Notes under the pieces: model-generated
Database searches by the model: none
What the model was told of the DNA's origin: nothing
The model's input: only the letters and a program-made list of their open reading frames with translations
Program-made: the position numbers and the translations under genes
DNA from: Provencibacterium sp.
GTDB lineage: Bacteria; Bacillota; Clostridia; Oscillospirales; Ruminococcaceae
DNA length: 64,000 bases
Direction: 5' to 3'
Assembly (NCBI GenBank): GCA_022793895.1
Contig: JAAWDS010000010.1
Span: 62,001-126,000, forward strand
Shown here: piece by piece, positions 1-64,000 of the stretch
Position numbering within the stretch: the first letter of the stretch is position 1
Layout of the letters: each line of letters begins with the position of its first letter

Positions 1-560
1 GCGCGCACATAGCTCTGCTCGACATAGATCTTCACCGGATCCAACCCCGTCGGGTAGTAGGGGCCGGAGGGGGAGAGCAGCACCATGTAAAGATAGCTGT
101 CCGACGGCTTTACGCCGAGCTTCGGCTCGGTGGCGATGATGAAAGGGCGGATGTAGAGCGAGGAATCCTTGGCGTGGGGGATCCAATCGCGATCGAGCTC
201 GACGAGCTGCTTGAGGCTCTCCAGCAGCAGCTCCTCATCGAGCGGCGGAATGCACATCCGCTCGCAGGAGGCGTTGAGCCGCTTAAAGTTTTCCTGCGGC
301 CGGAAGAGATAAACCCCGCCGTCATCCCCGCGATAGGCTTTGAGGCCCTCAAAGATCTCCTGGCCGTAGTGCAGGCACATGGCCGAGGGCTCCATCGGGA
401 TGGGGCCGTAGGGTACGATGCGGGCGGAGTGCCAGCCCTGGCCCTTATCATAATTCATGATCAGCATGTGATCGGTAAAGATGGTTCCGAAGCCCAGCTT
501 CGATTCATCCGCCGGCTTTGCCTTTGGAGCGGCGGTGCGCTCCACTTTGATTTCATACAT
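1..560 (-). CDS. ilvE: Branched-chain amino acid aminotransferase, 3' end cut by the window edge
   Basis: The first 186 residues are visible, read leftwards from an ATG at 560 and running off the window; the ORF track misses it because no stop is present. The sequence carries the N-terminal hallmarks of class IV PLP aminotransferases of the IlvE type: LHYGQEIFEGLKAYR followed by a segment containing FRPQENFKRL and RMCIPP, then YIRPFIIATEP. The family transfers the amino group between glutamate and the 2-oxo acids of Leu, Ile and Val in the cytoplasm. The catalytic lysine lies beyond the edge, so activity cannot be judged. A purine-rich AAAGGGTGA precedes the start. No T-box signature (AGGGTGGNACCGCG) is seen in the 500 bases upstream, so tRNA-sensing control common in Firmicutes ilv genes is not supported here. 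Confidence 0.93.
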   Translation of the reverse strand, partial: MYEIKVERTAAPKAKPADESKLGFGTIFTDHMLIMNYDKGQGWHSARIVPYGPIPMEPSAMCLHYGQEIFEGLKAYRGDDGGVYLFRPQENFKRLNASCERMCIPPLDEELLLESLKQLVELDRDWIPHAKDSSLYIRPFIIATEPKLGVKPSDSYLYMVLLSPSGPYYPTGLDPVKIYVEQSYVR

Positions 561-852
561 CACGCTCACCCTTTACTCTAGTATATAAAACCGCCCGCCA
601 ACCGGCCGGCAGCTTTTTGCAGGAACGAAAGCTGCCCATTGCACATTCGCTTTTTTGCATTTTATCACCTTGAAGCGAAAAATGCAACCGGCGGCCGGTA
701 TCTTGCGGCCGGCTGCGCCGTTTTCAGACGGCCGCAAAAAAGAAAAGAAACGGTGCGGGCCGCTCCTCCGGTTTGTAGAAAAAGGACGCGCTGAAAAAAT
801 TTCATTTTGCAGCGCGTCCTTTCGCGCACTGGGAAAATTTTGCCACAGCATC
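561..852. other. Gene-free stretch between ilvE and the riboswitch promoter
   Basis: No supported gene. It holds several inverted repeats: a short TTGCATTTT/AAAATGCAA pair near 655-690, GC-rich GCCGGC-type repeats near 690-730, and a strong 13-bp hairpin (next entry). The ORFs listed here by the track have poor composition and no RBS. Confidence 0.6.
781..822. terminator. Strong 13-bp inverted repeat, terminator-like
   Basis: AAAGGACGCGCTG at 781-793 is perfectly complementary to CAGCGCGTCCTTT at 810-822 with a 16-nt AT-rich loop. It lies upstream of the riboswitch promoter and downstream of no visible + strand gene; the A/T-flanked arms could terminate in either direction. Function is inferred only from structure. 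Confidence 0.4.
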
Positions 853-881
853 TTGACTTCCAGATGGGAATATGGTCTAAT
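853..881 (+). promoter_or_regulatory. Sigma-A promoter of the riboswitch-controlled antiporter
   Basis: TTGACT (853-858), 17-nt spacer, TCTAAT (876-881). The predicted transcript start near 888 lies about 13 nt before the first paired base of the aptamer. Confidence 0.75.
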
Positions 882-900
882 AAGGGAAACAAAATAAACC

Positions 901-1075
901 CGTGAGGGAGTAGCAGGCGTCTTTGGCGCAGCAAGTCAACATCCTGGCCGTTTCGGTCTGGCTTGCTTTCATTTGCGAGACTCATGTATGGCTTTGGCAG
1001 TACATGGGGCAGGCTCTCCCCCGTTTGGAGGACCCATGTATGGCTTATCCGGCTATACTTGGGTCTTTTGTTATT
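901..1075 (+). ncRNA. yybP-ykoY (manganese) riboswitch with transcriptional expression platform
   Basis: The aptamer shows the two family loops: GGGAGTAGC (905-913) and TTGCGAGAC (973-981), closed by a P1 helix CGTGA (901-905) / TCATG (982-986). A terminator follows: GACCCATGTATGGC (1031-1044) against GCTATACTTGGGTC (1052-1065), one mismatch and one G-T, then TTTTGTTATT. TACATGGG (1001-1008) can pair perfectly with CCCATGTA (1033-1040) and break the terminator, or pair with CATGTA (983-988), which overlaps P1. Metal-stabilised P1 would therefore free the antiterminator, giving an ON switch, as known for the Mn2+-sensing class. The aptamer class is recognised from its motifs; the switching model is my reading of the pairing options. 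Confidence 0.88.
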
Positions 1076-1097
1076 CTAAAAACGGGAGGAAACGGAA

Positions 1098-2060
1098 ATG
1101 GAACTGGCTGTGACTGTTCTGCTGTTCGCTGCGGGCGCGGCGCTCGTCATCAAAGGAGGGGATCTCTTCGTGGATGCCGCCTCATGGATTGCCGAAAGGA
1201 GCGGGATCCCCAAGCTGATTGTCGGGGCCACCATCGTCAGCCTGGCGACGACCATGCCGGAAATGCTGGTGTCCGTCATGGCGGCCGTACAAGGAAAGGT
1301 GGATATGTCGATCGGGAACGCCGTAGGCAGCGTTACGGCGAACCTGGGGCTTATCATGGCGCTGGCGCTTATCTGCATGCCGGGAACGATCCGCCGGAGC
1401 GATTACCTGCTGAAAACCGTCCTGATGCTCGCCGCCGCTGCGCTCATAGCGGCCTGCGGGGTGGCAGGGGCGGTCCCCCTGCCGGTTTCGCTGATGCTGA
1501 TCGCCGTCTTCGCCGTGTTTCTGTGGGAAAATATCCGCGGGGCGCGAAAGTCGGCGGTCCTCCGGCAGCAGGAGCCGGGCAGCAGAAGCCCTCTTTCGCG
1601 GAAAACCGCACTTCTCTATGGGCTGAAATTTGCCGCGGGCGCGGCGGGAATTATCGTTGGCGCGCAGCTTTTGGTGGATAACGGCAGCGAATTGGCGCGC
1701 TTGGCAGGGATCCCGGAGCGGGTCATTGGGATAACGCTGGTAGCGGTCGGAACTTCTCTGCCGGAATTGATTACGACGGTGACGGCCATCGTTAAAAAAC
1801 AGTCCGCCCTGTCGGTGGGAAATATCCTGGGGGCCAACATCATGGATTTGGCCCTCATCATGCCCCTGTCGTCGCTGCTTTCAGGACAAGCGCTGCCTAT
1901 TTCACCCGCCTTTGCCTTTGTGGATCTGCCTGTCTGTCTGCTCATTGGGCTGCTTGCCATGGTTCCCGCTCTCATCCGTTCGCGGTTCAGCCGCTGGCAG
2001 GGCATCCTTCTTCTGGCGGTTTACGGGAGCTACGTGTTGTTTACCTGCATAGCGGTTTAG
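1098..2060 (+). CDS. CaCA-family calcium/cation:sodium antiporter (YrbG type)
   Basis: A 320-aa integral membrane protein with the internal duplication typical of the Ca2+:cation antiporter superfamily. Alpha-repeat 1 (about residues 20-90) contains VGATIVSLATTMPE and GNAVGSVTANLGL; alpha-repeat 2 (about 185-270) contains VGTSLPELITTVTA and VGNILGANIMDLAL. The acidic residues of the two PE motifs are the expected cation ligands. Repeat 1 reads ATTMPE where GTSLPE is usual, a mild deviation. About ten hydrophobic segments surround a hydrophilic central loop (residues 155-170). The start is fixed by GGGAGGAAACGGAA just upstream. It lies directly behind the manganese riboswitch, so the transported ion may be Mn2+ (efflux) rather than, or as well as, Ca2+; that is inference from regulation. 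Confidence 0.9.
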   Translation: MELAVTVLLFAAGAALVIKGGDLFVDAASWIAERSGIPKLIVGATIVSLATTMPEMLVSVMAAVQGKVDMSIGNAVGSVTANLGLIMALALICMPGTIRRSDYLLKTVLMLAAAALIAACGVAGAVPLPVSLMLIAVFAVFLWENIRGARKSAVLRQQEPGSRSPLSRKTALLYGLKFAAGAAGIIVGAQLLVDNGSELARLAGIPERVIGITLVAVGTSLPELITTVTAIVKKQSALSVGNILGANIMDLALIMPLSSLLSGQALPISPAFAFVDLPVCLLIGLLAMVPALIRSRFSRWQGILLLAVYGSYVLFTCIAV

Positions 2061-2381
2061 CCGGACTTCCGCGCTTTATTATGTCCCGGAAACGGCGGGG
2101 TCCCTGAAAACGCTGCGGGAAGCCTTCCCGGAGAGGCCGCTTCCTGCGTGGGATCCGTCCGCTTGTTGTCATTTTTCGCATAAAACGACAGGCTGCATCA
2201 AGAAGCGCCGAAATTCACAAATTCTTTCTGGTTCTTTCCGGCCGGATATGGTACGATAAAGACGGCTTTTATAGCCGCGTCCGGTTCCCGTCCCCTCACA
2301 GGGCGAGCGCATGCCGGGCGGGGAAGGGCCCGCTTTCAGGCGGCTGCCTTATCCGTTTATCTACCGATTGGGAGGGTATAC
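2061..2381 (+). other. Gene-free stretch upstream of the amidase
   Basis: Holds an imperfect hairpin GCGGGAAGC/GCTTCCTGC (about 2115-2147) without a T-run, possibly ending the antiporter transcript. A TACGAT at 2251-2256 could be a -10 box for the amidase, but no good -35 box is present. No gene is seen. Confidence 0.45.
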
Positions 2382-4169
2382 ATGCACAAGCAAACGTCCA
2401 AAGGATGGAGAAGAAAGACGGCGGCCCTTCTTGCGGCGGCAGGGCTTTTTGCCTGCGTGCCGGTACCGGCTGCGGCCTATGATGATTTTGAAACCGTCAC
2501 CGCACAGGTGGATCTGCCTCTTTTGCAGGAGCTGGCCGTCACCCGGCCGGAGGGGAAGGCTTCCACCAGCGCGGCCAACTATTACTTGACCGGTTCCTCC
2601 AATCCGGAAGAGGAGCTGACGCTGAACGGCGAACCGGTATCCGGCCGCGGCGCGCTGGGCAGTTGGGGCGCATGGGTCGCTCTCTCTCCGGGGGAGAACA
2701 CCTTTACGCTGCGCAACGGCGCGGCGGAGGAAACCGTTTCGATTCTAAAGAGCGCAGGAGCCGGAGAGGTGGAAACCACCACCGTCCTCACCTCGCAGAC
2801 GCCGCTCTATGATGTGGCGGCCCTGGCGGGGGAGAAGGCGGTTTTCCGCTGCGTGGCCCCCGCCGGCGCGCAGGTGTCCGTTCAGGTGGATGGAGAAACC
2901 GTCCCGCTGCGTCAGAAGGTTGCGGCGGCGGTGGAGGGCGTGCCCGCGGTCTTTACCGGGGAGTGGACCGTTCCGGACGGCGGCGGCGTCCGCAGCCTGG
3001 GTCCTGTGGAATATACGCTGCGCTACCGGGGGGAGACGAGCGTCTATCCTTCGGAGGGCGCGCTCTATGCGGTGGGATCCGGGGAAACGCTGCTCGTTCA
3101 GATGAAGGATACCTCCTCTACCGTTTTTAGAGAAAGCTCCACCTCCAGTAACTTCATGGCGACGGCCAAGGCGGGCGCCGTCGATTATGTGCAGGCCATT
3201 GAAGGCAATATGTATCAGCTCGGCATGGGCGGCTGGGTGCTGCAACAGAATGCGCAGCCGCTGACCGAAGCGGCCGGTTATCAGAACCGGGTTTCGGACG
3301 TTTGGTTCGAATCGGATGAGAAAGCGGAGCGCTTCATTTTTAACGGGACCGGCCAGCCGGTTTTCACCGCCTATCAGGATGCGGAACGGCTGCACATCTT
3401 TTTCCCACACACCTCCGGGATCGACGCGGTGCCTACCGGCAGCAGCCGGCTGTTCGATTCGGTGCGCGTTTCCCGGCAGGAGGACGGCGTCAGCCTGGAT
3501 TTCATGCTGTCCGAAGGGCAGACGCTCTGGGGCTATGTCGTGGAGTACGACGGCGAGGGATCCACCATCCTTACTTGCAAGTTCCCTCCGCGGCGGGCGA
3601 AGGGCTCTCAGCCGCTGGCGGGCGTAACCGTCGCCATTGATCCGGGCCATGGCGGGGAGGACAGCGGCGCGCTGGGCATTACGGCTACCCGCGGGGCGAC
3701 CGAGAAGCAGATCACCCTGGCGACCGCGCTGGCGGTGGAAAAGCGGCTGCAATCGCTGGGCGCTTCGGTCGTCATGACCCGCCGGGATGATAGCGCCGTC
3801 TCCCTCAGCGAGCGCCAGCGCATTGCCGAGCAGGCGAAGGCGGATTTCTTCATTGCGCTGCACGCCAACGCCCCGGCCGCCGGTTCCAACGGCCTGAAGC
3901 CGAACGGCGTGGAGGTCTATTATTATGAGGACATCTCCGCCTCCTTTGCCGGAACCCTGCTGGAGCGGATGGTCTCCGAAACGGGGCGCAGCGCGCGCTG
4001 GGCCCGTTACTCCAATTTTAAGGTAACGCTCAATTCCTATGCGCCCTCGGTTTTGCTCGAAATGGGATTTTTGCAGAACCCTGCGGAATATGATGACATG
4101 TGCAGCCGCCGCGGCATTTTCCGCACGGCCAACGCGGTAGCGGACAGCATCTTGGCCGCGCTTGACTGA
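2382..4169 (+). CDS. Secreted N-acetylmuramoyl-L-alanine amidase (Amidase_3) with large N-terminal region
   Basis: 595 aa. A Sec signal peptide is visible (basic WRRKTAAL, hydrophobic core, cut near PAAA-Y at about residue 31). Residues 32 to about 410 are beta-rich and contain a stretch from about 225 resembling SH3-like or AMIN-type wall-binding modules, not assignable by eye. The C-terminal Amidase_3 domain (about 415-592) has all expected zinc and catalytic positions: His in AIDPGHGG, Glu in GATEKQ, His in ALHAN, and Glu in LLEMGF. The enzyme would cut the amide between MurNAc and the stem peptide outside the cell, during division or wall turnover. Start chosen at ATG 2382 after GGGAGGG. 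It stands alone, followed by the adhE promoter. Confidence 0.9.
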   Translation: MHKQTSKGWRRKTAALLAAAGLFACVPVPAAAYDDFETVTAQVDLPLLQELAVTRPEGKASTSAANYYLTGSSNPEEELTLNGEPVSGRGALGSWGAWVALSPGENTFTLRNGAAEETVSILKSAGAGEVETTTVLTSQTPLYDVAALAGEKAVFRCVAPAGAQVSVQVDGETVPLRQKVAAAVEGVPAVFTGEWTVPDGGGVRSLGPVEYTLRYRGETSVYPSEGALYAVGSGETLLVQMKDTSSTVFRESSTSSNFMATAKAGAVDYVQAIEGNMYQLGMGGWVLQQNAQPLTEAAGYQNRVSDVWFESDEKAERFIFNGTGQPVFTAYQDAERLHIFFPHTSGIDAVPTGSSRLFDSVRVSRQEDGVSLDFMLSEGQTLWGYVVEYDGEGSTILTCKFPPRRAKGSQPLAGVTVAIDPGHGGEDSGALGITATRGATEKQITLATALAVEKRLQSLGASVVMTRRDDSAVSLSERQRIAEQAKADFFIALHANAPAAGSNGLKPNGVEVYYYEDISASFAGTLLERMVSETGRSARWARYSNFKVTLNSYAPSVLLEMGFLQNPAEYDDMCSRRGIFRTANAVADSILAALD

Positions 4170-4257
4170 AAGAATGCGCCCGGACAGGCGAGCTTGCCAA
4201 TTTTGCACCGCCGGAATGGGCCGGATTGCACAAACTGCTAAAACGTATTCCGCCCTA

Positions 4258-4286
4258 TTGACACCCGATTCGGGGCGTGCTATAGT
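4258..4286 (+). promoter_or_regulatory. Consensus sigma-A promoter of adhE
   Basis: Perfect TTGACA (4258-4263), 17-nt spacer, TATAGT (4281-4286). It gives a 5' UTR of about 185 nt before the chosen adhE start, which explains why the ORF track extends the reading frame too far upstream. Confidence 0.85.
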
Positions 4287-4287
4287 A

Positions 4288-4305
4288 TTGACAAAGAATT
4301 AACAA
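4288..4305 (+). promoter_or_regulatory. Rex-like operator at the adhE transcription start
   Basis: TTGACAA-AGAA-TTAACAA fits the Rex consensus TTGTTAA-N4-TTAACAA at 12 of 14 defined positions. It begins one base after the -10 box, so a bound repressor would block initiation. Rex (NADH/NAD+ sensor) control of adhE is established in other Clostridia; binding here is inferred. Confidence 0.65.
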
Positions 4306-4476
4306 TCTTTGCGGATGAAACGTTTTCTCCTGGGGAAAGCTAAGAGAAAGGCCCATCCGCCGGATCGATACCGTCCGTGCGCTTGGAGAAGCGCAAGCCC
4401 GCTTTTTTACCCGGAGGGCCGCCGGCCCGCCGGACGGAAACCGAAATATGCAGCAGAAAGAAAGGAAGGAACCGCC

Positions 4477-7104
4477 ATGGCAGAGAAGAAGGCCCCGGAA
4501 GCCGCCAAGGTTGAAACGCAGGAGATGATCGATACCCTGGTGCGCAACGCGAACAAAGCGCTCGAAGCCTACATGCACATGACCCAAGAGCAGATGGATG
4601 AGATTGTTCATGCAATGGCGCTCGCCGGCCTGGATAATCACCAGCGGCTGGCGAAGCTCGCCGTAGACGAGACGAAGCGCGGCGTTTTTGAAGACAAGGT
4701 GATTAAGAACATTTTTGCAACCGAATATATCTGGCACTCGATTAAGTATCAAAAGACGGTCGGCATTGTGGACGAGAACGATATGGAGGGCTATGTCGAG
4801 GTAGCCGAGCCGGTGGGCGTCGTCGCGGGCGTCACCCCGGTTACCAACCCGACCTCCACCACGATGTTCAAATCGCTCATTTGCACCAAGACCCGCAACC
4901 CGGTCATCTTCGGCTTCCATCCCTCGGCGCAGAAGTGCTCGGTCGAAGCGGCCAAGGTGCTGCGGGACGCAGCCATTGCCCATGGCGCTCCGGAATACTG
5001 CATTCAGTGGATTGAGTTTCCCTCGATTGAGGCGACCAACGCGCTGATGAATCATCCCGGCGTTTCGATGATTTTGGCCACCGGCGGCTCCGGCATGGTG
5101 CGCAGCGCCTATTCCTGCGGCAAGCCTGCGCTCGGCGTCGGCCCCGGCAACGTGCCCTGCTATATCAATAAAAATGTGGATGTCGCCCGTGCCTGCAACG
5201 ACCTCATCCTCTCCAAGACCTTTGATAACGGCATGATCTGCGCCAGCGAGCAGGCCGCCATTGTCGATGAGGCCATCAGCGCTGAGTTTGAGAAGATTAT
5301 GAGCGGCTATGGCTGCTACTTCCTGCGCGGCGACGAGATCAAAAAGGTTTCGGATTATGTCATCAGCGCGGAAAAGCAGTCGGTCAACCCGGTCGTGGTC
5401 GGCCAGCCGGCTTGGTGGATTGCCGAGCAGGCGGGCGTGAAGGTCCCGGCGGGCACCAAGATTTTGTTGGCGCGGCTGGAGGGCGTCGGTCCTGCGTTCC
5501 CGCTTTCCCGCGAAAAGCTCTCCCCCGTGCTCGCCTATTTTGTGGTGAAGAATGAGGCGGAAGGCTTCCGCATAGCCCGCGAAATGCTGGAGTTCGGCGG
5601 CCTCGGCCATTCGGCGGTTATCCACTCGAACGATGCGGAGCTCTGCAACCGGTATGGCGAAGAGATGAAGGTTGGGCGCATCATTGTCAATTCCCCGTCC
5701 AGCCAGGGCGCGATCGGCGATATTTACAACACCAACACCCCCTCGCTCACCTTGGGCTGCGGATCCTTCGGCCACAACTCGACCACCTCCAACGTGTCTT
5801 CGGTGAACCTGGTCAACAAGAAGCGCATCGCCAAGAGGAGGGTCAACATGCAGTGGTTCAAAATCCCGCCGAAGATCTACTTTGAAAAAGATTCCATTCA
5901 GTACCTGGAGAAGATGCCGGACATCTCCCGCGCTTTCATCGTCACCGATCCGACGATGGTGAAGCTCGGCAATGTCGACAAGATCCTTTACTACCTGCGC
6001 AAGCGCACCGAGTACTGCCACGCCGAGATCTTCTCGGAGGTAGAGCCGGATCCCTCCAAGACCACCATCATGCGGGGCGTTGCGGCGATGAACCAGTTCC
6101 AGCCGGACGTTATCATCGCGCTCGGCGGCGGCTCGGCGATGGATGCGGCGAAGGGCATGTGGCTGTTCTATGAGCACCCCGATACCGATTTTGACGGGCT
6201 GCGCCTCAAGTTCTTAGATATCCGCAAGCGCACCTACCACTTCCCGCACCTAGGCGAAAAGTGCCAGATGGTCTGCATTCCCACCACCTCCGGCACCGGC
6301 AGCGAGGTGACCTCCTTCTCGGTCATTACCGATAAGGAAAACGGAAACATCAAATACCCGCTCGCCGACTATGAGCTCACCCCCGACGTGGCGATCATCG
6401 ATCCGCAGTTTGTCATGTCGCTGCCCAAGAGCGCGACCTGCTTCACCGGCCTGGACGTGCTGACCCACGCGATTGAAGCCTATGTTTCGATCCTCTCCTC
6501 CGATTATACCGACGGCCTGGCAATGCAGGCGATCGAGATGGTCTTTGAGTACCTGCCGCGCGCCTATCACAACGGGGCGACCGACGAGGAGGCCCGTGAG
6601 AAGATGCACAACGCCTCCTGCATTGCGGGCATGGCCTTCACCAACGCCTTCCTCGGCCTGAACCACTCGATGGCGCACAAGCTCGGCGGCGAGTACCACA
6701 TCCCGCACGGCCTGGCCAACGCGGTTCTGCTGCCCTGGGTTGTGGAGTACAACGGCGGCAAGCCCTCGAAGTTCGCCACCTGGCCGAAATACGGCAAGTT
6801 TATCGCTGACCGCAAGTACCAGAAGATTGCCAAGCACCTGGGGCTCAAGGCCGCGACCCCGGAGGAGGGCGTCCGCGCTCTGGCCGACGCTATCCGCGCT
6901 TTGATGAAGGATATCGAGTGCCCGATGAGCATTCAGGAGTGCGGGGTCGAAGAAGGGGTATTCTTCAGCGGGCTGGAGAAGCTCAGCTACCGTGCCTTTG
7001 AGGATCAGTGCACCACCGCCAACCCGCGTTATCCGCTCGTGACCGAGATCGAGGAGGTCTATACCAAGGCCTTCTATGGCAACCGGGACGCGAAAAAGAA
7101 ATAA
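4477..7104 (+). CDS. adhE: Bifunctional acetaldehyde-CoA / alcohol dehydrogenase
   Basis: 875 aa from ATG 4477, chosen over the track's 4309 because AAAGAAAGGAAGGA precedes it and homologues start here (MAEKKAPEA). The N-terminal aldehyde dehydrogenase half (about 20-450) has the nucleophile Cys255 in DNGMICASEQ and the cofactor loop GVGPGNVPCY. The C-terminal iron-dependent alcohol dehydrogenase half (about 465-865) has GGGSAMDAAKG for NAD binding and the metal-binding histidines in GLNHSMAHKLGGEYHIPHG (first His about 730). It reduces acetyl-CoA to ethanol through acetaldehyde, reoxidising two NADH, and usually forms spirosomes. Codon use is strongly biased to GGC/ACC/AAG, as in an abundant enzyme. 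Monocistronic, with its own promoter, Rex-like operator and terminator. Confidence 0.97.
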   Translation: MAEKKAPEAAKVETQEMIDTLVRNANKALEAYMHMTQEQMDEIVHAMALAGLDNHQRLAKLAVDETKRGVFEDKVIKNIFATEYIWHSIKYQKTVGIVDENDMEGYVEVAEPVGVVAGVTPVTNPTSTTMFKSLICTKTRNPVIFGFHPSAQKCSVEAAKVLRDAAIAHGAPEYCIQWIEFPSIEATNALMNHPGVSMILATGGSGMVRSAYSCGKPALGVGPGNVPCYINKNVDVARACNDLILSKTFDNGMICASEQAAIVDEAISAEFEKIMSGYGCYFLRGDEIKKVSDYVISAEKQSVNPVVVGQPAWWIAEQAGVKVPAGTKILLARLEGVGPAFPLSREKLSPVLAYFVVKNEAEGFRIAREMLEFGGLGHSAVIHSNDAELCNRYGEEMKVGRIIVNSPSSQGAIGDIYNTNTPSLTLGCGSFGHNSTTSNVSSVNLVNKKRIAKRRVNMQWFKIPPKIYFEKDSIQYLEKMPDISRAFIVTDPTMVKLGNVDKILYYLRKRTEYCHAEIFSEVEPDPSKTTIMRGVAAMNQFQPDVIIALGGGSAMDAAKGMWLFYEHPDTDFDGLRLKFLDIRKRTYHFPHLGEKCQMVCIPTTSGTGSEVTSFSVITDKENGNIKYPLADYELTPDVAIIDPQFVMSLPKSATCFTGLDVLTHAIEAYVSILSSDYTDGLAMQAIEMVFEYLPRAYHNGATDEEAREKMHNASCIAGMAFTNAFLGLNHSMAHKLGGEYHIPHGLANAVLLPWVVEYNGGKPSKFATWPKYGKFIADRKYQKIAKHLGLKAATPEEGVRALADAIRALMKDIECPMSIQECGVEEGVFFSGLEKLSYRAFEDQCTTANPRYPLVTEIEEVYTKAFYGNRDAKKK

Positions 7105-7126
7105 GCTCCTCATTTTGAAAAGGGTG

Positions 7127-7170
7127 AAACCCGGAGGCTGCGCTGAAAGCAGCCTCCGGGTTTATCGTTT
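7127..7170 (+). terminator. Rho-independent terminator of adhE
   Basis: AAACCCGGAGGCTGC (7127-7141) / GCAGCCTCCGGGTTT (7149-7163), perfect 15-bp stem, 7-nt loop, T-rich tail. Confidence 0.9.
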
Positions 7171-7235
7171 ATGGGAATGGACAACCGGTTCCGTTTTGCC
7201 GGAAAGCTGCTGTTACAAACCTTCTAAAAAGGATG

Positions 7236-7296
7236 ACAAAATAATTACAAAAAATTTAAAAACCTGCTTGCAATTTTTTCCGGTTTCAGTTATACT
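7236..7296 (+). promoter_or_regulatory. Promoter with A-rich upstream element, copy 1
   Basis: TTGCAA (7268-7273), 17-nt spacer, TATACT (7291-7296). Upstream lies ACAAAATAATTACAAAAAA, resembling an UP element. The same block recurs before the paralogue at 8615-8676, at the same distance from its -35 box, so the promoter was duplicated with the gene or is kept under selection. Confidence 0.75.
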
Positions 7297-7371
7297 AAGA
7301 TTGTAAAGCAAGCGGGGAAGGGAGAGCTCTTCGCTGCACAATACAAGCAATTGCAGAGGGGGCATTTTAGA

Positions 7372-8280
7372 ATGAAAAAGATTTTAGCAGCGGTTTTGGC
7401 AGTAGCCATGTCGTTGAGCATGGCGTCGGTAGCGTTTGCAACGAATACGGCTGTTATTAAGGAATCGGATAGCGGCGTGATCGATCCGTCGAAGGACTAC
7501 TTTACGGCGGAAGAGGGAAAATTGCTGACGAGCTATCCGAGTAAAACGGAGTTCGACGTGGAGGATTATCAGATTTACACCAAAAAATCGGATGATATGG
7601 TGTTTAAATTCAAAGTAAAGTCTGGCGAGAAGCTCCGCGCCGATGTTGTGGATGGGAAGGTTTCCGTTTCCGCTAAGCGGGAAAGCAACAATGTTTATAA
7701 AATCACGATTAAGCCGAAATACGGCGTTCGCGATTTTGAGCTCAAAAAGTGGAAAGTAGAGCTTGATGTTGGGAACAGCATCTATTTCATCAAAGGCAAG
7801 GGCGCTTATTCCGATACCCAGAACGTATCCTCCGGCGATCGTCTGACTGTCCGCGACTCCAAGATGGGAGCGGATGACGGCAGCACCGGATCCATCTTCG
7901 AGTTTGACGAGGTGCTGGATGAAGAAACCCGCATCCGCTGCCACGATTACGTAGATGTGTTATTTAAGGGCAACTATGGCACCGATAAAGAAAACATGCG
8001 TGTGGATGACGGCGAGATCGCTGAGGTTTCCAAGTTCTTTGGGGACAGCGACCTGGATTTCTACGATTTCATTGGTACGCCCAAGTTTGCCACCAAGGTA
8101 AAAGTAGTAATCGATGGCGATAAAAATGCCGTTCTTTATGAGTACGATAAAAAGACGGGCGATCTGACCCGTGTAGATGCGAACTATGAGTCTGACGGCT
8201 GGGCCTTCACCACCAAGAACCTGGGTACCTATGTCCTGGCCGAAGAAGATTATGAGGCTGGGAATGCGAAAGCAGAGTAA
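7372..8280 (+). CDS. Secreted protein of unknown family, paralogue A (no wall anchor)
   Basis: 302 aa. Start moved from the track's TTG at 7351 to ATG 7372, which follows AGAGGGGG and gives a clean signal peptide MKKILAAVLAVAMSLSMASVAFA. The mature part is acidic and lysine-rich, with beta-type patterning and no catalytic motif that I recognise. It is clearly homologous along its whole length to the next gene, sharing EETRIRCHDYVDV, FKGNYGTDKEN, YDFIGTPKFATKV and TTKNLGTYVLAEE. It ends about 60 residues earlier, right after the last shared block (EAGNAKAE), without a sorting signal, so it is probably released or held non-covalently. One cysteine in the mature chain (IRCHDY). Codon use is more AT-rich than in paralogue B, which suggests lower expression. 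Function unknown. Confidence 0.85.
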   Translation: MKKILAAVLAVAMSLSMASVAFATNTAVIKESDSGVIDPSKDYFTAEEGKLLTSYPSKTEFDVEDYQIYTKKSDDMVFKFKVKSGEKLRADVVDGKVSVSAKRESNNVYKITIKPKYGVRDFELKKWKVELDVGNSIYFIKGKGAYSDTQNVSSGDRLTVRDSKMGADDGSTGSIFEFDEVLDEETRIRCHDYVDVLFKGNYGTDKENMRVDDGEIAEVSKFFGDSDLDFYDFIGTPKFATKVKVVIDGDKNAVLYEYDKKTGDLTRVDANYESDGWAFTTKNLGTYVLAEEDYEAGNAKAE

Positions 8281-8300
8281 TTAGAATCTCAATAACAATT

Positions 8301-8340
8301 GATAGGGCCAGCCTTCTCTCCAGGGCTGGCCCTATCTCTA
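8301..8340 (+). terminator. Terminator of secreted paralogue A
   Basis: GATAGGGCCAGCC (8301-8313) / GGCTGGCCCTATC (8324-8336), loop TTCTCTCCAG, weak T-rich tail. The core CCAGCCTTCTCTCCAGGGCTGG is identical in the terminator of paralogue B. Confidence 0.75.
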
Positions 8341-8614
8341 TATCGGAGCGCTGCTTCCTTTTTACCCATGGTGCCTTCCCTTAAAGATCCGTTTCTTATA
8401 TCTCCCATCGCTTTGCGCATGACGGCAACCTCTACCTTACTTTCTTTTTTGAAAAATCGTACCCGCTTGGCCAGAACGCCGTACATAGATACCGCTGGGA
8501 CGGATACAGGAAGCAGGCATCCCTTTCGAGACAGAAAGCCGCGGTTTTCTCAGCGCTCATTTCCCTTTGAAAAGACCCGGTTAACAAACGGTGAAAGCGT
8601 TCCTGAATATGGTA

Positions 8615-8676
8615 ACAAAATAATTACAAAAAAATTTCAAAAACCCCTTGCAATTTCCGAAAGGATACGCTATACT
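8615..8676 (+). promoter_or_regulatory. Promoter with A-rich upstream element, copy 2
   Basis: TTGCAA (8648-8653), 17-nt spacer, TATACT (8671-8676), preceded by ACAAAATAATTACAAAAAAA. Near-copy of the promoter of paralogue A. A palindrome GGAGAGCCCTCTCC follows in the leader (8701-8714), where the first copy has GAGAGCTCTTC. Confidence 0.78.
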
Positions 8677-8758
8677 ATAACCATGCTGAGGGGAGGAAAT
8701 GGAGAGCCCTCTCCCAGTGAGATTTCAAAAGTTTAATCTTCAAGAGGAGGAAATACCA

Positions 8759-9844
8759 ATGAAAAAGGTACTTGCAGCGGTTTTGGCCGCGGCTATGTCC
8801 CTGAGCATGGCGTCTGTCGCTTTTGCTGTGACGGTTGCTCCTGTCAATCCGGTTGGTACCGGCGCTACTGGTGATGATTTCGTGCTCGGCGACAATGTTC
8901 TGCTGACTGACCTCAACCACAAGGACGAGATCGACGTTGAGGATCATAGAATCTACACCTTCGGCACTGGCGCTGCGGAAGACATGACTTTCGTGTTTGA
9001 CGTTGCGAAGAAGACCAAGCTTCGCGCTGACGTAGCTGACGGAAAGATCTCTGTTTCGACCAAGAAGATCGGCACCTATGGCGAGGGCGATGCCCAGTAC
9101 ACCACCTATGAGATCACTGTTAAGCCGAAGTGGGGCGTGCGTGATTTCAAGAACGACAACAAGTGGAAAGTTGAACTCGATATCGGCGGCGACGGCGATA
9201 AGGTTGTTTACATCAAGGGTAAGGGCGGCTATTCCGACACCCAGGTTGTTACTTCCGGCGATCGTTTCGCGGTTCGCAAGAGCGGCGACACCACCGATGG
9301 CACCAGCGGCTCCATCTTTGACTTCAGCGAAGTCATTGACGAAGAGACCCGCATCCGCTGCCACGACTATGTGGACGTTTACTTCAAGGGCAACTACGGC
9401 ACTGACAAAGAGAACCTGAGAGTTGTCACCGACAATATCTCCGACGTTGAGAAGTACTTCGATGATTCCGATATCGATTGCTACGACTTTGTTGGCACCC
9501 CGAAGTTCGCCACCAAGGTAAGAGTTATCATCGACGGCGACTCGAATGCTTACCTCTACGAGTACAACAAGAACACCGGCGACATCACTGCGGTTGACGC
9601 TGAGTACACCTCTGACGGCTGGTCCTTCACCACCAAGAACCTCGGCACCTACATCCTCGCTGAGGAAGAGTACGAGGGTGGCAACGTGAAGAAGGAAGAA
9701 GTTGAGGACAAAGAGCCCGTCTCCGCTCCTGACAAGACCAACCCTGGCACCGGCGCTAACGACATGGTCGGCGTTGCCGCTGCTCTGGCTGTTGTTTCTC
9801 TCGTAGCTGCCGGCGCTGTTGCGTTCAAGAAGGCTTCTAAGTAA
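8759..9844 (+). CDS. Secreted, wall-anchored protein of unknown family, paralogue B
   Basis: 361 aa from ATG 8759 (AGAGGAGG upstream; the track's 8699 lies in the leader). Signal peptide MKKVLAAVLAAAMSLSMASVAFA nearly identical to paralogue A. The body shares the same blocks (EETRIRCHDYVDV, GNYGTDKEN, YDFVGTPKFATKV). After an acidic linker (EEVEDKEPVSAPDK) the C terminus has NPGTGAND, a hydrophobic segment of about 20 residues and KKASK. This is the layout of an LPXTG-type sortase signal with an NPxTG variant motif. Codon use is extremely biased (AAG, GGC, ACC), suggesting one of the most abundant surface proteins of the cell. An S-layer-like or adhesin role is possible but unproven; no known domain is recognised. 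Two cysteines in the mature chain. Confidence 0.87.
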   Translation: MKKVLAAVLAAAMSLSMASVAFAVTVAPVNPVGTGATGDDFVLGDNVLLTDLNHKDEIDVEDHRIYTFGTGAAEDMTFVFDVAKKTKLRADVADGKISVSTKKIGTYGEGDAQYTTYEITVKPKWGVRDFKNDNKWKVELDIGGDGDKVVYIKGKGGYSDTQVVTSGDRFAVRKSGDTTDGTSGSIFDFSEVIDEETRIRCHDYVDVYFKGNYGTDKENLRVVTDNISDVEKYFDDSDIDCYDFVGTPKFATKVRVIIDGDSNAYLYEYNKNTGDITAVDAEYTSDGWSFTTKNLGTYILAEEEYEGGNVKKEEVEDKEPVSAPDKTNPGTGANDMVGVAAALAVVSLVAAGAVAFKKASK

Positions 9845-9878
9845 GTTTATTCCTGTAACGTTTCGCTGACACACATCT

Positions 9879-9921
9879 AAAAAGCCCCCAGCCTTCTCTC
9901 CAGGGCTGGGGGCTTTTTGCG
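9879..9921 (+). terminator. Terminator of secreted paralogue B
   Basis: AAAAAGCCCCCAGCC (9879-9893) / GGCTGGGGGCTTTTT (9904-9918), perfect 15-bp stem with loop TTCTCTCCAG. Confidence 0.92.
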
Positions 9922-10046
9922 CGTTTTATTGAGAGCCCAGTGAAAAGGAAGAATAGGACGGTTATAAAAACTGTTTAATCGGATATTTCTTGGGGAAGTA
10001 TCATTTTTAGATATTTTAGAGTACCGTTCAGAAAGAACTGGGCATT

Positions 10047-10386
10047 TTAAATTTGTGATTCGAGCTCTTCTTTGGAAAGGATATAGTAATCATCGTAATC
10101 GGATCCTGTCCGCACTTCAAAGGCTTCCATTAGAATTTTCGAATATTCTCTATGGAAGATACCTGTTTATATATTTTTTTTAAAAATAGGCCATAACGCC
10201 TGCATGCTTTGAAAAACCGATGCCTTCCAGCGCTAAGATGCTTCGAATACAATGAAAAACGTCATAATAGGATCGATTGGCTGCGCTGCAATAATCTTCG
10301 GATTCCTTCAATATCCTTGCAGATTCCAAACAGAGTTTTGCCTTCTTTAAGCAGTAAAGACAGAGTCTTTTATTTTTATCCTCCAT
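10047..10386 (-). pseudogene. Broken HEPN-domain toxin gene of a HEPN/MNT pair
   Basis: The ORF from ATG 10386 gives 68 residues (to MAYF) with the HEPN pattern SAANRSYYDVFHCIRSILALEGIGFSKHAGV, including the RNase-type Rx6H motif RSYYDVFH. It stops in an A/T homopolymer. The rest of the domain continues in another frame: TGIFHREYSKILMEAFEVR, SDYDDYYILSKEELESQI, ending at 10047. Joining the two needs at least a frameshift plus loss of a TAA, so the gene is inactivated rather than merely mis-sequenced once. HEPN partners of this class are RNase toxins neutralised by adjacent MNT nucleotidyltransferases. The start overlaps the end of the MNT reading frame by 11 nt, as in intact pairs. Local GC content is low, consistent with horizontal origin. 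Confidence 0.82.
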
Positions 10387-10754
10387 AGACGGCTACGCCC
10401 TCTCTCTTTATATTCTGATAAACGGGGAGAAAATTCACGTTTTTTCAAAATGTTCCCGATTTCTCAGAAGGACAGCTAAAAAACCTCTCGCTCCAGAGAA
10501 ATATCACTCGCCATTTCTGCGGTTTGGCTTCTGAATTTTTTGATTTCGAAGACGTTGCCGTTTAGAAGGAGCATGATATCAATATCGGATTCCTGTGTAT
10601 TGTCTCCACGGGCATAAGAGCCATAGAGGATAATTTTCTCCAGTCTATTTCCATAGAGCTTTTCGGATGCCGTTCTAACTTGATTCAGAACGGTGATCAG
10701 CTCAGATTTCGTACACACGTGTCCTGTCCCCCTCTGCTGGAAATATACGTTCAA
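10376..10754 (-). pseudogene. Broken MNT-type nucleotidyltransferase antitoxin gene
   Basis: The intact part (92 aa to EREVF) carries the minimal nucleotidyltransferase motif GSYARGDNTQESDIDIMLLL. A GTG at 10718 behind AGAGGGGG may be the true start. The conserved C-terminal half is present but split over two further frames: VLLRNREHFEK, then NFLPVYQNIKREGVAVYGG, ending at 10376 inside the HEPN start. Breaks fall in a TTTTTT run and an AAAAAA run. In intact systems the MNT protein AMPylates a HEPN tyrosine to silence it; here both partners are damaged. AT-rich compared with neighbours. Two independent lesions argue for genuine decay. Confidence 0.8.
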
Positions 10755-10855
10755 ATCAGAATTTAACGGTTTAAAACACGCGAGGTTCTAAGATTATTAT
10801 ATCATTAATATAGGAGCGCTTTCACAATCATAATCCCCAATTTTGAGAGAGGACC

Positions 10856-10893
10856 AAATGGAGCGGCAGACGTTTTCGTCTGCCGCTCCATTT
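10856..10893 (-). terminator. Terminator downstream of ppdK
   Basis: AAATGGAGCGGCAGACG / CGTCTGCCGCTCCATTT, perfect 17-bp stem around a 4-nt loop, 28 nt after the ppdK stop. The T-run is short, so strength relies on the stem. Confidence 0.75.
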
Positions 10894-10920
10894 ATGAACC
10901 CATTCTGTTTTTTCCGCTTT

Positions 10921-13548
<2,628 letters not shown>

Positions 13549-13726
13549 TGGAATTACCTCCTGTTTTTTAAAATACACTTTATCTTCTGAAAATCTGCCT
13601 TATCGCACCGCCGAGCGGCGCGAACGGTCCCGACAGTTCGGAAGGGCCGGGGCGCGGCAGGATTTCCCGCTTCAAAAAGCCCCCGAAAATGTGCGCTCTG
13701 CCTATGGCAAAGGGGAGCTTTCTTCA

Positions 13727-13732
13727 ATTATA
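13727..13732 (-). promoter_or_regulatory. -10 box of the ppdK promoter
   Basis: TATAAT on the minus strand followed by a leader of about 170 nt; the best -35 at 17 nt is TGGTAA, a weak match. Confidence 0.5.
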
Positions 13733-13823
13733 ACAAACCTGCCGTTTTTTTACCATATTTTAGCCCAAAAAAACCGGGAAATGTTACGATTTGAAAGAAA
13801 CGTAAAATTTAGGGAGAGGGGAC

Positions 13824-13852
13824 TTGCAAACTATCATAAAAAAAGCCATAAT
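13824..13852 (+). promoter_or_regulatory. Promoter of the glmU-pth operon
   Basis: TTGCAA (13824-13829), 17-nt spacer, CATAAT (13847-13852). Confidence 0.65.
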
Positions 13853-14017
13853 AATGAAGTGCTGGCCGCGTTTTTGGGACGCGCGGAGGGGCCGGGTTCT
13901 TAAAAACGCCGGTGAAATTTTATGCGCCGCGCTGCGCGCCGCCCCTTTTCTTAACAGAAGGATGGGCGGCTTTCACTGAAAATATGCCGCCGGCGCAGGA
14001 ATAGAGAGGTGCTCTTG

Positions 14018-15421
14018 ATGAACGAAACACAGGGCGCGGGCCTGGCCGCGCTGATTCTGGCGGCGGGAAACGGGAAACGGATGCACTCCCAAAAGCCCAA
14101 GGTTCTTTGCGAGGTGCTCTTTAAGCCGATGATTGCTTGGATCCGGGACTGGTGCTCCCGCGCGGGCATTATGGAGCAATGCGTGGTTATCTCGCCGGAG
14201 GGGGAGGAAATCCGGAGCTATTTCCCGGAGGGAACGGCCTTCGCTGTCCAGCAGGAGCGGCGCGGCACCGGGCACACCGTGATGCAGGCGATGGATTTCC
14301 TGCGCGCGCATGCCGGAGGGGATATCCTGGTGCTGAACGGCGACGCGCCTTTTATCGATGACGAAACCATCCGGCAGGCGCTCCGGCTGCACCGGCAGGA
14401 GCAGGCGGCAGTTACCATCGTCACCGCCGAGGTGGAGGACCCTACGGGGTATGGGCGGATCGTCCGCAGCCGCAAGAACGTTTCGGCCATTGTGGAGCAC
14501 GCCGATGCGGACGATGCGGTACGCGATATCCGCGAAATCAACTCCGGCGCCTTCTGGTTCCGGACGGACTTTTTAATTGATGCGCTCGCCAGCATCGGCT
14601 GCGACAATGCGCAGGGGGAATATTACCTGACCGATACGGTGAAGGTGGCGACGGGCAGGGGGGAGCGGGTGCGGGCCTACTGCTCGGAGAACCGGGACAT
14701 CGTTTTGGGCGCGAACGACCGCCGGGGGCTTTTAAAGCTGAACGAGATTGCCCGCCGCCGGGTCTTTGACCAGCTTTTGGAGAAGGGGGTCAACCTGCTC
14801 TGTACCGATGGGCTCATCGTCTCGCCCGATGCCTGCATCGAGCCGGACGCCACCCTCTATCCGGGGGTCATTATCAAGGGAAATACCCGGATCGGCGCGG
14901 GCTGCGTCATTACCAGCGGCTCGGTCGTCGAGGACAGCGTTTTGGGCGAAGGGGTGACGGTGAACGCCTCGCAGATCTACCGCTCCACCGTGGGAGATGG
15001 GGCGCGCATCGGGCCGTTTTCCCATCTGCGGCCGGATTCCCACCTGGCGGCCGGGGTCAAGCTCGGCGATTTTGTCGAGGTGAAAAACTCCTCCATCGGC
15101 GAAAAAACGAGCGTCGCCCACCTGACTTATGTGGGGGATTCGGACGTCGGCGCGCGCTGCAACTTCGGCTGCGGCGTGGTGACGGTGAACTACGACGGGC
15201 TGAAGAAAAGCCGCAACACCATCGGGGACGATGTGTTCATTGGCTGCAACACCAACCTGGTCGCGCCGGTGACGCTTGGGGACGGCGCTTACACCGCCGC
15301 CGGCTCCACCATCACCGAGGATGTGCCGGGCGATGCGCTCGCTATCGCCAGGGCCAGGCAGGTGAACAAGCCGGAGTGGTCGGCCCGCTTCCGGGGAAGC
15401 AAACAGAAGCCGGGCGAATAA
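14018..15421 (+). CDS. glmU: Bifunctional N-acetylglucosamine-1-phosphate uridyltransferase / glucosamine-1-phosphate acetyltransferase
   Basis: 467 aa from ATG 14018 (AGAGAGG upstream; the track's GTG 14009 overlaps the RBS). The N-terminal Rossmann-like pyrophosphorylase (about 1-230) has LAAGNGKRMHSQKPKVL, a slightly altered GTRM signature, then ERRGTGHTVMQA and NGDAPFI. The C-terminal left-handed beta-helix (about 250-450) has hexapeptide repeats and the acetyltransferase core FGCGVVTVNYDGLKK. It makes UDP-GlcNAc for peptidoglycan and other wall polymers. Order glmU-pth-mfd is common in Firmicutes, although prs, often found between glmU and pth, is absent here. Confidence 0.95.
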   Translation: MNETQGAGLAALILAAGNGKRMHSQKPKVLCEVLFKPMIAWIRDWCSRAGIMEQCVVISPEGEEIRSYFPEGTAFAVQQERRGTGHTVMQAMDFLRAHAGGDILVLNGDAPFIDDETIRQALRLHRQEQAAVTIVTAEVEDPTGYGRIVRSRKNVSAIVEHADADDAVRDIREINSGAFWFRTDFLIDALASIGCDNAQGEYYLTDTVKVATGRGERVRAYCSENRDIVLGANDRRGLLKLNEIARRRVFDQLLEKGVNLLCTDGLIVSPDACIEPDATLYPGVIIKGNTRIGAGCVITSGSVVEDSVLGEGVTVNASQIYRSTVGDGARIGPFSHLRPDSHLAAGVKLGDFVEVKNSSIGEKTSVAHLTYVGDSDVGARCNFGCGVVTVNYDGLKKSRNTIGDDVFIGCNTNLVAPVTLGDGAYTAAGSTITEDVPGDALAIARARQVNKPEWSARFRGSKQKPGE

Positions 15422-15440
15422 ATCTCCGCTTTCCCAGCCA

Positions 15441-15471
15441 CCCCTAACGCCCTATCCGGGGGCGTTAGGGG
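15441..15471 (+). terminator. Hairpin after glmU
   Basis: CCCCTAACGCCC (15441-15452) / GGGCGTTAGGGG (15460-15471), perfect 12-bp stem but no T-run, so it may be an attenuator, a processing site or a weak terminator between glmU and pth. Confidence 0.45.
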
Positions 15472-15631
15472 CGTTGCCGCGTCGGCGCGCTCAGAGATCG
15501 GGGAAACAAAGCCGCCTGCGCGGCGGGCAGAGGGTCCCGCCGCTTTCGAGGCCGCGCCGGGCGCGGCTTCGATAACAGTCGGCCTCAAATAATAGTGAAA
15601 AGGAGCGCCGGGAGTTTCCGGCTGGAATGCT

Positions 15632-16249
15632 ATGCTTCATAAAATCAAGGGTTTTTTCGCGGAATACCAGCCCTCCGGGCCGGTGGAATACATGATAGTC
15701 GGCCTGGGAAATCCCGGCCCTAAATATGAGGGCACCCGCCACAACGCCGGGTTTATGGCGCTGGACCGGATTGCACAGCAGGCCGGCGCGCGGGTGGACC
15801 GGTTAAAGTTCCGTTCGTCGGTCGGGGACTGCATGCTCTCCGGGAAACGGACGCTGCTCTTAAAGCCCTCTACCTTTATGAACAGCTCCGGCGAGGCGGT
15901 GCGCGACGCCATGCAGTTTTACAAGCTGCCGCCGGAACGGGTGCTGATCCTTTTGGACGACATCAGCTTGGATGTGGGGCGCATTCGCATCCGGCGCAAG
16001 GGGAGCGACGGCGGGCAGAACGGGATGAAAAGCATTCTGTATCTGTGCGGATCCGACCGGTTTCCGCGGGTAAAGATCGGGATAGGGGGCAAGCCCCATC
16101 CGGACTATGACTTGGCCGCCTGGGTACTCAGCCGGTTTACCGATGCGGAACGCGCCCCGCTCTCCGAGGCGCTGGAGCATGCCGCCGGGGCGGCCGCTCT
16201 CATAGCCGGAGGGCAGATCGATGAGGCGATGAACCGCTTCAACAGCTAA
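15632..16249 (+). CDS. pth: Peptidyl-tRNA hydrolase
   Basis: 205 aa. It has VGLGNPGPKYEGTRHNAGF with catalytic His37, KPSTFMNSSG with the substrate-binding Asn, and LLDDISLDVGRIRIRRKGSDGGQNGMKS, where GGQNG replaces the common GGHNG. The enzyme releases peptides from dropped-off peptidyl-tRNA, an essential recycling step in translation. Relative to the E. coli protein there is an N-terminal extension of about 17 residues. ATG 15692 would remove it, but its RBS is no better, so the longer form is kept with some doubt. Between glmU and mfd on the same strand. Confidence 0.93.
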   Translation: MLHKIKGFFAEYQPSGPVEYMIVGLGNPGPKYEGTRHNAGFMALDRIAQQAGARVDRLKFRSSVGDCMLSGKRTLLLKPSTFMNSSGEAVRDAMQFYKLPPERVLILLDDISLDVGRIRIRRKGSDGGQNGMKSILYLCGSDRFPRVKIGIGGKPHPDYDLAAWVLSRFTDAERAPLSEALEHAAGAAALIAGGQIDEAMNRFNS

Positions 16250-16255
16250 TTTCCC

Positions 16256-16284
16256 TTAAAATTTCCCTGGGAGCCAGCTATAAT
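16256..16284 (+). promoter_or_regulatory. Likely mfd promoter
   Basis: TTAAAA (16256-16261), 17-nt spacer, perfect TATAAT (16279-16284), in the 188-nt gap before mfd. Confidence 0.6.
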
Positions 16285-16437
16285 AGCTTTATATCTTAGC
16301 CGCTATGGGAAAATCCGGTCCCGCCTCGCCCCCAGCCGCCCTTTAGGGGAGTCCGGCGCCGGCGTCCGGGACAGCCTTTTCCCTCCGGGAGCGTTTCCGT
16401 CCTTCATCCGCACGACGAATTGCAAAGGAGCGATTTT

Positions 16438-19400
16438 GTGTCCACCTTCCTCGAGGGCAGCCTTCTTGAGAGGCTGGAAGCCTTCCGCACTCTGCGCGAG
16501 GCGATTGAATATGGGAACTATCCAGCCTGCGCCGTCGGGCTGTCCGGTATCCACAAGGCGCATTTTATCAGCGCGCTTTCCGGCGGGGAGGGCGCTTCCC
16601 CCGCCGTTGTGCTGACTGCCGATGAAGCGGGCGCAACCCGGCTGTGCGAGGATATCAACGCCTTCTGCGGCGGCCAGGCCGCCGCCGTTTTCCCAGCGCG
16701 GGAGCTGACGCTGCGGGAGGTGGAGGGCGCGTCGCTGGAATATGAGCATGCGCGGCTTTCGGTGCTCTCCGCCATCCAGGCCGGGCAGGTGCGCATTGTG
16801 GTTTCCTCGGTGGAGGCGGCGCTGCTGCACACCCTGCCGCCCGGCGAGCTGCGCCGGCGGACCATCGAGCTGCGCTGCGGCGAACGCTATGATATTGCCG
16901 GGCTGACCGACCGGCTGATAGCCTCCGGCTATGTGCGCGCCGAGCAGGTGGAGGGCGTCTGTCAGTTCTCGGTGCGCGGCGGTATCCTGGATCTCTATGC
17001 GCCGCTCTACCCCGACCCGGTGCGCATCGAGTTTTGGGATGACGAGGTGGACAGCATCTGGACCTTCAAGGTGGAGACCCAGCGCCGTGAAACGCCGCTG
17101 GAGAGCATCTCCGTCACCCCGGCGCGCGAAGCGCTACTGATCGATCCCACCGGGCTGACCGCCAAGCTGCTAGGGGCCGCCAAGGGCCTGCGCGGCAAAT
17201 ATGCCCCCCGCCAGAAGGAGCAGCTTGCCGCCGTCGCCGAGAAGATCGGCGCGGGCGCGGTCCCCCCCTTCCTGGATCGCTATCTTTCGCTGATCTATCC
17301 GGAGAACGCAACGCTGTTCGAATATTTCAACCATCCGGCGATCTTTCTGTGCGAGCCGGTGGGCTGCGCCCAGGTGCTGAAAAACGCCCTCTGGCAGCAT
17401 AACGAGGATGTGAACGCCTTGCTGGAGGAGGGGCTCCTCTATCCGGCGCTGTGCGGCTTCTATGACGATTTCCCCGCGCTCATTGCGCGCCTGACCGCCT
17501 CCCCATCGGTGCTCATGGATACCTTCGCCCGTTCGGCCGCGGATATCCCGCTGCGCGAGCTGCAAAATATAAACGCCATCCAGCTCTCCAGCTGGGGCGG
17601 GGAGAATGAGGTGCTGCTCGACGATCTGCGCTCCTACCTACAGGCGGGCTACTATGTGCAGATCTATGCTGGGACCGAACGCGCCGCCCGGACGCTCAGC
17701 GCCGACTTAGAGAAGGAGGGGATCCGGGCGGCCTTTGCGCTCTCGCCTCGCGAATACCAGAGCGGGAGCGTCACCGTCATGCCCGGAAGCCTGTCGGCGG
17801 GGCTGGATTATCCGGAAATCAAGCTGTGCATTCTGACCCACCAGAAGCACCGGCAGGCGCAGCCCAAGAAGAAAGCGCGCCACAAAAAAGGGGAATCGCT
17901 CAAGTCCATTTCCGACCTGACGCCGGGGGATTATGTGGTGCACGTCTCCCATGGCATCGGTGTGTTTGAGGGGATCATCAAGCGGGAGATCCATGGCGTG
18001 ACCAAGGATTACATTAAAATCCGCTATGCGGGGACCGACACCCTTTTTGTGCCGGTCAACCAATTGGACATGGTTTCGCGCTACGTCGCCGGTTCGGAGG
18101 ATAAGGCGGTGCGGCTCAACAAGCTCAACTCGGTCGAGTGGCAGAAAACCCGACAGCGCGTGAAAAAAGCGGTGGACGAGATGGCGGGCGAGCTCATCAA
18201 GCTCTATTCCGAGCGCATGCACACCAAGGGCTACGCCTTCTCGGAGGACGACGACCTCATGCGCGACTTTGAAGAGCGCTTCGAATATGAGGAGACCGAC
18301 GACCAGTTGCGCTGCATTCAGGAGATCAAGGAGGATATGATGCGTCCCGCGCCGATGGACCGCCTGCTCTGCGGCGACGTTGGCTTTGGGAAAACCGAGG
18401 TGGCGCTGCGCGCCGCCTTCAAATGCGTTGAGGAGGGCAAGCAGGTGGCCGTGCTGGTGCCGACCACCATCCTCGCTTGGCAGCACTACCAAACTATCCG
18501 CCGCCGCTTCGAGGGGTTCCCGGTGAAAACCGAGCTCCTCTCCCGCTTCCGAAACGCGAAGCAGCAGCAGGAGATCGTTGGCGAGCTGCGCCGGGGGCTG
18601 GTGGATATCGTGGTCGGCACCCACCGGGTGGTGCAGAAGGATGTGCAGTTTAAAGACCTGGGGTTGGTGATTATCGATGAGGAGCAGCGCTTCGGCGTGG
18701 CCCACAAGGAGCGCTTCAAGCAGCTGCGCGCCAACGTCGATGTGCTGACCCTGTCGGCCACCCCCATCCCCCGCACGCTCAACATGGCCATGAGCGGGAT
18801 ACGCGACATGTCCACCATTGAGGAGGCGCCGGTGGACCGGCGGCCGGTGCAGACCTATGTGCTGGAGCACGATTGGGGGGTAATTGCCGAAGCGGTAAAG
18901 CGGGAGCTGCGCCGGGATGGGCAGGTCTTTTACCTGCACAACCGGATCGATTCCATCCACTCGACCGCCGCAAAGCTGCGCGATCTGCTGCCGGAGGCGC
19001 GCATCACCATTGCGCACGGGCGGATGAACGAGGAGGAGCTCTCCCGCATTTGGGGGCAGCTCATCGACCATGAGATCGATATCCTGGTCTGTACCACCAT
19101 CATTGAAACCGGGGTGGATGTGGCCAACTGCAACACGCTGATCATCGAGGACGCCGATTACATGGGCCTGAGCCAGCTCTATCAGCTCCGCGGCCGGGTG
19201 GGCCGCAGCAGCCGCCGGGCTTACGCCTATTTCACCTTCCGCCCCGGCCGGGAGCTGACCGACGTGGCCCAGAAGCGGCTCTCCGCCATTCGGGAATTCA
19301 CCGCCTTCGGCTCCGGCTTCCGGATCGCAATGCGCGACCTGGAGATCCGCGGCGCAGGCAACATCCTTGGATCCGCCCAGCATGGGCATATGGAAGCGGT

Positions 19401-19905
19401 CGGCTATGAGATGTATCTCAAGCTGCTGTCGGATGCCGTCGCCGAGCAGCGCGGCGAGAAGCCGGACGGCCGCAGCGAGGAGTGTATGGTGGATCTGCGC
19501 ATCTCCGCCCATATCCCGGAGGACTACATCGGGAACCTCTCCCAGCGCATTGACATCTATAAAAAGATTGCCGCTATCGGCGGGGACGAGGATGCGCGCG
19601 ACGTTACGGACGAGCTCATCGACCGCTTCGGCGAGCCGCCGCGGGCGGTGCTCGGCCTGATTGATGTTTCGCTGCTGCGCGGCATGGCGGCGAACCTGGG
19701 GATTGGCGAAATCCAGCAGAGGGATGAGGCGGTGCTGCTTTACCAGGATCCGCCCAATATGCAAGCGGTCAGCCTGCTCGCCAGCCGCATGAAGGGGCGG
19801 GTGATGGTTTCGGGCGGCAAGCGGCCCTATATCACCGTCCGGCTGAAGGGGAAGGAGGATCCTATCGAGCTCATCCGGCAGGTGCTGCACGACATGCAGG
19901 AATGA
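16438..19905 (+). CDS. mfd: Transcription-repair coupling factor
   Basis: 1155 aa starting at GTG 16438, seven bases after AAAGGAG; the TTG at 16420 used by the track overlaps that RBS. N-terminal UvrB-like module (about 1-340), RNA polymerase interaction domain beginning GDYVVHVSHGIGVFEG (about 497), SF2 helicase with Walker A DVGFGKTEV (about 645), DEEQ box at about 747 and SATPIPRTL, then motif VI QLRGRVGRSSRRAYAY. The C-terminal TRCF domain has VDLRISAHIPEDYI. Mfd recognises RNA polymerase stalled at DNA lesions, pushes it off and recruits UvrA. Length and order match the family. Own promoter and terminator. Confidence 0.97.
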   Translation: MSTFLEGSLLERLEAFRTLREAIEYGNYPACAVGLSGIHKAHFISALSGGEGASPAVVLTADEAGATRLCEDINAFCGGQAAAVFPARELTLREVEGASLEYEHARLSVLSAIQAGQVRIVVSSVEAALLHTLPPGELRRRTIELRCGERYDIAGLTDRLIASGYVRAEQVEGVCQFSVRGGILDLYAPLYPDPVRIEFWDDEVDSIWTFKVETQRRETPLESISVTPAREALLIDPTGLTAKLLGAAKGLRGKYAPRQKEQLAAVAEKIGAGAVPPFLDRYLSLIYPENATLFEYFNHPAIFLCEPVGCAQVLKNALWQHNEDVNALLEEGLLYPALCGFYDDFPALIARLTASPSVLMDTFARSAADIPLRELQNINAIQLSSWGGENEVLLDDLRSYLQAGYYVQIYAGTERAARTLSADLEKEGIRAAFALSPREYQSGSVTVMPGSLSAGLDYPEIKLCILTHQKHRQAQPKKKARHKKGESLKSISDLTPGDYVVHVSHGIGVFEGIIKREIHGVTKDYIKIRYAGTDTLFVPVNQLDMVSRYVAGSEDKAVRLNKLNSVEWQKTRQRVKKAVDEMAGELIKLYSERMHTKGYAFSEDDDLMRDFEERFEYEETDDQLRCIQEIKEDMMRPAPMDRLLCGDVGFGKTEVALRAAFKCVEEGKQVAVLVPTTILAWQHYQTIRRRFEGFPVKTELLSRFRNAKQQQEIVGELRRGLVDIVVGTHRVVQKDVQFKDLGLVIIDEEQRFGVAHKERFKQLRANVDVLTLSATPIPRTLNMAMSGIRDMSTIEEAPVDRRPVQTYVLEHDWGVIAEAVKRELRRDGQVFYLHNRIDSIHSTAAKLRDLLPEARITIAHGRMNEEELSRIWGQLIDHEIDILVCTTIIETGVDVANCNTLIIEDADYMGLSQLYQLRGRVGRSSRRAYAYFTFRPGRELTDVAQKRLSAIREFTAFGSGFRIAMRDLEIRGAGNILGSAQHGHMEAVGYEMYLKLLSDAVAEQRGEKPDGRSEECMVDLRISAHIPEDYIGNLSQRIDIYKKIAAIGGDEDARDVTDELIDRFGEPPRAVLGLIDVSLLRGMAANLGIGEIQQRDEAVLLYQDPPNMQAVSLLASRMKGRVMVSGGKRPYITVRLKGKEDPIELIRQVLHDMQE

Positions 19906-19948
19906 AAGGATGTGTTGCAAGACTTTCGTTTTGCAACACATCCTTTTT
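19905..19948 (+). terminator. Terminator of mfd
   Basis: AAAGGATGTGTTGCAA (19905-19920) / TTGCAACACATCCTTT (19931-19946) followed by TT; the A-run on the other side makes it potentially bidirectional. Confidence 0.92.
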
Positions 19949-20024
19949 CTGCAAGGCGGAGGATCGCTCGACCAGGGGCTTTTTTCCATTTGCGGGCGCG
20001 CCCTTTTTCGGGTTTCTGCCATAC

Positions 20025-20070
20025 GGAAAAATCCCTGGCCTGCACCCATGAAGGGGCACAGGCCAGGGAT
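20025..20070 (-). terminator. Terminator of pckG
   Basis: Minus-strand ATCCCTGGCCTG / CAGGCCAGGGAT stem (12 bp) followed by TTTTTCC; lies 30 nt after the pckG stop. Confidence 0.85.
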
Positions 20071-20099
20071 CTATTTTTAAAAGGAGGGAGCGGAAAAAC

Positions 20100-21869
20100 T
20101 TACTTCAGGTTCGCCTTAAGGGTTTCGAGCTCGGCCTTCAGCTCTGCCGGCAGACGGTCGCCGAACTGCTTATAGAAGTCCTCGATGCCCGCGGCCTCTT
20201 CCTGCCATAGCGCCTTGTCCACATCCAACAGGCCCTTGACGGTATCAACCGTGATGTCGCTGAGGCCCTCGATGTTGATGTCCTCCGCCTTCGGCTCATA
20301 GCCGATAGCGGTTTCAACCGCATCCACCTTGCCCTCGCAGCGGTCGAGGATCCACATCAGGACGCGCATGTTGTCGCCGAAGCCCGGCCAGATGAAGTGG
20401 CCTTCGTCGTCGGTACGGAACCAGTTGACGTTGAAGATCTTCGGAGCCTTGTCGCCGAGCTTCTTGCCCATTTCGAGCCAGTGGCCGAAGTAGTCGCCCA
20501 TGTGGTAGCCGCAGAAGGGACGCATGGCCATGGGGTCGCGGCGGACAACGCCGACGGCGCCGGTCGCGGCGGCGGTGGTCTCGGAGGCCATAATCGAGCC
20601 TACGAATACGCCGTGCTGCCAGCTGCGGGACTGGTAGACCAGCGGAGCGGTCTTGGCGCGGCGGCCGCCAAAGACGATGGCGGAGATCGGAACGCCGAGC
20701 GGATCGTTGAACTTATCGCTGATGCAGGGGCAGTTCTTGGCCGGAGCGGTGAAACGGCTGTTGGGGTTGGCGCCCTTCTCGGAGGAGGTTTTGCCGTTCC
20801 AGGGGTTGCCCTTCCAGTCGATAGCGTTCTCAGGCGGATTCTTGTCGAGACCTTCCCACCAAACGGTGTTGTCGTCCAGGTTATGCGCAACGTTGGTGAA
20901 GATGGTGCCGCGCTTGGTGGTCGCCAGCGCGTTGGGGTTGGACTTGTCGTTGGTGCCGGGGGCAACGCCGAAGAAGCCGGCTTCGGGGTTGATAGCCCAG
21001 AGCCTGCCGTCCGTGCCGATGCGCATCCAGGCAATGTCGTCGCCGACCGTCCAAACCTTGTAGCCCTGCTTCTTGTAGACCTCCGGCGGGATGAGCATGG
21101 CCAGGTTGGTCTTGCCGCAGGCGGAGGGGAAGGCGGCCGCAATGTATTTAGTTTCGCCCGAAGGGGTCTCTACGCCGAGAATGAGCATGTGCTCGGCCAT
21201 CCAGCCCTCGTTCTTGCCCTGGTAGGAGGCGATGCGCAGCGCAAAGCACTTTTTGCCCAGCAGAACGTTCCCGCCGTAACCGGAGTTGATGCTCCAGATA
21301 GCGTTGTCTTCGGGGAAGTGAACGATATAGCGCTTCTCCTCGTCCACATCCGCCTTGGAGTGCAGGCCGCGCACAAAATCGTTGGACTCGTCGCCGAGCT
21401 GTTCGAGCGCGCACTTGCCCATGCGGGTCATGATGTCCATGTTGAGCACAACATAGATCGAGTCGGTCAGCTCAACGCCAACCTTCGAGAGCTTGGAGCC
21501 GATGGGGCCCATGCAGTAGGGGATGACGTACATGGTGCGGCCCTTCATAACGCCGTCGTACATCTTGGTGAGGCGATCATACATCACAACCGGATCTTCC
21601 CAGTTGTTGATGGGGCCCGCATCCTCTTTCTTGCGGGTGCAGATGAAGGTGCGGTGCTCTACGCGCGCCACATCGTTGACCGCCGTGCGGTGGAGGTAGC
21701 AGCCGGGGAGCTTCTCCTCGTTGAGCTTGATCATTTCGCCGGTCGAGCAGGCCTCGTCGCGCAGAGCCTGGAGCTGCTCCTCGCTTCCATCCAGCCAGAC
21801 TACTTTATCCGGCTTGCACAGCTTGATCATTTCGTCCACCCAGGACAATACATTCTGGTTTTTGGTCAT
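20100..21869 (-). CDS. pckG: Phosphoenolpyruvate carboxykinase, GTP-dependent type
   Basis: 589 aa. It belongs to the GTP-using family, not the ATP-using PckA usual in Firmicutes: P-loop FPSACGKTNLAML (about 248-260), GDDIAWMRIGTDGRLWAINPEAGFFGVAPGT, NNWEDP near the N terminus and FGGRRAKTAPLVYQS. It interconverts oxaloacetate + GTP with PEP + CO2 + GDP in the cytoplasm. In gut anaerobes the carboxylating direction can feed the C4 branch, while PPDK handles PEP/pyruvate. RBS GGGAGG six bases before the ATG. Strong codon bias. Monocistronic with a good promoter and a 95-nt leader holding a short hairpin (GTGGGA/TCCCAC). Confidence 0.96.
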   Translation of the reverse strand: MTKNQNVLSWVDEMIKLCKPDKVVWLDGSEEQLQALRDEACSTGEMIKLNEEKLPGCYLHRTAVNDVARVEHRTFICTRKKEDAGPINNWEDPVVMYDRLTKMYDGVMKGRTMYVIPYCMGPIGSKLSKVGVELTDSIYVVLNMDIMTRMGKCALEQLGDESNDFVRGLHSKADVDEEKRYIVHFPEDNAIWSINSGYGGNVLLGKKCFALRIASYQGKNEGWMAEHMLILGVETPSGETKYIAAAFPSACGKTNLAMLIPPEVYKKQGYKVWTVGDDIAWMRIGTDGRLWAINPEAGFFGVAPGTNDKSNPNALATTKRGTIFTNVAHNLDDNTVWWEGLDKNPPENAIDWKGNPWNGKTSSEKGANPNSRFTAPAKNCPCISDKFNDPLGVPISAIVFGGRRAKTAPLVYQSRSWQHGVFVGSIMASETTAAATGAVGVVRRDPMAMRPFCGYHMGDYFGHWLEMGKKLGDKAPKIFNVNWFRTDDEGHFIWPGFGDNMRVLMWILDRCEGKVDAVETAIGYEPKAEDINIEGLSDITVDTVKGLLDVDKALWQEEAAGIEDFYKQFGDRLPAELKAELETLKANLK

Positions 21870-21970
21870 CTTGTGCCTCCCATTCCGCCGGACGCATCCG
21901 GCTGTATTCTTCCACCCTTACTGGGCGTGGTTTCAACCAGCGTGGGAGATCGAAAATTCCCACATCTACC

Positions 21971-21999
21971 ATTATAGTCCGATTAGGCCGCCTTTTCAA
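21971..21999 (-). promoter_or_regulatory. Promoter of pckG
   Basis: Minus strand TTGAAA (21994-21999), 17-nt spacer, perfect TATAAT (21971-21976). Confidence 0.85.
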
Positions 22000-22099
22000 G
22001 CGTTTCGTTAATTTTTGAGCAATTTAATGGAAAGTTCACACGGCGTCGTTTTCCGGGGAAATTTTCCGGTTTGGGCGGTTCCCAGCAAACCTTACCGGA

Positions 22100-22128
22100 T
22101 GGACGGGCTGCGCGCGCTGTGGTAAAAT
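22100..22128 (+). promoter_or_regulatory. Possible promoter of the nuclease-like gene
   Basis: TGGACG (22100-22105), 17-nt spacer, TAAAAT (22123-22128), about 35 nt before the RBS. Confidence 0.5.
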
Positions 22129-22168
22129 AAAAGACACGCAGCCTTATTTCATGAAGGGGGGCGGGCAG

Positions 22169-22774
22169 ATGGCGCTCAACACCGGAAGAAGGTTTGAGGA
22201 TGAGGTCTATGCCGTTGTGGAACGGCTGGTGAGCTCCCGTCAGTTTTTACTTTCAGAGCCCTATGTAAAAATCCGCAGGCGGGCGAAGTATTATTCCAGG
22301 GACAGGGAAGCGCCCATCGAGTGCGACATTGCCGTTGAGAAATATCTGAGGGATCCCGATGCGGAGAGCTGGCTGCATCCGGCCTTAATCGTCGTCATAG
22401 AATGTAAGGACTACCGGGGGCCGGTTCCGGTGGACGACGTGGAGGAATTTCACGCCAAGCTGCAACAGATCGGGGCGGACAACACCAAGGGGATTTTAAT
22501 TGCTCATGAGGGAGCCTTCCAAAAGAGCGCTTTGCGGTATGCGCAGTCCAAAGGAATCGGGCTGGCCAGAATATTACCGGACAGTCAGGTTCATTATATC
22601 CTAGAGTGCAGGGATCCCATTGGGTTCTATGGTCCCATGGCCGCCCAGCGGGTTATGGCGGAACGGATCCGGGCGCTGACCGGGGCGGATTATATTTCAG
22701 AGGACGGCGATCGCTTTTTCTCCCTGACCGGGGAAAGCAGCCTACCGGAGCTGGTGCGCAGCCGGCTCCGGTAG
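22169..22774 (+). CDS. PD-(D/E)XK (Mrr/NERD-like) nuclease-fold protein
   Basis: 201 aa from ATG 22169 after AAGGGGGGCGGG; the track start 22151 would place the RBS inside the gene. The core reads IECDIAVE, then LIVVIECKDYRGPVPVDDVEEFHAKL, matching the D...E-x-K active site of restriction-endonuclease-like folds, with a following GILIAHEGAFQKSALRYAQSKGIGLARI typical of Mrr/RecB-like REase_cat domains. No DNA-recognition or helicase domain is fused and no methylase lies nearby. It may be a stand-alone restriction or repair nuclease, or a structural relative. It precedes the bile salt hydrolase by 60 nt on the same strand, so both may be cotranscribed, without an obvious functional link. Exact family not assigned. 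Confidence 0.72.
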   Translation: MALNTGRRFEDEVYAVVERLVSSRQFLLSEPYVKIRRRAKYYSRDREAPIECDIAVEKYLRDPDAESWLHPALIVVIECKDYRGPVPVDDVEEFHAKLQQIGADNTKGILIAHEGAFQKSALRYAQSKGIGLARILPDSQVHYILECRDPIGFYGPMAAQRVMAERIRALTGADYISEDGDRFFSLTGESSLPELVRSRLR

Positions 22775-22834
22775 GCCGGGCCGTATCCTTTGATAGCGAC
22801 CGCCCTTAAAAGGAACGCGAAAGGAGCAGAACGA

Positions 22835-23824
22835 ATGTGTACGGCAGCAACCTATAGGACCAAGGACTTCTACTTCGGACGGACGCTGGACAATGAGCGG
22901 TCCTTCGGGGAAGAGGTGACGGTGACGCCGCGGAATTTCCCGCTGCATTTTATCGAAGCGATGGACCTTCCCGCTCATTATGCGCTGATCGGCATGGCCT
23001 GCGTGCTGGAAAACTACCCGCTGTATTACGACGCGGTCAATGAAAAGGGCCTGAGCATGGCGGGGCTCAACTTTGTGGGCAACGCCGTTTACCACAGCAG
23101 CAGGAAAGGCCGGGACAACATCGCGCAGTTTGAGCTTATCCCTTGGCTGTTGAGCCAGTGCGCCACCGTGGGGGAGGCGCGGCTGCTTTTGGAAAAGCTC
23201 AACCTGCTGGATACGCCGTTCAGCCCCGGCCTGCCGCCGGCGCAGCTGCATTGGCTGATTGCAGACCGGGAGTCTGCTATCACGGTGGAGCCGGTGGCGG
23301 AGGGGCTGAAAATTTATGAAAACCCGGTTGGGGTTCTGACCAACAACCCGCCCTTTGATATGCAGATGTTTGCGCTGAACAATTACCGGGCGCTCTCCGC
23401 GAAGCTCACCCCCGACACCTTTGCGCCGGGCCTTCCGCTGCGCGCCTATAGCCTTGGGCTGGGCGGGTTGGGGCTGCCGGGGGATCTCTCCTCTCAATCC
23501 CGTTTTGTGCGGGCGGTCTTTACCAAGCTGAACGCCGTTTCCGGCCAGGGTGAAACGGAAAGCGTCAGCCAGTTTTTCCACATTATGGGCGCGGTGGACC
23601 AGCCGCGGGGCTGTTCCGAGCTGGAAAACGGCGGATATGAGACCACCCTTTACACCTCCTGCTGCAACGCGGATAGGGGCGTCTACTATTACACCAGCTA
23701 CAGTAACCGCCAGATCACCGCCGTTGAGCTTCACCGGGAAAACCTGGAAGGCAGAACGCTGGCGCGCTATCCGCTCATTCTGGAGGAGCAAATCCGGGTG
23801 CAGAATGCAGAAGCGGGCGGCTGA
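22835..23824 (+). CDS. bsh: Choloylglycine (bile salt) hydrolase family, Ntn-type amidase
   Basis: 329 aa from ATG 22835, seven bases after AAAGGAG. Removal of Met exposes the N-terminal nucleophile Cys2 (MCTAATY). Other family positions are present: FGRTLD near residue 15, GLSMAGLNF, VLTNNPPFD with Asn170/171, and LPGDLSSQSRFVR with the conserved Arg. The family hydrolyses the amide of glycine- or taurine-conjugated bile acids, or of penicillin V and acyl-homoserine lactones in some members; the LSSQSRFVRAVF segment favours the bile salt group. No signal peptide, so cytoplasmic. This is the main hint for a gut habitat. Substrate preference cannot be read safely from sequence. Confidence 0.87.
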   Translation: MCTAATYRTKDFYFGRTLDNERSFGEEVTVTPRNFPLHFIEAMDLPAHYALIGMACVLENYPLYYDAVNEKGLSMAGLNFVGNAVYHSSRKGRDNIAQFELIPWLLSQCATVGEARLLLEKLNLLDTPFSPGLPPAQLHWLIADRESAITVEPVAEGLKIYENPVGVLTNNPPFDMQMFALNNYRALSAKLTPDTFAPGLPLRAYSLGLGGLGLPGDLSSQSRFVRAVFTKLNAVSGQGETESVSQFFHIMGAVDQPRGCSELENGGYETTLYTSCCNADRGVYYYTSYSNRQITAVELHRENLEGRTLARYPLILEEQIRVQNAEAGG

Positions 23825-23908
23825 GGAGCCGGCTGATTCTGTTGGAAGGCTGTTCTTTCAGGGAAGGACGCCTTTCGTTCATAGCCCGTTTTTGAAGCGG
23901 CGCCATAA

Positions 23909-23958
23909 CCCGCGCCGCCCCGAATACCAGAGATTTTCGGGGCGGCGCGGGCCTTTTT
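23909..23958 (+). terminator. Terminator after bile salt hydrolase
   Basis: CCCGCGCCGCCCCGA (23909-23923) / TCGGGGCGGCGCGGG (23937-23951), then CCTTTTT. Confidence 0.9.
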
Positions 23959-24030
23959 CTGTCTTATTTTTTTAATCCCTCCGGCTGTGCAAAACCGGTG
24001 CGGGAAGAACCCTTTTCCGTTCTCCGGCGG

Positions 24031-25914
24031 CTACCGGTCAATCCGCTCTAAACCTTGGTGATCCAAAATAGCGGTGCTGCCGCCGCAGCGGATCTCCAGC
24101 CTTTCGGTGTTGAACTCCGCCGTGCAGTAAGGGTTGTCATAGCGCGGGTAGCCGTGCAGCGGGACCGGCTCCCCAGCGACGGTCAGCGGCTTCACCCATC
24201 CGAAGCGCATCTCTCCCTGGGAAGGGGACTGGTATTGGAAAGAGAGGGTGTCGCCCGTCAGCGCTTCGGCGCTAAAACGGGAACAGAAATCCTGAAAGCT
24301 GCCGTTCTGCGCCTTGGAACCCAGCTCCGTTACCCAGACGTTCGCATGCCCCGGTGCCATGTAATCAAACGGCTGCCGGACCTCGATATCGGGGAACACG
24401 CTGGAAAAAGCCTCGCCGGCCGGCTTCCAGCGCGCGGGCAGCAGCGAACGCAGGGCAATATAGGCGTCGCCCTTGCGGCCGAATACCCAGCCGTCCCGCT
24501 CCATCGTTTCATCAAACTGGTCGCGCGGGAAGTAGGCGTGGCTATAAAGATAGTCCACAAAATCCGGTTCGATCCGGTAGATGCACAGCAGAACGTTTTC
24601 ATGCGCCGCCGCGCGGGGCAGGTTGAGGTTGCCGGCGAGCTGGTTGGGCCGGGCGGTGTAATCGTCCGATGCCGGGCTGGTGGTAAAGACCTGAACCCCG
24701 CCGCCCAGATGGGCCGCCCAGGGATGCTGCTGATAGCCCATGCGCCCCTTGCGGAAATCCTGGGCGCAGCTGAGCAGGTAATCCGGCGTTTTGTAGGTAT
24801 AGATGTTGACCTCGGTCATCGCCGTGTAATCCGGCGTGCCCTCCGGGCAGGGGAGGCCCGCCTCGTCGCTGCGGTCATAGCGTTCCTTGTAGGCGCGCAC
24901 CCGGTTTACCATCCAGTTCCAATAGGGGTAGACCTTGAGCGAGTTCTCTATCACAAGGCGATCGGAGTAGGCTTGAATGCCCCAGAACAGCATAATGTTA
25001 TCAAAATCAGCGGGATCAACGCCGTAGTATTTCGCGTCCGCCACATCGATGCTCATCCGCTCCCGGTTGATCATGACGGCCGGTTTATCCAGCGCCGCCT
25101 TGCGGATCGCCTCCGGGAGCCGGTAGTCATAGAGAGCGAGCAGCGCCGCCGCGTCGGAGAACTGATCGCCGCAGCCCTCGCCCCAGTAGAGCGCGCAGAC
25201 GGGGGAGACGCCCTGCCCCTTCGGAGAAACGAGCGACGGCGCATAGATCCGGCCGTGGGTGCCGCACAAGAAGCCGTCCTGTGCGTTGACGGCGACGTCA
25301 AACATCAGCATGTCAACGAGCATGAGGCAGCGCAGGCGGATATCCTCCTCATCCGCGCAATAGGCCAGCCCCAAAAGCGCCTCGATGTCCTCGCAGTAAT
25401 AGCCGTCGGTCAGCCATTCCGAGAAGCCGAAGCGGGTCCGCCAATCGATCCAGCGCCGGATATAGGCGAGGGCGTGCTCCTTATGCCAGGCGCCGGTTTC
25501 CCCGTTGGAGGAGAACACCCGATCGGGGAGGAGCTGGCCAACCAGATATTCCGCGCTGTGGAAAAGGATCTGATGGTTTTCGGTAAAGAAACAGGCGTGT
25601 ACCTCGCCGGGCTCATCCAGCCAGTATTTGAAGCCGGCGAGGCTTTCTTCGATCTTTTGAGCATAGCCCTCCGGCAGCAAGGAACGGTGCCGGCGCAGCA
25701 TGAGCTGGAGCGCGGGAATGTAGAAGTCGGCGCAGTCGTTGCGCGCATCTACCCATTGGAGCGTAGCGTCCAGGCATTCGGTGTTCAGCGCAGGCGCGCT
25801 CTCGCCGCGGGCCATGAGCTCCAGCTTGACGAGCTCTTGAAAAGGGCTCCCCTTCAGCCGGCGATCCTTCACGGGCAAACGGACAGATTGACGCAGATAT
25901 TCCAAGTTGGTCAT
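24031..25914 (-). CDS. Unassigned 627-aa protein, probably an alpha/alpha-toroid carbohydrate-active enzyme
   Basis: No signal peptide or membrane segment, so a cytoplasmic enzyme is likely. Residues about 1-400 are helix-rich with many aromatic residues; blocks such as FFTENHQILFHSAEYLVGQ, DWRTRFGFSEWLTDGYY and YWGEGCGDQFSD suggest an (alpha/alpha) toroid like heparinase- or GH88/105-type enzymes. The C-terminal third is beta-rich (VFTTSPASDDYTARPNQLAG, then short strands), resembling the beta-sandwich that follows such toroids. I cannot name a CAZy family or catalytic residues. It is divergent from the LplB/LplC/lipoprotein transporter, with its own promoter and a shared 11-bp motif in between, so it probably degrades the oligosaccharide that the transporter imports. 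RBS GGAAGGAAGA. Confidence 0.65.
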   Translation of the reverse strand: MTNLEYLRQSVRLPVKDRRLKGSPFQELVKLELMARGESAPALNTECLDATLQWVDARNDCADFYIPALQLMLRRHRSLLPEGYAQKIEESLAGFKYWLDEPGEVHACFFTENHQILFHSAEYLVGQLLPDRVFSSNGETGAWHKEHALAYIRRWIDWRTRFGFSEWLTDGYYCEDIEALLGLAYCADEEDIRLRCLMLVDMLMFDVAVNAQDGFLCGTHGRIYAPSLVSPKGQGVSPVCALYWGEGCGDQFSDAAALLALYDYRLPEAIRKAALDKPAVMINRERMSIDVADAKYYGVDPADFDNIMLFWGIQAYSDRLVIENSLKVYPYWNWMVNRVRAYKERYDRSDEAGLPCPEGTPDYTAMTEVNIYTYKTPDYLLSCAQDFRKGRMGYQQHPWAAHLGGGVQVFTTSPASDDYTARPNQLAGNLNLPRAAAHENVLLCIYRIEPDFVDYLYSHAYFPRDQFDETMERDGWVFGRKGDAYIALRSLLPARWKPAGEAFSSVFPDIEVRQPFDYMAPGHANVWVTELGSKAQNGSFQDFCSRFSAEALTGDTLSFQYQSPSQGEMRFGWVKPLTVAGEPVPLHGYPRYDNPYCTAEFNTERLEIRCGGSTAILDHQGLERIDR

Positions 25915-26035
25915 TTGAAATCTTCCTTCCTAAATAGGTGATGATTTTGGAATATCCGGTGTTGTGTGCAGCAGAAAATGTTCGGAAGCCTGCCGCTTTT
26001 CAAAAATAACATAAATCCCCTTCATTGCATCCCTT

Positions 26036-26064
26036 ATATTAACAAAAACGCCGGTAAAATACAA
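26036..26064 (-). promoter_or_regulatory. Promoter of the 627-aa gene
   Basis: Minus strand TTGTAT (26059-26064), 17-nt spacer, TAATAT (26036-26041). Confidence 0.6.
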
Positions 26065-26191
26065 GGCTTCCGGCAGCAGAATTTTTCGGCCCGGCATTCT
26101 ATCCATTCCTCTTAAAAAAGACATATCTCCTAAAAATATAAAGCAAAATTCGTGTGTTCATACATATATACCGATAAAATTTAAATATCTC

Positions 26192-26220
26192 TTGTGTTTT
26201 TTTGTCCTTTGTACTATAAT
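26192..26220 (+). promoter_or_regulatory. Promoter of the transporter leader
   Basis: TTGTGT (26192-26197), 17-nt spacer, perfect TATAAT (26215-26220). Transcription from here would cross the hairpin and the terminator before the first permease. Confidence 0.65.
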
Positions 26221-26273
26221 GCACTTGCAAGAGAGCGGGTGGCCGTCCGTTTCATCCGTTTGAAGCATAAATC

Positions 26274-26313
26274 GTCCGGTGTTGTTAAAACTATAGGTTT
26301 AACAACACCGGAC
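26274..26313 (+). repeat. Perfect 16-bp inverted repeat in the transporter leader
   Basis: GTCCGGTGTTGTTAAA (26274-26289) / TTTAACAACACCGGAC (26298-26313), 8-nt spacer. No T-run follows, so it is more likely an operator or structured RNA element than a terminator. Confidence 0.8.
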
Positions 26314-26351
26314 TATCTGCAATTAGGGGATTTAACGGGTTAAAATATTGT

Positions 26352-26381
26352 GCAGCTTGCAAAGTGCAAGCTGCTTTTTTT
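26352..26381 (+). terminator. Intrinsic terminator in the 5' leader of the transporter operon
   Basis: GCAGCTTGCA (26352-26361) / TGCAAGCTGC (26365-26374), 3-nt loop, then seven T. It sits between the promoter and the first gene, 60 nt before the ATG, so it acts as an attenuator or ends a short RNA of about 155 nt. Confidence 0.85.
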
Positions 26382-26441
26382 GTACATATATACAAGCCAT
26401 AGATTATTATCGAAACCTATAAATAGGAGGAATGCGTTGAT

Positions 26442-27383
26442 ATGATTGCGGAAGCCCGTGCGGGCAACAAGCTCAAAAAGAAGGGGGTTTTTTACTATCT
26501 CAAAAGGGATTTTGAACTCTATCTGCTTCTGCTTCTGCCCGTTGTTTATTATGTGGTGTTTAAGTATGTACCCATGTACGGCGTAACCATTGCCTTCAAG
26601 GATTACAACATGTTCAAGGGGATCTTAGCCAGCGACTGGGTGGGGCTGGATGTCTTTAAAGAAATTTTCCAAATGAAAAATTTCTACACGGTTGTCCGCA
26701 ATACCTTCTTAATCAACGGCTTCGACCTGCTGCTCGGCTTCCCTGCGCCGGTTCTGCTGGCGATTCTCCTCAATGAAATCCGCAGCGTTCATTTCAAAAA
26801 AATTTCCCAAACGGTGCTCTACCTTCCCCATTTCCTTTCCTGGGTCATCATCGGCGGCATTGCCTACCAGATTTTTGCCACGCAGTCGGGCATGATCAAC
26901 ACCACCCTGCGGCAGATGGGCTTTGAATCCATCCCCTTTTTGACCGAGAAATGGCACTGGCTCTTTACCTATGTAGGGATTGGCATCTGGCAGAGCATGG
27001 GCTGGGGAACGATCATCTATCTGGCGGCGATCACAGGCATCAACAGCGAGCTTTATGAGGCGGCGGAGGTGGATGGCGCGAGCCGCCTGCAAAAAATCTG
27101 GCACATCACCATCCCCGGCATTATGTCCACCATTGTGATCATGTTGATCCTGCGCATGGGGCAGATCATTACCATCGGCTTTGACCGGCCCTATGTTCTC
27201 GGGAACCCGCTGGTTACAGATTTTTCGGAGGTTATCAGTACCTTTACCTACCACTATGGCTTGAAAGCCGCCCGGTATTCGCTGGCGACCGCCGTGGGGC
27301 TGTTCCAGTCGGTGATCGGCATTATCTTCTTAACGAGCACCAACGCGATCGCCAAGAAGTGCGGTGAAACCGGAATCTGGTAA
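26442..27383 (+). CDS. ABC sugar transporter permease, LplB type
   Basis: 313 aa, six predicted membrane helices and the permease EAA motif EAAEVDGASRLQKIWHITIPGI, where the ATPase docks. The N-terminal region with ELYLLLLLPVVYYVVFKYVPMYGVTIAFKDY is typical of the LplB/YteP subfamily of CUT1 transporters, which import oligosaccharides or aldouronates. RBS AGGAGG. First gene of a three-gene unit (two permeases and a binding lipoprotein) without an ATPase; such systems normally share an MsmX/MsmK-type ATPase encoded elsewhere. Preceded by a leader terminator, so expression probably needs readthrough or an internal promoter. Confidence 0.92.
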   Translation: MIAEARAGNKLKKKGVFYYLKRDFELYLLLLLPVVYYVVFKYVPMYGVTIAFKDYNMFKGILASDWVGLDVFKEIFQMKNFYTVVRNTFLINGFDLLLGFPAPVLLAILLNEIRSVHFKKISQTVLYLPHFLSWVIIGGIAYQIFATQSGMINTTLRQMGFESIPFLTEKWHWLFTYVGIGIWQSMGWGTIIYLAAITGINSELYEAAEVDGASRLQKIWHITIPGIMSTIVIMLILRMGQIITIGFDRPYVLGNPLVTDFSEVISTFTYHYGLKAARYSLATAVGLFQSVIGIIFLTSTNAIAKKCGETGIW

Positions 27384-27415
27384 AACAGCTATCCCTTAAA
27401 GGAGATGAGAAGGAT

Positions 27416-28294
27416 TTGCACGCTTTAAAAAAGGTTTCCGCGGGAACGGTTTTCATCTATGCGCTGGTAACGGTAATTGTGCTGGTTTGCTTGTTTCCGT
27501 TCCTGCACATCTTCGCCATGTCTTTCAGCTCCAATCATGCGATTATGTCCAACCTGGTTGGAATCTGGCCGGTGGAATTCAGCCTGAACGCCTATCAGGT
27601 GGTATTCCGGGATAACACCATGATCCATTCGCTGCTTTATACCATCCTGATGACGGTGACGTACACGGCGATTTCGGTTCTGCTGACGATTTTTACCGCC
27701 TATCCGCTGAGCAAGAAGGAGCTGAAGGGCCGGAACGTGCTGCTGGCGTTCTTTATTTTCACCATGTATTTCTCAGGCGGCATGATACCGGACTATCTGC
27801 TTGTGCGCAACCTTGGGCTGATCAACAGCGTTTGGGCGCTGATTCTGCCGGGGGCTATCAGCACCTACAACATGATTATCATGAAGACCTTTTTCGGCAG
27901 CATCCCGGACAGCATCAAGGAATCGGCGCGGCTGGACGGCTGTTCGGAGATCCGGCTGCTGTTCACCATCGTCCTCCCGCTTTCGACCGCCTCGATTGCA
28001 ACCATCAGCCTGTTCTATGCGGTCGGAAAATGGAACGCCTTCCAGGACGCCCTGTTTTACATCTCGGACCAGGCCCTCTATCCGTTGCAGCTCAAGCTCT
28101 ATAACATTGTTTTTAACAGCATGAGCGTTGAGATTACCGCGCAGGAGGGGATGACGGACGTTTTCAGCAACATAACCGCAGAGAGCCTCAAGGCGGCCTG
28201 CATTATGTTCGCCACCCTTCCCATCATCCTGGTTTATCCCTGGCTGCAAAAGTATTTCATTCATGGCGTCATGATCGGAGCCGTGAAGGAATAA
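27416..28294 (+). CDS. ABC sugar transporter permease, LplC/YtcP type
   Basis: 292 aa, likely TTG start at 27416 behind AAAGGAGATGAGAAGGA, 32 nt after the upstream permease. Six membrane helices; EAA-like loop ESARLDGCSEIRLLFTIVLPLS. The N-terminal block VTVIVLVCLFPFLHIFAMSFSSNHAI is characteristic of the LplC family, partner of LplB. Together with the preceding and following genes it forms a CUT1-like importer. The TTG start is less certain than the function. Confidence 0.9.
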   Translation: MHALKKVSAGTVFIYALVTVIVLVCLFPFLHIFAMSFSSNHAIMSNLVGIWPVEFSLNAYQVVFRDNTMIHSLLYTILMTVTYTAISVLLTIFTAYPLSKKELKGRNVLLAFFIFTMYFSGGMIPDYLLVRNLGLINSVWALILPGAISTYNMIIMKTFFGSIPDSIKESARLDGCSEIRLLFTIVLPLSTASIATISLFYAVGKWNAFQDALFYISDQALYPLQLKLYNIVFNSMSVEITAQEGMTDVFSNITAESLKAACIMFATLPIILVYPWLQKYFIHGVMIGAVKE

Positions 28295-28356
28295 CCCCAT
28301 TTTGTGATTCGTGGAAGAGATCCATGATGATACTTGAAGCAAAAGGAGAGAGATTC

Positions 28357-30018
28357 ATGAAAAAGACCAGAATGCCGGCCGTTCTGCTTGCGGCAGCCCT
28401 GCTGTTCAGCGCCTGCCAGAGCGGGGGCCCGTCCGCATCCTCCAACGCAGCCCCCTCCAGCAGCGCGCCGGCTTCCAGCGCACCCGCCTCTTCCAGCGCG
28501 GCGGAGTCCAGCTCCCAACCGGACGAATCCGGTGCTCCCACACTGGAAGGGGAGCACGAGCTGACGGTTGAGATCTTTGAGCGCGGCGTCGCCGGACAGC
28601 TCCCGGCCGACAAGAGCTTCCACACCGATTGGATCCGGGAGAACTTTGCCAAAGAGCATCCCAATATCAAGCTCAATTACATGCCTGTTCCCCGTGCGCA
28701 GGAGCTGGAAAAGCTGAATATCCTTATGGCCTCCAAGGAAGCGCCGGATATCTGCGTGCTCTACAACACCGAAACGCTTTACAGCTATGTTGATCAGGGC
28801 GGCGTTGCCGAGCTGGGCGAGGCGATTGAAAAATATGGCCCGAACCTTCAGGCCTATCTGGGCGATTCGATGGAATACGGCATCTTTAACGGTAAGCAAT
28901 ATGCCCTTTCCGCCAAGCGCGTGAACCAGGCGAAGCATGGCTCCTACATCCGGAAGGATTGGCTGGATAAGCTGGGGCTCTCGGTTCCCGCCAACATGGA
29001 GGAGTTCCATGAAGCGCTGCTCGCTTTTAAAGAGAAGGATCCCGGCGGATTGGGCAGCGAAACCATCCCCTTCGCCATGAACGCCGATTTCTCCGAATCG
29101 ACCTGGCCGATCTCGCCCATCCTGGATTCCTTCACCGAAGAGATGAGCGACGAAGATTTCTATTGCCTGCCCCGGTATATGTGGCCCGGCGTGAAAGAGG
29201 GCGTCCGCTTTGTGAACCAGCTGTTCAATGAGGGGCTTATCAACGTGGACTTCCCGTTGGACAACGATAAGGCGGTCTATAAAGAGTTGATCGCGCAGGG
29301 GAAGGTGGGCGCCTTCATTAACAATACCGCTTTCCCTCTGGGCAACGGTACCGACGCGGCGATCACCAACCTACAAAAGAACGTCCCCGGCGCGGAGCTG
29401 ATCCCGATGGATCCATTTATCAACGAAGCGCGCGGCGGAAAGACCTGGAAGCAGGTTTATGACCCGACGGGCATCTACATCTTTGTCCCCAGCTTTTCTA
29501 AGAGCGTGGATGCCGCGGTCGTTTATCTCGATTGGATTACGCGCAGCGATAACCTGTTCTTCCTCCACAACGGCGTTGAGGGCGAGCACTATGAAATGAA
29601 GGACGGCATTCCGGTTCCGCTCGTCGTGCCGGATGATAACCCCCGCAAGATGTCCCCCGCTACCATAGATGTTACCCTGACCACCAACGGGCAGGATCTG
29701 GGAGATCCGGAGCTGAACCGGAAGCTGTTCAGCCTTTCCTACACCGATCCGGCGCAGCAAGCGCTTTATGAGCAGGAATATGTGCTTTCCACCAAGGATG
29801 GCTACCTGCTGCCGCGCTTTGACCGCCCGATCCAGTCGCAGCTTAAATACAACAGCGTTTTGAAGAATTTTGAAACCGAGATCCTGGTCAAGTCGGTGAC
29901 GGCTCCTGCCGATCAGTTTGACGCCACCTTTGACGGGCTCATCCAGGAATACCTGACGCTGGGCGCGCAGGAGGTCATTGACGAAAAGCGCGTCGCCTAC
30001 CAGGAAATGAAGGGCTGA
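28357..30018 (+). CDS. Extracellular sugar-binding lipoprotein of the LplA type
   Basis: 553 aa from ATG 28357 (AAAGGAGAG upstream; the track's 28324 precedes the RBS). The lipobox LFSAC puts the lipidated Cys at about residue 20. A Ser/Ala/Pro-rich linker of about 40 residues follows (SSSAPASSAPASSSA), then a large type-1 solute-binding fold containing LNYMPVPRAQELEKLNILMASKEAPDI. Members of this size capture oligosaccharides for LplB/LplC. The ligand is not deducible. Last gene of the operon; two hairpins follow. Confidence 0.9.
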   Translation: MKKTRMPAVLLAAALLFSACQSGGPSASSNAAPSSSAPASSAPASSSAAESSSQPDESGAPTLEGEHELTVEIFERGVAGQLPADKSFHTDWIRENFAKEHPNIKLNYMPVPRAQELEKLNILMASKEAPDICVLYNTETLYSYVDQGGVAELGEAIEKYGPNLQAYLGDSMEYGIFNGKQYALSAKRVNQAKHGSYIRKDWLDKLGLSVPANMEEFHEALLAFKEKDPGGLGSETIPFAMNADFSESTWPISPILDSFTEEMSDEDFYCLPRYMWPGVKEGVRFVNQLFNEGLINVDFPLDNDKAVYKELIAQGKVGAFINNTAFPLGNGTDAAITNLQKNVPGAELIPMDPFINEARGGKTWKQVYDPTGIYIFVPSFSKSVDAAVVYLDWITRSDNLFFLHNGVEGEHYEMKDGIPVPLVVPDDNPRKMSPATIDVTLTTNGQDLGDPELNRKLFSLSYTDPAQQALYEQEYVLSTKDGYLLPRFDRPIQSQLKYNSVLKNFETEILVKSVTAPADQFDATFDGLIQEYLTLGAQEVIDEKRVAYQEMKG

Positions 30019-30044
30019 ACCCTCTAAAAATTGGATAGTCCTCC

Positions 30045-30079
30045 GGACAGGCTGCTTCCCTTGGGGGAGCAGCCTGTCC
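30045..30079 (+). terminator. Hairpin after the solute-binding protein
   Basis: GGACAGGCTGCTTCCC / GGGGAGCAGCCTGTCC, 16 bp with one G-T, 3-nt loop, no clear T-run; may protect the 3' end of the mRNA. Confidence 0.5.
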
Positions 30080-30122
30080 ATATCCCGGCCAAACGGCAGG
30101 CGAGAGGCTGCCCATGAACAGA

Positions 30123-30156
30123 TCCGTTCCTTTGAGCATTTGGAACGGGATTTTTT
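30123..30156 (+). terminator. Intrinsic terminator of the transporter operon
   Basis: TCCGTTCC (30123-30130) / GGAACGGGA (30142-30150) with an 11-nt loop, followed by TTTTTT. Confidence 0.7.
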
Positions 30157-30429
30157 GGGGGAGATAGAGACAAGCCGCTGAAAAAGCAGAAGTTTTCTTA
30201 CAAGTTTTTGCAGCGGGGAAAGGAAAAAAGTGATAAAATAGAAGGGGATCAACGGAAATGCGGGAAAAGGCTGTAGGAAATCGGAAGACGGTAAAAATTT
30301 GAGCCTACAGCAGCCGCGGGGCTTCGTCTGTAGATATATGGGGATGGATGCTAAACGGCCTGCGCGGCGCCGGCATTGTGCGGCTGGCGGGAATTAAGAC
30401 GGGGAAATTTTCTCAGGAGGTGCAGTCAA

Positions 30430-31359
30430 TTGAGATGTTTTGAGAGCGGGCTGCTGGACGGGTTCCGCCTGCGGGTGGCTGAGAAGCAGCTGGGGGTCTA
30501 TGGGATTCATCTTTATAAGGAGGGCTATGCGCCGCTCCAATTCCGGTTCCGGAGCGATGACCGGACACACCTTTTCTCCGGCTCCAAGGCGTTTACCTCG
30601 GTGGCGGTGGGGATCGCTATCGGGGAGGGGCGGATTTCTATGGCGGACGCCGTTCTCTCCTTCTTCCCTGAATTTGCGGGGGAGGCAGCGCAGGGGGCGG
30701 AGAAGATAACCGTGCGCGACCTGCTGCAAATGCGGGCCGGGCATGGCGGTATGCTGTATACCACCCATGAGCAGAGCCAATATACGGGAGGGGACTGGGC
30801 AAAGCGGTTTTTGTCGATGCCGGCAGTCCATCCGGCCGGTACCCGGTTCCTGTATGATAACGGATGCAGCTATATGCTTTCGCGCGTTTTAGAGAAAGCG
30901 ACGGGGGAGACGCTCAAGGAGTATCTGGTCCCCCGGCTGTTCGATCCGCTGGGCATCCCGAACCCGCAATGGCATACCTGCCCGGACGGGCACACCTTGG
31001 GAGCGACGGGCCTGTTCCTTTCGACGGAGGAGTTTTCCCGGCTGGGACGGCTGCTGCTTTTCCAGGGGGAATGGGAAGGGAAAGAGCTTGTGCCTGCGGA
31101 TTACATCCGGCAGGCGGCCGAGGATACCGTTACGGTCGAAGGCTTCGGCGATCCGGAAAACCAAGCAGGTTACGGCTATCAGCTCTGGGGCTGCACCTGC
31201 GGGAACGCCTACCGCGCAGATGGAAAGTTCGGACAGTATTCGGTGGTCTTTCCGCAGCAGCGCGCCGTTGTCACCATAACGGCTCACAATGAAGGGGTTG
31301 CCAACGATATCCTACGCGCGATTTATGACGAGGTAATCCCGCGCCTGCCCGATTGCTGA
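30430..31359 (+). CDS. Class C beta-lactamase-like serine hydrolase
   Basis: 309 aa if started at TTG 30430, nine bases after AGGAGG; the track's TTG at 30376 has no RBS. The serine-lysine motif is SGSK in HLFSGSKAFTS (about residue 50), the second motif YDN lies in RFLYDNGCSYML (about 145), and DGKFGQ near residue 270 takes the place of KTG/HxG. The fold covers AmpC-type beta-lactamases, D,D-peptidases and esterases. No signal peptide is visible, so a cytoplasmic esterase or amidase acting on an imported compound is more likely than antibiotic resistance. It follows the transporter operon on the same strand but behind a terminator, so the link is only by proximity. Confidence 0.8.
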   Translation: MRCFESGLLDGFRLRVAEKQLGVYGIHLYKEGYAPLQFRFRSDDRTHLFSGSKAFTSVAVGIAIGEGRISMADAVLSFFPEFAGEAAQGAEKITVRDLLQMRAGHGGMLYTTHEQSQYTGGDWAKRFLSMPAVHPAGTRFLYDNGCSYMLSRVLEKATGETLKEYLVPRLFDPLGIPNPQWHTCPDGHTLGATGLFLSTEEFSRLGRLLLFQGEWEGKELVPADYIRQAAEDTVTVEGFGDPENQAGYGYQLWGCTCGNAYRADGKFGQYSVVFPQQRAVVTITAHNEGVANDILRAIYDEVIPRLPDC

Positions 31360-31825
31360 GATTGTAAGGTTCCCTAAGGATGGGACGCGATCGGCATGCC
31401 CGGCAAAAACAGAGTCCGATCTCCTGTTGTAGACAGTGAAGGGCGCGTCTGGACGTTGGTTTATAAACGATACGTCCAGACGGGGCTTTGGCGAAGTGGG
31501 GAAGGGAATATCAAACGGAACCCCACAGCGTTTGGAGCGTCTGTTTCCAGCGGAGTCTGATCGGGGAGGCCAGCATAATGCAACAGAAAGCCGCCCTGCG
31601 CGCGGGGGGAGCGCCCTGGCGCCTCCTGGCCGCAGGCAGATTTCCGGCGTGGGCTATCATTAACCAACAGCTACAGAAGGCGAAAAACGATATGGCCTCC
31701 AGCGCCAAGGAGTGGAAGACTCCGGACGATAGAACTGCCGCCGGTAGCGGTCGCCCGGATGCAAAATTATTATAATACCCTCGCTGTAAAGGATAAATGA
31801 AAGGGTCAAACCCCAAAAATGGACA
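31360..31825. other. Gene-poor stretch with an 11-bp inverted repeat
   Basis: CGTCTGGACGT (31446-31456) / ACGTCCAGACG (31472-31482) is a perfect inverted repeat around an AT-rich core. A 65-codon frame from ATG 31578 behind GGGAGG has no recognisable features and is not called. TATTATAATA near 31767-31776 could be a -10 box without a partner. Confidence 0.4.
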
Positions 31826-31863
31826 GCAAAAAACCCCGCAAACACGCATGTTTACGAGGTTTT
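31826..31863 (-). terminator. Terminator of tRNA-Ser(GGA)
   Basis: On the minus strand AAAACCTCGTAAACA pairs with TGTTTGCGGGGTTTT (two G-T pairs) around a 4-nt loop, then TTTTTTG. Confidence 0.8.
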
Positions 31864-31867
31864 CTTT

Positions 31868-31960
31868 TGGCGGAGAAGGAGGGATTCGAACCCTCGAGGA
31901 GTTTTTGGCCCCTACACGATTTCCAGTCGTGCGCCCTCGACCAAGCTAGGCGACTTCTCC
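31868..31960 (-). tRNA. tRNA-Ser, anticodon GGA
   Basis: Minus strand begins GGAGAAGTCGCC and ends CTTCTCC-G-CCA with CCA encoded. Anticodon stem CACGA/TCGTG encloses CTGGAAA, so the anticodon is GGA. Long variable arm typical of class II serine tRNAs, and GGTTCGAATCC T-loop. Reads UCC/UCU codons. Confidence 0.96.
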
Positions 31961-32003
31961 AAACGATGGGATAAAAATATACCAGCGCTTATCACGCCTA
32001 ACT

Positions 32004-32032
32004 AGTATACCCGATTCGTGAGAAAAAATCAA
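32004..32032 (-). promoter_or_regulatory. Promoter of tRNA-Ser(GGA)
   Basis: Minus strand TTGATT (32027-32032), 17-nt spacer, TATACT (32004-32009), 44 nt before the tRNA. Confidence 0.8.
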
Positions 32033-32041
32033 TCCCTATTT

Positions 32042-32767
32042 TCAAATTTTATCCTTTTCCGCCGCAAAATGTTCGAGCAGGCGGCTCGCGCTACAGGCGG
32101 CCAATTCTAATGTGCGTACCGGTTCGGCAATGTCCCAAAGATAGTGCGCATCAGAATTGGTGATCACCTGGCAGCCGGCAATTTTTCCCCGGTTTTCTTC
32201 CTCCGCTAAAAAACGCTCCGGCTCTTTGACCTCCACGACGGTAAAGCCGCACTCCGGCGGCAGAAAGCCCAGGTTGGAGAGCGCGCTGTAAGCGCTCTTG
32301 TCCACATGGGCGGGAAAAGCAAAGCCGCCGTATTTGCGCGCAAGAAGGGGAGCCTCGGCGATCGGAATGGTCGAAGCATTGATGAGCAGCCGGGGCTCCG
32401 ATCGGAGTACGGCGTCGTTCTCATCCATCACCCACTGTTCCCCGAAGATTTCCGGCCGGTTCTCAATGGCAGGAACGCGGCTGTATACCTCTTCATCAAA
32501 CGCCATGGCCGCCTCCAATTCGGGGAACAGACAGACCACGTGGATTTCTTCCGCCGTGCACAGCTCCATCCCAGCGATCGCCAAAATACCGCTGCGGCGG
32601 GCAACCTCTAAAAAAGCCGGACAGTTTTTACAACTGTTGTGATCGGTTAAAGCAACAACCTGCAACCCGTTGAGGATCGCCATGTTGATCATGTTGTTCG
32701 GCGTCATGTCCGCGTCGCCGCAAGGGGAGAGGCAGGAGTGCATGTGCAGGTCATAGCTAAGTTTCAT
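32042..32767 (-). CDS. PHP-domain metal-dependent phosphoesterase
   Basis: 241 aa, almost entirely one PHP domain. The metal-binding motifs are in order: DLHMHS (residues 6-11), TDHN (about 41), GMELCTAEEIHV (about 66-77), FPAHVDK (about 152) and NSDAHYLWD (about 203). Relatives hydrolyse 3',5'-nucleoside bisphosphates or oligonucleotides (RNase AM/TrpH type). It is the last gene of a five-gene minus-strand unit and overlaps the DRTGG gene by 11 nt. PHP genes occur next to HsfB-like Fe-S proteins in many Clostridia, which implies a conserved but unexplained partnership. Confidence 0.88.
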   Translation of the reverse strand: MKLSYDLHMHSCLSPCGDADMTPNNMINMAILNGLQVVALTDHNSCKNCPAFLEVARRSGILAIAGMELCTAEEIHVVCLFPELEAAMAFDEEVYSRVPAIENRPEIFGEQWVMDENDAVLRSEPRLLINASTIPIAEAPLLARKYGGFAFPAHVDKSAYSALSNLGFLPPECGFTVVEVKEPERFLAEEENRGKIAGCQVITNSDAHYLWDIAEPVRTLELAACSASRLLEHFAAEKDKI

Positions 32768-33104
32768 CGCCGGTTACCTTCCCGATCGCGACCGCCGTAT
32801 CATAAACCGGGCGTTCGCTGAAGAGCAGCACAACCTCTTGCTCGCGCGCCTTCTGGCGGGTCGCTTCGTCAATGGCCATCCCCTCGGCAATTACAACGCA
32901 GCTCAAATCGCAGAGCACCGCCACCGCTATCGCATTGAGGTTCGCCATGACCGTTACCCACACGCCGCCCGCCGGCGCGCGGCCCATCACAATCGAAAGC
33001 AGGTCGCAGCAGTAGACCCCGCCGCTGATTTCCCTGGAAAGGCCGTCGCCGCCTTCTATTACCGTTAAACCAAGCTCCCGCGCCATCTCCTCCACCGTTT
33101 TCAT
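32757..33104 (-). CDS. DRTGG-domain protein (second of the operon)
   Basis: 115 aa, small alpha/beta protein. The segment GGVYCCDLLSIVMGRAPAGGVWVTVMANLNAIAVA matches the DRTGG-like fold seen as stand-alone proteins in hydrogenase-associated loci. The family is named after a motif often bordering CBS domains; its ligand here is unknown. Its start shares one base with the HsfB-like stop and its end overlaps the PHP gene, so it is translationally coupled on both sides. Distant paralogue of the first gene of the operon. Confidence 0.75.
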   Translation of the reverse strand: MKTVEEMARELGLTVIEGGDGLSREISGGVYCCDLLSIVMGRAPAGGVWVTVMANLNAIAVAVLCDLSCVVIAEGMAIDEATRQKAREQEVVLLFSERPVYDTAVAIGKVTGDET

Positions 33105-34402
33105 TACTTCACGCCCTCCTTCTCGTTCGCCGCGTCCCGCCGGGCGGCGTCCTCCGCCAACGTCGCCAGGTTTTCTTTGATGCGGAAGATGCAGTCGTCC
33201 GCTGCCGCGAAGCCGCGCACGATATCCTCCGCCAACGCCCGGCAGGTGGGCGCGCCGCAGGAACCGCAGTCTAAGCCCGGCAGGCTGTCCTCCAGCTCCT
33301 GCATGCGCCGCATCTTCTCCATGGCGGCGGAAAGGTTGGAATCCAGCTCCATGACCGGCTCATAATCGATAACGCTGTCGTATTTGACCGCCCGCGGAAC
33401 CTCGTCCTCAATGTGGTTGCAGCTAACCGGACGGTATTTGCGGATGCGCTTGAGCTTCGCTTTGGCTACATAGGGGTTTTCGACGTTGAGAACGCCGCCG
33501 ACGCACCCGGCGCTGCATGCGTTGAGCTCGACAAAGTCCAGATCGGTAAACTTATCGTCCTCCAGATCCTCCAGCACCTTGATGACGTTTTCAATCCCGT
33601 CCGCCGCAAGATACCGGTCGTTGAGCAGCGCGGCCGCTTCGCCGCCTGAGGATCCCCAGCCCATCCCCATCCGGCCGGCGGAAGACTGCTCCGCCGTGAC
33701 CGAGACCTCTTTCATCAGGCGGATGAGCTTCGGGTATACGTCCCGAATGGCCAGAACGCCATCCACCGCCGACTGCTTGGAGCCGAGCGGGCGTTTGACC
33801 GCCGTCACCTTGGCCGGGCAGGGAGAGATAAAGAACACCCCAATCTCTTCGGGTGTGCGTCCCGTCCGCTCCACCGCCTCTTTTTTGGCCATGCGCGCCG
33901 CGACCTCGATGGGCGCGCGCAGCGGCAGAATGTTCGGGATAAGTTCGGGAAAGCGCACCCGGATGAGCCGCAGCACTGCCGGACAGGCCGAGGAGATCAC
34001 CGGCCGCTGCAACATCCCGCTGCTCATCAGGCGGCGGGTGGAATCGGAAACGATCTCGGCGGCGCGCGCCACCTCGAACACCTCGTTGAAGCCGAGCATA
34101 TGCAGCGCTTCCAACAGAATATCGACGTCATCCAGATTGTTGAACTGCCCGTAAAGCGCGGGGGCGGGCAGCGCGATTCTATAAGGAAAGCTCTCCATGC
34201 TCTCCAGCGGATCGAAAATCGCCTGTTTCGCGTGATGCGGGCAAATGCGGATACATTCCCCACAGTCGATGCAGCGCTCTTTAATAATCTTTGCCTTCCC
34301 ATCCCGCACCCGGATCGCCTCGGTCGGGCAGCGCTTGACACAGTGGGTGCAGCCCTTGCAGGCATCCCGATCCAACGTTACCGAGTGGAAATATTCCGCC
34401 AT
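33104..34402 (-). CDS. HsfB-like iron-sulfur protein related to [FeFe]-hydrogenase large subunit
   Basis: 432 aa. N-terminal double 4Fe-4S ferredoxin domain (CKGCTHCVKRCP, CIDCGECIRICP; residues 15-55). The middle is a hydrogenase large-subunit fold with degenerate H-cluster loops: SSACPAV for L1, SPCPAKV for L2 and NACSAGCVGG for L3. The four cysteines are kept but the surrounding residues are not those of catalytic hydrogenases. A C-terminal Fe-S domain (PGLDCGSCGAPTCRALAEDI, about 378-397) follows, as in HsfB. Related proteins are thought to sense redox state or H2 rather than make it. RBS GGAAAGGAAGGA. Operon with the ATPase, two DRTGG proteins and a PHP phosphoesterase. Confidence 0.85.
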   Translation of the reverse strand: MAEYFHSVTLDRDACKGCTHCVKRCPTEAIRVRDGKAKIIKERCIDCGECIRICPHHAKQAIFDPLESMESFPYRIALPAPALYGQFNNLDDVDILLEALHMLGFNEVFEVARAAEIVSDSTRRLMSSGMLQRPVISSACPAVLRLIRVRFPELIPNILPLRAPIEVAARMAKKEAVERTGRTPEEIGVFFISPCPAKVTAVKRPLGSKQSAVDGVLAIRDVYPKLIRLMKEVSVTAEQSSAGRMGMGWGSSGGEAAALLNDRYLAADGIENVIKVLEDLEDDKFTDLDFVELNACSAGCVGGVLNVENPYVAKAKLKRIRKYRPVSCNHIEDEVPRAVKYDSVIDYEPVMELDSNLSAAMEKMRRMQELEDSLPGLDCGSCGAPTCRALAEDIVRGFAAADDCIFRIKENLATLAEDAARRDAANEKEGVK

Positions 34403-34514
34403 GGTCCTGATCCTTCCTTTCCCAGCCGCCCCGCCGGCCCGGCAGGGCCGGATTCCTGTCTAAAGGGAGAGGGGCGTAAAAATCCGCTCTGCGCGGCAGG
34501 GAGCGCCTTTGGCT

Positions 34515-34955
34515 TTACGCGGGGTTGCGTACCGTCATGCTCACGGTCGTGCCGACGCCCGGCGTGCTTTCCAAGCGCATCTCATCGGTATATTTCTTCA
34601 TGTTGGGCAGGCCCATCCCTGCGCCGAAGCCCAGGTTGCGCACCTCTTCGGGCGCGGTGGAATAGCCGGCCTGCATGGCCAGATTGATATCCTTAATTCC
34701 CGGTCCGCGGTCGGCCAGCACCATTTCTACCCGGTCGGGATGGATCTCAACGGTGATTTCTCCGCCCTGGGCATGGATCACCATGTTGATTTCGCCCTCA
34801 TACATCGCAATGGCGACCCGCCGGACAACGTCCGGATGGATCCCCAGCTTTTTCAGCGTTTTTTTAACGGCGCTCGACGCCTCGCCCGCCCGCGTAAAAT
34901 CGTCGGGAGGCACGGTATAGCGCAGCTTCACCGGCTCAGCCACTAGACATTGCAC
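34515..34955 (-). CDS. Anti-sigma-factor-like GHKL ATPase (RsbW/SpoIIAB-like)
   Basis: 146 aa single HATPase_c domain with N-box YEGEINMVIHA, G1 box LADRGPGIKD and G2 box GFGAGMGLPNMKKY. Such small kinases phosphorylate anti-sigma antagonists or act as switch proteins; no sigma factor is nearby. Its start overlaps the first DRTGG gene by 13 nt. A related GHKL ATPase lies in the hydrogenase operon at 39.8 kb. It probably transmits the state sensed by the HsfB-like protein. Partner unknown. Confidence 0.85.
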   Translation of the reverse strand: MQCLVAEPVKLRYTVPPDDFTRAGEASSAVKKTLKKLGIHPDVVRRVAIAMYEGEINMVIHAQGGEITVEIHPDRVEMVLADRGPGIKDINLAMQAGYSTAPEEVRNLGFGAGMGLPNMKKYTDEMRLESTPGVGTTVSMTVRNPA

Positions 34956-35293
34956 CCGCCTTTCAGCCCGTTTTCATAGAGCAGCCCGCAGGCGGTAAAC
35001 ATGCGGAATTCGGTGCTCATCATGACGATCGAGCGCTCTTCGGCCAGCGCAATCATCTGTGCGTCCGGCTGCTTGCCGCGCACAAAGACGATGCACACCA
35101 TGTCCATCATCTCGGCGGTGCGGATGACCTGGGAATTGACCAGCCCGGTCAGAAGGACCGATTGATCCTTGACATAGGCCAGAACGTCGCTCATCATGTC
35201 GCTCCCGCAGGCGGTATGTACCTCGCGGTCAAGGAATTCCTCCCCACAGTAGATTTTCGCTTTTAATATGTTGTGGATATCCCGGACGTTCAT
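34943..35293 (-). CDS. DRTGG-domain protein (first of the operon)
   Basis: 116 aa from ATG 35293 behind GGGGAGG; the track's TTG at 35311 lies before it. Begins MNVRDIHNILKAKIYCGEEFLDREV and has SDVLAYVKDQSVLLTGLVNSQVIRTAEMMDM, the pattern of DRTGG proteins. First gene after a good promoter, followed by a 13-nt overlap with the ATPase. Likely a regulatory ligand-binding subunit; the ligand is not known. Confidence 0.8.
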   Translation of the reverse strand: MNVRDIHNILKAKIYCGEEFLDREVHTACGSDMMSDVLAYVKDQSVLLTGLVNSQVIRTAEMMDMVCIVFVRGKQPDAQMIALAEERSIVMMSTEFRMFTACGLLYENGLKGGCNV

Positions 35294-35348
35294 GCTTCGA
35301 AGCCTCCCCAACCTGTTTTGTTAAAATCAAACTTGATTATCTGGGTGT

Positions 35349-35377
35349 ATTATAACATTTTTAGTGGGTACGCTCAA
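35349..35377 (-). promoter_or_regulatory. Promoter of the DRTGG/HsfB/PHP operon
   Basis: Minus strand TTGAGC (35372-35377), 17-nt spacer, perfect TATAAT (35349-35354). Confidence 0.82.
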
Positions 35378-35460
35378 GAGGGGAAGGGCGTTTCGGAAGA
35401 ATTTGTTAAGGGGCGCCAAAAGCCGGCCGTCTGTTTTTAGAGATTCCACTCCTCTTCTTT

Positions 35461-36348
35461 CTATGAAAATAAGCTGAGCTGGGCCGCATATCCCTGCTGA
35501 TAGGCGCGGATGATCTCCGGCATTTGGTAGAGCAGCCCCAGTCGGCTGCACGCGGCGGTAAAGGACCTCCAGAGCCTGTCCGCCTGCGGCACGGCGCAGT
35601 AGTACCGCCCTCCATACCGGCTCTCGTAACGAGCCGCCAGCCCCTTGCCTGGGAAATATTCCTCCAGCTTTTGGTAGAACCATTCCCGCTGTCCGGCGCG
35701 CATCGTCATGCCGAGGGCCGGATAGACGAAGCGGGCCCCGCAGGCGGCGGCCCGCCGCAGCAGTTCGAGAACATCCGCCTCGTTGTCCTCCAAAAAGGGG
35801 AGCACCGGCATAAGCAAAACGCCGCAGAAGACGCCCGCCTTCGCCAGCTTTTCCAGCGCCATAAAGCGTTCGGAGGGCGGCGGGGCGCCCGGCTCGATTT
35901 TGGCGGCCAGCGCATCGCTGGTGCAGGTAATCGTGAGCTTTACCAGCACCGGCGCACGTTCGCGGATCGACTGCAAAATATCGGTATCCCGCGTCACCAG
36001 CGTCCCTTTGGTGGCAATGGCCGCGCCGAAGCCGTAGGCGTCCAGCAGTTCGAGCGCATGCCGGGTAAGCTGTTCCTTCGCTTCGAACGGGTTATAAGGG
36101 TCGCTCATCGATCCCGTTGCCACCACGCCGGTTTTCACCTTCCGGCGCAGATCGTCCCGGATAATCCGCAGCGCGTCCGCCTTAGCGCGTACCCGGCCGA
36201 AATCCTCGATGCGGTAGCAGTCGCTGCGGCTGTCGCAGTAAATGCACCCATGGCAGCAGCCGCGGTAGATATTCATCGTATAATCCGAACCGAACCATTC
36301 GCTGGTTTGGTTGCGGGTGACAATGGTTTTAGCTGGGATAAGCTCCAT
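35461..36348 (-). CDS. SPL-family radical SAM protein
   Basis: 295 aa with the radical SAM cluster CxxxCxxC in RGCCHGCIYC (about residues 30-38). The context is that of the spore photoproduct lyase-like family: TGVVATGSMSDPYNPFEAKEQLTR and VLVKLTITCTSDALAAKIEPGAPPPSERFMALEKL. The family includes DNA photolesion lyases, but most short members (about 290 aa) have no known substrate. The SPL-specific hydrogen-donor cysteine cannot be placed with certainty. RBS GGGGGG before the ATG. Stands between the redox operon and a tRNA-Ser gene, apparently monocistronic. Confidence 0.85.
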   Translation of the reverse strand: MELIPAKTIVTRNQTSEWFGSDYTMNIYRGCCHGCIYCDSRSDCYRIEDFGRVRAKADALRIIRDDLRRKVKTGVVATGSMSDPYNPFEAKEQLTRHALELLDAYGFGAAIATKGTLVTRDTDILQSIRERAPVLVKLTITCTSDALAAKIEPGAPPPSERFMALEKLAKAGVFCGVLLMPVLPFLEDNEADVLELLRRAAACGARFVYPALGMTMRAGQREWFYQKLEEYFPGKGLAARYESRYGGRYYCAVPQADRLWRSFTAACSRLGLLYQMPEIIRAYQQGYAAQLSLFS

Positions 36349-36413
36349 TCTGACACCCCCCTAAGGAAAATCGCGGTTTCCTCCCCCAAGCCGCACAGGC
36401 GGCAGATTTCGGG

Positions 36414-36450
36414 ATAGAAAAATGGCGATCGATGGTTTCCATCGATCGCC
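36414..36450 (-). terminator. Terminator of tRNA-Ser(CGA)
   Basis: GGCGATCGATGG / CCATCGATCGCC, perfect 12-bp stem with 3-nt loop, followed on the minus strand by ATTTTTC. Confidence 0.88.
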
Positions 36451-36456
36451 GGTTTT

Positions 36457-36547
36457 TGGCGGAGCGGGTGGGATTCGAACCCACGGGACCCGTAAAGGCC
36501 CAACTGATTTCGAGTCAGTCCCGTTATGACCACTTCGATACCGCTCC
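36457..36547 (-). tRNA. tRNA-Ser, anticodon CGA
   Basis: Minus strand GGAGCGGTATCGAAGTGG ... CCGCTCC-G-CCA, CCA encoded. Anticodon stem ACTGA/TCAGT with loop CTCGAAA gives CGA, reading UCG. Long variable arm and GGTTCGAATCC T-loop. Confidence 0.96.
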
Positions 36548-36592
36548 CTATAAATCCTCTCCGCCCGGTAAGTCCAGGCAAGATTCTTTAGT

Positions 36593-36621
36593 ATTATAGC
36601 AGGTTCCGCTGCGGTTTGCAA
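36593..36621 (-). promoter_or_regulatory. Promoter of tRNA-Ser(CGA)
   Basis: Minus strand TTGCAA (36616-36621), 17-nt spacer, perfect TATAAT (36593-36598). Confidence 0.85.
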
Positions 36622-36901
36622 GAGCCTACACCTCTTTTTTATCATTCACAGTTCGGAAAGAAGGGGGGGCTCTTTCGAGGCTTTGCGCGCGGAGTCCTAT
36701 TTCAGCTGAAAAAAGGAAGATAGGAACGTCCGCCAAGATGCGGAAAGGAACCGAAAGCTCCCCAAAGCCTCCGATTCCTTTCGCATCTTCGCAGACGGCC
36801 CCTGCCGCTGCAAACCGGACCGTTACTTTATAGCAGCCCTTCTAAAAAATGGACTTCGGCTCTGCTTAAAAGCCCTGCTTAAAAGCCCTGCCGGCCGTTC
36901 T

Positions 36902-37741
36902 CTATTCCAGATTGAGCTTTTTCCCCAGCAGCCAGTTGGCGAGAGCGAAGCAGGCGGCTCCCATCAGCGCGCCCCAGAGAAGGACCATCCAGATCCCGGC
37001 GTGCATAACGGTGAGGATATGCTGATCCCCCCACCTGGCGGGGAGGGAAATCATATCGGTCAGCTTATCGAATACCCATACAGCGGAAAAGGTAATGATC
37101 TGGAAAGCCGTATTGAGCACGATAAAGGCCCCAAAGGCGCCCAACAGCTTATGCGCGCTCCAGAGCTGGCCGACGGCAATAGCCGCATAAACCAGCAGAA
37201 TGAAGTAGAAGAGGTAGACGAGCATTAACAGGCACACCTCAAAGGAAAGCAGCACGCCATGCAGCGCCGATTGGGGAGTCAGGTTCCGGAAGGACATGGG
37301 AAGGCCCGCGAAAATATCAATGATATCCCCAAGGCTTGCCATCATCAGCAGGCAGGCGAGCAGGGTGACGAGCCCGCTCACCACCAGCCACATGCAGGAG
37401 ACGGCGGCCTTGCTGGTAATCAGCTGCCAGGGCCGCACGGGGAGAGTAAACATCAAATACCCCTCGTCCCCCAAAAGGTTCTTATAAAAGCGCTGGATCA
37501 TCACAATCGCGGCCAGCATAAAGATGGCGCAGATTAAGAAGATGAAGAGCGCCATGCTGATGACGCGGGTAATCTCGATGGGCAGGCCCTTGCCGTTTTG
37601 GCGCAGCGTGCGCATCATGTTCTCGGCCCTGTTGCTGTAAAAGAGCTTGTTGAGCAGCGAAAGCACGATCAGCGCGCCGAAAAAGGGGAGAAAGATGCGC
37701 CCGGTCGCGCGCAATTCATACTTCATTAATTTTCTCAGCAT
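36902..37741 (-). CDS. ABC exporter membrane subunit (ABC-2 type)
   Basis: 279 aa from ATG 37741 (GGGAGG upstream). The track's longer frame reads through the upstream ATPase gene out of frame and is wrong. About six hydrophobic segments; residues 10-40 GRIFLPFFGALIVLSLLNKLF and the PVRPWQLITSK loop are typical of ABC-2 permeases paired with YtrB-type ATPases. The gene overlaps the ATPase stop by 7 nt. Substrate unknown; related GntR-linked exporters respond to wall-active peptides. Last gene of the operon. Confidence 0.82.
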   Translation of the reverse strand: MLRKLMKYELRATGRIFLPFFGALIVLSLLNKLFYSNRAENMMRTLRQNGKGLPIEITRVISMALFIFLICAIFMLAAIVMIQRFYKNLLGDEGYLMFTLPVRPWQLITSKAAVSCMWLVVSGLVTLLACLLMMASLGDIIDIFAGLPMSFRNLTPQSALHGVLLSFEVCLLMLVYLFYFILLVYAAIAVGQLWSAHKLLGAFGAFIVLNTAFQIITFSAVWVFDKLTDMISLPARWGDQHILTVMHAGIWMVLLWGALMGAACFALANWLLGKKLNLE

Positions 37742-38433
37742 TTGAAAACCTCCCTGAAAAGCGCATCGACGCTCATCCCCCGTTCCTCCCGGATACCATC
37801 GACCGAGGAGGAGAGCGCAATCCGTCCATGTTCGATAAAAATCACATCGTCGAGCACCCGTTCCACATCGGCGATCAGGTGGGTAGAGATGATCACCGCC
37901 GCGTTCTCCGAATAGTTGCCGATAATGGTCGAGAGAATATAATCCCTCGTCGCAGGATCCACGCCGCCAATCGGCTCGTCGAGCAGATAGAGCTCCGCGT
38001 TCCGGCTCATGACCAAAATGAGCTGCACCTTCTCCTTGGTGCCCTTCGACATCGTTTTTAACCGGTCGGACGGATTGATATTCAACCGGTTGAGCATTTC
38101 CAACGCCTTCATGCGGTCGAACCCGCGGTAAAAATCTGAAAACAGGTCGATGATGTCGTTCACCCGCATCCAATCCCCAAGATAAGGGCGATCCGGCAGA
38201 TAGCTGACCATCTCCTTGGTTTCCACGCCGATGGGCTTCCCGGCGATCCGGATCTCTCCGAGCGTGGGGGAGAGCAGGCCGCTGGCAATCTTAATGAGGG
38301 TGGTCTTCCCGCTCCCGTTCGGACCGAGCAGCCCGATGATCCGCCCGCGCTGCACCGTAAGATCCACCGATGAAAGCGCTTCTTTCGATCCATACCGCTT
38401 GGTAAGCACCTTGCATTCCAATATAGGTTCCAT
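37735..38433 (-). CDS. ABC transporter ATP-binding protein (YtrB/EcsA-like)
   Basis: 232 aa from ATG 38433 behind GGAAGGGGA; the track's start at 38601 would overlap the GntR gene. Walker A GPNGSGKTT (about 38-46), Q-loop replaced by SYLPDRPYLGD, signature degenerate as MSKGTKEKV instead of LSGGQ, Walker B LYLLDEP and switch STHLIADVE. A degenerate signature of this sort is common in the YtrB subclass. Encodes the motor of the ABC-2 exporter below, under control of the GntR repressor above. Confidence 0.9.
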   Translation of the reverse strand: MEPILECKVLTKRYGSKEALSSVDLTVQRGRIIGLLGPNGSGKTTLIKIASGLLSPTLGEIRIAGKPIGVETKEMVSYLPDRPYLGDWMRVNDIIDLFSDFYRGFDRMKALEMLNRLNINPSDRLKTMSKGTKEKVQLILVMSRNAELYLLDEPIGGVDPATRDYILSTIIGNYSENAAVIISTHLIADVERVLDDVIFIEHGRIALSSSVDGIREERGMSVDALFREVFKC

Positions 38434-38500
38434 CTGTCCCCTTCCTTTCTTAACCAACCCTTGCCGCCCCTCAAAAAAAACCGGGCGGACGAAAATGCCT

Positions 38501-38890
38501 CTATGCGCTCTCTTTTTCCGGCTTTTTCGGTTCTGCGTCCGCGGTTTGGAGCAGCCGGAGCGTTTCCTCGCGGCTGATGCCGAGCTGTCCCATCTTCTCA
38601 AAGAAGAGCGCCACCTGCTCGCGCGCTAGCTTTTCCCGAATGCTTCTAATCATCTCATGATCCTCCGTGATAAATCTTCCGGCCGTCCGCTGGGTATGCA
38701 CCAATCCATCCCGCTCCAACTCGGCCAGAGCCTTCTGCATGGTGTTCGGATTTACCGACGCCTCCGCCGCCAGGTCGCGCACGGCGGGCAGCTTACTGCC
38801 TGCCGGATACTGCCCGGACACGATCCGCATTTGGATCTGCTCAATCAGTTGTATATAGATCGGGCGATCGCCTTTGAACTCCCATGTCAT
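38501..38890 (-). CDS. GntR-family repressor, YtrA subfamily
   Basis: 129 aa: N-terminal winged helix (residues 1-75; PIYIQLIEQIQMRIVSGQYPAGSKLPAVRDLAAEASVNPNTMQKALAELERDGLV) and only about 50 residues after it, the short C-terminal dimerisation tail that defines the YtrA group. No large ligand domain, so regulation may depend on the cognate transporter or a small effector. First gene of the GntR-ATPase-permease operon, with a perfect palindrome over its own promoter, indicating autorepression. RBS GGGAGGCAAGGAG. Confidence 0.93.
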   Translation of the reverse strand: MTWEFKGDRPIYIQLIEQIQMRIVSGQYPAGSKLPAVRDLAAEASVNPNTMQKALAELERDGLVHTQRTAGRFITEDHEMIRSIREKLAREQVALFFEKMGQLGISREETLRLLQTADAEPKKPEKESA

Positions 38891-38903
38891 CTCCTTGCCT
38901 CCC

Positions 38904-38941
38904 TTGTACTATTGTATTAATAACGTAATACAATAGTACAA
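38904..38941 (-). promoter_or_regulatory. Perfect palindromic operator of the GntR regulator
   Basis: TTGTACTATTGTATTA (38904-38919) / TAATACAATAGTACAA (38926-38941), 16-bp arms, 6-bp centre. It covers the -10 box and start point of the gntR promoter. Confidence 0.88.
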
Positions 38942-38961
38942 CGCAAAATCCATTTTGTCAA
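38933..38961 (-). promoter_or_regulatory. Promoter of the GntR-ABC operon
   Basis: Minus strand perfect TTGACA (38956-38961), 17-nt spacer, TACTAT (38933-38938) inside the palindrome. Confidence 0.85.
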
Positions 38962-39213
38962 GAGGGAAAATCAAAATGAAGAAAACATTCTGGAAATACA
39001 TACAGCTAAAACGCAAAGCACCCTGCGAATATTTCTCAAGGTCATTCCCAAGGGAAGAATCTCTTCCCAATCTTTTTAATAATATAGAATATACTTCCAA
39101 GGAATCCGGGAAAGAATTCCCCCTAATCGCCCCACATTGTAGAAAATTTAACAATATCTCCCCCTTTTGGGGAGAATTTACGAAAAAAAACAGGCGATTT
39201 CTCTTTCTGACCA

Positions 39214-39243
39214 TAGACGTAGAAGGCCAGTTTCTGATATAAT
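39214..39243 (+). promoter_or_regulatory. Promoter of the hydrogenase operon
   Basis: TAGACG (39214-39219), 18-nt spacer, perfect TATAAT (39238-39243), about 80 nt before hydC. Confidence 0.65.
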
Positions 39244-39299
39244 GAATAACAATGAGGCAGGTTGCTCGTTAATTTTTTGACATGAGCAGCCTGTTATTC
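39244..39299 (+). promoter_or_regulatory. Leader hairpin with Rex-like operator before the hydrogenase operon
   Basis: GAATAACA...CAGGTTGCTC (39244-39267) folds back on GAGCAGCCTGTTATTC (39284-39299) with one bulge, ending four bases before the RBS AAGGAGG. Its loop region holds TCGTTAA-TTTT-TTGACAT (39266-39283), matching the Rex consensus at 11 of 14 positions. Confidence 0.55.
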
Positions 39300-39321
39300 T
39301 CGCAAGGAGGTAGTCACAAAC

Positions 39322-39822
39322 ATGGCAAATACCATCAGCTCTCTGAAGTTCTCCGGAACAAAAGAGCAAGAAGCGCAGCTCATGGCCGTGATTGACGAGC
39401 TGCGTTCCCAGAAGGGCGCGCTCATGCCGATCATGCAGAAGGCGCAGGAGATCTACGGCTATCTGCCCATTGAGGTGCAGCAGATGATTGCCGACGGGCT
39501 CGGCATCCCGCTTGAAGAGGTATACGGCGTAGCCACCTTCTATGCGCAGTTTGCGCTCAACCCGAAGGGACGCTACAAAATTTCGGTTTGCCTGGGAACC
39601 GCCTGCTACGTAAAGGGATCGGGCGAGGTCTATGAGCGCCTGATGGAAACGCTCGGCATCAAGGGCGGCGAATGCACGCCGGACGGGAAGTTCTCGCTGG
39701 AGGCCTGCCGCTGCGTCGGCGCATGCGGCCTGGCGCCGGTCATGATGATCAACGATGAGGTTTACGGGCGGCTGAAGCCGGAGGATATCGACGACGTTCT
39801 CGCCAAATATAAAAACCGGTAA
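39322..39822 (+). CDS. hydC: NuoE-like 2Fe-2S subunit of the bifurcating hydrogenase
   Basis: 166 aa thioredoxin-like [2Fe-2S] protein of the NuoE family. Cluster cysteines are in SVCLGTACYVKG (about 93-98) and CRCVGACGLAPV (about 134-138). N-terminal helical part contains GALMPIMQKAQEIYGYLP, as in all NuoE/HydC proteins. In HydABC enzymes it passes electrons between the NADH site on HydB and the rest of the complex. Excellent RBS AAGGAGG. First gene of a five-gene operon; gap to the next gene is 5 nt. Confidence 0.95.
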   Translation: MANTISSLKFSGTKEQEAQLMAVIDELRSQKGALMPIMQKAQEIYGYLPIEVQQMIADGLGIPLEEVYGVATFYAQFALNPKGRYKISVCLGTACYVKGSGEVYERLMETLGIKGGECTPDGKFSLEACRCVGACGLAPVMMINDEVYGRLKPEDIDDVLAKYKNR

Positions 39823-39827
39823 AGGCC

Positions 39828-40382
39828 ATGATGCAGGAGCTTTCGCTGAATATCCTGGATGTGGCGCAAAATTCGGTAAAAGCGCGCGCAACGCTGATTG
39901 CGATTTCGGTGGAGGAGGATGCGGCGGCGGACTTGCTGCGCATTACGATTGCGGACAACGGCTGCGGGATGACGCCGCAGGTGCTTTCCCGGGTGACGGA
40001 CCCCTTTTATACCACCCGCACCACCCGCAAGGTGGGCTTAGGCGTGCCGCTGCTCAAGATGGGCTGCGAGATGACGGACGGCCGTTTTTCCATTGAATCC
40101 GAGCCGGGAAAGGGGACAACCGTTCTCGCCGCGCTGGGACTCCGGCACATTGACCGATCGCCGCTGGGGGACATTGGCTCCACCGTCGTTTCGCTGATCC
40201 AGTGCAATCCGGACATCGATTTTGTCTACACCCACCGGACGGAAAAAGGCGAGTTTTCCGCCGATACGCGCGAATTTCGCGCCGTGCTGGAGGGGATCCC
40301 CCTTTCTTCCCCTGAGGTCGTGGCGTTTATCCGCGCATATATCGGCGAGCATTTGAACGAAATTGAAGGCGGAAGGGTATAA
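39828..40382 (+). CDS. GHKL-type ATP-binding protein of the hydrogenase operon
   Basis: 184 aa. HATPase_c domain (about 1-110) with N-box LDVAQNSVKARA, G1 DNGCGM and G2 KVGLGVPLL; no H-box or dimerisation domain, and a C-terminal extension of about 70 residues with IDRSPLGDIGSTVVSLIQCNPDIDFVY. Such orphan ATPases lie between nuoE and the ferredoxin-like gene in many clostridial hydrogenase operons. The role is unproven; maturation, phosphorylation-based control or sensing are all possible. Similar in kind to the ATPase at 34.5 kb. Confidence 0.85.
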   Translation: MMQELSLNILDVAQNSVKARATLIAISVEEDAAADLLRITIADNGCGMTPQVLSRVTDPFYTTRTTRKVGLGVPLLKMGCEMTDGRFSIESEPGKGTTVLAALGLRHIDRSPLGDIGSTVVSLIQCNPDIDFVYTHRTEKGEFSADTREFRAVLEGIPLSSPEVVAFIRAYIGEHLNEIEGGRV

Positions 40383-40425
40383 GCCCTAGGGAGCCCTTCC
40401 CCGCATAGAAAGGAATCGGTTACTC

Positions 40426-40797
40426 ATGAAAAGTTTAGCGGAGTTACAGGCCCTGCGCGATAAAATGAAGAGCAGCATCGGTATCCGGGACGACGATCAG
40501 GCTTCTATCCGCGTGGTGGTAGGCATGGCCACCTGCGGCATTGCCGCAGGCGCGCGCCCGGTGCTCGCCGCGTTCACCGAGGAGGTTGCCAAGAGGCAGC
40601 TCAACAACGTCGCCGTCGGACAGACGGGCTGCATCGGCATCTGCCAATACGAGCCGGTGGTGGAGGTCTTTATGCCCGGCCAGGAGAAGGTCACTTATGT
40701 AAAAATGACCGCCGAGAAGGCGGCGCGCGTGGTCAGCGACCACCTGGTCAACGGCAACGTCGTGACCGAATACACCATCGGCGCGAACGCGAAGTAA
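40426..40797 (+). CDS. Thioredoxin-like 2Fe-2S ferredoxin of the hydrogenase operon
   Basis: 123 aa. The fold and cysteines of the thioredoxin-like [2Fe-2S] ferredoxins: MATCGIAAGARPVLAAF (one Cys about 37) and TGCIGICQYEPVVEV (two Cys about 69-73). The usual fourth position falls outside a clear Cys, so only three cysteines are obvious, which is odd for a cluster protein. It corresponds to the small ferredoxin commonly encoded just before hydB. Twelve nt before hydB. Confidence 0.85.
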   Translation: MKSLAELQALRDKMKSSIGIRDDDQASIRVVVGMATCGIAAGARPVLAAFTEEVAKRQLNNVAVGQTGCIGICQYEPVVEVFMPGQEKVTYVKMTAEKAARVVSDHLVNGNVVTEYTIGANAK

Positions 40798-40809
40798 GGA
40801 GGAAACGCA

Positions 40810-42597
40810 ATGTATCGTTCACATGTGCTGGTCTGCGGCGGCACCGGCTGTACCTCTTCGGGCAGCGCGCAGATCATTGATACACTGGAAAAGGAGCTCA
40901 AGCGCAACGGCCTGGAAAATGAAATCAAGGTCATTAAAACCGGCTGCTTCGGCCTGTGCGCGCTGGGCCCCATCATGGTGGTCTATCCGGAGGGCGCCTT
41001 CTATTCGATGGTCCGCCCGGAGGATATCCCCGAAATCGTTTCGGAGCACCTGCTCAAAGGCCGCATCGTCACCCGGCTGCTCTATCAGGAGACGGTGGAA
41101 GCCGATACCATCAAGAGCCTGAACCACACCGATTTCTACCGCAAGCAGATGCGCGTTGCGCTCAAGAACTGCGGCGTTATCGATCCGGAGAATATCAACG
41201 AGTACATAGCCTACGACGGTTATCAGGCGCTCGGCAAGGTCCTCACCGAGATGGCCCCCGCCGAGGTCATTGAAGAGATTAAGAAGAGCGGGCTGCGCGG
41301 CCGCGGCGGCGCGGGCTTCCCGACCGGCCTCAAGTGGAGCTTTGCCGCTAAATATGAGGACGATCAAAAATATGTTTGCTGCAACGCCGACGAGGGCGAC
41401 CCCGGCGCGTTCATGGACCGCTCCATTCTGGAAGGCGATCCGAACGTGGTCATTGAAGCAATGGCCATTGCAGGCTACGCCATTGGCGCCAGCCAAGGCT
41501 ACGTCTACATCCGCGCCGAATACCCCATTGCCGTTAAGCGCCTGACCATCGCCATCAACGAGGCGCGCGAGATGGGCTTCTTGGGCAAGGATATTTTCGG
41601 CACCGGCTTTGACTTCGACTTGGATATCCGCCTGGGCGCAGGCGCGTTCGTCTGCGGCGAGGAAACCGCGCTGATGACCTCGATCGAAGGCCACCGCGGC
41701 GAGCCGCGTCCCCGCCCGCCGTTCCCGGCCGAGAAGGGCCTCTTCCAGAAGCCCTCGGTCCTCAACAATGTCGAGACCTATGCGAATATCCCCCAGATCA
41801 TCCTCAAGGGCGCGGACTGGTTCAACCAGATCGGCACCGAGAAGAGCAAGGGAACCAAGGTCTTTGCTCTCGGCGGCAAGATCAACAACACCGGCCTGGT
41901 GGAAGTCCCGATGGGCACCACCCTGCGCACCATCGTCGAGGAGATCGGCGGCGGCATCCCCGGCGGCAAGAAGTTTAAAGCCGCGCAGACCGGCGGCCCC
42001 TCCGGCGGCTGCATCCCGGCCGAGCATCTCGACGTTCCGATCGATTATGATAACCTCCTGGCCATTGGCTCGATGATGGGCTCCGGCGGCCTGATCGTTA
42101 TGGACGAGGACACCTGCATGGTGGATATCGCCAAGTTCTTCTTAGAGTTCACGGTGGACGAGAGCTGCGGCAAGTGCACCCCCTGCCGCATCGGCACCAA
42201 GCGGATGTATGAAATCCTCGACAAGATCTCCAAGGGCAAGGCCCACGTGGAGGATCTCGACCGGCTCGATAAGCTCGCCCAGTATATTAAGGATAACGCG
42301 CTGTGCGGCCTCGGCCAGACGGCCCCGAACCCGGTGCTTTCGACCATCCGCTACTTCCGCGACGAGTATTTGGCTCACATCGTGGATAAGCGCTGCCCGG
42401 CCGGCGTTTGCAAAGAGCTGATGAACTACTACATCGACGAGCAGAAATGTAAGGGCTGTACCCTCTGCGCCCGCAACTGCCCGGTCGGCGCAATCAGCGG
42501 CAACATCAAGGAGCCGCATATCATCGACCGCAGCAAGTGCATCAAGTGCGGCGCCTGCATGGAGAAGTGCAAGTTCGGCGCAATCGAGAAGCATTAA
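40810..42597 (+). CDS. hydB: NuoF-like NADH-binding subunit of the bifurcating hydrogenase
   Basis: 595 aa. N-terminal thioredoxin-like 2Fe-2S domain (residues 1-110; CGGTGC, TGCFGLCALGP). NuoF core with FMN/NADH loops GLRGRGGAGFPTGLKW (about 160), CNADEGDPGAFMDR, and GAGAFVCGEETALM. A 4Fe-4S motif ESCGKCTPCRIGT (about 454) and a C-terminal double ferredoxin CKGCTLCARNCP / CIKCGACMEKCK (about 545-590) follow. This is the HydB architecture of electron-bifurcating hydrogenases, which couple NADH and reduced ferredoxin to H2. Strong codon bias implies abundance. Followed by 165 nt and hydA. Confidence 0.96.
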   Translation: MYRSHVLVCGGTGCTSSGSAQIIDTLEKELKRNGLENEIKVIKTGCFGLCALGPIMVVYPEGAFYSMVRPEDIPEIVSEHLLKGRIVTRLLYQETVEADTIKSLNHTDFYRKQMRVALKNCGVIDPENINEYIAYDGYQALGKVLTEMAPAEVIEEIKKSGLRGRGGAGFPTGLKWSFAAKYEDDQKYVCCNADEGDPGAFMDRSILEGDPNVVIEAMAIAGYAIGASQGYVYIRAEYPIAVKRLTIAINEAREMGFLGKDIFGTGFDFDLDIRLGAGAFVCGEETALMTSIEGHRGEPRPRPPFPAEKGLFQKPSVLNNVETYANIPQIILKGADWFNQIGTEKSKGTKVFALGGKINNTGLVEVPMGTTLRTIVEEIGGGIPGGKKFKAAQTGGPSGGCIPAEHLDVPIDYDNLLAIGSMMGSGGLIVMDEDTCMVDIAKFFLEFTVDESCGKCTPCRIGTKRMYEILDKISKGKAHVEDLDRLDKLAQYIKDNALCGLGQTAPNPVLSTIRYFRDEYLAHIVDKRCPAGVCKELMNYYIDEQKCKGCTLCARNCPVGAISGNIKEPHIIDRSKCIKCGACMEKCKFGAIEKH

Positions 42598-42762
42598 GCC
42601 CCTTCCCCGCCGCCCGCCGGGCTGCGCGGTTTTTCCCAAACAAGCTCCGGCAGGCAACCCGTTTCGCGCCTGTCCTCGCCGAAGGCGGCAAGGGCATGGC
42701 TGCGCCGGACAGGGCGCCCAACGCGCGCCTTGCACAAATCCCCAGAAAGGAATGGTCGTTTA

Positions 42763-44511
42763 ATGGAAATGGTCAATATCAAGATAAACGGGCTTCCCCT
42801 GAGCGTACCGAAGGGAAGCACCATCCTCGAAGCGGCCCGTCAGGCCGGTATCGAGATCCCTACATTGTGTTTCCTGCGTGATATCAATGAGATCGGCGCT
42901 TGCCGCATCTGCGTGGTCGAGGTAAAGGGCGCCCGCTCGCTGGTCGCCTCCTGCGTCTACCCGGTCAACGAGGGCATGGAGGTCTTTACCAACTCCGCCC
43001 GCGTTCAGGAGTCCCGTAAAACCACGCTGGAGCTGATTCTCTCGGACCACGAGAAAAACTGCCTGTTCTGCGTGCGCAGCGGGAACTGCGAGCTGCAAAA
43101 GCTCGCGCAGGAATATGGGCTCAGCGACCCGACGGCCTGGGCGGGCGAGACCAACCGGTATGAGATTGACGACTCGGCTACCCACATGTGGCGCAACAAC
43201 AACAAGTGCATCCTCTGCCGGCGGTGCGCGGCCGTCTGCGAGAAGAACCAGGCGGTCGGCGTTATCGGCGCGAACGATCGCGGCTTTAAGACCCACATCG
43301 GCTGTGCGTTCGAGCTCGACCTGGCGCAGACGCCCTGCGTTAGCTGCGGACAGTGCATCACCGTCTGCCCGGTCGGCGCTATCGGCGAAAAGGACGACGG
43401 GCCGAAGGTCACCGCCGCCCTGCGCGATCCGGAGAAATATGTGGTGGTGCAGGCTGCGCCTTCCATCCGCGCCACGCTCGGCGAGGAGTTCGGCCTGCCG
43501 GTCGGCTCCAATGTGGAGGGCAAGATGGCGGCCGCTCTGCGCCGCCTCGGCTTCGATAAGGTGTTCGATACCGACTTCGGCGCCGATCTCACCATCATGG
43601 AGGAGGCCAACGAGCTGGTAGAACGGGTCCAGAACGGCGGCAAGCTGCCGATGATTACCTCCTGCTCGCCCGGCTGGATCAACTTCTGTGAAATGTATTA
43701 CCCCGATATGCTCGATAACCTTTCGAGCTGCAAGAGCCCGCAGCAGATGTTCGGCGCAGTGATCAAGACCTGGTATGCAAAGAAGGAGAACCTCGATCCG
43801 AAGAATATCGTCAGCGTGTCAGTCATGCCCTGCACGGCGAAGAAGTATGAAATCGGCCGTGAGGATCAGAGCGCGGCGGGCGTGCCGGATCTCGACATCA
43901 CCATCACCACCCGCGAGCTGGCGCGGCTCATCCGCGCGGCGGGCATTGACTTCGCCAACCTGCCGGATGAGGAGTTCGATACCCCGCTCGGCATCGCTTC
44001 GGGCGCCGGGCACATCTTCGGCGCGACCGGCGGCGTGATGGAGGCGGCGCTGCGCACCGCTTACGAAACGATCACCGGTGAGAAGGCCGGTTCGCTCGAA
44101 TGGAAAGAGGTCCGCGGGACCGAGGGCGTCAAGGAAGCCAGCTACAAGGTGGGTGCGCTCACCGTGAACGTAGCGGTTGCCAGCGGCCTCTCCAACGCCC
44201 GCAAGGTGCTCGATGCGGTCAAGAGCGGCGAGAAGGACTATACCTTCATCGAGATCATGGCCTGCCCAGGCGGTTGCGTCAACGGCGGCGGCCAGCCCAT
44301 TCAGCCCGCTTCGGTGCGCAACTTCACCGATCTCAAGGCGTTGCGCGCCAAGGCCCTCTACGAAGAGGATGCCGGTATGGATCTGCGCAAGAGCCATGAG
44401 AACCCCGCCATTCAGGAGCTCTATCGGGACTTCCTCGAAAAGCCGGGCAGCCATGTAGCCCACGAGGTCCTGCACACCTCTTATAAGGCGAGAAAGCGCT
44501 ATACCGTTTAA
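42763..44511 (+). CDS. hydA: [FeFe]-hydrogenase catalytic subunit
   Basis: 582 aa from ATG 42763 (AGAAAGGA upstream; the track's 42730 precedes it). N-terminal 2Fe-2S domain with CFLRDINEIGACRICVVE, a His/Cys cluster segment HEKNCLFCVRSGNCELQ, two 4Fe-4S motifs CILCRRCAAVCEK and CVSCGQCITVCP. The H-cluster loops are complete: L1 TSCSPGW (about 299; the second Cys of TSCCP is Ser, as in some bifurcating enzymes), L2 MPCTAKKYE (about 355) and L3 EIMACPGGCVNGGGQP (about 500). It reduces protons with electrons from NADH and ferredoxin through HydBC. Maturases HydEFG are not in this window. Confidence 0.96.
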   Translation: MEMVNIKINGLPLSVPKGSTILEAARQAGIEIPTLCFLRDINEIGACRICVVEVKGARSLVASCVYPVNEGMEVFTNSARVQESRKTTLELILSDHEKNCLFCVRSGNCELQKLAQEYGLSDPTAWAGETNRYEIDDSATHMWRNNNKCILCRRCAAVCEKNQAVGVIGANDRGFKTHIGCAFELDLAQTPCVSCGQCITVCPVGAIGEKDDGPKVTAALRDPEKYVVVQAAPSIRATLGEEFGLPVGSNVEGKMAAALRRLGFDKVFDTDFGADLTIMEEANELVERVQNGGKLPMITSCSPGWINFCEMYYPDMLDNLSSCKSPQQMFGAVIKTWYAKKENLDPKNIVSVSVMPCTAKKYEIGREDQSAAGVPDLDITITTRELARLIRAAGIDFANLPDEEFDTPLGIASGAGHIFGATGGVMEAALRTAYETITGEKAGSLEWKEVRGTEGVKEASYKVGALTVNVAVASGLSNARKVLDAVKSGEKDYTFIEIMACPGGCVNGGGQPIQPASVRNFTDLKALRAKALYEEDAGMDLRKSHENPAIQELYRDFLEKPGSHVAHEVLHTSYKARKRYTV

Positions 44512-44578
44512 AAGGGCGGTTTTGTCCGCAGATAGAGGGCAAAATCCCGCTCAGGTAGAGATAAAGGATCTTTTTTAG

Positions 44579-44623
44579 AGGGGCCGCTGCAAAATACAAT
44601 GTATTTTGCAGCGGCCCCTTTTT
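44579..44623 (+). terminator. Terminator of the hydrogenase operon
   Basis: AGGGGCCGCTGCAAAATACA (44579-44598) / TGTATTTTGCAGCGGCCCCT (44600-44619) then TTTT; a 20-bp complementary stem, very strong. Confidence 0.93.
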
Positions 44624-44975
44624 GTTTAACCGGATTTCCGTTTTCTCCTTTCCGGAGGATCCGATCAACTTTTTAAACGGCAGGCGGATAACCGGCGCGG
44701 ATGTCCGGGAATACTAACCCCAGCCCTTTTGGAAGCGCACATAACCTTTTTAAAAATTTGTGCAAAAAAACGAAGGCTTTCGACAAGAGAAAAGGCTTAT
44801 AATAAGAGTTCCCGAATCCATAGCCTCTATTTATTCGGGAGATAAGCGGTGTTCAAAGGACCGTGATTAGCTATTTTAATAAAATTACACATCATTAATT
44901 GGTTATCTTTTTGGAAGCAACCGGGATTGCTTTTGTCATTTTTTACAATAATTCCTTATCTCCTTATTTTCTACC

Positions 44976-45038
44976 AATATAGTGGAAATAATTCTGTGCA
45001 GTAGAGACAAATGAGCCTTTTAATTTTACCACTATATT
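44976..45038. repeat. Separated inverted repeat upstream of glgB
   Basis: AATATAGTGG (44976-44985) and CCACTATATT (45029-45038), perfect 10-bp arms 43 nt apart, both upstream of the glgB -35 box; could be paired operators or one distal structured element. Confidence 0.6.
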
Positions 45039-45059
45039 TACGATATTGACGAAAAACAG

Positions 45060-45088
45060 TTGAATCTACCGGCAAAAAATGTTATGAT
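45060..45088 (+). promoter_or_regulatory. Promoter of the glgBCDA operon
   Basis: TTGAAT (45060-45065), 17-nt spacer, TATGAT (45083-45088), 32 nt before the glgB ATG. Confidence 0.75.
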
Positions 45089-45120
45089 ATGGATAAAGTA
45101 AAAAAGAGGACGGGATTGGG

Positions 45121-47058
45121 ATGTGCGCTAAAAAGAATGCGGAACAGCTTTACCTATTTCACCAGGGCACCTTCTACAACGCGTTCGAATTTATGGGCGC
45201 GCACCGCGCAAAAAAGCGCGGGATAGAGGGATGGATTTTCCGCGTATGGGCCCCGAACGCAAAGGCGGTTTCGGTGACAGGCGATTTCAATGGCTGGGAT
45301 CCTCTCAAAAACCCCATGAAAAAGTTGAGCGGCGAAGGGGTTTATGAAGCCTTTATTCCGGGAGGGGAATCGGGCCAAAATTATAAATACTGCATCACAA
45401 CCGCCGGCGGGGAGCAGCGCTATAAGGCCGATCCCTATGGCTTCTGTTTCGAAAACGCTTTGGAGCGTTCCTCCCGGCTCTGGGATCTGGAGGGCTACCG
45501 CTGGCGCGACAGCAAGTGGATGTCCGCGCGCGGGGATGGAAACCCCACGCAGAAGCCGATGAACATCTATGAGGTGCACCTGGGTTCCTTCACCCGCAAG
45601 GAGGACGGCAGCCCCTATTCCTACCGGGAGCTGGCCGGACAGCTGACGCGCTACGCGGTGGAGATGGGCTATACCCACATCGAGCTCATGCCCATTACCG
45701 AATACCCTTACGACGGAAGCTGGGGCTACCAGGTCACCGGGTATTACGCGCCCACCTCCCGCTATGGATCCCCGCAGGACTTCATGTATTTTGTGGATGA
45801 GTGCCACCGCAAGGGCTTGGGCGTGATCATGGATTGGGTCCCCGCTCATTTCCCCAAGGATGCCTGCGGCCTTTACCGCTTTGACGGAGATTGCTGCTAT
45901 GAATACGCGGACGAGCTCAAGCAGGAGCACAAGGCCTGGGGAACGATGGTATTTGATTATGGCCGCACCGAGGTCATGAGCTTTCTCATCTCCAACGTGC
46001 AGTTCTGGGTGAAGCATTACCATATCGACGGGATCCGGGTGGACGCCGTGGCCTCGATGCTCTATCTGGACTATGACCGCGGGGCGGGTCAATGGCGTCC
46101 CAACAAAAACGGCGGACATGAGAATCTGGAGGCGGTCGCTTTCTTACGAAAGCTCAACGAGACGGTGCTCTCCGATAATCCGGGCGTGCTGATGATCGCC
46201 GAGGAATCGACGGCCTGGCCGCTTGTCACCCGTCCGCCGCAGGCGGGAGGGCTCGGCTTCAACTTCAAGTGGAACATGGGGTGGATGAACGACATCCTGC
46301 AATATTTTTCGCTGGACCCGCTGGCGCGCAGCTACCACCACGACAAGCTGACCTTCCCGATGTTTTATGCGTTCAGCGAGAACTTTATCCTGCCCATCTC
46401 CCACGATGAGGTGGTGCACGGCAAGTGCTCGATGATGGGCAAGATGCCCGGCGAATACCTGCAAAAGTTTGCCGCCCTGCGCGCCTTCTTCGGCTATATG
46501 ATCTCCTTCCCAGGCAAAAAGCTGACCTTTATGGGGCAGGAGTTCGGCCAGTTCACCGAGTGGAACTATGAGAAGGGGTTGGATTGGCTGCTCTTGAATT
46601 ATGAAAACCACCGCGGCCTGCGGGATTATGTGCGCGAAGCGAACCGCTTCTACCTCAAGAACAAGGCGTTTTGGCAGGTGGAGGATTCCTGGGAGGGCTT
46701 CCGGTGGACGGTGGCGGATGATTCGAGCAATTCGGTTATCAGCTACCGGCGCATCGATGAAAAGGAGAACGAGGTTCTCGTGGTTTGCAATTTCACACCG
46801 GTCCTGCGCGAGCATTACCGCATCGGCGTGCCGAAGGCCAGGGCCTATCAGGAGCTGCTTAATTCCGATGAGACCCGCTTTGGCGGGAGCGGGGCGGGCA
46901 ACGCGGGCGTCATCCTGGTAGAGAGCGAGCCGATGCACGGCTCGGACTACTCGATTGAGCTCACGCTGCCGCCGCTGTCCACCCTCTATCTGCGCGGCCT
47001 AAAGCGGCTGCCAAAGGAAAAACCTGTATCAAATACCTCGAAGGGGGATTGCATATGA
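45121..47058 (+). CDS. glgB: 1,4-alpha-glucan branching enzyme
   Basis: 645 aa. N-terminal CBM48 (about 35-125; [21 protein letters not shown]) and a GH13 barrel with the catalytic nucleophile Asp308 in GIRVDAV, acid/base Glu361 in [10 protein letters not shown], and [10 protein letters not shown] for the third acidic residue. C-terminal beta domain from about 540. It transfers alpha-1,4 chains to alpha-1,6 positions during glycogen synthesis. First gene of the operon; its stop overlaps the glgC start (ATGA). RBS is weak (GAGGACGGGATTGGG). Confidence 0.96.
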
Positions 47059-48272
47059 ATATCAAAAAGGAATGGATCGCCATGCTGCTTGCAGGCGGCC
47101 AGGGGAGCCGGCTCTATTCGCTGACCCGCCGTCTGGCCAAGCCGGCGGTGCCATTCGGGGGAAAGTACCGCATTATCGATTTCCCGCTCTCCAACTGCGT
47201 AAATTCGGGCATCGATACGGTGGGCGTGCTGACCCAATACCAACCGCTGATCCTGAATGAGTATATCGGCAACGGCCAGCCCTGGGATCTCGACCGGATT
47301 AACGGCGGCGTTTTCGTGTTGCCGCCTTACCAGAAGAGCTCGGGGTCGGACTGGTATACCGGTACGGCGAACGCCATCTACCAGAATATCGCGTTCATCG
47401 AGCGCTATGATCCGGAATATGTGGTTATCCTCTCAGGCGACCACATCTATAAGATGGATTATTCCAAGATGCTCGCTTACCACAAGGAGAAGGATGCGGA
47501 CGCCACCATCGCCGTCATCAAGGTCCCGATGGAGGAGGCCAGCCGCTTCGGCATCATGAACGCCTACCCAGACGGAAAGATCTATGAGTTCCAGGAAAAG
47601 CCGCCGGAACCGAAGAGCGACCTGGCTTCTATGGGTATTTACATATTTACCTGGAAGAAGCTGAAAAAATATCTGGAAGATGACGAGCTGGATCCCATCT
47701 CCCAGAAGGACTTTGGAAAGAACATCATCCCCGCCATGCTCGATGCAGGGGAGAAGATGTTTGCCTATCCCTTCGAGGGCTATTGGAAGGATGTCGGAAC
47801 GATCGACAGCCTCTGGGAAGCGAACATGGATTTGCTGGACCCGAAGGTGCCGCTGGAGCTCTACGATCCCCAGTGGAAGATCTATGCGCGCAACCCGGTG
47901 ATGCCGCCGCACTATGTTTCCCCCTCCTCCAGCGTGCAGAACTCGATGATCACCGAGGGCTGCTTTGTGGAAGGGCTCATCGATTTCTCTATCCTCTTTG
48001 CCGGCGTCACCGTTGAGGAGGGCGCTGTGGTGCGCGACAGCATCGTAATGCCCGGAACGGTGATCAAGAAGGGGGCCAAGGTGGAATACTCCATCATTGC
48101 GGAGAACTGTGTGATCGGCGAAAACGCCCGCATCGGCGCGCGCCCTGAGGATATTGCCGATAAGGACACCTGGGGCGTGACGGTACTCGGCGAATCGGTC
48201 GAGGTGGCGGCGGGGCAGGTTGTGCCGCCCAAGGCGATGCTGGAGTCCGGCCCGAAGGAGGGGAAGGCTTGA
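47055..48272 (+). CDS. glgC: Glucose-1-phosphate adenylyltransferase, catalytic subunit
   Basis: 405 aa from ATG 47055, overlapping glgB by 4 nt. Nucleotide-binding signature [36 protein letters not shown] at residues 10-45, substrate loop [12 protein letters not shown], GlcP site [12 protein letters not shown] and the [10 protein letters not shown] segment. A short C-terminal beta-helix (from about 290) follows. It makes ADP-glucose, the committed precursor of glycogen. Paired with GlgD next door, with which it forms a heteromeric enzyme in other Firmicutes. Confidence 0.96.
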
Positions 48273-48332
48273 GGACCTTTCAGCCTGGAGGTTGAAAACG
48301 GTTTTCGAGCTTTTAGAAAGGAAGGATTTCAT

Positions 48333-49457
48333 TTGATTAGTGAAAAGACGCTGGGAATTATCTTTTCCAATATGCACGACCACATGCTCTCCGAAATCAC
48401 CGAGCCGCGCACGATGGGCAGCGTGCCGCTGGGGGGCCGTTACCGGCTCATCGACTTCGTGCTCTCCAACATGGTCAATTCCGGAATATCGGATGTCGGC
48501 GTGATTACCAAGAGCAACTATCAATCGCTGATTGACCACCTGGGCACCGGGCGCGAGTGGGACTTGACCCGCAAGCGCGGCGGGCTTTCGATCCTCCCTC
48601 CCTTCGGCCATGCCTCCGCGGGCATCTACCGTGGGCGGCTGGAGGCGCTCAGCGGGGTCATCTCCTTTATCCATCATTCCGATGCGAAGTACGTATTGAT
48701 GGCGGACTGCGATATCGTGGCCAATATCGATTTTACCGAGATTTATAAAACACATATCGAGAAAAAGGCGGATATTACCATCGCCTATAAGCGCGATACC
48801 ATCGGCGATGATCAGACGGCGGACAGCACCGTTCTCCGGTTTGACGAGCATGGCATGGTCAACGAGGTGCTCATTCATCCCAACAACATTCAGGGGGAGG
48901 ATAATGTTTACCTCAATTTCTGCCTCATCTCGAAGGAATTGTTGGAAAAGGAGATCCATGAAGGGACCAGCCGCAATATCTATAGCTTTATGAAGGGCGT
49001 ATTGCAGGCCAAATGCAACCGCCTGCATATCGCCGGCTGGGAATTTAAGGGCTACAGCAAAAAGGTCAACAGCATCCGCAAATACTACCGTGCCAATATG
49101 GCGATGCTGGATCCGGAGGTGCGCGCCGAGCTCTTCCCGCGCGAACGCCCCATTTATACCAAGGTGCGCGATGAAGTGCCGGCCAAATATGGCCTCAATG
49201 CCCAGGCGGCCGGCAGCATGGTGGCCGACGGCGCCATCATTGAGGGGACGCTGGAAAACTCCATTGTTTTCCGCGGCGCGCATATCGGGAAAAATGCGGT
49301 GGTGAAAAACTGCATCATCATGCAGGATACTGTGGTTTCCGAGAACGTGACGCTCGATCATGTCATTACCGATAAAAACGTTGTCATCCGTGAGGGCCGC
49401 ACGCTGGTGGGCTATGAAACCTATCCGCTGGTCATCTCGAAAAACAGCATTGTATAG
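48333..49457 (+). CDS. glgD: GlgC-like regulatory subunit
   Basis: 374 aa with a TTG start behind AAGGAAGG. Same fold as GlgC but the catalytic signature GGxGxRL is missing; the N terminus reads GIIFSNMHDHMLSEIT, and the SGDH motif has become MADCDIV. This is the GlgD type known in Firmicutes, inactive alone but raising the activity of GlgC in the heterotetramer. RYRLIDFVLSN and the C-terminal beta-helix repeats (ENSIVFRGAHIGKNAVVKNC) are kept. Lies 60 nt after glgC. Confidence 0.95.
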   Translation: MISEKTLGIIFSNMHDHMLSEITEPRTMGSVPLGGRYRLIDFVLSNMVNSGISDVGVITKSNYQSLIDHLGTGREWDLTRKRGGLSILPPFGHASAGIYRGRLEALSGVISFIHHSDAKYVLMADCDIVANIDFTEIYKTHIEKKADITIAYKRDTIGDDQTADSTVLRFDEHGMVNEVLIHPNNIQGEDNVYLNFCLISKELLEKEIHEGTSRNIYSFMKGVLQAKCNRLHIAGWEFKGYSKKVNSIRKYYRANMAMLDPEVRAELFPRERPIYTKVRDEVPAKYGLNAQAAGSMVADGAIIEGTLENSIVFRGAHIGKNAVVKNCIIMQDTVVSENVTLDHVITDKNVVIREGRTLVGYETYPLVISKNSIV

Positions 49458-49473
49458 CTGAGTTAGGGAGATT

Positions 49474-51135
49474 ATGAAAAAAGAAAATCAGTTGGAAAAG
49501 CAGACCCCCGCTCCGGCCGCGCCGGAAAAGGGGAAGAAGTCCGGCAAGGCGAAGGCGGAGACGGTAAAAAAAGCGGCGGCTAAAGCGCCGGCCGTCAAAG
49601 CGGCCGCGGCAGAACCGGCTGCGGCGCAGCCGGCCGCCTTGCAGAAGCCGGAAACGCAGGCTATGCGCGAAACCGCCGCCGGAGCCGGGGAACGGAAAGC
49701 CGGGAAGGGAGGAAAAGGGTTGAAAATCCTGTTTGCCGCCAGCGAAGGGCTTCCCTTTATCGCTTCAGGCGGTTTAGGCGACGTAGCGGGCTCGCTGCCC
49801 AAGGCGCTCTGCGGGGAAAAGCAGGACTGCCGCGTTGTGCTGCCGCTGTATGGCGACATCAAACCGGAGATGCGCGCGAAGATGCGCTTTATCTGCGATT
49901 TCACGGTAGAGCTGGCCTGGCGGCGTCAATACTGCGGGGTTTTTGAAGCGGCCGCAGACGGCGTTACCTATTATTTCATTGATAATGAGTATTATTTCCG
50001 GCGGGGCGGTCTCTATGGCTTCTTTGACGATGGGGAGCGCTTTGCCTTCTTCTCCAAGGCGATTGTGGATATGCTGCGGTATATCGATTTTAAACCAGAC
50101 ATCCTGCATTGCAACGATTGGCAGACGGCGCTGGTCCCGGTATATCTCAACTGCTATTACCGCGGCTATGAGCTTTACCGCGATATCCGGACGGTATTCA
50201 CCATCCATAACATCCAATATCAAGGCCAGTACAGCCCGGATATCATCGGCGATGTGCTGGGGCTCCCGCAGGGATATGTGGAATATGAGGACTGCTGCAA
50301 TCTCATGAAAGGGGCTATCGTGCAGTCCGACATCGTTTCCACCGTAAGCCCGACCTATGCGCACGAGATTTTAGACGAGTGGTATGCGCACGGGATGGAC
50401 CGGCTGCTGCGGGAAAACAATTGGAAGCTGCGCGGCATCCTGAACGGAATCGACACGGTAGGCTATGATCCGGCGGTTGACAAGAGCCTTTATAAAAACT
50501 ATTCCGCGGCCAACCCGCAGGACAAGGCGATTAACAAGCAAAACCTTCAGCGGGATATGGGCCTGTGTCAATCCGGGGATATCATGGTGATCGGAGTCGT
50601 CTCGCGATTGGTGTCGCACAAGGGGCTGGATCTCATCAAATATATCTTCCCGAAGATCATCGAGGAAGGAATGGCGGTGGTGATCCTCGGCTCCGGCGAT
50701 TATATCTATGAGAACTTTTTCCAGGAAATGGCCTCCATCTATCCGGATAAGGTGGCTGTCCGGCTGGGCTTCATCCCGGACCTGGCGCGCAAAATCTATG
50801 CGGGAGCGGACGTTCTGCTCATGCCCTCGAAGAGCGAGCCCTGCGGTCTGGCCCAGATGGTAGCCTGCCGGTATGGGACGATTCCGGTGGTCCGCAAAAC
50901 GGGCGGTTTGGCGGATTCCATCATCGATCTGGGCGATCCGGGCGGCTGCGGCTACACCTTCCAATCCTACAATGCGCACGACATGTTTGGCGCTATCAAG
51001 CGCGCCCAAGGGCTCTATTACAACAAGCCCGCCTGGGAGAGCGCCGTCAAGCACGCGATGGAGATGGACTTCAGTTGGAGCAAATCAGCGGCCGCATACA
51101 TCCAGATGTATGAAGAATTGGCCGCACGCAGGTAA
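49474..51135 (+). CDS. glgA: Glycogen synthase with basic Ala/Lys/Pro-rich N-terminal tail
   Basis: 553 aa. Residues 1 to about 83 form a low-complexity tail (KKSGKAKAETVKKAAAKAP and further Ala/Pro/Lys repeats) absent from typical GlgA, likely disordered. The GT5 domain begins at LKILFAASEGLPFIASGGLGDVAGSL; the usual KTGGL ADP-glucose lysine is Ser here, while the second loop keeps PSKSEPCGLAQMVACRYGTIPVVRKTGGL. It extends alpha-1,4-glucan chains from ADP-glucose. Sixteen nt after glgD. The tail is in frame and follows a GGGAG RBS; an internal start near LKILF has no ATG, so the tail is probably translated. Confidence 0.93.
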   Translation: MKKENQLEKQTPAPAAPEKGKKSGKAKAETVKKAAAKAPAVKAAAAEPAAAQPAALQKPETQAMRETAAGAGERKAGKGGKGLKILFAASEGLPFIASGGLGDVAGSLPKALCGEKQDCRVVLPLYGDIKPEMRAKMRFICDFTVELAWRRQYCGVFEAAADGVTYYFIDNEYYFRRGGLYGFFDDGERFAFFSKAIVDMLRYIDFKPDILHCNDWQTALVPVYLNCYYRGYELYRDIRTVFTIHNIQYQGQYSPDIIGDVLGLPQGYVEYEDCCNLMKGAIVQSDIVSTVSPTYAHEILDEWYAHGMDRLLRENNWKLRGILNGIDTVGYDPAVDKSLYKNYSAANPQDKAINKQNLQRDMGLCQSGDIMVIGVVSRLVSHKGLDLIKYIFPKIIEEGMAVVILGSGDYIYENFFQEMASIYPDKVAVRLGFIPDLARKIYAGADVLLMPSKSEPCGLAQMVACRYGTIPVVRKTGGLADSIIDLGDPGGCGYTFQSYNAHDMFGAIKRAQGLYYNKPAWESAVKHAMEMDFSWSKSAAAYIQMYEELAARR

Positions 51136-51232
51136 AAAAGCAAGGTCTGCAAGCCGGAGGAGCGGCCCCTTTTTTACGGCCGGTTCTATTCTATGGGCGC
51201 GCTCTTTTTTACAGAGCGGGAAAGAAATCTAA

Positions 51233-51271
51233 AACGCCCCCTTTTCGCTTTCCCTGCGAAAAGGGGGCGTT
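51233..51271. terminator. Bidirectional terminator between glgA and the CofE-like gene
   Basis: AACGCCCCCTTTTCGC (51233-51248) / GCGAAAAGGGGGCGTT (51256-51271), perfect 16-bp stem. The minus strand has the better T-run (TTTTAGATTTC). Confidence 0.88.
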
Positions 51272-51286
51272 GCCGTTTCTGATTTC

Positions 51287-52477
51287 TTAGTCGGTGTAGT
51301 TATCAAAATACCCTTGGATCAGGATGATGGGCGTCCCCTTGTCGCCGCTGCCTGAGGTCAGGTCACAGAGCGAACCGATCAGGTCGGTCAAGCGGCGGGG
51401 GGTAGTGCCTTCCGAGGCCATATCCCCGACGAGATCCTTCTTTTTGTGGGCGATGCGATCGGCAATCGCCTCTTTCAGCGCCTCGCCGTTCAGCCCGGCA
51501 AAATCATTATCCGCCAGATATTTGATTTTGAGCTCGTTCGGCGTTCCTACTAAGCCCGCCGTATGGCCGGGGGAGACCACCGGATCGGCCAGCTCCCAGA
51601 TCTTTCCGACCGGGTCCTTGAAAGCGCCGTCGCCATAAACGAGCACCTCAATGTGCTTGCCGGTCTCGGCCAGGAAACGCTGCTGCACCTCGTTTACAAA
51701 CGCGTCGCATCCGCGCGGGAAGAGCTTCACGCTCTGTTCGGTGGATTTGTTGGATCCGAGCAGGCCATAATCCGCGTTGAAGCCGCTGCCGTCGACCGGG
51801 GCGGTCATCAGCTCGTCGAGCCCAATGGCGGTCTTTGCCCCGGCGGCCTTCAGCAGCCGCTTGGTGCGCGCGCGGGTGTGGATGTCGCAGCAGAGCACCC
51901 GATCGGCATAGGGGAGGATCGCTTCGGGGCGGTTGGCAAAGATAACCTCCAGCTCCGCCCCTTCCTCGCGGATGAGCTGGCTGTAGTATTCCACATAGTC
52001 CACGCCGGTGAAGCGGTGCTTCTCATAGCCGAACACCGCGCGGTAACGCTCCAGGCTCAGCACGTCGGTATAGGGATCGATGCCGCTGCTGTCGAGCGCA
52101 TCCTCCTCAATGAGATGGTTGCCCACCTCGTCGGCCGGGTAACTGAGCATTAAAACGATCTTCTTAGCGCCCGCCGCGATGCCCCGCAGGCAGATAGCAA
52201 ACCGGTTACGGCTCAGAATGGGGAACAACACGCCTACCGTGCCGCCGCCCAGCTTTTCACGCACATCCGCCGCAATCTGCTGGACGCTGGCGTAATTCCC
52301 TTGGGCGCGGGCTACCACCGCCTCCGTTACCCCTACTACATCACGGTCGCGCAGGGCGAACCCTTCGCTTTTGGCTGCCTCCAGCACCGAGCGGACCGTA
52401 ATGGCGGCCATATCGTCCCCTTCGCGGATGATGGGGGCGCGGATACCGCGGGAAACCGTTCCTACCATTCTCGCCAT
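51287..52477 (-). CDS. CofE-like protein (coenzyme F420-0:L-glutamate ligase family)
   Basis: 396 aa. Begins MARMVGTVSRGIRAPIIREGDDM, the pattern of the F420_ligase family, where TRGIRxPIIxxGDD precedes the GTP/metal site; later SGFNADYGLLGSNKSTEQSVKLFP and GDGAFKDPVGKIWELADPVVSPG match the long bacterial subgroup. In archaea and actinobacteria CofE adds glutamate to F420-0. No other F420 biosynthesis gene is seen here and Clostridia are not known to make F420, so it probably ligates an amino acid to another acceptor. RBS GAGGG before the ATG. Monocistronic with a plausible promoter. Confidence 0.8.
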   Translation of the reverse strand: MARMVGTVSRGIRAPIIREGDDMAAITVRSVLEAAKSEGFALRDRDVVGVTEAVVARAQGNYASVQQIAADVREKLGGGTVGVLFPILSRNRFAICLRGIAAGAKKIVLMLSYPADEVGNHLIEEDALDSSGIDPYTDVLSLERYRAVFGYEKHRFTGVDYVEYYSQLIREEGAELEVIFANRPEAILPYADRVLCCDIHTRARTKRLLKAAGAKTAIGLDELMTAPVDGSGFNADYGLLGSNKSTEQSVKLFPRGCDAFVNEVQQRFLAETGKHIEVLVYGDGAFKDPVGKIWELADPVVSPGHTAGLVGTPNELKIKYLADNDFAGLNGEALKEAIADRIAHKKKDLVGDMASEGTTPRRLTDLIGSLCDLTSGSGDKGTPIILIQGYFDNYTD

Positions 52478-52563
52478 GTTCTAATCCCTCTTTCTTGTTT
52501 GTCAAACCGGAACGGAGCCGTTCTCGGTTTACAGGTTCATAGGGAGGGTATCCCCACCGGATT

Positions 52564-52592
52564 ATTATATACGAAACCGGGAGATAAGTAAA
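52564..52592 (-). promoter_or_regulatory. Promoter of the CofE-like gene
   Basis: Minus strand TTTACT (52587-52592), 17-nt spacer, perfect TATAAT (52564-52569). Confidence 0.65.
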
Positions 52593-52736
52593 GCCTCGAT
52601 TTTGCGGGAGCTTCCGGATGGATGCGGCAGGGGCCCGGATGCTTTGCACTTTCCGGCCGTCTTGATTGCTGCCGCCGGGGGATGGGACCATCCCAGCGCT
52701 TTTTGCAGCGTCCTTTTAAAAAATCGCGGATATCTC

Positions 52737-52765
52737 TTGATTTCTGTTCGTGTCCGTGCTATAAT
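52737..52765 (+). promoter_or_regulatory. Promoter of tRNA-Pro
   Basis: TTGATT (52737-52742), 17-nt spacer, perfect TATAAT (52760-52765), 42 nt before the tRNA. Confidence 0.85.
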
Positions 52766-52806
52766 ATAAAAGCTAGCCTGGAGGGAGATGTTTCTCCAGT
52801 TGATGT

Positions 52807-52882
52807 CTGGGTGTGGCGCAGATGGTAGCGCGCTACCTTGGGGTGGTAGAGGCCGTGGGTTCAAATCCCGCCACTCAGACCA
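52807..52882 (+). tRNA. tRNA-Pro, anticodon GGG
   Basis: Acceptor CTGGGTG/CACTCAG with one G-T, discriminator A and encoded CCA. D arm GCGCAGATGGTAGCGC, anticodon stem CTACC/GGTAG with loop TTGGGGT, so anticodon GGG; T-loop GGTTCAAATCC. Reads CCC/CCU. Confidence 0.95.
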
Positions 52883-52924
52883 AAAATCCGAAGCCTGTGT
52901 GTTATGCGGGCTTCGGATTTTTCT
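52882..52924 (+). terminator. Terminator of tRNA-Pro
   Basis: AAAAATCCGAAGCC (52882-52895) / GGCTTCGGATTTTT (52909-52922), starting directly at the CCA end. Confidence 0.92.
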
Positions 52925-52974
52925 TTGGTTGGTATGGATTTTAACGCTAAATGAAAATAAGGCCGCCTATCGGT

Positions 52975-53021
52975 AAGCGGAGCTTCCGCCTGAGAAACCA
53001 GGCCGGAGGCTCCGCTTTTTT
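52975..53021 (+). terminator. Second T-tailed hairpin downstream of tRNA-Pro
   Basis: AAGCGGAGCTTCCGCCTG / CAGGCCGGAGGCTCCGCTT with one mismatch and one bulge, then TTTT. No + strand gene lies between it and the first terminator, so it may back up the tRNA terminator or shield the opposing operon. Confidence 0.7.
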
Positions 53022-53115
53022 GGGGACGGCAATCTCTTATCCATGGACGCGGGGATGGGGCCTTCCGTCTGTTTCAGCAAAGATCCGGTGAAAATCCCCT
53101 GGACTTTCTTGCCCT

Positions 53116-53877
53116 TTAAAGCTCGCAGGTAAACAGGCGGATCTCCTCTGCATCCTCTCCGTAAGCCAAGGACGCCGTCTTTTTTCCGCGGTTCCCGATA
53201 GCTATTGAATTTCCAATACAGCTCCATCCCTTCCAATTCCCATCCGCTATCGGGCCGACGTTGCTGACCGATAGGATATCGATACCATATTTTCGGGACA
53301 GATAGGTAAACGGTTCCGTCCATTCCTCGCCATAGGCATGGTTGAGTCTTTCAGGAGAAACTGCCCAGGAGGAGGGGGCGAGTATCAGCCGGGCCCCCAT
53401 CTTTGCCATGCTTTCCCCAATCATAATGGCGGGCATCAGGTTGTCCGCGCAGATATCGATCCCGATCTTTCCCATGGGGGTATCGTAAACCCTGATTCGA
53501 TCGCCGGTTTCATACATCGGTTCTACGTTTTGTACAAGGTTGATTTTACGGTATTTTCCCAGAAGCTCTCCGGTTTTTGAGATAAAGACGGCGGTATTGA
53601 AAATTTTATCCCCTTCTCTTTCGGTAATCCCCGCTACAAGATAGATATGGAACTGCTTGGCTAACCCCTGCATAAATTGAACGGTGGACCCTCCCGGAAC
53701 GGGCTGCGCAAATTTATTTGCAGAGGCGCTGGCCCATCCGAGATCGCAGCACTCTGGAAATAGCGCTATGTCGGCGTCCTGCACGCGTTTTAAGGTCTGC
53801 TGCATGTGTTCCAGGTTGGTTTCCAAGGCGTTTGGAACAACGCGAATCTGCATCATTGCCACTGTACATGTCGGCAT
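53116..53877 (-). CDS. Nitrilase-superfamily carbon-nitrogen hydrolase
   Basis: 253 aa with the complete Glu-Lys-Cys triad: Glu42 in LFPECCDLGW, Lys111 in KYRKINLVQN and Cys143 in GIDICADNLMP. The fold and length fit amidases of the nitrilase superfamily (omega-amidase, N-carbamoyl amidase and relatives); substrate not deducible. Cytoplasmic. Last gene of the solute-binding protein/permease/permease operon, 27 nt after the MalG-type gene, so the imported compound may carry an amide or carbamoyl group that this enzyme removes. An unusual partner for a CUT1-like transporter. Confidence 0.88.
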   Translation of the reverse strand: MPTCTVAMMQIRVVPNALETNLEHMQQTLKRVQDADIALFPECCDLGWASASANKFAQPVPGGSTVQFMQGLAKQFHIYLVAGITEREGDKIFNTAVFISKTGELLGKYRKINLVQNVEPMYETGDRIRVYDTPMGKIGIDICADNLMPAIMIGESMAKMGARLILAPSSWAVSPERLNHAYGEEWTEPFTYLSRKYGIDILSVSNVGPIADGNWKGWSCIGNSIAIGNRGKKTASLAYGEDAEEIRLFTCEL

Positions 53878-53904
53878 TCGGTCTATCCCCTTTTCTGAAA
53901 TGTT

Positions 53905-54738
53905 TTAAGATTTTACGGCTCCGTCCGTTAGGCCGCCGATGATGTGCCGCTGCAAGAACGCATAAACAATCATAATGGGCAGCATCGATATTAAGAACGA
54001 GGCGAAGGCTAGATTATAATCAAAGCTGTATTGCCCTTTGAAATTGTATTGGAATAACGGCAGCGTCCACTGTTCCGAGGAACGGTTGAGCATGATCAGC
54101 GGTAATTGGAAGTCGTTCCAAATCCATAGGGCGTCCATAATGAAGAGCGTTACCAAAATCGGCTTCATTAAGGGGAAAACCACAGAGAAGAACGTCCGGA
54201 AAGCAGAACAGCCGTCGATATGCGCGGCCTCTTCCATCTCCATTGGAATTGATTTTAAATAATTTACACACAGGAAAACCCCCTGCGCGTTCGCTAAGGT
54301 GATGTATAGAAGAATAATCCCCGTCTGGTTCGTCAGATTCATACGGCTCATGAATTTTACCAACGGAAGCATGATAACTTGGAACGGCACAAAAATCCCC
54401 GCCAAGAAATAGATATGTAAAAATCGAAAATAACGGCTGTCCTTGTTCCGCGAGATCGCGTAGGAGCTTAAGGAAACGAAACATAGAATGACCGCCAGAG
54501 AGACGGCGGTAATCACGACGGAATTCACCAGAAAATAGAGGAAGTTTTCTGCGCGCACAACCGTTTTTAAATTATCTAAATAGAGCTGTCTGGGGAAAGA
54601 AAAAAAGTTTTCTGCGGATTCGGCAGGCGTTTTAAAGGCTACGATGACCGTTAAATACATCGGAAAAAGAATAAGCAATAGCCCTAAAACCAGGAAAGCA
54701 TAAATCAGAATCTTTAAAGACAATCTCTTCTTGTTCAT
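53905..54738 (-). CDS. ABC transporter permease, MalG type
   Basis: 277 aa, six membrane helices, EAA motif EEAAHIDGCSAFRTFFSVVFPLMKP. N-terminal LILFPMYLTVIVAFKTPAE and C-terminal LQRHIIGGLTDGAVKS are typical CUT1 signatures. Start overlaps the upstream permease stop by 4 nt (ATGA), so the two are translationally coupled. Forms the membrane channel with the MalF-type partner. No ATPase in the operon. Confidence 0.93.
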   Translation of the reverse strand: MNKKRLSLKILIYAFLVLGLLLILFPMYLTVIVAFKTPAESAENFFSFPRQLYLDNLKTVVRAENFLYFLVNSVVITAVSLAVILCFVSLSSYAISRNKDSRYFRFLHIYFLAGIFVPFQVIMLPLVKFMSRMNLTNQTGIILLYITLANAQGVFLCVNYLKSIPMEMEEAAHIDGCSAFRTFFSVVFPLMKPILVTLFIMDALWIWNDFQLPLIMLNRSSEQWTLPLFQYNFKGQYSFDYNLAFASFLISMLPIMIVYAFLQRHIIGGLTDGAVKS

Positions 54739-55619
54739 TGCTGCCCGACCTCTTTTCTGCTGAGAAGTTTCGTTTGAATCACCGAGAGGAAGACGATGAT
54801 GATCAGCAAGATAATGGACTGGGCTACGCCATAAGCAAATTGATATTGCCGGAAGCCTTGCTGATAGATGATGTAAGCGATGGATTCGGTCGCTCTCCCC
54901 GGCCCGCCGTCGGTCATCGCAACGATATAGTCAAAGACGGTCAACCCGGATTTTACGACTAAAACAAGATTGATGCTTAGCATGGGAATTAAAAACGGAA
55001 TGGTAATAAACCGGAATTTCTGAATCCCATTTGCCCCGTCGATGGTGGCCGCCTCATAAAGATCCTTTGGAACGCTCTGCAATCCCGCCAAAAAGACAAT
55101 GGCGGGCATAGCGGCCCCTTGCCAGATATTTGTAATCAAAATTCCCCAAATCGCTAATTGGGGATTTCCCAACAGATTGCTTTGCAAACATTCGATGCCG
55201 AACCGCTCCCCCAATTGAGGGACCGCCCGATAGAAAATTTGATTGAAGATTAGCCCTACCGTAATTAAACTTAATACGGCCGGAAAGAAATAAACGGAAC
55301 GGAAAAACCCCTTGGCTTTTATCTCAGCGTTGAGCAAAAGGGCTATCGCCAGTGAAATAACGATCACCGCGGCGACAAGAATGAAGGTGTATTGGAAGGT
55401 AAACCGGAAGGAGTTCCAAAACCGGCCGTCTTGGAAGCTGTTCAGATAGTTATCCAGCCCGATAAAGCGGTAGCTTTTGGACATTCCATCCCAATCGGTC
55501 AGGCTATAGTAAACCCCGGAGACGACAGGGATACCGAAAAAGAAGCTGTAGAGAACCAACGACGGTAAGCTCATGATGTAAAAAGGCATTTTTTTGTTGG
55601 GGGATTTTGGTTTGCGCAT
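54735..55619 (-). CDS. ABC transporter permease, MalF type
   Basis: 294 aa, six helices, with YYSLTDWDG near the N terminus and EAA motif YEAATIDGANGIQKFRFITIPFL. AAGGAGG upstream of the ATG. MalF-type half of a CUT1 importer. Between the solute-binding lipoprotein (50 nt upstream) and the MalG-type gene (overlap). AT-richer than the central metabolic genes, as is the whole operon. Confidence 0.93.
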   Translation of the reverse strand: MRKPKSPNKKMPFYIMSLPSLVLYSFFFGIPVVSGVYYSLTDWDGMSKSYRFIGLDNYLNSFQDGRFWNSFRFTFQYTFILVAAVIVISLAIALLLNAEIKAKGFFRSVYFFPAVLSLITVGLIFNQIFYRAVPQLGERFGIECLQSNLLGNPQLAIWGILITNIWQGAAMPAIVFLAGLQSVPKDLYEAATIDGANGIQKFRFITIPFLIPMLSINLVLVVKSGLTVFDYIVAMTDGGPGRATESIAYIIYQQGFRQYQFAYGVAQSIILLIIIVFLSVIQTKLLSRKEVGQQ

Positions 55620-55669
55620 GATGAAATACCTCCTTAGGAAAGTAATAAAGAGCCCCTAAGGGCTCCCTA

Positions 55670-56935
55670 TTACTTTGCCGTATTGGCCCATAAATCGTTC
55701 ATGGCTGTTTTAAACGCATCCACATCCTGGGATACAATCAACTGTTGGCATAAAGCCGGTTCATTCGCGGCAATATCCGTCGTGTGCAGGCCCATGAGCT
55801 GCGGGAAGGTCTTTCCTGCCTCCACATATTGAACCAGCGGGGCAATGGCTTCCAGCGCCGCATTCCCGCCCTCAATGGCGGTTGGAACCTGGATGGCTTC
55901 CGAATAGAGCTTTGCCGTTTCGGGCGTCATCATATACCGGACAAATTCTAAGGCCGCTTGTTTGTTTTCAGAATCCTTCGTGACGTCAAAGGCCAGATCG
56001 ACTCCAATTTCAACCCTGGTTTCCTCAGCCGTGTTTCCCGGTACTGCAAACACGCCGAACTCAAATTCCGGATTTGCCTGCTTAATCGGGTCCAACGCCC
56101 AAATGCCCTGCATGAATAGGCTGCTTTTTCCGGTGGCAAAGCTGCTGATGGCATCGTCGTAGCTGGTGCCTAGGGAGTCCTTCTGCCCAAAACGGTTGCG
56201 CAGATCCAGCATCCTGGAGGCGGTCTGTTGGATGCCGGCGTCTTCCGTCAGGTTGACCGAGCCTTCCTTACAGCCTTGATAGGCGTCTAAAAAGCCGGTA
56301 TCCCAAACGCCGGTATTAAACATAAATTCCTGTTCCACCGTCCAGGAATCCTTATCAGGGAACATGAAGGGAGTTTTCCCCGCGGAAAGCAGCTTTTCGC
56401 AAACCGAAATCAATTCGTCATAGGTGGCCGGAACCTTCAGGTTTAATTCTTCAAAATCTTTGACGGAGTAAAAGATCCCGTAGGTGTTTAACGCCAACGG
56501 CGCCGTATAGATCTTTCCGTCGGGCCGGGTGCTGATTTCCAGGGCCGTTTGGTTGACCGTTTCCATGTAGGGCTCGTTCGTTAAATCCTCCAGCAGCCCG
56601 CTATCCACATACTGCCCATAATTTGCCTGCATCGGCCAGTCGGTAAAAACTTCCGGCAAATCCCCCGAAGCGGCTCTGGTGGCGATGACCGTTGTGGCCT
56701 CCGCCGGGCTGTTCAATTGAACGGTTACTTTATCTTGCGATTCATTGTATTGACTCACAATTTTTGTCAGTACGTCGATGCTCTCCCTTTTCTGATTGAG
56801 GAGTTCAATGGTAACGGCCTTTTGGGGGTCCGCAGCCGGCGCGCCGTCTTTTGTATCGGACCGGCAAGCCGTAGCCATGACAGCCATTGAAGATGCAAGC
56901 AGCATAGATAACAGAACACGCATGGATCGTTTCAT
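55670..56935 (-). CDS. ABC transporter solute-binding lipoprotein (CUT1-like)
   Basis: 421 aa. Signal peptide with lipobox MATAC (lipidated Cys at about residue 24), then a type-1 sugar-binding fold: VTIELLNQKRESIDVLTKIVSQYNES, PLALNTYGIFYSVKDFEELNLKVPATYDEL, and a C-terminal QALEFVRYMMTPETAKLYSE-like segment. It captures the substrate outside the membrane for the MalF/MalG pair. GGAGG RBS. First gene of the operon and divergent from the AraC regulator, which is the probable activator. Confidence 0.92.
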   Translation of the reverse strand: MKRSMRVLLSMLLASSMAVMATACRSDTKDGAPAADPQKAVTIELLNQKRESIDVLTKIVSQYNESQDKVTVQLNSPAEATTVIATRAASGDLPEVFTDWPMQANYGQYVDSGLLEDLTNEPYMETVNQTALEISTRPDGKIYTAPLALNTYGIFYSVKDFEELNLKVPATYDELISVCEKLLSAGKTPFMFPDKDSWTVEQEFMFNTGVWDTGFLDAYQGCKEGSVNLTEDAGIQQTASRMLDLRNRFGQKDSLGTSYDDAISSFATGKSSLFMQGIWALDPIKQANPEFEFGVFAVPGNTAEETRVEIGVDLAFDVTKDSENKQAALEFVRYMMTPETAKLYSEAIQVPTAIEGGNAALEAIAPLVQYVEAGKTFPQLMGLHTTDIAANEPALCQQLIVSQDVDAFKTAMNDLWANTAK

Positions 56936-57090
56936 TTTTTCCTCCGTTTCCGTTCATCGAAGTGAGTGTTCGAGCTTTACAAAGATATCCTTGTTATAGT
57001 AATATAATAATGTCATGGCGGGATTTTATCTTATACTATTTTGATGAAAATTAACAATATTCTGTCCTTTGACGGGGGAGGGGCGATAGG
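56936..57090. promoter_or_regulatory. Divergent promoter region, transporter operon / AraC gene
   Basis: 155 AT-rich bases. On the minus strand TTGTTA (57052-57057), 16-nt spacer, TATAAG (57030-57035). On the plus strand TATACT (57032-57037) occupies nearly the same bases, and TATAAT lies at 57003-57008, both without a good -35, as expected for activator-dependent promoters. Confidence 0.45.
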
Positions 57091-57969
57091 TTGTATTTAC
57101 GAAGCAGCGGATTGAAGGAAGGCGTTCAGCACGGCAGCCCTTCGCTGCCGGTGGTCGTATATACCCCCTCTCTGGACAGGTTCTGCACACGGCTGGCCGC
57201 CCATTGGCACGAGGAGATGGAGGTTAGCTTGGTCCAAAAGGGGGAGGCGGTCTATTCCATCGATGCGGTTGAATATCCGGTGAAGCAAGGGGATATTTTA
57301 ATCATTCCTCCCCGTTCGCTGCATTCCGGTCATTTTGTTGCCGGAAAGGACAGCCAAAATATAACGGTTCTTTTTAATCCCTCTATTTTGGTCTCTTCCT
57401 CCAAGGATATCTGCAACAGTCAATACATCCTGCCGCTTCAAGAGTGCCAGCTCCCGATTTCCAACCACATTTCGGCGGATACGGAAGCGGCGTATAGAAT
57501 TTCGGAAAGCATAAGAAGCATTTCCAACGCTATTGAAAAGCAAGCGGAAGCGTTCGTCTTAAAAATGAAAGCCTCTTTATTCGATTTGCTTTATGAAATT
57601 ATACTCGCTTCTCCCAAGGAAAAAACGGTTCCCGCCGCCAATATTGCCATTGAAAAAATCAAGCTGGCCTTAGAATATATCCAAATGAATTATATGAAAA
57701 AGATATATATCAAGGAGCTAGCGGATCTTACGAATTATAGCGAATCCTATTTTTCTAAGATTTTTAAACAGGCAGCGCAATGCTCCTGCACCGATTACAT
57801 CAACCAATATCGGATTATGGTGGCGCAGGATCAACTGATTCAAACCTCAAAGCCCATTACAGAGATTGCATTGGATGTAGGCTTTGAAAATATTTCCTAT
57901 TTCTGTAAGGAATTTTTGCAGCTGAACCAGATGACGGCGCGGCAATACCGGGACGCATATAAAAATTAA
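57091..57969 (+). CDS. AraC-family transcriptional regulator
   Basis: 292 aa with a TTG start after GGGGGAGGGG. N-terminal cupin (about 20-110; HWHEEMEVSLVQKGEAVYSID, GDILIIPPRSLHSG) and a C-terminal double helix-turn-helix (about 190-290): YIKELADLTNYSESYFSKIFKQ for the first and ITEIALDVGFENISYFCKEFLQLNQMTARQYR for the second. Such proteins sense a sugar in the cupin and activate neighbouring transporters. Divergent from the solute-binding protein operon, which it probably controls. AT-rich codon use relative to the core genes. Confidence 0.93.
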   Translation: MYLRSSGLKEGVQHGSPSLPVVVYTPSLDRFCTRLAAHWHEEMEVSLVQKGEAVYSIDAVEYPVKQGDILIIPPRSLHSGHFVAGKDSQNITVLFNPSILVSSSKDICNSQYILPLQECQLPISNHISADTEAAYRISESIRSISNAIEKQAEAFVLKMKASLFDLLYEIILASPKEKTVPAANIAIEKIKLALEYIQMNYMKKIYIKELADLTNYSESYFSKIFKQAAQCSCTDYINQYRIMVAQDQLIQTSKPITEIALDVGFENISYFCKEFLQLNQMTARQYRDAYKN

Positions 57970-58030
57970 ACAAAGGACGGAATTTGAAGTCCCCGAAAGG
58001 GGACAGAACAAATTCCGGCCTTTGTTTGTT
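57968..58030 (+). terminator. Terminator of the AraC gene
   Basis: AAACAAAGGACGGAATTTG / CAAATTCCGGCCTTTGTTT (one mismatch) encloses an inner GTCCCC-GAAA-GGGGAC hairpin; ends in TTTGTTTGTT. Confidence 0.85.
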
Positions 58031-58121
58031 ATGCGGCGGGTCCAACGCCCCGGCGTTTTTTGAGCGCCTGCGCTTATGTATCACAAGGGGAGGTTTATGC
58101 GGGGGCCGCAAGCGGAGACGC

Positions 58122-61100
58122 TCATTCCAGCGTTTTATCCAAGGTATCGATCAGGTTGTCGATATCGATGGGCTTGGAAATGTGCCCGTTCATGCCGCTG
58201 CGAATCGCCTCCCTCTTGTCCTCCCCAAAGGCGTTGGCGGTCATGGCCAAGATGGGAATCGATGCAAGCTCCTTATCCTCCAGCTTTCGGATCGCCTTGG
58301 TCGCTTCATACCCGTTCATCACCGGCATCTGAACATCCATCAGGATCAATTGATAATAGCCGGGCTGGGAGGCTTTGAGCATATCCACGGCTATCTGTCC
58401 GTTCTCTGCGATCTCGGTGGAAAATCCCGCTTCCTCCAGGATAGCTTCGGCGATTTCCTGGTTCAACTCGTTGTCCTCCACCAGAAGAATGCGCCCCGTG
58501 CGGAGGGCTTTTCGCATGCCGCCGCTCAATTCGCTCTTTTTATCGGCATGTACAATGGCGCGCAGGCATCCTTGCAGCTCCGATAAAAACAGGGGCTTGC
58601 TGCAAAAGGCGGTCACGCCCGCCTGCCGTGCCTCGTCCTCGATGTCCGACCAGTCGTAGGCGGTCAGGACGATGATCGGCACCTCCTTCCCCACCTCCTG
58701 CCGGATCCGGCGGGCGACCTCGACGCCGTTCATATCGGGCAGCAGCCAATCGATGATATAGACCGAATAATGATCGTCCCGCATCACGGCCTGCCGGGTG
58801 CGCAGAACAGCCTCCTTGCCGGACAGCGTCCACTCCGCCCGCAGCCCGATCTGCTGGAGCATATAGGATACATTGTCGCAGGTGTTAAAGTCGTCGTCCA
58901 CCACCAGCGCCCGGAGGTTTTTCAGCTCCGGAATGGCCGGCGACTCCTTCTTTCCGGTGTGCAGGCGGAAGGTGAACGAGACAATACATTCCGTACCGAC
59001 GCCCTGCTTACTCTTTACTTCGATGGAGCCGTTCATCATATCAACGATATTTTTGGTAATGGCCATACCCAGGCCGGTCCCCTGAATGCCGCTGATGGTG
59101 GAGTTGCGTTCCCGCTCAAACGGCTCGAAGATATGCGAGACAAACTCCTCGTCCATGCCGATCCCTGTGTCTTTGACATGGAACTCATAGTGGGCATGGC
59201 CGGCCGGAGCCCCTGCCTTTTCAATCACCTTGATGCTGACCATGCCGCCCGCGCCGGTGTACTTAATCGCATTGCTTAACAGATTGAGAAGCACTTGATT
59301 GAGGCGCAGCCGGTCGCAGCAGATCTGCTCGTTCCGGATATCGACGGCATCCAGATAGAGATCCAGCTGTTTGGCGTGAATATCGGCCTGGATAATGTTG
59401 CGCAGCTCATGCAGAATATCGGGCAGGCTGCACGGCTGCTCATCCAGCCGCATCTTTCCGCTTTCGATGCGGCTCATGTCCAAAACATCGTTGATAAGGC
59501 TTAACAGGTGGTTCCCCGACGTCATGATCTTTTTGAGATAATCTTCCACCTGCTCCTTTTGCTGAATGTGTGTGAGCGCCAGCGCTGTGAACCCAATGAT
59601 GGCGTTCATCGGCGTGCGGATGTCGTGAGACATATTGGATAAGAACGCGCTTTTCGCCTTACTGGCCCGGTTGGCCTGGGAGAGCGCATCCTCTAATATG
59701 GCTTTTTTCTCTCTTTCGCCGCGCGTCTCTTCATCGACGCTGCGCAGGCCCAGAACGATACCGCGGCTTCCGTTCCATTCTCCGGCGCGGACGGCCTTCA
59801 TCTGAAAATACCGGGTTTCACCGCAGCAGGTGGTGCGGTAATTGAAATGACAGAAGGGCTTCTCTGAAAGCTCCTTCTCTAAATTTTCCCGCGTAATCGC
59901 CTGTAACAGCGAAGCCCGGTCTTCGGGATGGACGCCCCTCTCTATATAGCGCCCCACACAGGCTTCTAAGGATAATTCGCCGGCGAAGATCGCGTCCAAT
60001 ATATGGTTTTTGCAGCCGTCGATCCGAAGCGGCCGCCCTATCCCGGTCTCCAGGTCGAAGTAGCAGACCAAATTGTAGTCTAAGCTCAGCGCATGGATGA
60101 GCTCCATCTGCCGCCGTTTGTCCTCCAGCCGCTTTTTTTCCTCCTGTAGCTTTTGATCGGTGCAGTCTAAGAGGAAGCGCTGGTAATAGCGTTCCCCATC
60201 CTCCTCCACCAATTTAAAACTGCCCATGATGTGCAGGATTTTTCCGTCCGCGTGCCGGATGCGGTACTCGGTACTGACGGTATCGCCCACATTTTTCAGC
60301 GACTGGATACCTTCCCGCAGCCGGGGCTTATCCTCCTCCACGACAGAGTGCGCGACCAGTGAAAATCCATTCTGAACCAGCTCCTCCTGTGACGTATAGC
60401 CCAGGATTTGAAGCGCCGCCTTGTTCACGCTGATGACACGGGAGCCGTCCAGCGTGTGGCAGATGATCCCGCAATCCATGCTGGTAAAGATCGCCTCCAG
60501 CATCTGGTTCTTCCGAATGATTTCCTGGGCGTAAGCGCGCTCTACCGTCACGTCAATAGCCACGCCGACCGTTCCCATAACGCTTCCGTCCAAATCGTAC
60601 AGCGGGGATTTATAAGTCTTGAGCGTTTTCGTCTCTTTACCGGTCTGAATCGTTTCATCCGAAACGCGCGTCTCCCGGCTCTCCATGACGATGCGCTCCG
60701 ACTCGATACAGGCGGGGTCGTCCTGCTCGACATCCCAAATATAGGCATGGCCGCGGCCCTCTACCTGCTCTTTGGTTTTGCCGACGGTTTTGCAAAAGCT
60801 ATCGTTTACCTTTTCATGGATACCGTTTTTGTCCTTATACCAGATGAGATTGGGAGAGCCGTTGATGCTGGCGTCCAGATACTGGCGGACCTGCCAAAAG
60901 TCCTTGCTGGTTTTCTGAGCCTGCCGCCATTTTTCCAGGCGGAAGCTCCACTCGGCGCCGGACATAGGCAGCGCCCATATATCTGCAATTTGAGAGGCGG
61001 CGTCCGCCAGGCGGTCCAACAGGTCCGGCACGCCTGTCCCTTCCATCAGAAGAATGAGATCCGCCGCCGGTTTTTTCCATGCGGCCAAGCTGCGCGCCGT

Positions 61101-61286
61101 TTTTTCCGCATCGGTATCCCGCAGGTCGGCAAAAATGACGTCGGCTTTGGACGCCAGCGGCTCCATAGGTTCATCGCTTTCCAAAAATTCATGGGTAAAC
61201 GCTTCGAGCGGGGGCGTTTCCCGAACCGTCTTAAACAGCTCGTGCTGGCGGCCTATGAAATAAAACCGGATGTGACAGTGATACAT
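58122..61286 (-). CDS. Soluble hybrid sensor histidine kinase with PAS domains and two receiver domains
   Basis: 1054 aa, no membrane segment, so cytoplasmic. Residues 1-130 are an unassigned N-terminal region. PAS-like domains cover about 135-255 (PNLIWYKDKNGIHEKVNDSF), 265-385 (GIICHTLDGSRVISVNKAAL) and possibly 405-530. A linker coiled coil follows, then HisKA with FLSNMSHDIRTPMNA (His554), HATPase_c with NAIKYT, DTGIGM and GTGLGMAI, and two REC domains with phospho-acceptors Asp846 (IIDWLLPDMNG) and Asp984 (ILMDVQMPVMNG). No Hpt domain or output regulator is encoded nearby, so the phosphate destination is unknown. Consensus promoter upstream. RBS GAGGGAG. Confidence 0.92.
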   Translation of the reverse strand: MYHCHIRFYFIGRQHELFKTVRETPPLEAFTHEFLESDEPMEPLASKADVIFADLRDTDAEKTARSLAAWKKPAADLILLMEGTGVPDLLDRLADAASQIADIWALPMSGAEWSFRLEKWRQAQKTSKDFWQVRQYLDASINGSPNLIWYKDKNGIHEKVNDSFCKTVGKTKEQVEGRGHAYIWDVEQDDPACIESERIVMESRETRVSDETIQTGKETKTLKTYKSPLYDLDGSVMGTVGVAIDVTVERAYAQEIIRKNQMLEAIFTSMDCGIICHTLDGSRVISVNKAALQILGYTSQEELVQNGFSLVAHSVVEEDKPRLREGIQSLKNVGDTVSTEYRIRHADGKILHIMGSFKLVEEDGERYYQRFLLDCTDQKLQEEKKRLEDKRRQMELIHALSLDYNLVCYFDLETGIGRPLRIDGCKNHILDAIFAGELSLEACVGRYIERGVHPEDRASLLQAITRENLEKELSEKPFCHFNYRTTCCGETRYFQMKAVRAGEWNGSRGIVLGLRSVDEETRGEREKKAILEDALSQANRASKAKSAFLSNMSHDIRTPMNAIIGFTALALTHIQQKEQVEDYLKKIMTSGNHLLSLINDVLDMSRIESGKMRLDEQPCSLPDILHELRNIIQADIHAKQLDLYLDAVDIRNEQICCDRLRLNQVLLNLLSNAIKYTGAGGMVSIKVIEKAGAPAGHAHYEFHVKDTGIGMDEEFVSHIFEPFERERNSTISGIQGTGLGMAITKNIVDMMNGSIEVKSKQGVGTECIVSFTFRLHTGKKESPAIPELKNLRALVVDDDFNTCDNVSYMLQQIGLRAEWTLSGKEAVLRTRQAVMRDDHYSVYIIDWLLPDMNGVEVARRIRQEVGKEVPIIVLTAYDWSDIEDEARQAGVTAFCSKPLFLSELQGCLRAIVHADKKSELSGGMRKALRTGRILLVEDNELNQEIAEAILEEAGFSTEIAENGQIAVDMLKASQPGYYQLILMDVQMPVMNGYEATKAIRKLEDKELASIPILAMTANAFGEDKREAIRSGMNGHISKPIDIDNLIDTLDKTLE

Positions 61287-61384
61287 ATGAATATCTCCCT
61301 CAGTCTGCGGCGTTTTAATAGGGGACGCAGTTCAGCCAGCTTCTCAAAAAAGCAGCTTGCATTTTGAATAGGTCTATTTAGTTT

Positions 61385-61413
61385 ATTCTAACAACCGCAT
61401 GAATTTATGTCAA
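61385..61413 (-). promoter_or_regulatory. Promoter of the hybrid histidine kinase
   Basis: Minus strand perfect TTGACA (61408-61413), 17-nt spacer, TAGAAT (61385-61390). Confidence 0.85.
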
Positions 61414-61736
61414 TATTCAGCCGCTTCAGAAAAGGAAAAAAGCCGCCTTTTCTTGACCGCCGAAGGGATAAGAGACCGGCTGCGCGCAAAAGGAAGCCCC
61501 TCGGTTGTCGAAAAGGCCGCAGCGGGAAATAGTTAAGAGGAAACGATCAAGCGCAGGGGAGATTCTGGTACAAAGAGGAGAGAAAATAGATGGGAGCCGT
61601 TTTCAGCGTCCGTCCTTTTCCGATAAGGGAAACGGCTTGCCTTGGAAAAGGGAAGATGCCGTTCTCTTAAACCCAGCCATTTGATAAGAAAATACCCCAT
61701 ACAATTATGGATCTCCCTACAATATTTATGAATCGC

Positions 61737-61764
61737 TTGAGAATCCGCTGCTAACCCTTATAAT
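61737..61764 (+). promoter_or_regulatory. Promoter of the GHL6-type gene
   Basis: TTGAGA (61737-61742), 16-nt spacer, perfect TATAAT (61759-61764), 37 nt before the ATG. Confidence 0.78.
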
Positions 61765-61801
61765 ATGAAAGAGCGGAATACGGAAACAGGAGGGGTCAGC
61801 A

Positions 61802-63958
61802 ATGGAGAATCAACCATGGTACCAAAGAGCGAGGCGGTGGTGCCAGGCGAATTTGACCGAGATCGACGGCCGGGATTGTGATGTCGCGCTTTGGAGGGAA
61901 TTCTGGCGCAAAAACCATATCGAAGGTACGATCGTAAACGCAGGGGGAACGGTGGCCTACTACCCCAGCGAGAATCCGGACCAGTACCGCGCCGCCTACC
62001 TGGGAAGCCGGGACCTGCTTCGGGAGTTTATCGATGCCGCTAAGGAGGAGGGCGTCGCCGTCATGGCCCGGATGGACACCAACCAGGCGCCCGCTTTCCT
62101 GCTGGACCGCCATCCGGAGTGGTTCATGTGCGACCGCGAGGGAAAGCCCATCCCCGCCGGTCCGCGTTATTTAACCTGTGTGAACGGGGGCTATTACCGG
62201 GAGCACATCCCGAAGGTGATGGAGGAGATTGTCCGGAAGTATGCCCCCGACGTCTTCGGGGACAACTCCTGGACGGGCAACCAGGCGGCCATCTGTTACT
62301 GTGAAAACTGCAAAGAAAGATTCCGGAGGGATACCGGGCTGGAGCTGCCGGAGAAGAAGGATGACAACGATCCGGTATACCGGAAATGGCTGCAATGGAG
62401 TATCGGCCTGCGTACCGAGATTTGGGATCTCTATAACCAGGTAACGACCCGCGCGGGCGGCCCGGATTGCTTGTGGTTGGGGATGGTGCAGCCGGAGTTC
62501 TACCCCTCCGGCGCTATCCGCCAGCTCTATGACGATGCGCGGCTGAGCCGGTTCACCGGCCGGGCGCACATGGTCGATTCGCAGGGCCGGTCCCCGGCAA
62601 CGGGGTTTGAGCAGAACCTGCTGCAAGGGCTGACGATGCACCAGCTCTATGGGGAGGAGGCGCTCATTATCGAGAGCGTCGCCTCCTACCGCCGGTCGAA
62701 CCGCACCTGGCGCAAGGCGGCCTCCGCCAAAACCGAGATGGAGGCTTGGATGCTTACAGGGATAGCCGGAGGCATCTCCCCCTCGGCGCACTTTATCGGC
62801 GGGACGCAGGAGGATACCCGGACGCTTGAAAATGGCAGCGATGTCATGGACTGGCACCGCCGGAATGAGGATTATCTGTATCACCGCGCGCTCTGCGCCA
62901 ACATCGGGATCGCCTGGAGTAAGGAGAACGCCGTCTTTTACGGCCGCGAGCAGCCGGACGTAAATTGCCAGCAGCCCTATCAGGGGTTCGTGCAGGCCTG
63001 CCTGCGGGGACGGCTGGGGTTCTTCCCCGTCCATGCCAAGGATTTGGAGAAGGCGTCGGATAAAATGGATCTGCTGATTCTTCCCGATCTGGCCGTTATG
63101 AGCGACGAACAGATCGAGGCGGCCGTCCGGCTGATTCAAAGGGGGAAAAGCGTAATTGTGTCGGGCAATACGGGCATGCTCGATGAAAAAGGGGAACCGC
63201 GCGCCCGCAACCTGTTGGAGGAGCTGTTCGGCATACGGCGCAGGGCTCTCACGGAGGATTCCGCCCCGCTGTCTACCGGGAGCGGCGTCTTGGGCGATTT
63301 TTCCAAGCACAGCTATCTGCGCCTGCCGCCGGAGGGGCGGCCGCGCCATGCGATCCTCCGCGGCTTTGAGGGGACTGGCATTCTCCCCTTCGGCGGGAGC
63401 TGCGCGGATCTCTCTTCCGTCCGGCTGGAGCCGGCCGCTACCTATATCCCGCCCTTCCCCATTTACCCGCCGGAATTTAGCTATATGCCGGATAACGCGC
63501 GGGATTCGGGCAGGCCGGTGATTCTCGCAGGCGAGACGGGCTTTGGCGGGAAGGCCGTCTGGCTGGCGGGCGATATCGATAGGGCCTATGGCGATTCCCG
63601 CGCCAGCGACCTGGGCGATCTGTTGGTCAACGCCATGCGGTGGGCGCTGGATGGGAAGCTGCCCTTCACCGTCGAGGGGCCGGGCCGGTTGGCCTGCGCG
63701 CTCTACCGCCGGCAGGATGCCTATATCCTGCACCTCGTCAATCTCTCCGGCCTCAACGAGTGGCCGGCGCAGCCGGAAATGTTTTATCCCGTGGGGCCTG
63801 TTACCGTCCGGGTAGATACCGGCGGCCGGGCTGCCGGGCAGGTGCGGCTGACGGTGGCGGAGAAGGACGCTTCCTTTACCGAGGAGGGATCGGCCGTTGT
63901 TTGTACGATTGAGCGTATCGAGAGCCATGAGATGGTTGTGATCAAAATGAAGGGATAG
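61802..63958 (+). CDS. Putative glycoside hydrolase (GHL6-type barrel with beta-galactosidase trimerisation-like domain)
   Basis: 718 aa, no signal peptide, so intracellular. The N-terminal TIM-barrel-like part (about 1-370) opens with WYQRARRWCQANLTEIDGRD and has INVAGG-like HIEGTIVNAGGTVAYYPS, the pattern of the 'hypothetical glycosyl hydrolase 6' family; VMARMDTNQAP, DVFGDNSWTGN and CYCENCKERFRRDTG follow. Residues about 380-600 resemble the glutamine-amidotransferase-like trimerisation domain of GH42-type enzymes (LLILPDLAVMSDEQIEAAVRLIQRGKSVIVSG). A small beta domain closes the chain. Catalytic acids are not assigned. GGAGGGG RBS. Monocistronic as far as the window shows. Confidence 0.8.
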   Translation: MENQPWYQRARRWCQANLTEIDGRDCDVALWREFWRKNHIEGTIVNAGGTVAYYPSENPDQYRAAYLGSRDLLREFIDAAKEEGVAVMARMDTNQAPAFLLDRHPEWFMCDREGKPIPAGPRYLTCVNGGYYREHIPKVMEEIVRKYAPDVFGDNSWTGNQAAICYCENCKERFRRDTGLELPEKKDDNDPVYRKWLQWSIGLRTEIWDLYNQVTTRAGGPDCLWLGMVQPEFYPSGAIRQLYDDARLSRFTGRAHMVDSQGRSPATGFEQNLLQGLTMHQLYGEEALIIESVASYRRSNRTWRKAASAKTEMEAWMLTGIAGGISPSAHFIGGTQEDTRTLENGSDVMDWHRRNEDYLYHRALCANIGIAWSKENAVFYGREQPDVNCQQPYQGFVQACLRGRLGFFPVHAKDLEKASDKMDLLILPDLAVMSDEQIEAAVRLIQRGKSVIVSGNTGMLDEKGEPRARNLLEELFGIRRRALTEDSAPLSTGSGVLGDFSKHSYLRLPPEGRPRHAILRGFEGTGILPFGGSCADLSSVRLEPAATYIPPFPIYPPEFSYMPDNARDSGRPVILAGETGFGGKAVWLAGDIDRAYGDSRASDLGDLLVNAMRWALDGKLPFTVEGPGRLACALYRRQDAYILHLVNLSGLNEWPAQPEMFYPVGPVTVRVDTGGRAAGQVRLTVAEKDASFTEEGSAVVCTIERIESHEMVVIKMKG

Positions 63959-64000
63959 CCGGGGGATAGCCTTCGAAAGATTTCTTCACGTGTTTTTTTC

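Follow-up and report, generated by a model that had tools for sequence, protein, structure and literature searches.

Tandem surface-protein genes of Provencibacterium with complementary leader and terminator loops, and short NPxTG ends among their relatives

Pairing between the 5' and 3' untranslated regions of a bacterial mRNA has so far been known from a few single genes. In Staphylococcus aureus, the long 3' UTR of the icaR mRNA pairs with the Shine-Dalgarno sequence of that one gene (PMC3868564), and pairing of this type can repress translation (PMC3868564, PMC7821165). In Bacillus subtilis, a 14-nt pairing between the 5' and 3' UTRs of the hbs mRNA is protective against RNase Y (reviewed in PMC7821165). 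Here, we describe complementarity of the same kind within the mRNAs of two neighboring genes (hereafter gene 1 and gene 2) in a 64-kb stretch of Provencibacterium DNA, which we refer to as the window; it extends over 6 nt in gene 1 and 7 nt in gene 2. Unlike in icaR, the sequence on the 5' side belongs to a leader hairpin that precedes the start codon by approximately 50 nt, its counterpart on the 3' side is the loop of a terminator, and the arrangement is kept over a gene family. The likeness to hbs lies in the 5'-3' pairing itself, with a protective effect that was shown there and is proposed here; hbs, however, is a single gene that forms a linear duplex, whereas the complementary sequences described here are the loops of two hairpins, found at many genes. 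In the open-access literature, we found descriptions neither of leader/terminator loop pairing in such genes nor of the short NPxTG ends reported below. These two points were also absent from the initial annotation of the locus.

The gene pair and its protein family

The genome containing the window (3.07 Mb, 61 contigs) carries both paralogues 3' of an adhE-like aldehyde/alcohol dehydrogenase gene, each equipped with a separate promoter, leader hairpin, and terminator (Table 1). The initial annotation had described them as tandem secreted paralogues with duplicated control elements, and its coordinates and features were correct when re-checked on the sequence. The identical blocks it had noted are present in the alignment of the two proteins (59% identity over 305 aligned positions, E=1e-118), both genes have the same A-rich element and TTGCAA-N17-TATACT promoter, the leader palindromes and the terminators with a common core and loop were found, and, within the pair, NPGTG-hydrophobic-KKASK is confined to gene 2.

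Table 1. Coordinates in the window of the two paralogues and their control elements.
Feature	Position	Strand	Remarks
Gene 1 A-rich upstream element	7235-7249	+	GACAAAATAATTACA; twin at gene 2; whole-genome scan
Gene 1 promoter	7268-7296	+	TTGCAA-N17-TATACT; read from sequence; kept in sister species
Gene 1 leader hairpin	7312-7337	+	GGAGAG (7321-7326) near tip
Gene 1	7372-8280	+	Secreted paralogue without anchor, 302 aa; signal peptide at about residues 1-23
Gene 1 terminator-like hairpin	8301-8336	+	Loop TTCTCTCCAG (8314-8323)
Gene 2 A-rich upstream element	8614-8628	+	AACAAAATAATTACA; twin at gene 1; whole-genome scan
Gene 2 promoter	8648-8676	+	TTGCAA-N17-TATACT; read from sequence; kept in sister species
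Gene 2 leader hairpin	8690-8714	+	Displays UGGAGAG (8700-8706)
Gene 2	8759-9844	+	Predicted wall-anchored paralogue, 361 aa, codon-optimised; conserved C-terminal beta domain at about residues 195-301
Sorting signal of gene 2	9740-9841	+	NPGTG (9740-9754), hydrophobic stretch, KKASK
Gene 2 terminator	9879-9918	+	Loop TTCTCTCCAG (9894-9903); 7 nt complementary to own leader loop

In a sister species, represented by a Provencibacterium MAG (G001), both genes again lie 3' of the same dehydrogenase gene and share the promoter sequences and the A-rich element of the window genes. Between the species, gene 1 matches gene 1 at 73% identity and gene 2 matches gene 2 at 70%, compared to 57-64% between copies, and in a tree the two gene 1 copies cluster together (support 92/96), as do the two gene 2 copies (93/92). 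This grouping supports a duplication that predates the split of the two species. From the orthology and the tree it follows that, in both species, the anchor is found in the gene 2 lineage and is absent from the gene 1 lineage. The pair is therefore kept as a syntenic, orthologous pair, as the initial annotation had suggested checking. Its proposal that a gene-plus-promoter duplication produced a soluble and an anchored version is supported by this synteny and orthology, by the sortases described below, and by the unrecognised mature part of the proteins; its further idea, that the two might be subunits of one surface structure, is conjectural. In the sister species, gene 1 carries the leader motif but is followed by a different terminator. 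The host genome also encodes a third paralogue (L036 4160-5059, contig C23), which is secreted, has no anchor, and adjoins a lipoprotein-like gene; its orthologue in the sister species is L042.

The family had been called unrecognised, and no database gave a confident domain match for the mature part. Pfam at the gathering score matched neither the two paralogues nor 28 relatives, a PDB sequence search with the mature part returned no match, and an NCBIfam search of the paralogues gave just signal-peptide noise and a sub-threshold match to the anchor. A contig scan using one protein as the query found no relatives, and one using an alignment found seven loci. A search profile built from the C-terminal ~106 residues of the mature part (alignment A4) has three copies in the host genome and matches 52 of the 249 genomes searched in the same GTDB family; in 300 genomes of the phylum, just two weak matches were found besides the host genome. 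AlphaFold, given ten sequences, predicted two all-beta regions at a mean pLDDT of 56, with the C-terminal region partly above 75. Comparison of the model to folds in the PDB revealed no convincing relative (TM ≤ 0.27 at best), and because these matches are low we assign no fold family.

The A-rich element (RACAAAATAATTACA) has no further site within one mismatch in the 3.07-Mb genome. With just two good sites, it was rejected as the mark of a genome-wide regulon in this genome. Across genera, the word ATTACAA occurs upstream of 33/124 family genes versus 9/795 in the comparison set, and TTACAAA and GTAACAA are likewise enriched 5' of family genes, all as raw counts uncorrected for A+T content; together these words suggest a common activator. 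The extreme codon bias noted initially holds for gene 2 by one measure, its P2 index of 0.59-0.60 being the top value among 30 long ORFs of the window (0.62 for its orthologue in the sister species). It does not hold by the effective number of codons, which is an ordinary 37.8 for gene 2 versus 35.0 for adhE and 32.1 for ppdk, nor does it extend to gene 1 (P2 index 0.43). The P2 index of gene 2 is consistent with high expression of this gene.

Complementary leader and terminator loops across the family

The terminator loops of gene 1 and gene 2 are 10 nt long and identical, and the 14-mer core of the two terminators is found nowhere else in the window. Each terminator displays CUCUCCA, the complement of the (U)GGAGAG displayed by the leader; in gene 2, the sequence of the terminator loop is UUCUCUCCAG. 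The predicted free energy of the loop duplex is -11.1 kcal/mol for gene 2 and -10.1 kcal/mol for gene 1.

Leader and terminator loops of this type are complementary, co-occur at the same genes, are conserved across genera on varying stems, and are specific to the gene family. Family genes elsewhere have the same arrangement of loops, with stems unrelated in sequence. Calling terminators at all loci with one simple script, we found CTCC loops at 24 of 85 family genes and at three of four further genes encoding a signal peptide and NPxTG, giving 27/89 versus 6/273 for other ORFs (p=4e-13, Fisher), and we found the leader motif, defined as GGAGAG or GUGGAGA, in 18 of the 20 CTCC-terminator genes with a readable leader versus 16/111 remaining family genes (p=5e-11, Fisher), with both tests overstating independence because family genes are related. 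Upstream of non-family ORFs, the motif was present in 26/821 cases. The possibility that the terminator loop is generic to these genomes was rejected based on its rarity at other genes (6/273). Among family genes with a terminator, the CTCC loop is missing from roughly 70%, and at 16 genes the leader motif is present with no CTCC-loop terminator found.

Among the 20 genes, the leader matched the loop of its own terminator over at least 6 nt in 17 and over at least 7 nt in 14, compared to 22% and 8%, respectively, of pairings with control leaders. Of 40 family leaders taken without selection, 31 had GGAGA within a hairpin more stable than shuffled sequences, versus 6 of 47 control sites. Both elements were found in 12 genera (g1, g5, g7, g29, g38, g48, g51, g61, g62, g328, g339, and g355), and several variant loop pairs keep their complementarity: UUGGAGAG/CUCUCCAA in g328, GUGGAGAA/UUCUCCAC in g38, GUGGAGA/UCUCCAC in g29 and g61, and AGUGGAG/CUCCACU. 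These variants are suggestive, not proof, of compensatory changes between leader and terminator loops. In a permutation test, leader and terminator loops of one gene matched only slightly better than loops combined across genera (p=0.07, or 0.18 per genus), a non-significant difference because the core of the loop is nearly invariant. RNAalifold found no common structure for the leaders because their stem registers differ; when the leaders were placed in a fixed symmetric register, 53% of cells were paired versus 45% after shuffling, which lends weak support. A search of Rfam at the gathering score with 10 sources matched tRNAs alone, so neither element is known there.

Possible roles of the loop pairing

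Our preferred reading, to which we assign a probability of about 0.55, combines an old duplication, one anchored and one released copy, and mRNAs whose two ends are joined by kissing loops. The pair would have arisen when the gene for a surface protein confined to a single family of gut bacteria was duplicated in tandem long ago, and each protein, predicted to have two all-beta domains, would be exported via its signal peptide. Copy 2 would be abundant and joined to the wall at NPGTG by a class-B-like sortase, and copy 1, having lost the anchor, would be either released or held non-covalently. On both mRNAs, a 5' hairpin presents the loop (U)GGAGAG and a 3' intrinsic terminator the loop CUCUCCA, and kissing of the two loops would hold the mRNA ends together and close the molecule. 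By analogy with hbs of B. subtilis, the likely effect would be to shield an abundant mRNA from decay. If this holds over the 12 genera, closed-loop bacterial mRNA becomes a family-wide mechanism that can be tested, and the transcription terminator gains a second job.

The main alternative to this intramolecular kissing is pairing in trans, between paralogous mRNAs or with released 3' ends. The terminator-bearing 3' end of one paralogue's mRNA would then bind the leaders of the other paralogues much as a small RNA does, and so coordinate or silence these family members. The loop sequences are nearly the same in all family members of a genome, including both genes of the window, as such cross-talk would predict, and there are precedents both for small RNAs derived from 3' ends and for C-rich loops that work in trans (RNAIII, discussed in PMC3868564). 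Pairing in trans would not by itself, however, require the two motifs to co-occur at the same gene as they do (18/20 versus 16/111), and we regard it as rather unlikely, with perhaps a quarter of the weight of belief. CsrA classically recognizes GGA displayed by the loop of a hairpin. The GGA observed within the leader hairpins could thus be a candidate site for a CsrA-like protein or, given the resemblance of GGAG to the Shine-Dalgarno core, a ribosome standby site, with the terminator loop serving as a decoy or being unrelated. We consider this improbable, as a complementary terminator loop near-exclusive to family genes is not explained by a leader site alone. The two copies are also clearly duplicates, control regions included. 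An ordinary NPXTG surface protein could simply have been duplicated in tandem, with the shared leader and terminator inherited as functionless copies. The same loops, however, recur in 12 genera on stems that are unrelated to one another, and few other genes have them, leaving this last explanation very doubtful.

Sortases and short NPxTG ends

The initial annotation had raised the presence of a sortase in the genome as a point to check, and four class-B-like sortases were found, each a PF04203 match above the cut-off with the TLSTC-type motif of class B. The product of gene 2 has the layout of a sortase substrate, with an N-terminal signal peptide, a C-terminal motif, a hydrophobic stretch, and a basic tail. 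In this layout, and in the presence of sortases in the genome, it is like class B sortase substrates and the NPXTG-anchored proteins of the NCBIfam model NF033846 (Rumino_NPXTG). It is unlike the latter in that its scores, 15.4 bits by hmmscan and 20.3 bits in a genome search, fall below the cut-off of 23.5 and its mature domain lies outside every model.

Two of the four sortases in the host genome resemble lipoproteins, with a lipobox. One of the four is part of a 1265-residue ORF (L039 4587-8384, contig C32) in which, as read from the sequence, the sortase domain is preceded by a region resembling CinA/MoaB and followed by one resembling SpoIID. Class-B-like sortases with N-termini that resemble lipoprotein signals (LAGTAC, SLAAC, SFAGC) were seen at L037 4844-5734, L038 5592-6602, L245 5203-6111, L246 15026-15868, and L250 5011-5844. 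In two relatives, such a sortase adjoins a pyruvate-kinase-like gene; lipid tethering of sortases would be unusual.

Many relatives of the pair differ from NPXTG-anchored proteins in stopping 1-5 residues past NPxTG. The number of residues after the motif is bimodal, with either 25-32 (hydrophobic and basic) or 1-5 before the stop, and two single intermediates. The short ends comprise 52 proteins in 10 genera, such as NPDTGR, NPGTGARA, and NPNTGAC (loci L018, L020, L025, L058, L059, L085, L119, L129, L141, L164, and others). The form is genus-specific: all 17 complete family proteins sampled in g62 have it, and none in g38, g48, or g339. At the DNA level, the three g62 genomes contain 13, 12, and 10 matches to an NPxTG-R-stop pattern and most other genomes none, compared to one match in 22 genomes for a reversed-pattern control. 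At least four of the matches lie at the C-termini of proteins that do not contain the family domain (beta-helix-like, LRR, and others), indicating a genome-wide signal rather than a remnant of a single family. Frameshifts or read-through were rejected as the origin of the short ends, because in the genes inspected none of the frames beyond the stop encodes a hydrophobic tail and terminator-like hairpins lie 3' of many of these genes. An absence of sortases from genomes with the short signal was likewise rejected, with sortases present in 25 of 25 genomes checked. In G432 and G006, a lipoprotein-like sortase adjoins a cluster of short-end genes.

The S. aureus sortase A uses exogenous LPETG-amide peptides that have no membrane stretch (PMC4723074), so sortases may be able to use the short NPxTG ends. 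The likeness is a motif without a hydrophobic tail, as the short ends would need; the difference is that those peptides were synthetic and supplied at high concentration, whereas the short ends are natural and encoded. The bimodal ends make it conceivable that some secreted proteins are attached by sortases without ever having been held in the membrane. We propose only tentatively, at somewhat under even odds, a family-wide mRNA architecture of surface-protein genes in which the intrinsic terminator would also serve as the 3' partner of the 5' leader hairpin in a kissing-loop lock and in which the family would also use a short sortase signal, NPxTG plus 1-5 residues without a membrane stretch, on secreted proteins.

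Three other features were observed in these genomes. On the minus strand of L068, near 1501-1608, a minimal protein consists of a signal peptide, NPATG, a hydrophobic stretch, and KKKRR, with almost no mature part. Surface proteins of g62 (L203, L209, L211, and L221) share a second C-terminal domain just ahead of their NPxTGR ends, WDELKDKIAKLI...FPASVARxLKGxDITxxxRKNGVTYxINGLEIG. Finally, L038 12616-13179 encodes a 187-residue protein made up largely of GCGSNC repeats.

Follow-up and report, generated by a model that had tools for sequence, protein, structure and literature searches.

The HydS operon of Provencibacterium sp. (contig JAAWDS010000010.1), which lies in the analyzed stretch of 64,000 nucleotides (the window), is an ordinary member of a conserved and functionally unexplained system. 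Its central protein, HydS, is by its sequence firmly a group D (M2e) putative sensory [FeFe]-hydrogenase, and we consider it probable that the operon is a modular H2/redox-sensing signaling cassette, whose proteins would relay a signal that tunes ferredoxin/NADH electron-transfer complexes.

The operon and its central protein

The five genes all lie on the minus strand in the order D1-AT1-HydS-D2-PHP, and both the open reading frames and the Pfam domains agree with the original prediction of five genes in this order with three overlapping junctions. D1 (34,943–35,311) overlaps AT1 (34,515–34,955) by 13 nt if the first GTG of AT1 is its start, or by 1 nt if the GTG within TAGTG is used; HydS (33,104–34,402) overlaps D2 (32,757–33,104) by 1 nt, and D2 overlaps PHP (32,042–32,767) by 11 nt. 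The 112 nt between AT1 and HydS contain no terminator-like site. D1 probably starts at the ATG at 35,293, which is preceded by GGGGAGG, and a predicted sigma-A type promoter with an extended −10 (TTGAGC-17-TATAAT, 10 of 12 consensus bases) lies at 35,349–35,377 on the minus strand, so the end coordinate of the original prediction falls on the −35 box. The promoter is likewise found in a locus from the same genus (L002), and no palindrome is clearly common to the regions upstream of D1 in 125 loci.

HydS contains two [4Fe-4S] ferredoxin domains, an H-cluster domain and a C-terminal Cx2Cx4Cx16C cluster (Pfam Fer4 twice, Fe_hyd_lg_C and FeS, PF04060), and every group D signature that can be tested is present in it. 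The four H-cluster cysteine ligands are all retained; C140 and C195 are found in 159 of 159 relatives and C296 and C300 in 158. Ala139 replaces the proton-relay Cys299 (the relatives have A in 134 cases, S in 21, T in three and H in one, never C), and Ser193 replaces Met353 (S in 87 and T in 70 of 159). The C-terminal cysteines C379, C382, C387 and C404 are kept at 98%. In a quick tree with 31 group D rows, in which TamHydS of Thermoanaerobacter mathranii was not included, HydS falls in its own clade beside group C, apart from groups A and C (support 99). The HydF maturase is present in the host genome.

TamHydS resembles HydS in domain layout, H-cluster ligands, C-terminal Cx2Cx4Cx16C motif, loss of Cys299, substitution of Met353 by Ser, the presence of a GHKL ATPase close by and its linkage to a bifurcating HydABC hydrogenase (PMC8163306, PMC13104023). 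HydS D378, E392, D393 and D403 have the same numbers in TamHydS, and R31, R33, K36 and K59 correspond to TamHydS R30, R32, K35 and K58, shifted by one. The two proteins differ at the M497 position (Asn in HydS, Leu in TamHydS) and at position 384 (Ala and Ser, respectively). The neighbors named in the consulted passages of those papers are an ATPase and an AraC-type gene, with no mention of two DRTGG proteins or a PHP protein. The loops SSACP, SPCPAK and NACSAGC, which carry the H-cluster cysteines, are present as originally described, but they are normal for group D; loop changes of this kind are also found in TamHydS, which incorporates the standard cofactor and is active on H2 (PMC8163306), so the modified metal site once suggested for HydS is not needed.

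Two other identities were considered for HydS. The original label, HsfB-like, does not hold: HfsB, as published, is a sensor with a PAS domain (PMC11837493), HydS has no Pfam match to such a domain, and it belongs to the wrong group. Group B is ruled out by a score of 133.9 bits against model TIGR04105, whose cut-off is 450. The group C HydS/HfsB proteins (R. albus, T. maritima, Thermoanaerobacterium) do resemble HydS in having an H-cluster domain and a C-terminal FeS cluster, and they too have been proposed to sense H2; however, group C proteins have a PAS domain (downstream of the H-domain in L113, the group C protein of this same genome) and may carry HisKA-HATPase or adjoin SpoIIE-type phosphatases, whereas group D proteins lack PAS and pair with DRTGG.

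Conservation, fusions and neighboring complexes

The order D1-AT1-HydS-D2-PHP on one strand recurs in 136 of the 138 loci with a complete set of the five genes, and the AT1, PHP and H-cluster residues are conserved at 97–100% among relatives; this combination of constant order and nearly invariant key residues means that the arrangement is not due to chance. The two exceptions look like domain-boundary artefacts. Among 200 genomes of the phylum, HydS was found in 68, D1 in 70, AT1 in 73, PHP in 69 and the ATPase AT2 of the neighboring hydrogenase operon in 73, with pairwise Jaccard indices of 0.83–0.92 (0.92 for PHP with AT2) when kinship among the genomes is ignored. The originally proposed conserved redox/signaling operon is thus borne out, in that the families both cluster and co-occur. 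The pairing is not absolute, since in three genomes of one family an HydS-AT1 pair lies apart from D1-D2-PHP-AT2.

Natural fusions join D1 to AT1, HydS to D2 and PHP to AT2 (in 4, 2 and 4 genomes, respectively, from few families). In the HydS-D2 fusions the DRTGG domain stands at the position of PAS in the group C sensors, and one genome (G171) has both forms, a group C FeS-PAS-HisKA-HATPase protein and a group D FeS-DRTGG protein. The sensor itself is also replaced in some lineages, where cassettes without HydS carry CBS domains on AT1 (CBS-CBS-AT1).

The bifurcating hydrogenase operon lies on the plus strand at 39,322–44,511, and it begins 4 kb (not 5 kb, as first stated) from the HydS operon. 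It encodes HydC (39,322–39,822; NuoE-like, PF01257), AT2 (39,828–40,382; PF02518), a thioredoxin-like [2Fe-2S] ferredoxin-type subunit recognized by profile matches (40,426–40,797), HydB (40,810–42,597; a NuoF-like NADH/FMN subunit, PF01512 and PF10589) and HydA (42,730–44,511), a catalytic group A6 [FeFe]-hydrogenase that scores 907 bits against NF040763 (cut-off 765). Two candidate Rex operators precede hydC on the same strand, TTGTAGAAAATTTAACAA at 39,137–39,154 (12 of 14 consensus bases) and a weaker one at 39,266–39,283 (11 of 14). The window has four Rex-like sites where 0.8 are expected, and across loci such sites are more frequent ahead of D1 and hydC than in mononucleotide shuffles, the one background used.

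The suggestion that the two operons are linked is supported. It agrees with their conserved adjacency, with the interleaving of HydS cassette and HydABC genes in some genomes, and with the PHP-AT2 fusion, which unites the PHP of the HydS operon with the ATPase of the hydrogenase operon. The likeness of the two ATPases, on which it had been based, is not borne out: hhalign joins only 67 columns of AT1 and AT2, and by sequence they are not especially alike, AT1 being SpoIIAB-like and AT2 histidine-kinase-like. Among 123 HydS loci of at least 9 kb, HydABC genes are close by in 93 and neither HydABC nor Rnf in 26. Rnf lies directly downstream of the cassette in three HydS loci (L180, L182 and L186) and in one without HydS (L200), and rex adjoins it in several lineages.

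Such tight linkage to HydABC and Rnf might also be expected if the GHKL ATPases were chaperones and the remaining proteins helped to assemble HydABC/Rnf or to repair the H-cluster, HydS serving as a scaffold and not as a sensor; AT2, an ATPase domain without a phosphoacceptor domain, would fit such a role. We regard this as very improbable, as neither sensor-type domains (DRTGG, CBS) nor a catalytically intact phosphoesterase would be expected there, HydABC copies adjoin HydS-D2 without AT1, PHP or AT2 at three loci (L166, L167 and L169), and TamHydS itself actively converts H2 and has regulatory-like properties (PMC8163306).

Parts of this arrangement have been seen before. In C. thermocellum, Caldicellulosiruptor, Thermoanaerobacter and others, M2e genes precede those of trimeric bifurcating hydrogenases (PMC3561251), regulation was already suspected from a kinase neighbor (PMC3561251, PMC4237134), and a ten-gene Halanaerobium operon (Halsa_1862-1871) has nearly the same gene set as the HydS cassette (PMC4237134). 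In the parts available, these two papers leave the DRTGG genes unnamed and offer no evidence on fusions, sensor replacement, co-occurrence or Rnf/rex, and the accessible literature on Cthe_0333-0339 gives gene lists only. Our literature searches found no description of the three fusions, the PAS/DRTGG swap, the CBS-bearing cassettes without HydS or the cassettes at Rnf operons, no relevant report joining DRTGG to hydrogenase, and, in accord with the original prediction, no worked-out signaling output.

The partner proteins and the proposed relay

AT1 (PF13581, HATPase_c_2, E 4.7e-12) is a SpoIIAB-like GHKL ATPase and putative Ser kinase that retains E53, N57, H61, DxGPGI and GxGAGxGL, and its N-box residues E53 and N57 are present in 157 of 157 relatives. 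Its best PDB match is the anti-sigma F factor SpoIIAB, and SpoIIAB and RsbW, its nearest solved relatives, share its GHKL fold, N-box and G-boxes. AT1 might then be a true anti-sigma kinase, from which the HydS signal would release a bound sigma factor, so that the operon would control gene expression only; deletion of hfsA or hfsB (the latter a group C type sensor) did raise adhE expression in T. saccharolyticum (PMC5707799). This partner-switching scheme seems decidedly unlikely, however, as AT1 falls under the family cut-offs (59.9 of 135 bits for SpoIIAB, TIGR01925; 28.8 of 145 for RsbW) and no STAS anti-anti-sigma, SpoIIE phosphatase or sigma factor gene was seen as a cassette member in the neighborhoods inspected. 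There were no PADLOC matches to defense systems for AT1, PHP or D1.

D1 matches the DRTGG family (PF07085, 35.2 bits, E 1.2e-8), and its AlphaFold model (pLDDT 86.6) resembles DRTGG protein AF1212, the CBS-DRTGG region of the C. perfringens pyrophosphatase and the HPr kinase N-domain. The D2 match is weak (20.8 bits, under the cut-off of 25.2), but its hhalign alignment to D1 (E 2e-27) identifies it by sequence as a true DRTGG protein. D38, S41 and D42 are invariant in D1, and D34, S37 and N57 in D2; the DxxS motif is not shared by AF1212 in what is a weak sequence alignment. In the pyrophosphatase and HPr kinase the DRTGG fold is likewise combined with CBS or a kinase, but in the cassette it either stands alone or is joined to a GHKL ATPase or to HydS. 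PHP (PF02811; AlphaFold pLDDT 96.6) has nine metal ligands, H8, H10, D42, H43, E68, H76, H154, D206 and H208, all conserved at 97–100%, and its nearest folds are EndoQ, BAD_1165 and RNase AM, with an AMP-bound PHP also among the matches. This fold is closer to nucleic-acid or nucleotide esterases than to protein phosphatases, so the modeled structure does not favor a simple kinase/phosphatase cycle.

These nucleotide-related folds raise the alternative of a nucleotide messenger, for instance Ap4A, that would be bound by the DRTGG proteins and degraded by PHP under the gating of HydS. An Ap4A complex of the pyrophosphatase region that D1 resembles has been published (listed as reference 41 in PMC7226116), DRTGG matters for ApnA binding (PMC7226116), CBS domains stand in place of HydS in some cassettes, and invariant D and S residues are common to D1 and D2. 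We nevertheless think such a messenger unlikely: no messenger synthase was seen in the cassette, the ligand of free-standing DRTGG is only presumed, and both ATPases would be left unexplained.

In the signaling cassette that we favor, HydS would have an ordinary H-cluster tuned for sensing, and H2 binding would alter the shape of HydS. H2 does induce a secondary-structure change in TamHydS and does not reduce its C-terminal cluster (PMC13104023 and its reference 48), which favors a conformational signal. The change would pass from the C-terminal iron-sulfur domain to D2, the DRTGG domain that would occupy the PAS position of the group C sensors, and the HydS-D2 state would be read by D1-AT1, a putative DRTGG-gated SpoIIAB-like kinase/ATPase. 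(In cassettes without HydS, D1-AT1 probably reads an adenylate signal through the fused CBS domains.) PHP and AT2, a metal-dependent phosphoesterase and a GHKL ATPase, would be the output pair, setting a signal by phosphorylation or through a nucleotide. The principal target should be the neighboring ferredoxin/NADH-linked complex, HydABC here and Rnf in some relatives, and the simplest route would be a change in its activity, because no DNA-binding protein is encoded in the cassette and transcription is probably controlled by Rex. We offer more tentatively, as a possibility of somewhat less than even likelihood, the wider view that these three two-protein modules form a plug-in redox cassette in which DRTGG replaces PAS as the hydrogenase-sensor transmitter, the sensor is exchangeable for CBS, and HydABC or Rnf is adjusted post-translationally, by a route unlike those of the two-component and the [NiFe] regulatory hydrogenase systems.

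How group D proteins signal without PAS was left as a question in the 2020 TamHydS paper (PMC8163306); the fusions and the PAS/DRTGG swap point to D2 as the partner of HydS, D1 as that of AT1 and AT2 as that of PHP. Ethanol and H2 yields change when genes of a related group C sensor operon are deleted (PMC5707799), and the HydS cassette, present in about one-third of the phylum genomes sampled, lies beside enzymes that determine how H2, ferredoxin and NADH are balanced in gut and biofuel bacteria. Since HydS is of a known putative sensor type and four signaling-type partners accompany it in roughly one-third of the related bacteria examined, the HydS operon probably reports the H2 level to the cell and adjusts the neighboring H2-making enzyme.

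The HydS operon and the class of its central protein

Five ORFs lie in a tight row on the minus strand of the window (32042–35311) and encode, in order, a DRTGG protein (D1), a GHKL ATPase (AT1), a putative sensory [FeFe]-hydrogenase (HydS), a second DRTGG protein (D2) and a PHP-family phosphoesterase (PHP). They overlap at three junctions (1–13, 1 and 11 nt), and a good promoter match, TTGAGC-17-TATAAT, lies at 35377–35349 on the same strand. The bifurcating hydrogenase operon HydC-AT2-Fd-HydB-HydA (39322–44511, plus strand) includes a second GHKL ATPase, AT2, and a thioredoxin-like [2Fe-2S] ferredoxin-type subunit, Fd; its HydA is group A6 by model (907 bits vs cut-off 765). Since the ORFs, overlaps and hydrogenase operon were found as described, the gene layout given in the original prediction is correct save for the spacing (4 kb rather than 5 kb) and the name of the central protein. 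Between the two operons (35461–38890) come a tRNA-Ser and, named by eye, a radical-SAM-like protein and an ABC transporter/GntR-like cluster; unlike the window, many relatives have the two operons divergent and a few hundred bases apart. A tRNA-Ser pair with GGA and CGA anticodons (31868–31960 and 36457–36547, minus strand) flanks the HydS operon together with one adjacent gene.

In the window HydS an H-cluster domain follows two [4Fe-4S] ferredoxin motifs and is itself followed by a C-terminal FeS motif; a domain search found no PAS domain in the protein. The published criteria for group D (M2e) proteins are that all H-cluster cysteines are kept, Cys299 is lost, Met353 is replaced by Ser/Thr, and a C-terminal Cx2Cx4Cx16C is present along with particular conserved charged residues (PMC8163306, PMC13104023). 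Sequence comparison found every one of these features in the window HydS, and D378, C379, E392, D393, D403 and C404 are numbered identically in TamHydS, the published group D protein of Thermoanaerobacter mathranii. The four H-cluster ligands are kept in 158–159 of 159 HydS sequences, position 139 (Cys299 equivalent) is Cys in 0/159, and position 193 (Met353 equivalent) is Ser in 87 and Thr in 70. A quick tree made without the TamHydS sequence split 31 group D-type proteins from groups A and C with support 99. By its sequence, the central protein is a group D (M2e) putative sensory [FeFe]-hydrogenase. The earlier "HsfB-like" label (HsfB/HfsB) was rejected because published HfsB carries PAS (PMC11837493) and the window HydS does not reach the cut-off of the group B [FeFe]-hydrogenase model. 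The H-cluster cysteines are indeed retained in altered loops, but the suggested modified metal site is needless, as TamHydS, with loop changes of the same kinds, binds the standard cofactor and turns over H2 (PMC8163306). The host genome also encodes a group C protein with PAS (G000:C47, locus L113). Beside a group C PAS protein at the related locus L029 lies a SpoIIE-type phosphatase, and L030 appears similar.

Conservation and natural fusions of the cassette

Loci were compared from GTDB genomes (80, collected by HydS similarity), close relatives (28) and a phylum-wide sample (55). The order D1-AT1-HydS-D2-PHP on a single strand is found in 136 of the 138 loci having all five genes; in the other two, D1 and AT1 overlap, apparently as an effect of domain boundaries. 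The HydABC operon may be divergent from the cassette, downstream of it or split around it (HydC-D1-AT1-HydS-D2-PHP-AT2). Presence across 200 phylum genomes is nearly coincident (HydS 68, D1 70, AT1 73, PHP 69, AT2 73), with all five in 58 genomes and any in 78, and pairwise Jaccard values, kinship ignored, are 0.83–0.92 (PHP/AT2 highest).

Single ORFs join D1 to AT1 (genomes G236, G175, G209, G138), HydS to D2 (G171, G093), PHP to AT2 (G156, G191, G246; a 425-aa ORF of G071 matches both) and AT2 to Fd (G105). AT2 also follows PHP in loci L172, L173, L176, L179 and L193, with no HydABC within the fetched stretch. On these grounds, AT2 is assigned to PHP despite its place in the hydrogenase operon of the window. 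One G171 locus encodes both a group C protein (Fer4-Fe_hyd-FeS-PAS-HisKA-HATPase) and a group D fusion (Fer4-Fe_hyd-FeS-DRTGG); judged by domain layout, DRTGG holds the PAS position of the group C sensor.

Some loci depart from the usual arrangement. In L208 (G097) HydS is reduced to C-terminal fragments, D1-AT1 and PHP are truncated and the adjoining HydABC is apparently intact; this is, from its sequence, a decaying cassette. HydS-AT1 is separate from D1-D2-PHP-AT2 in L203, L206 and L146 (G186, G242, G216), with CheW beside it in L203 and a response regulator in L206, which may mean a different output. In L215 and L216 (G065, G192) a D2-type DRTGG gene stands alone directly upstream of HydC-AT2-Fd-HydB-HydA; their fetched stretches contain no group D HydS, D1, AT1 or PHP.

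Sensor exchange, neighbouring complexes and Rex

Four HydS-less cassettes (L199, L200, L201, L207) have a CBS pair fused ahead of AT1 (PF00571, E about 1e-30 to 1e-32), and L182 has both CBS-AT1 and HydS. HydS-less L207 adjoins HydABC, and L200 (D1, CBS-AT1, Fd) lies directly ahead of an Rnf operon; Rnf is also downstream of the HydS cassettes L180, L182 and L186. Among 123 HydS loci of at least 9 kb, HydABC genes are near 93, and 26 have neither HydABC nor Rnf.

Rex, the NADH sensor, is encoded next to the cassette in several lineages: its gene is upstream of D1 in six loci (L151, L155, L204, L205, L207, L208) and after AT2 in L176 and L193, where a small Cys-rich protein, RseC-like by eye only, intervenes. 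The window has four Rex-like sites (0.8 expected; 0/100 shuffles equalled the count), two upstream of hydC and one, TTGACAAAGAATTAACAA (4288–4305), directly preceding an adhE-like gene recognised by eye (4309–7104; site and gene both on the plus strand). These placements suggest that adhE and hydABC both belong to a Rex regulon. The contig's own rex gene is 14 kb past the window.

A possible signalling role

The comparison supports a cassette for signalling that has two interchangeable inputs, one of them HydS. H2 would change the shape of HydS, and the signal would pass to D2, then D1-AT1, then PHP-AT2, and finally to HydABC or Rnf; every step beyond HydS is inference. A conformational signal would fit TamHydS, in which H2 alters secondary structure and does not reduce the C-terminal cluster (PMC13104023 and its ref. 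48).

D2 is a homologue of D1, whose predicted model (pLDDT 86.6) shows fold matches to a DRTGG protein, to HPr kinase N-domains and to the CBS-DRTGG part of a pyrophosphatase from C. perfringens. Both D1 and D2 have an invariant DxxS (D38/S41 in D1, D34/S37 in D2) that could be a ligand site or phosphoacceptor; the DRTGG protein AF1212 does not share it in a weak sequence alignment. Such a relay has two chief rivals. One is transcriptional control through partner switching; AT1 resembles SpoIIAB and RsbW, with conserved ATP-site residues, but scores under both family cut-offs. The other is a nucleotide messenger; PHP conserves all its metal ligands, and its predicted model (pLDDT 96.6) is nearest in fold to BAD_1165, EndoQ and RNase AM, whereas the tyrosine phosphatase Cps4B is much further away.

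Group D hydrogenases and their location ahead of HydABC have been in the literature since 2012 at the latest, together with the suspicion that they are regulatory (PMC3561251, PMC8163306). A nearly identical operon is listed in one paper (PMC4237134). No paper naming the DRTGG partners, fusions, CBS exchange or Rnf link was found in a search that covered few subscription papers (Calusinska 2010 and Zheng 2014 fell outside it). The window operon is an ordinary member of the cassette family, and the interest of the cassette lies in what comparison across loci reveals, not in the window copy itself.
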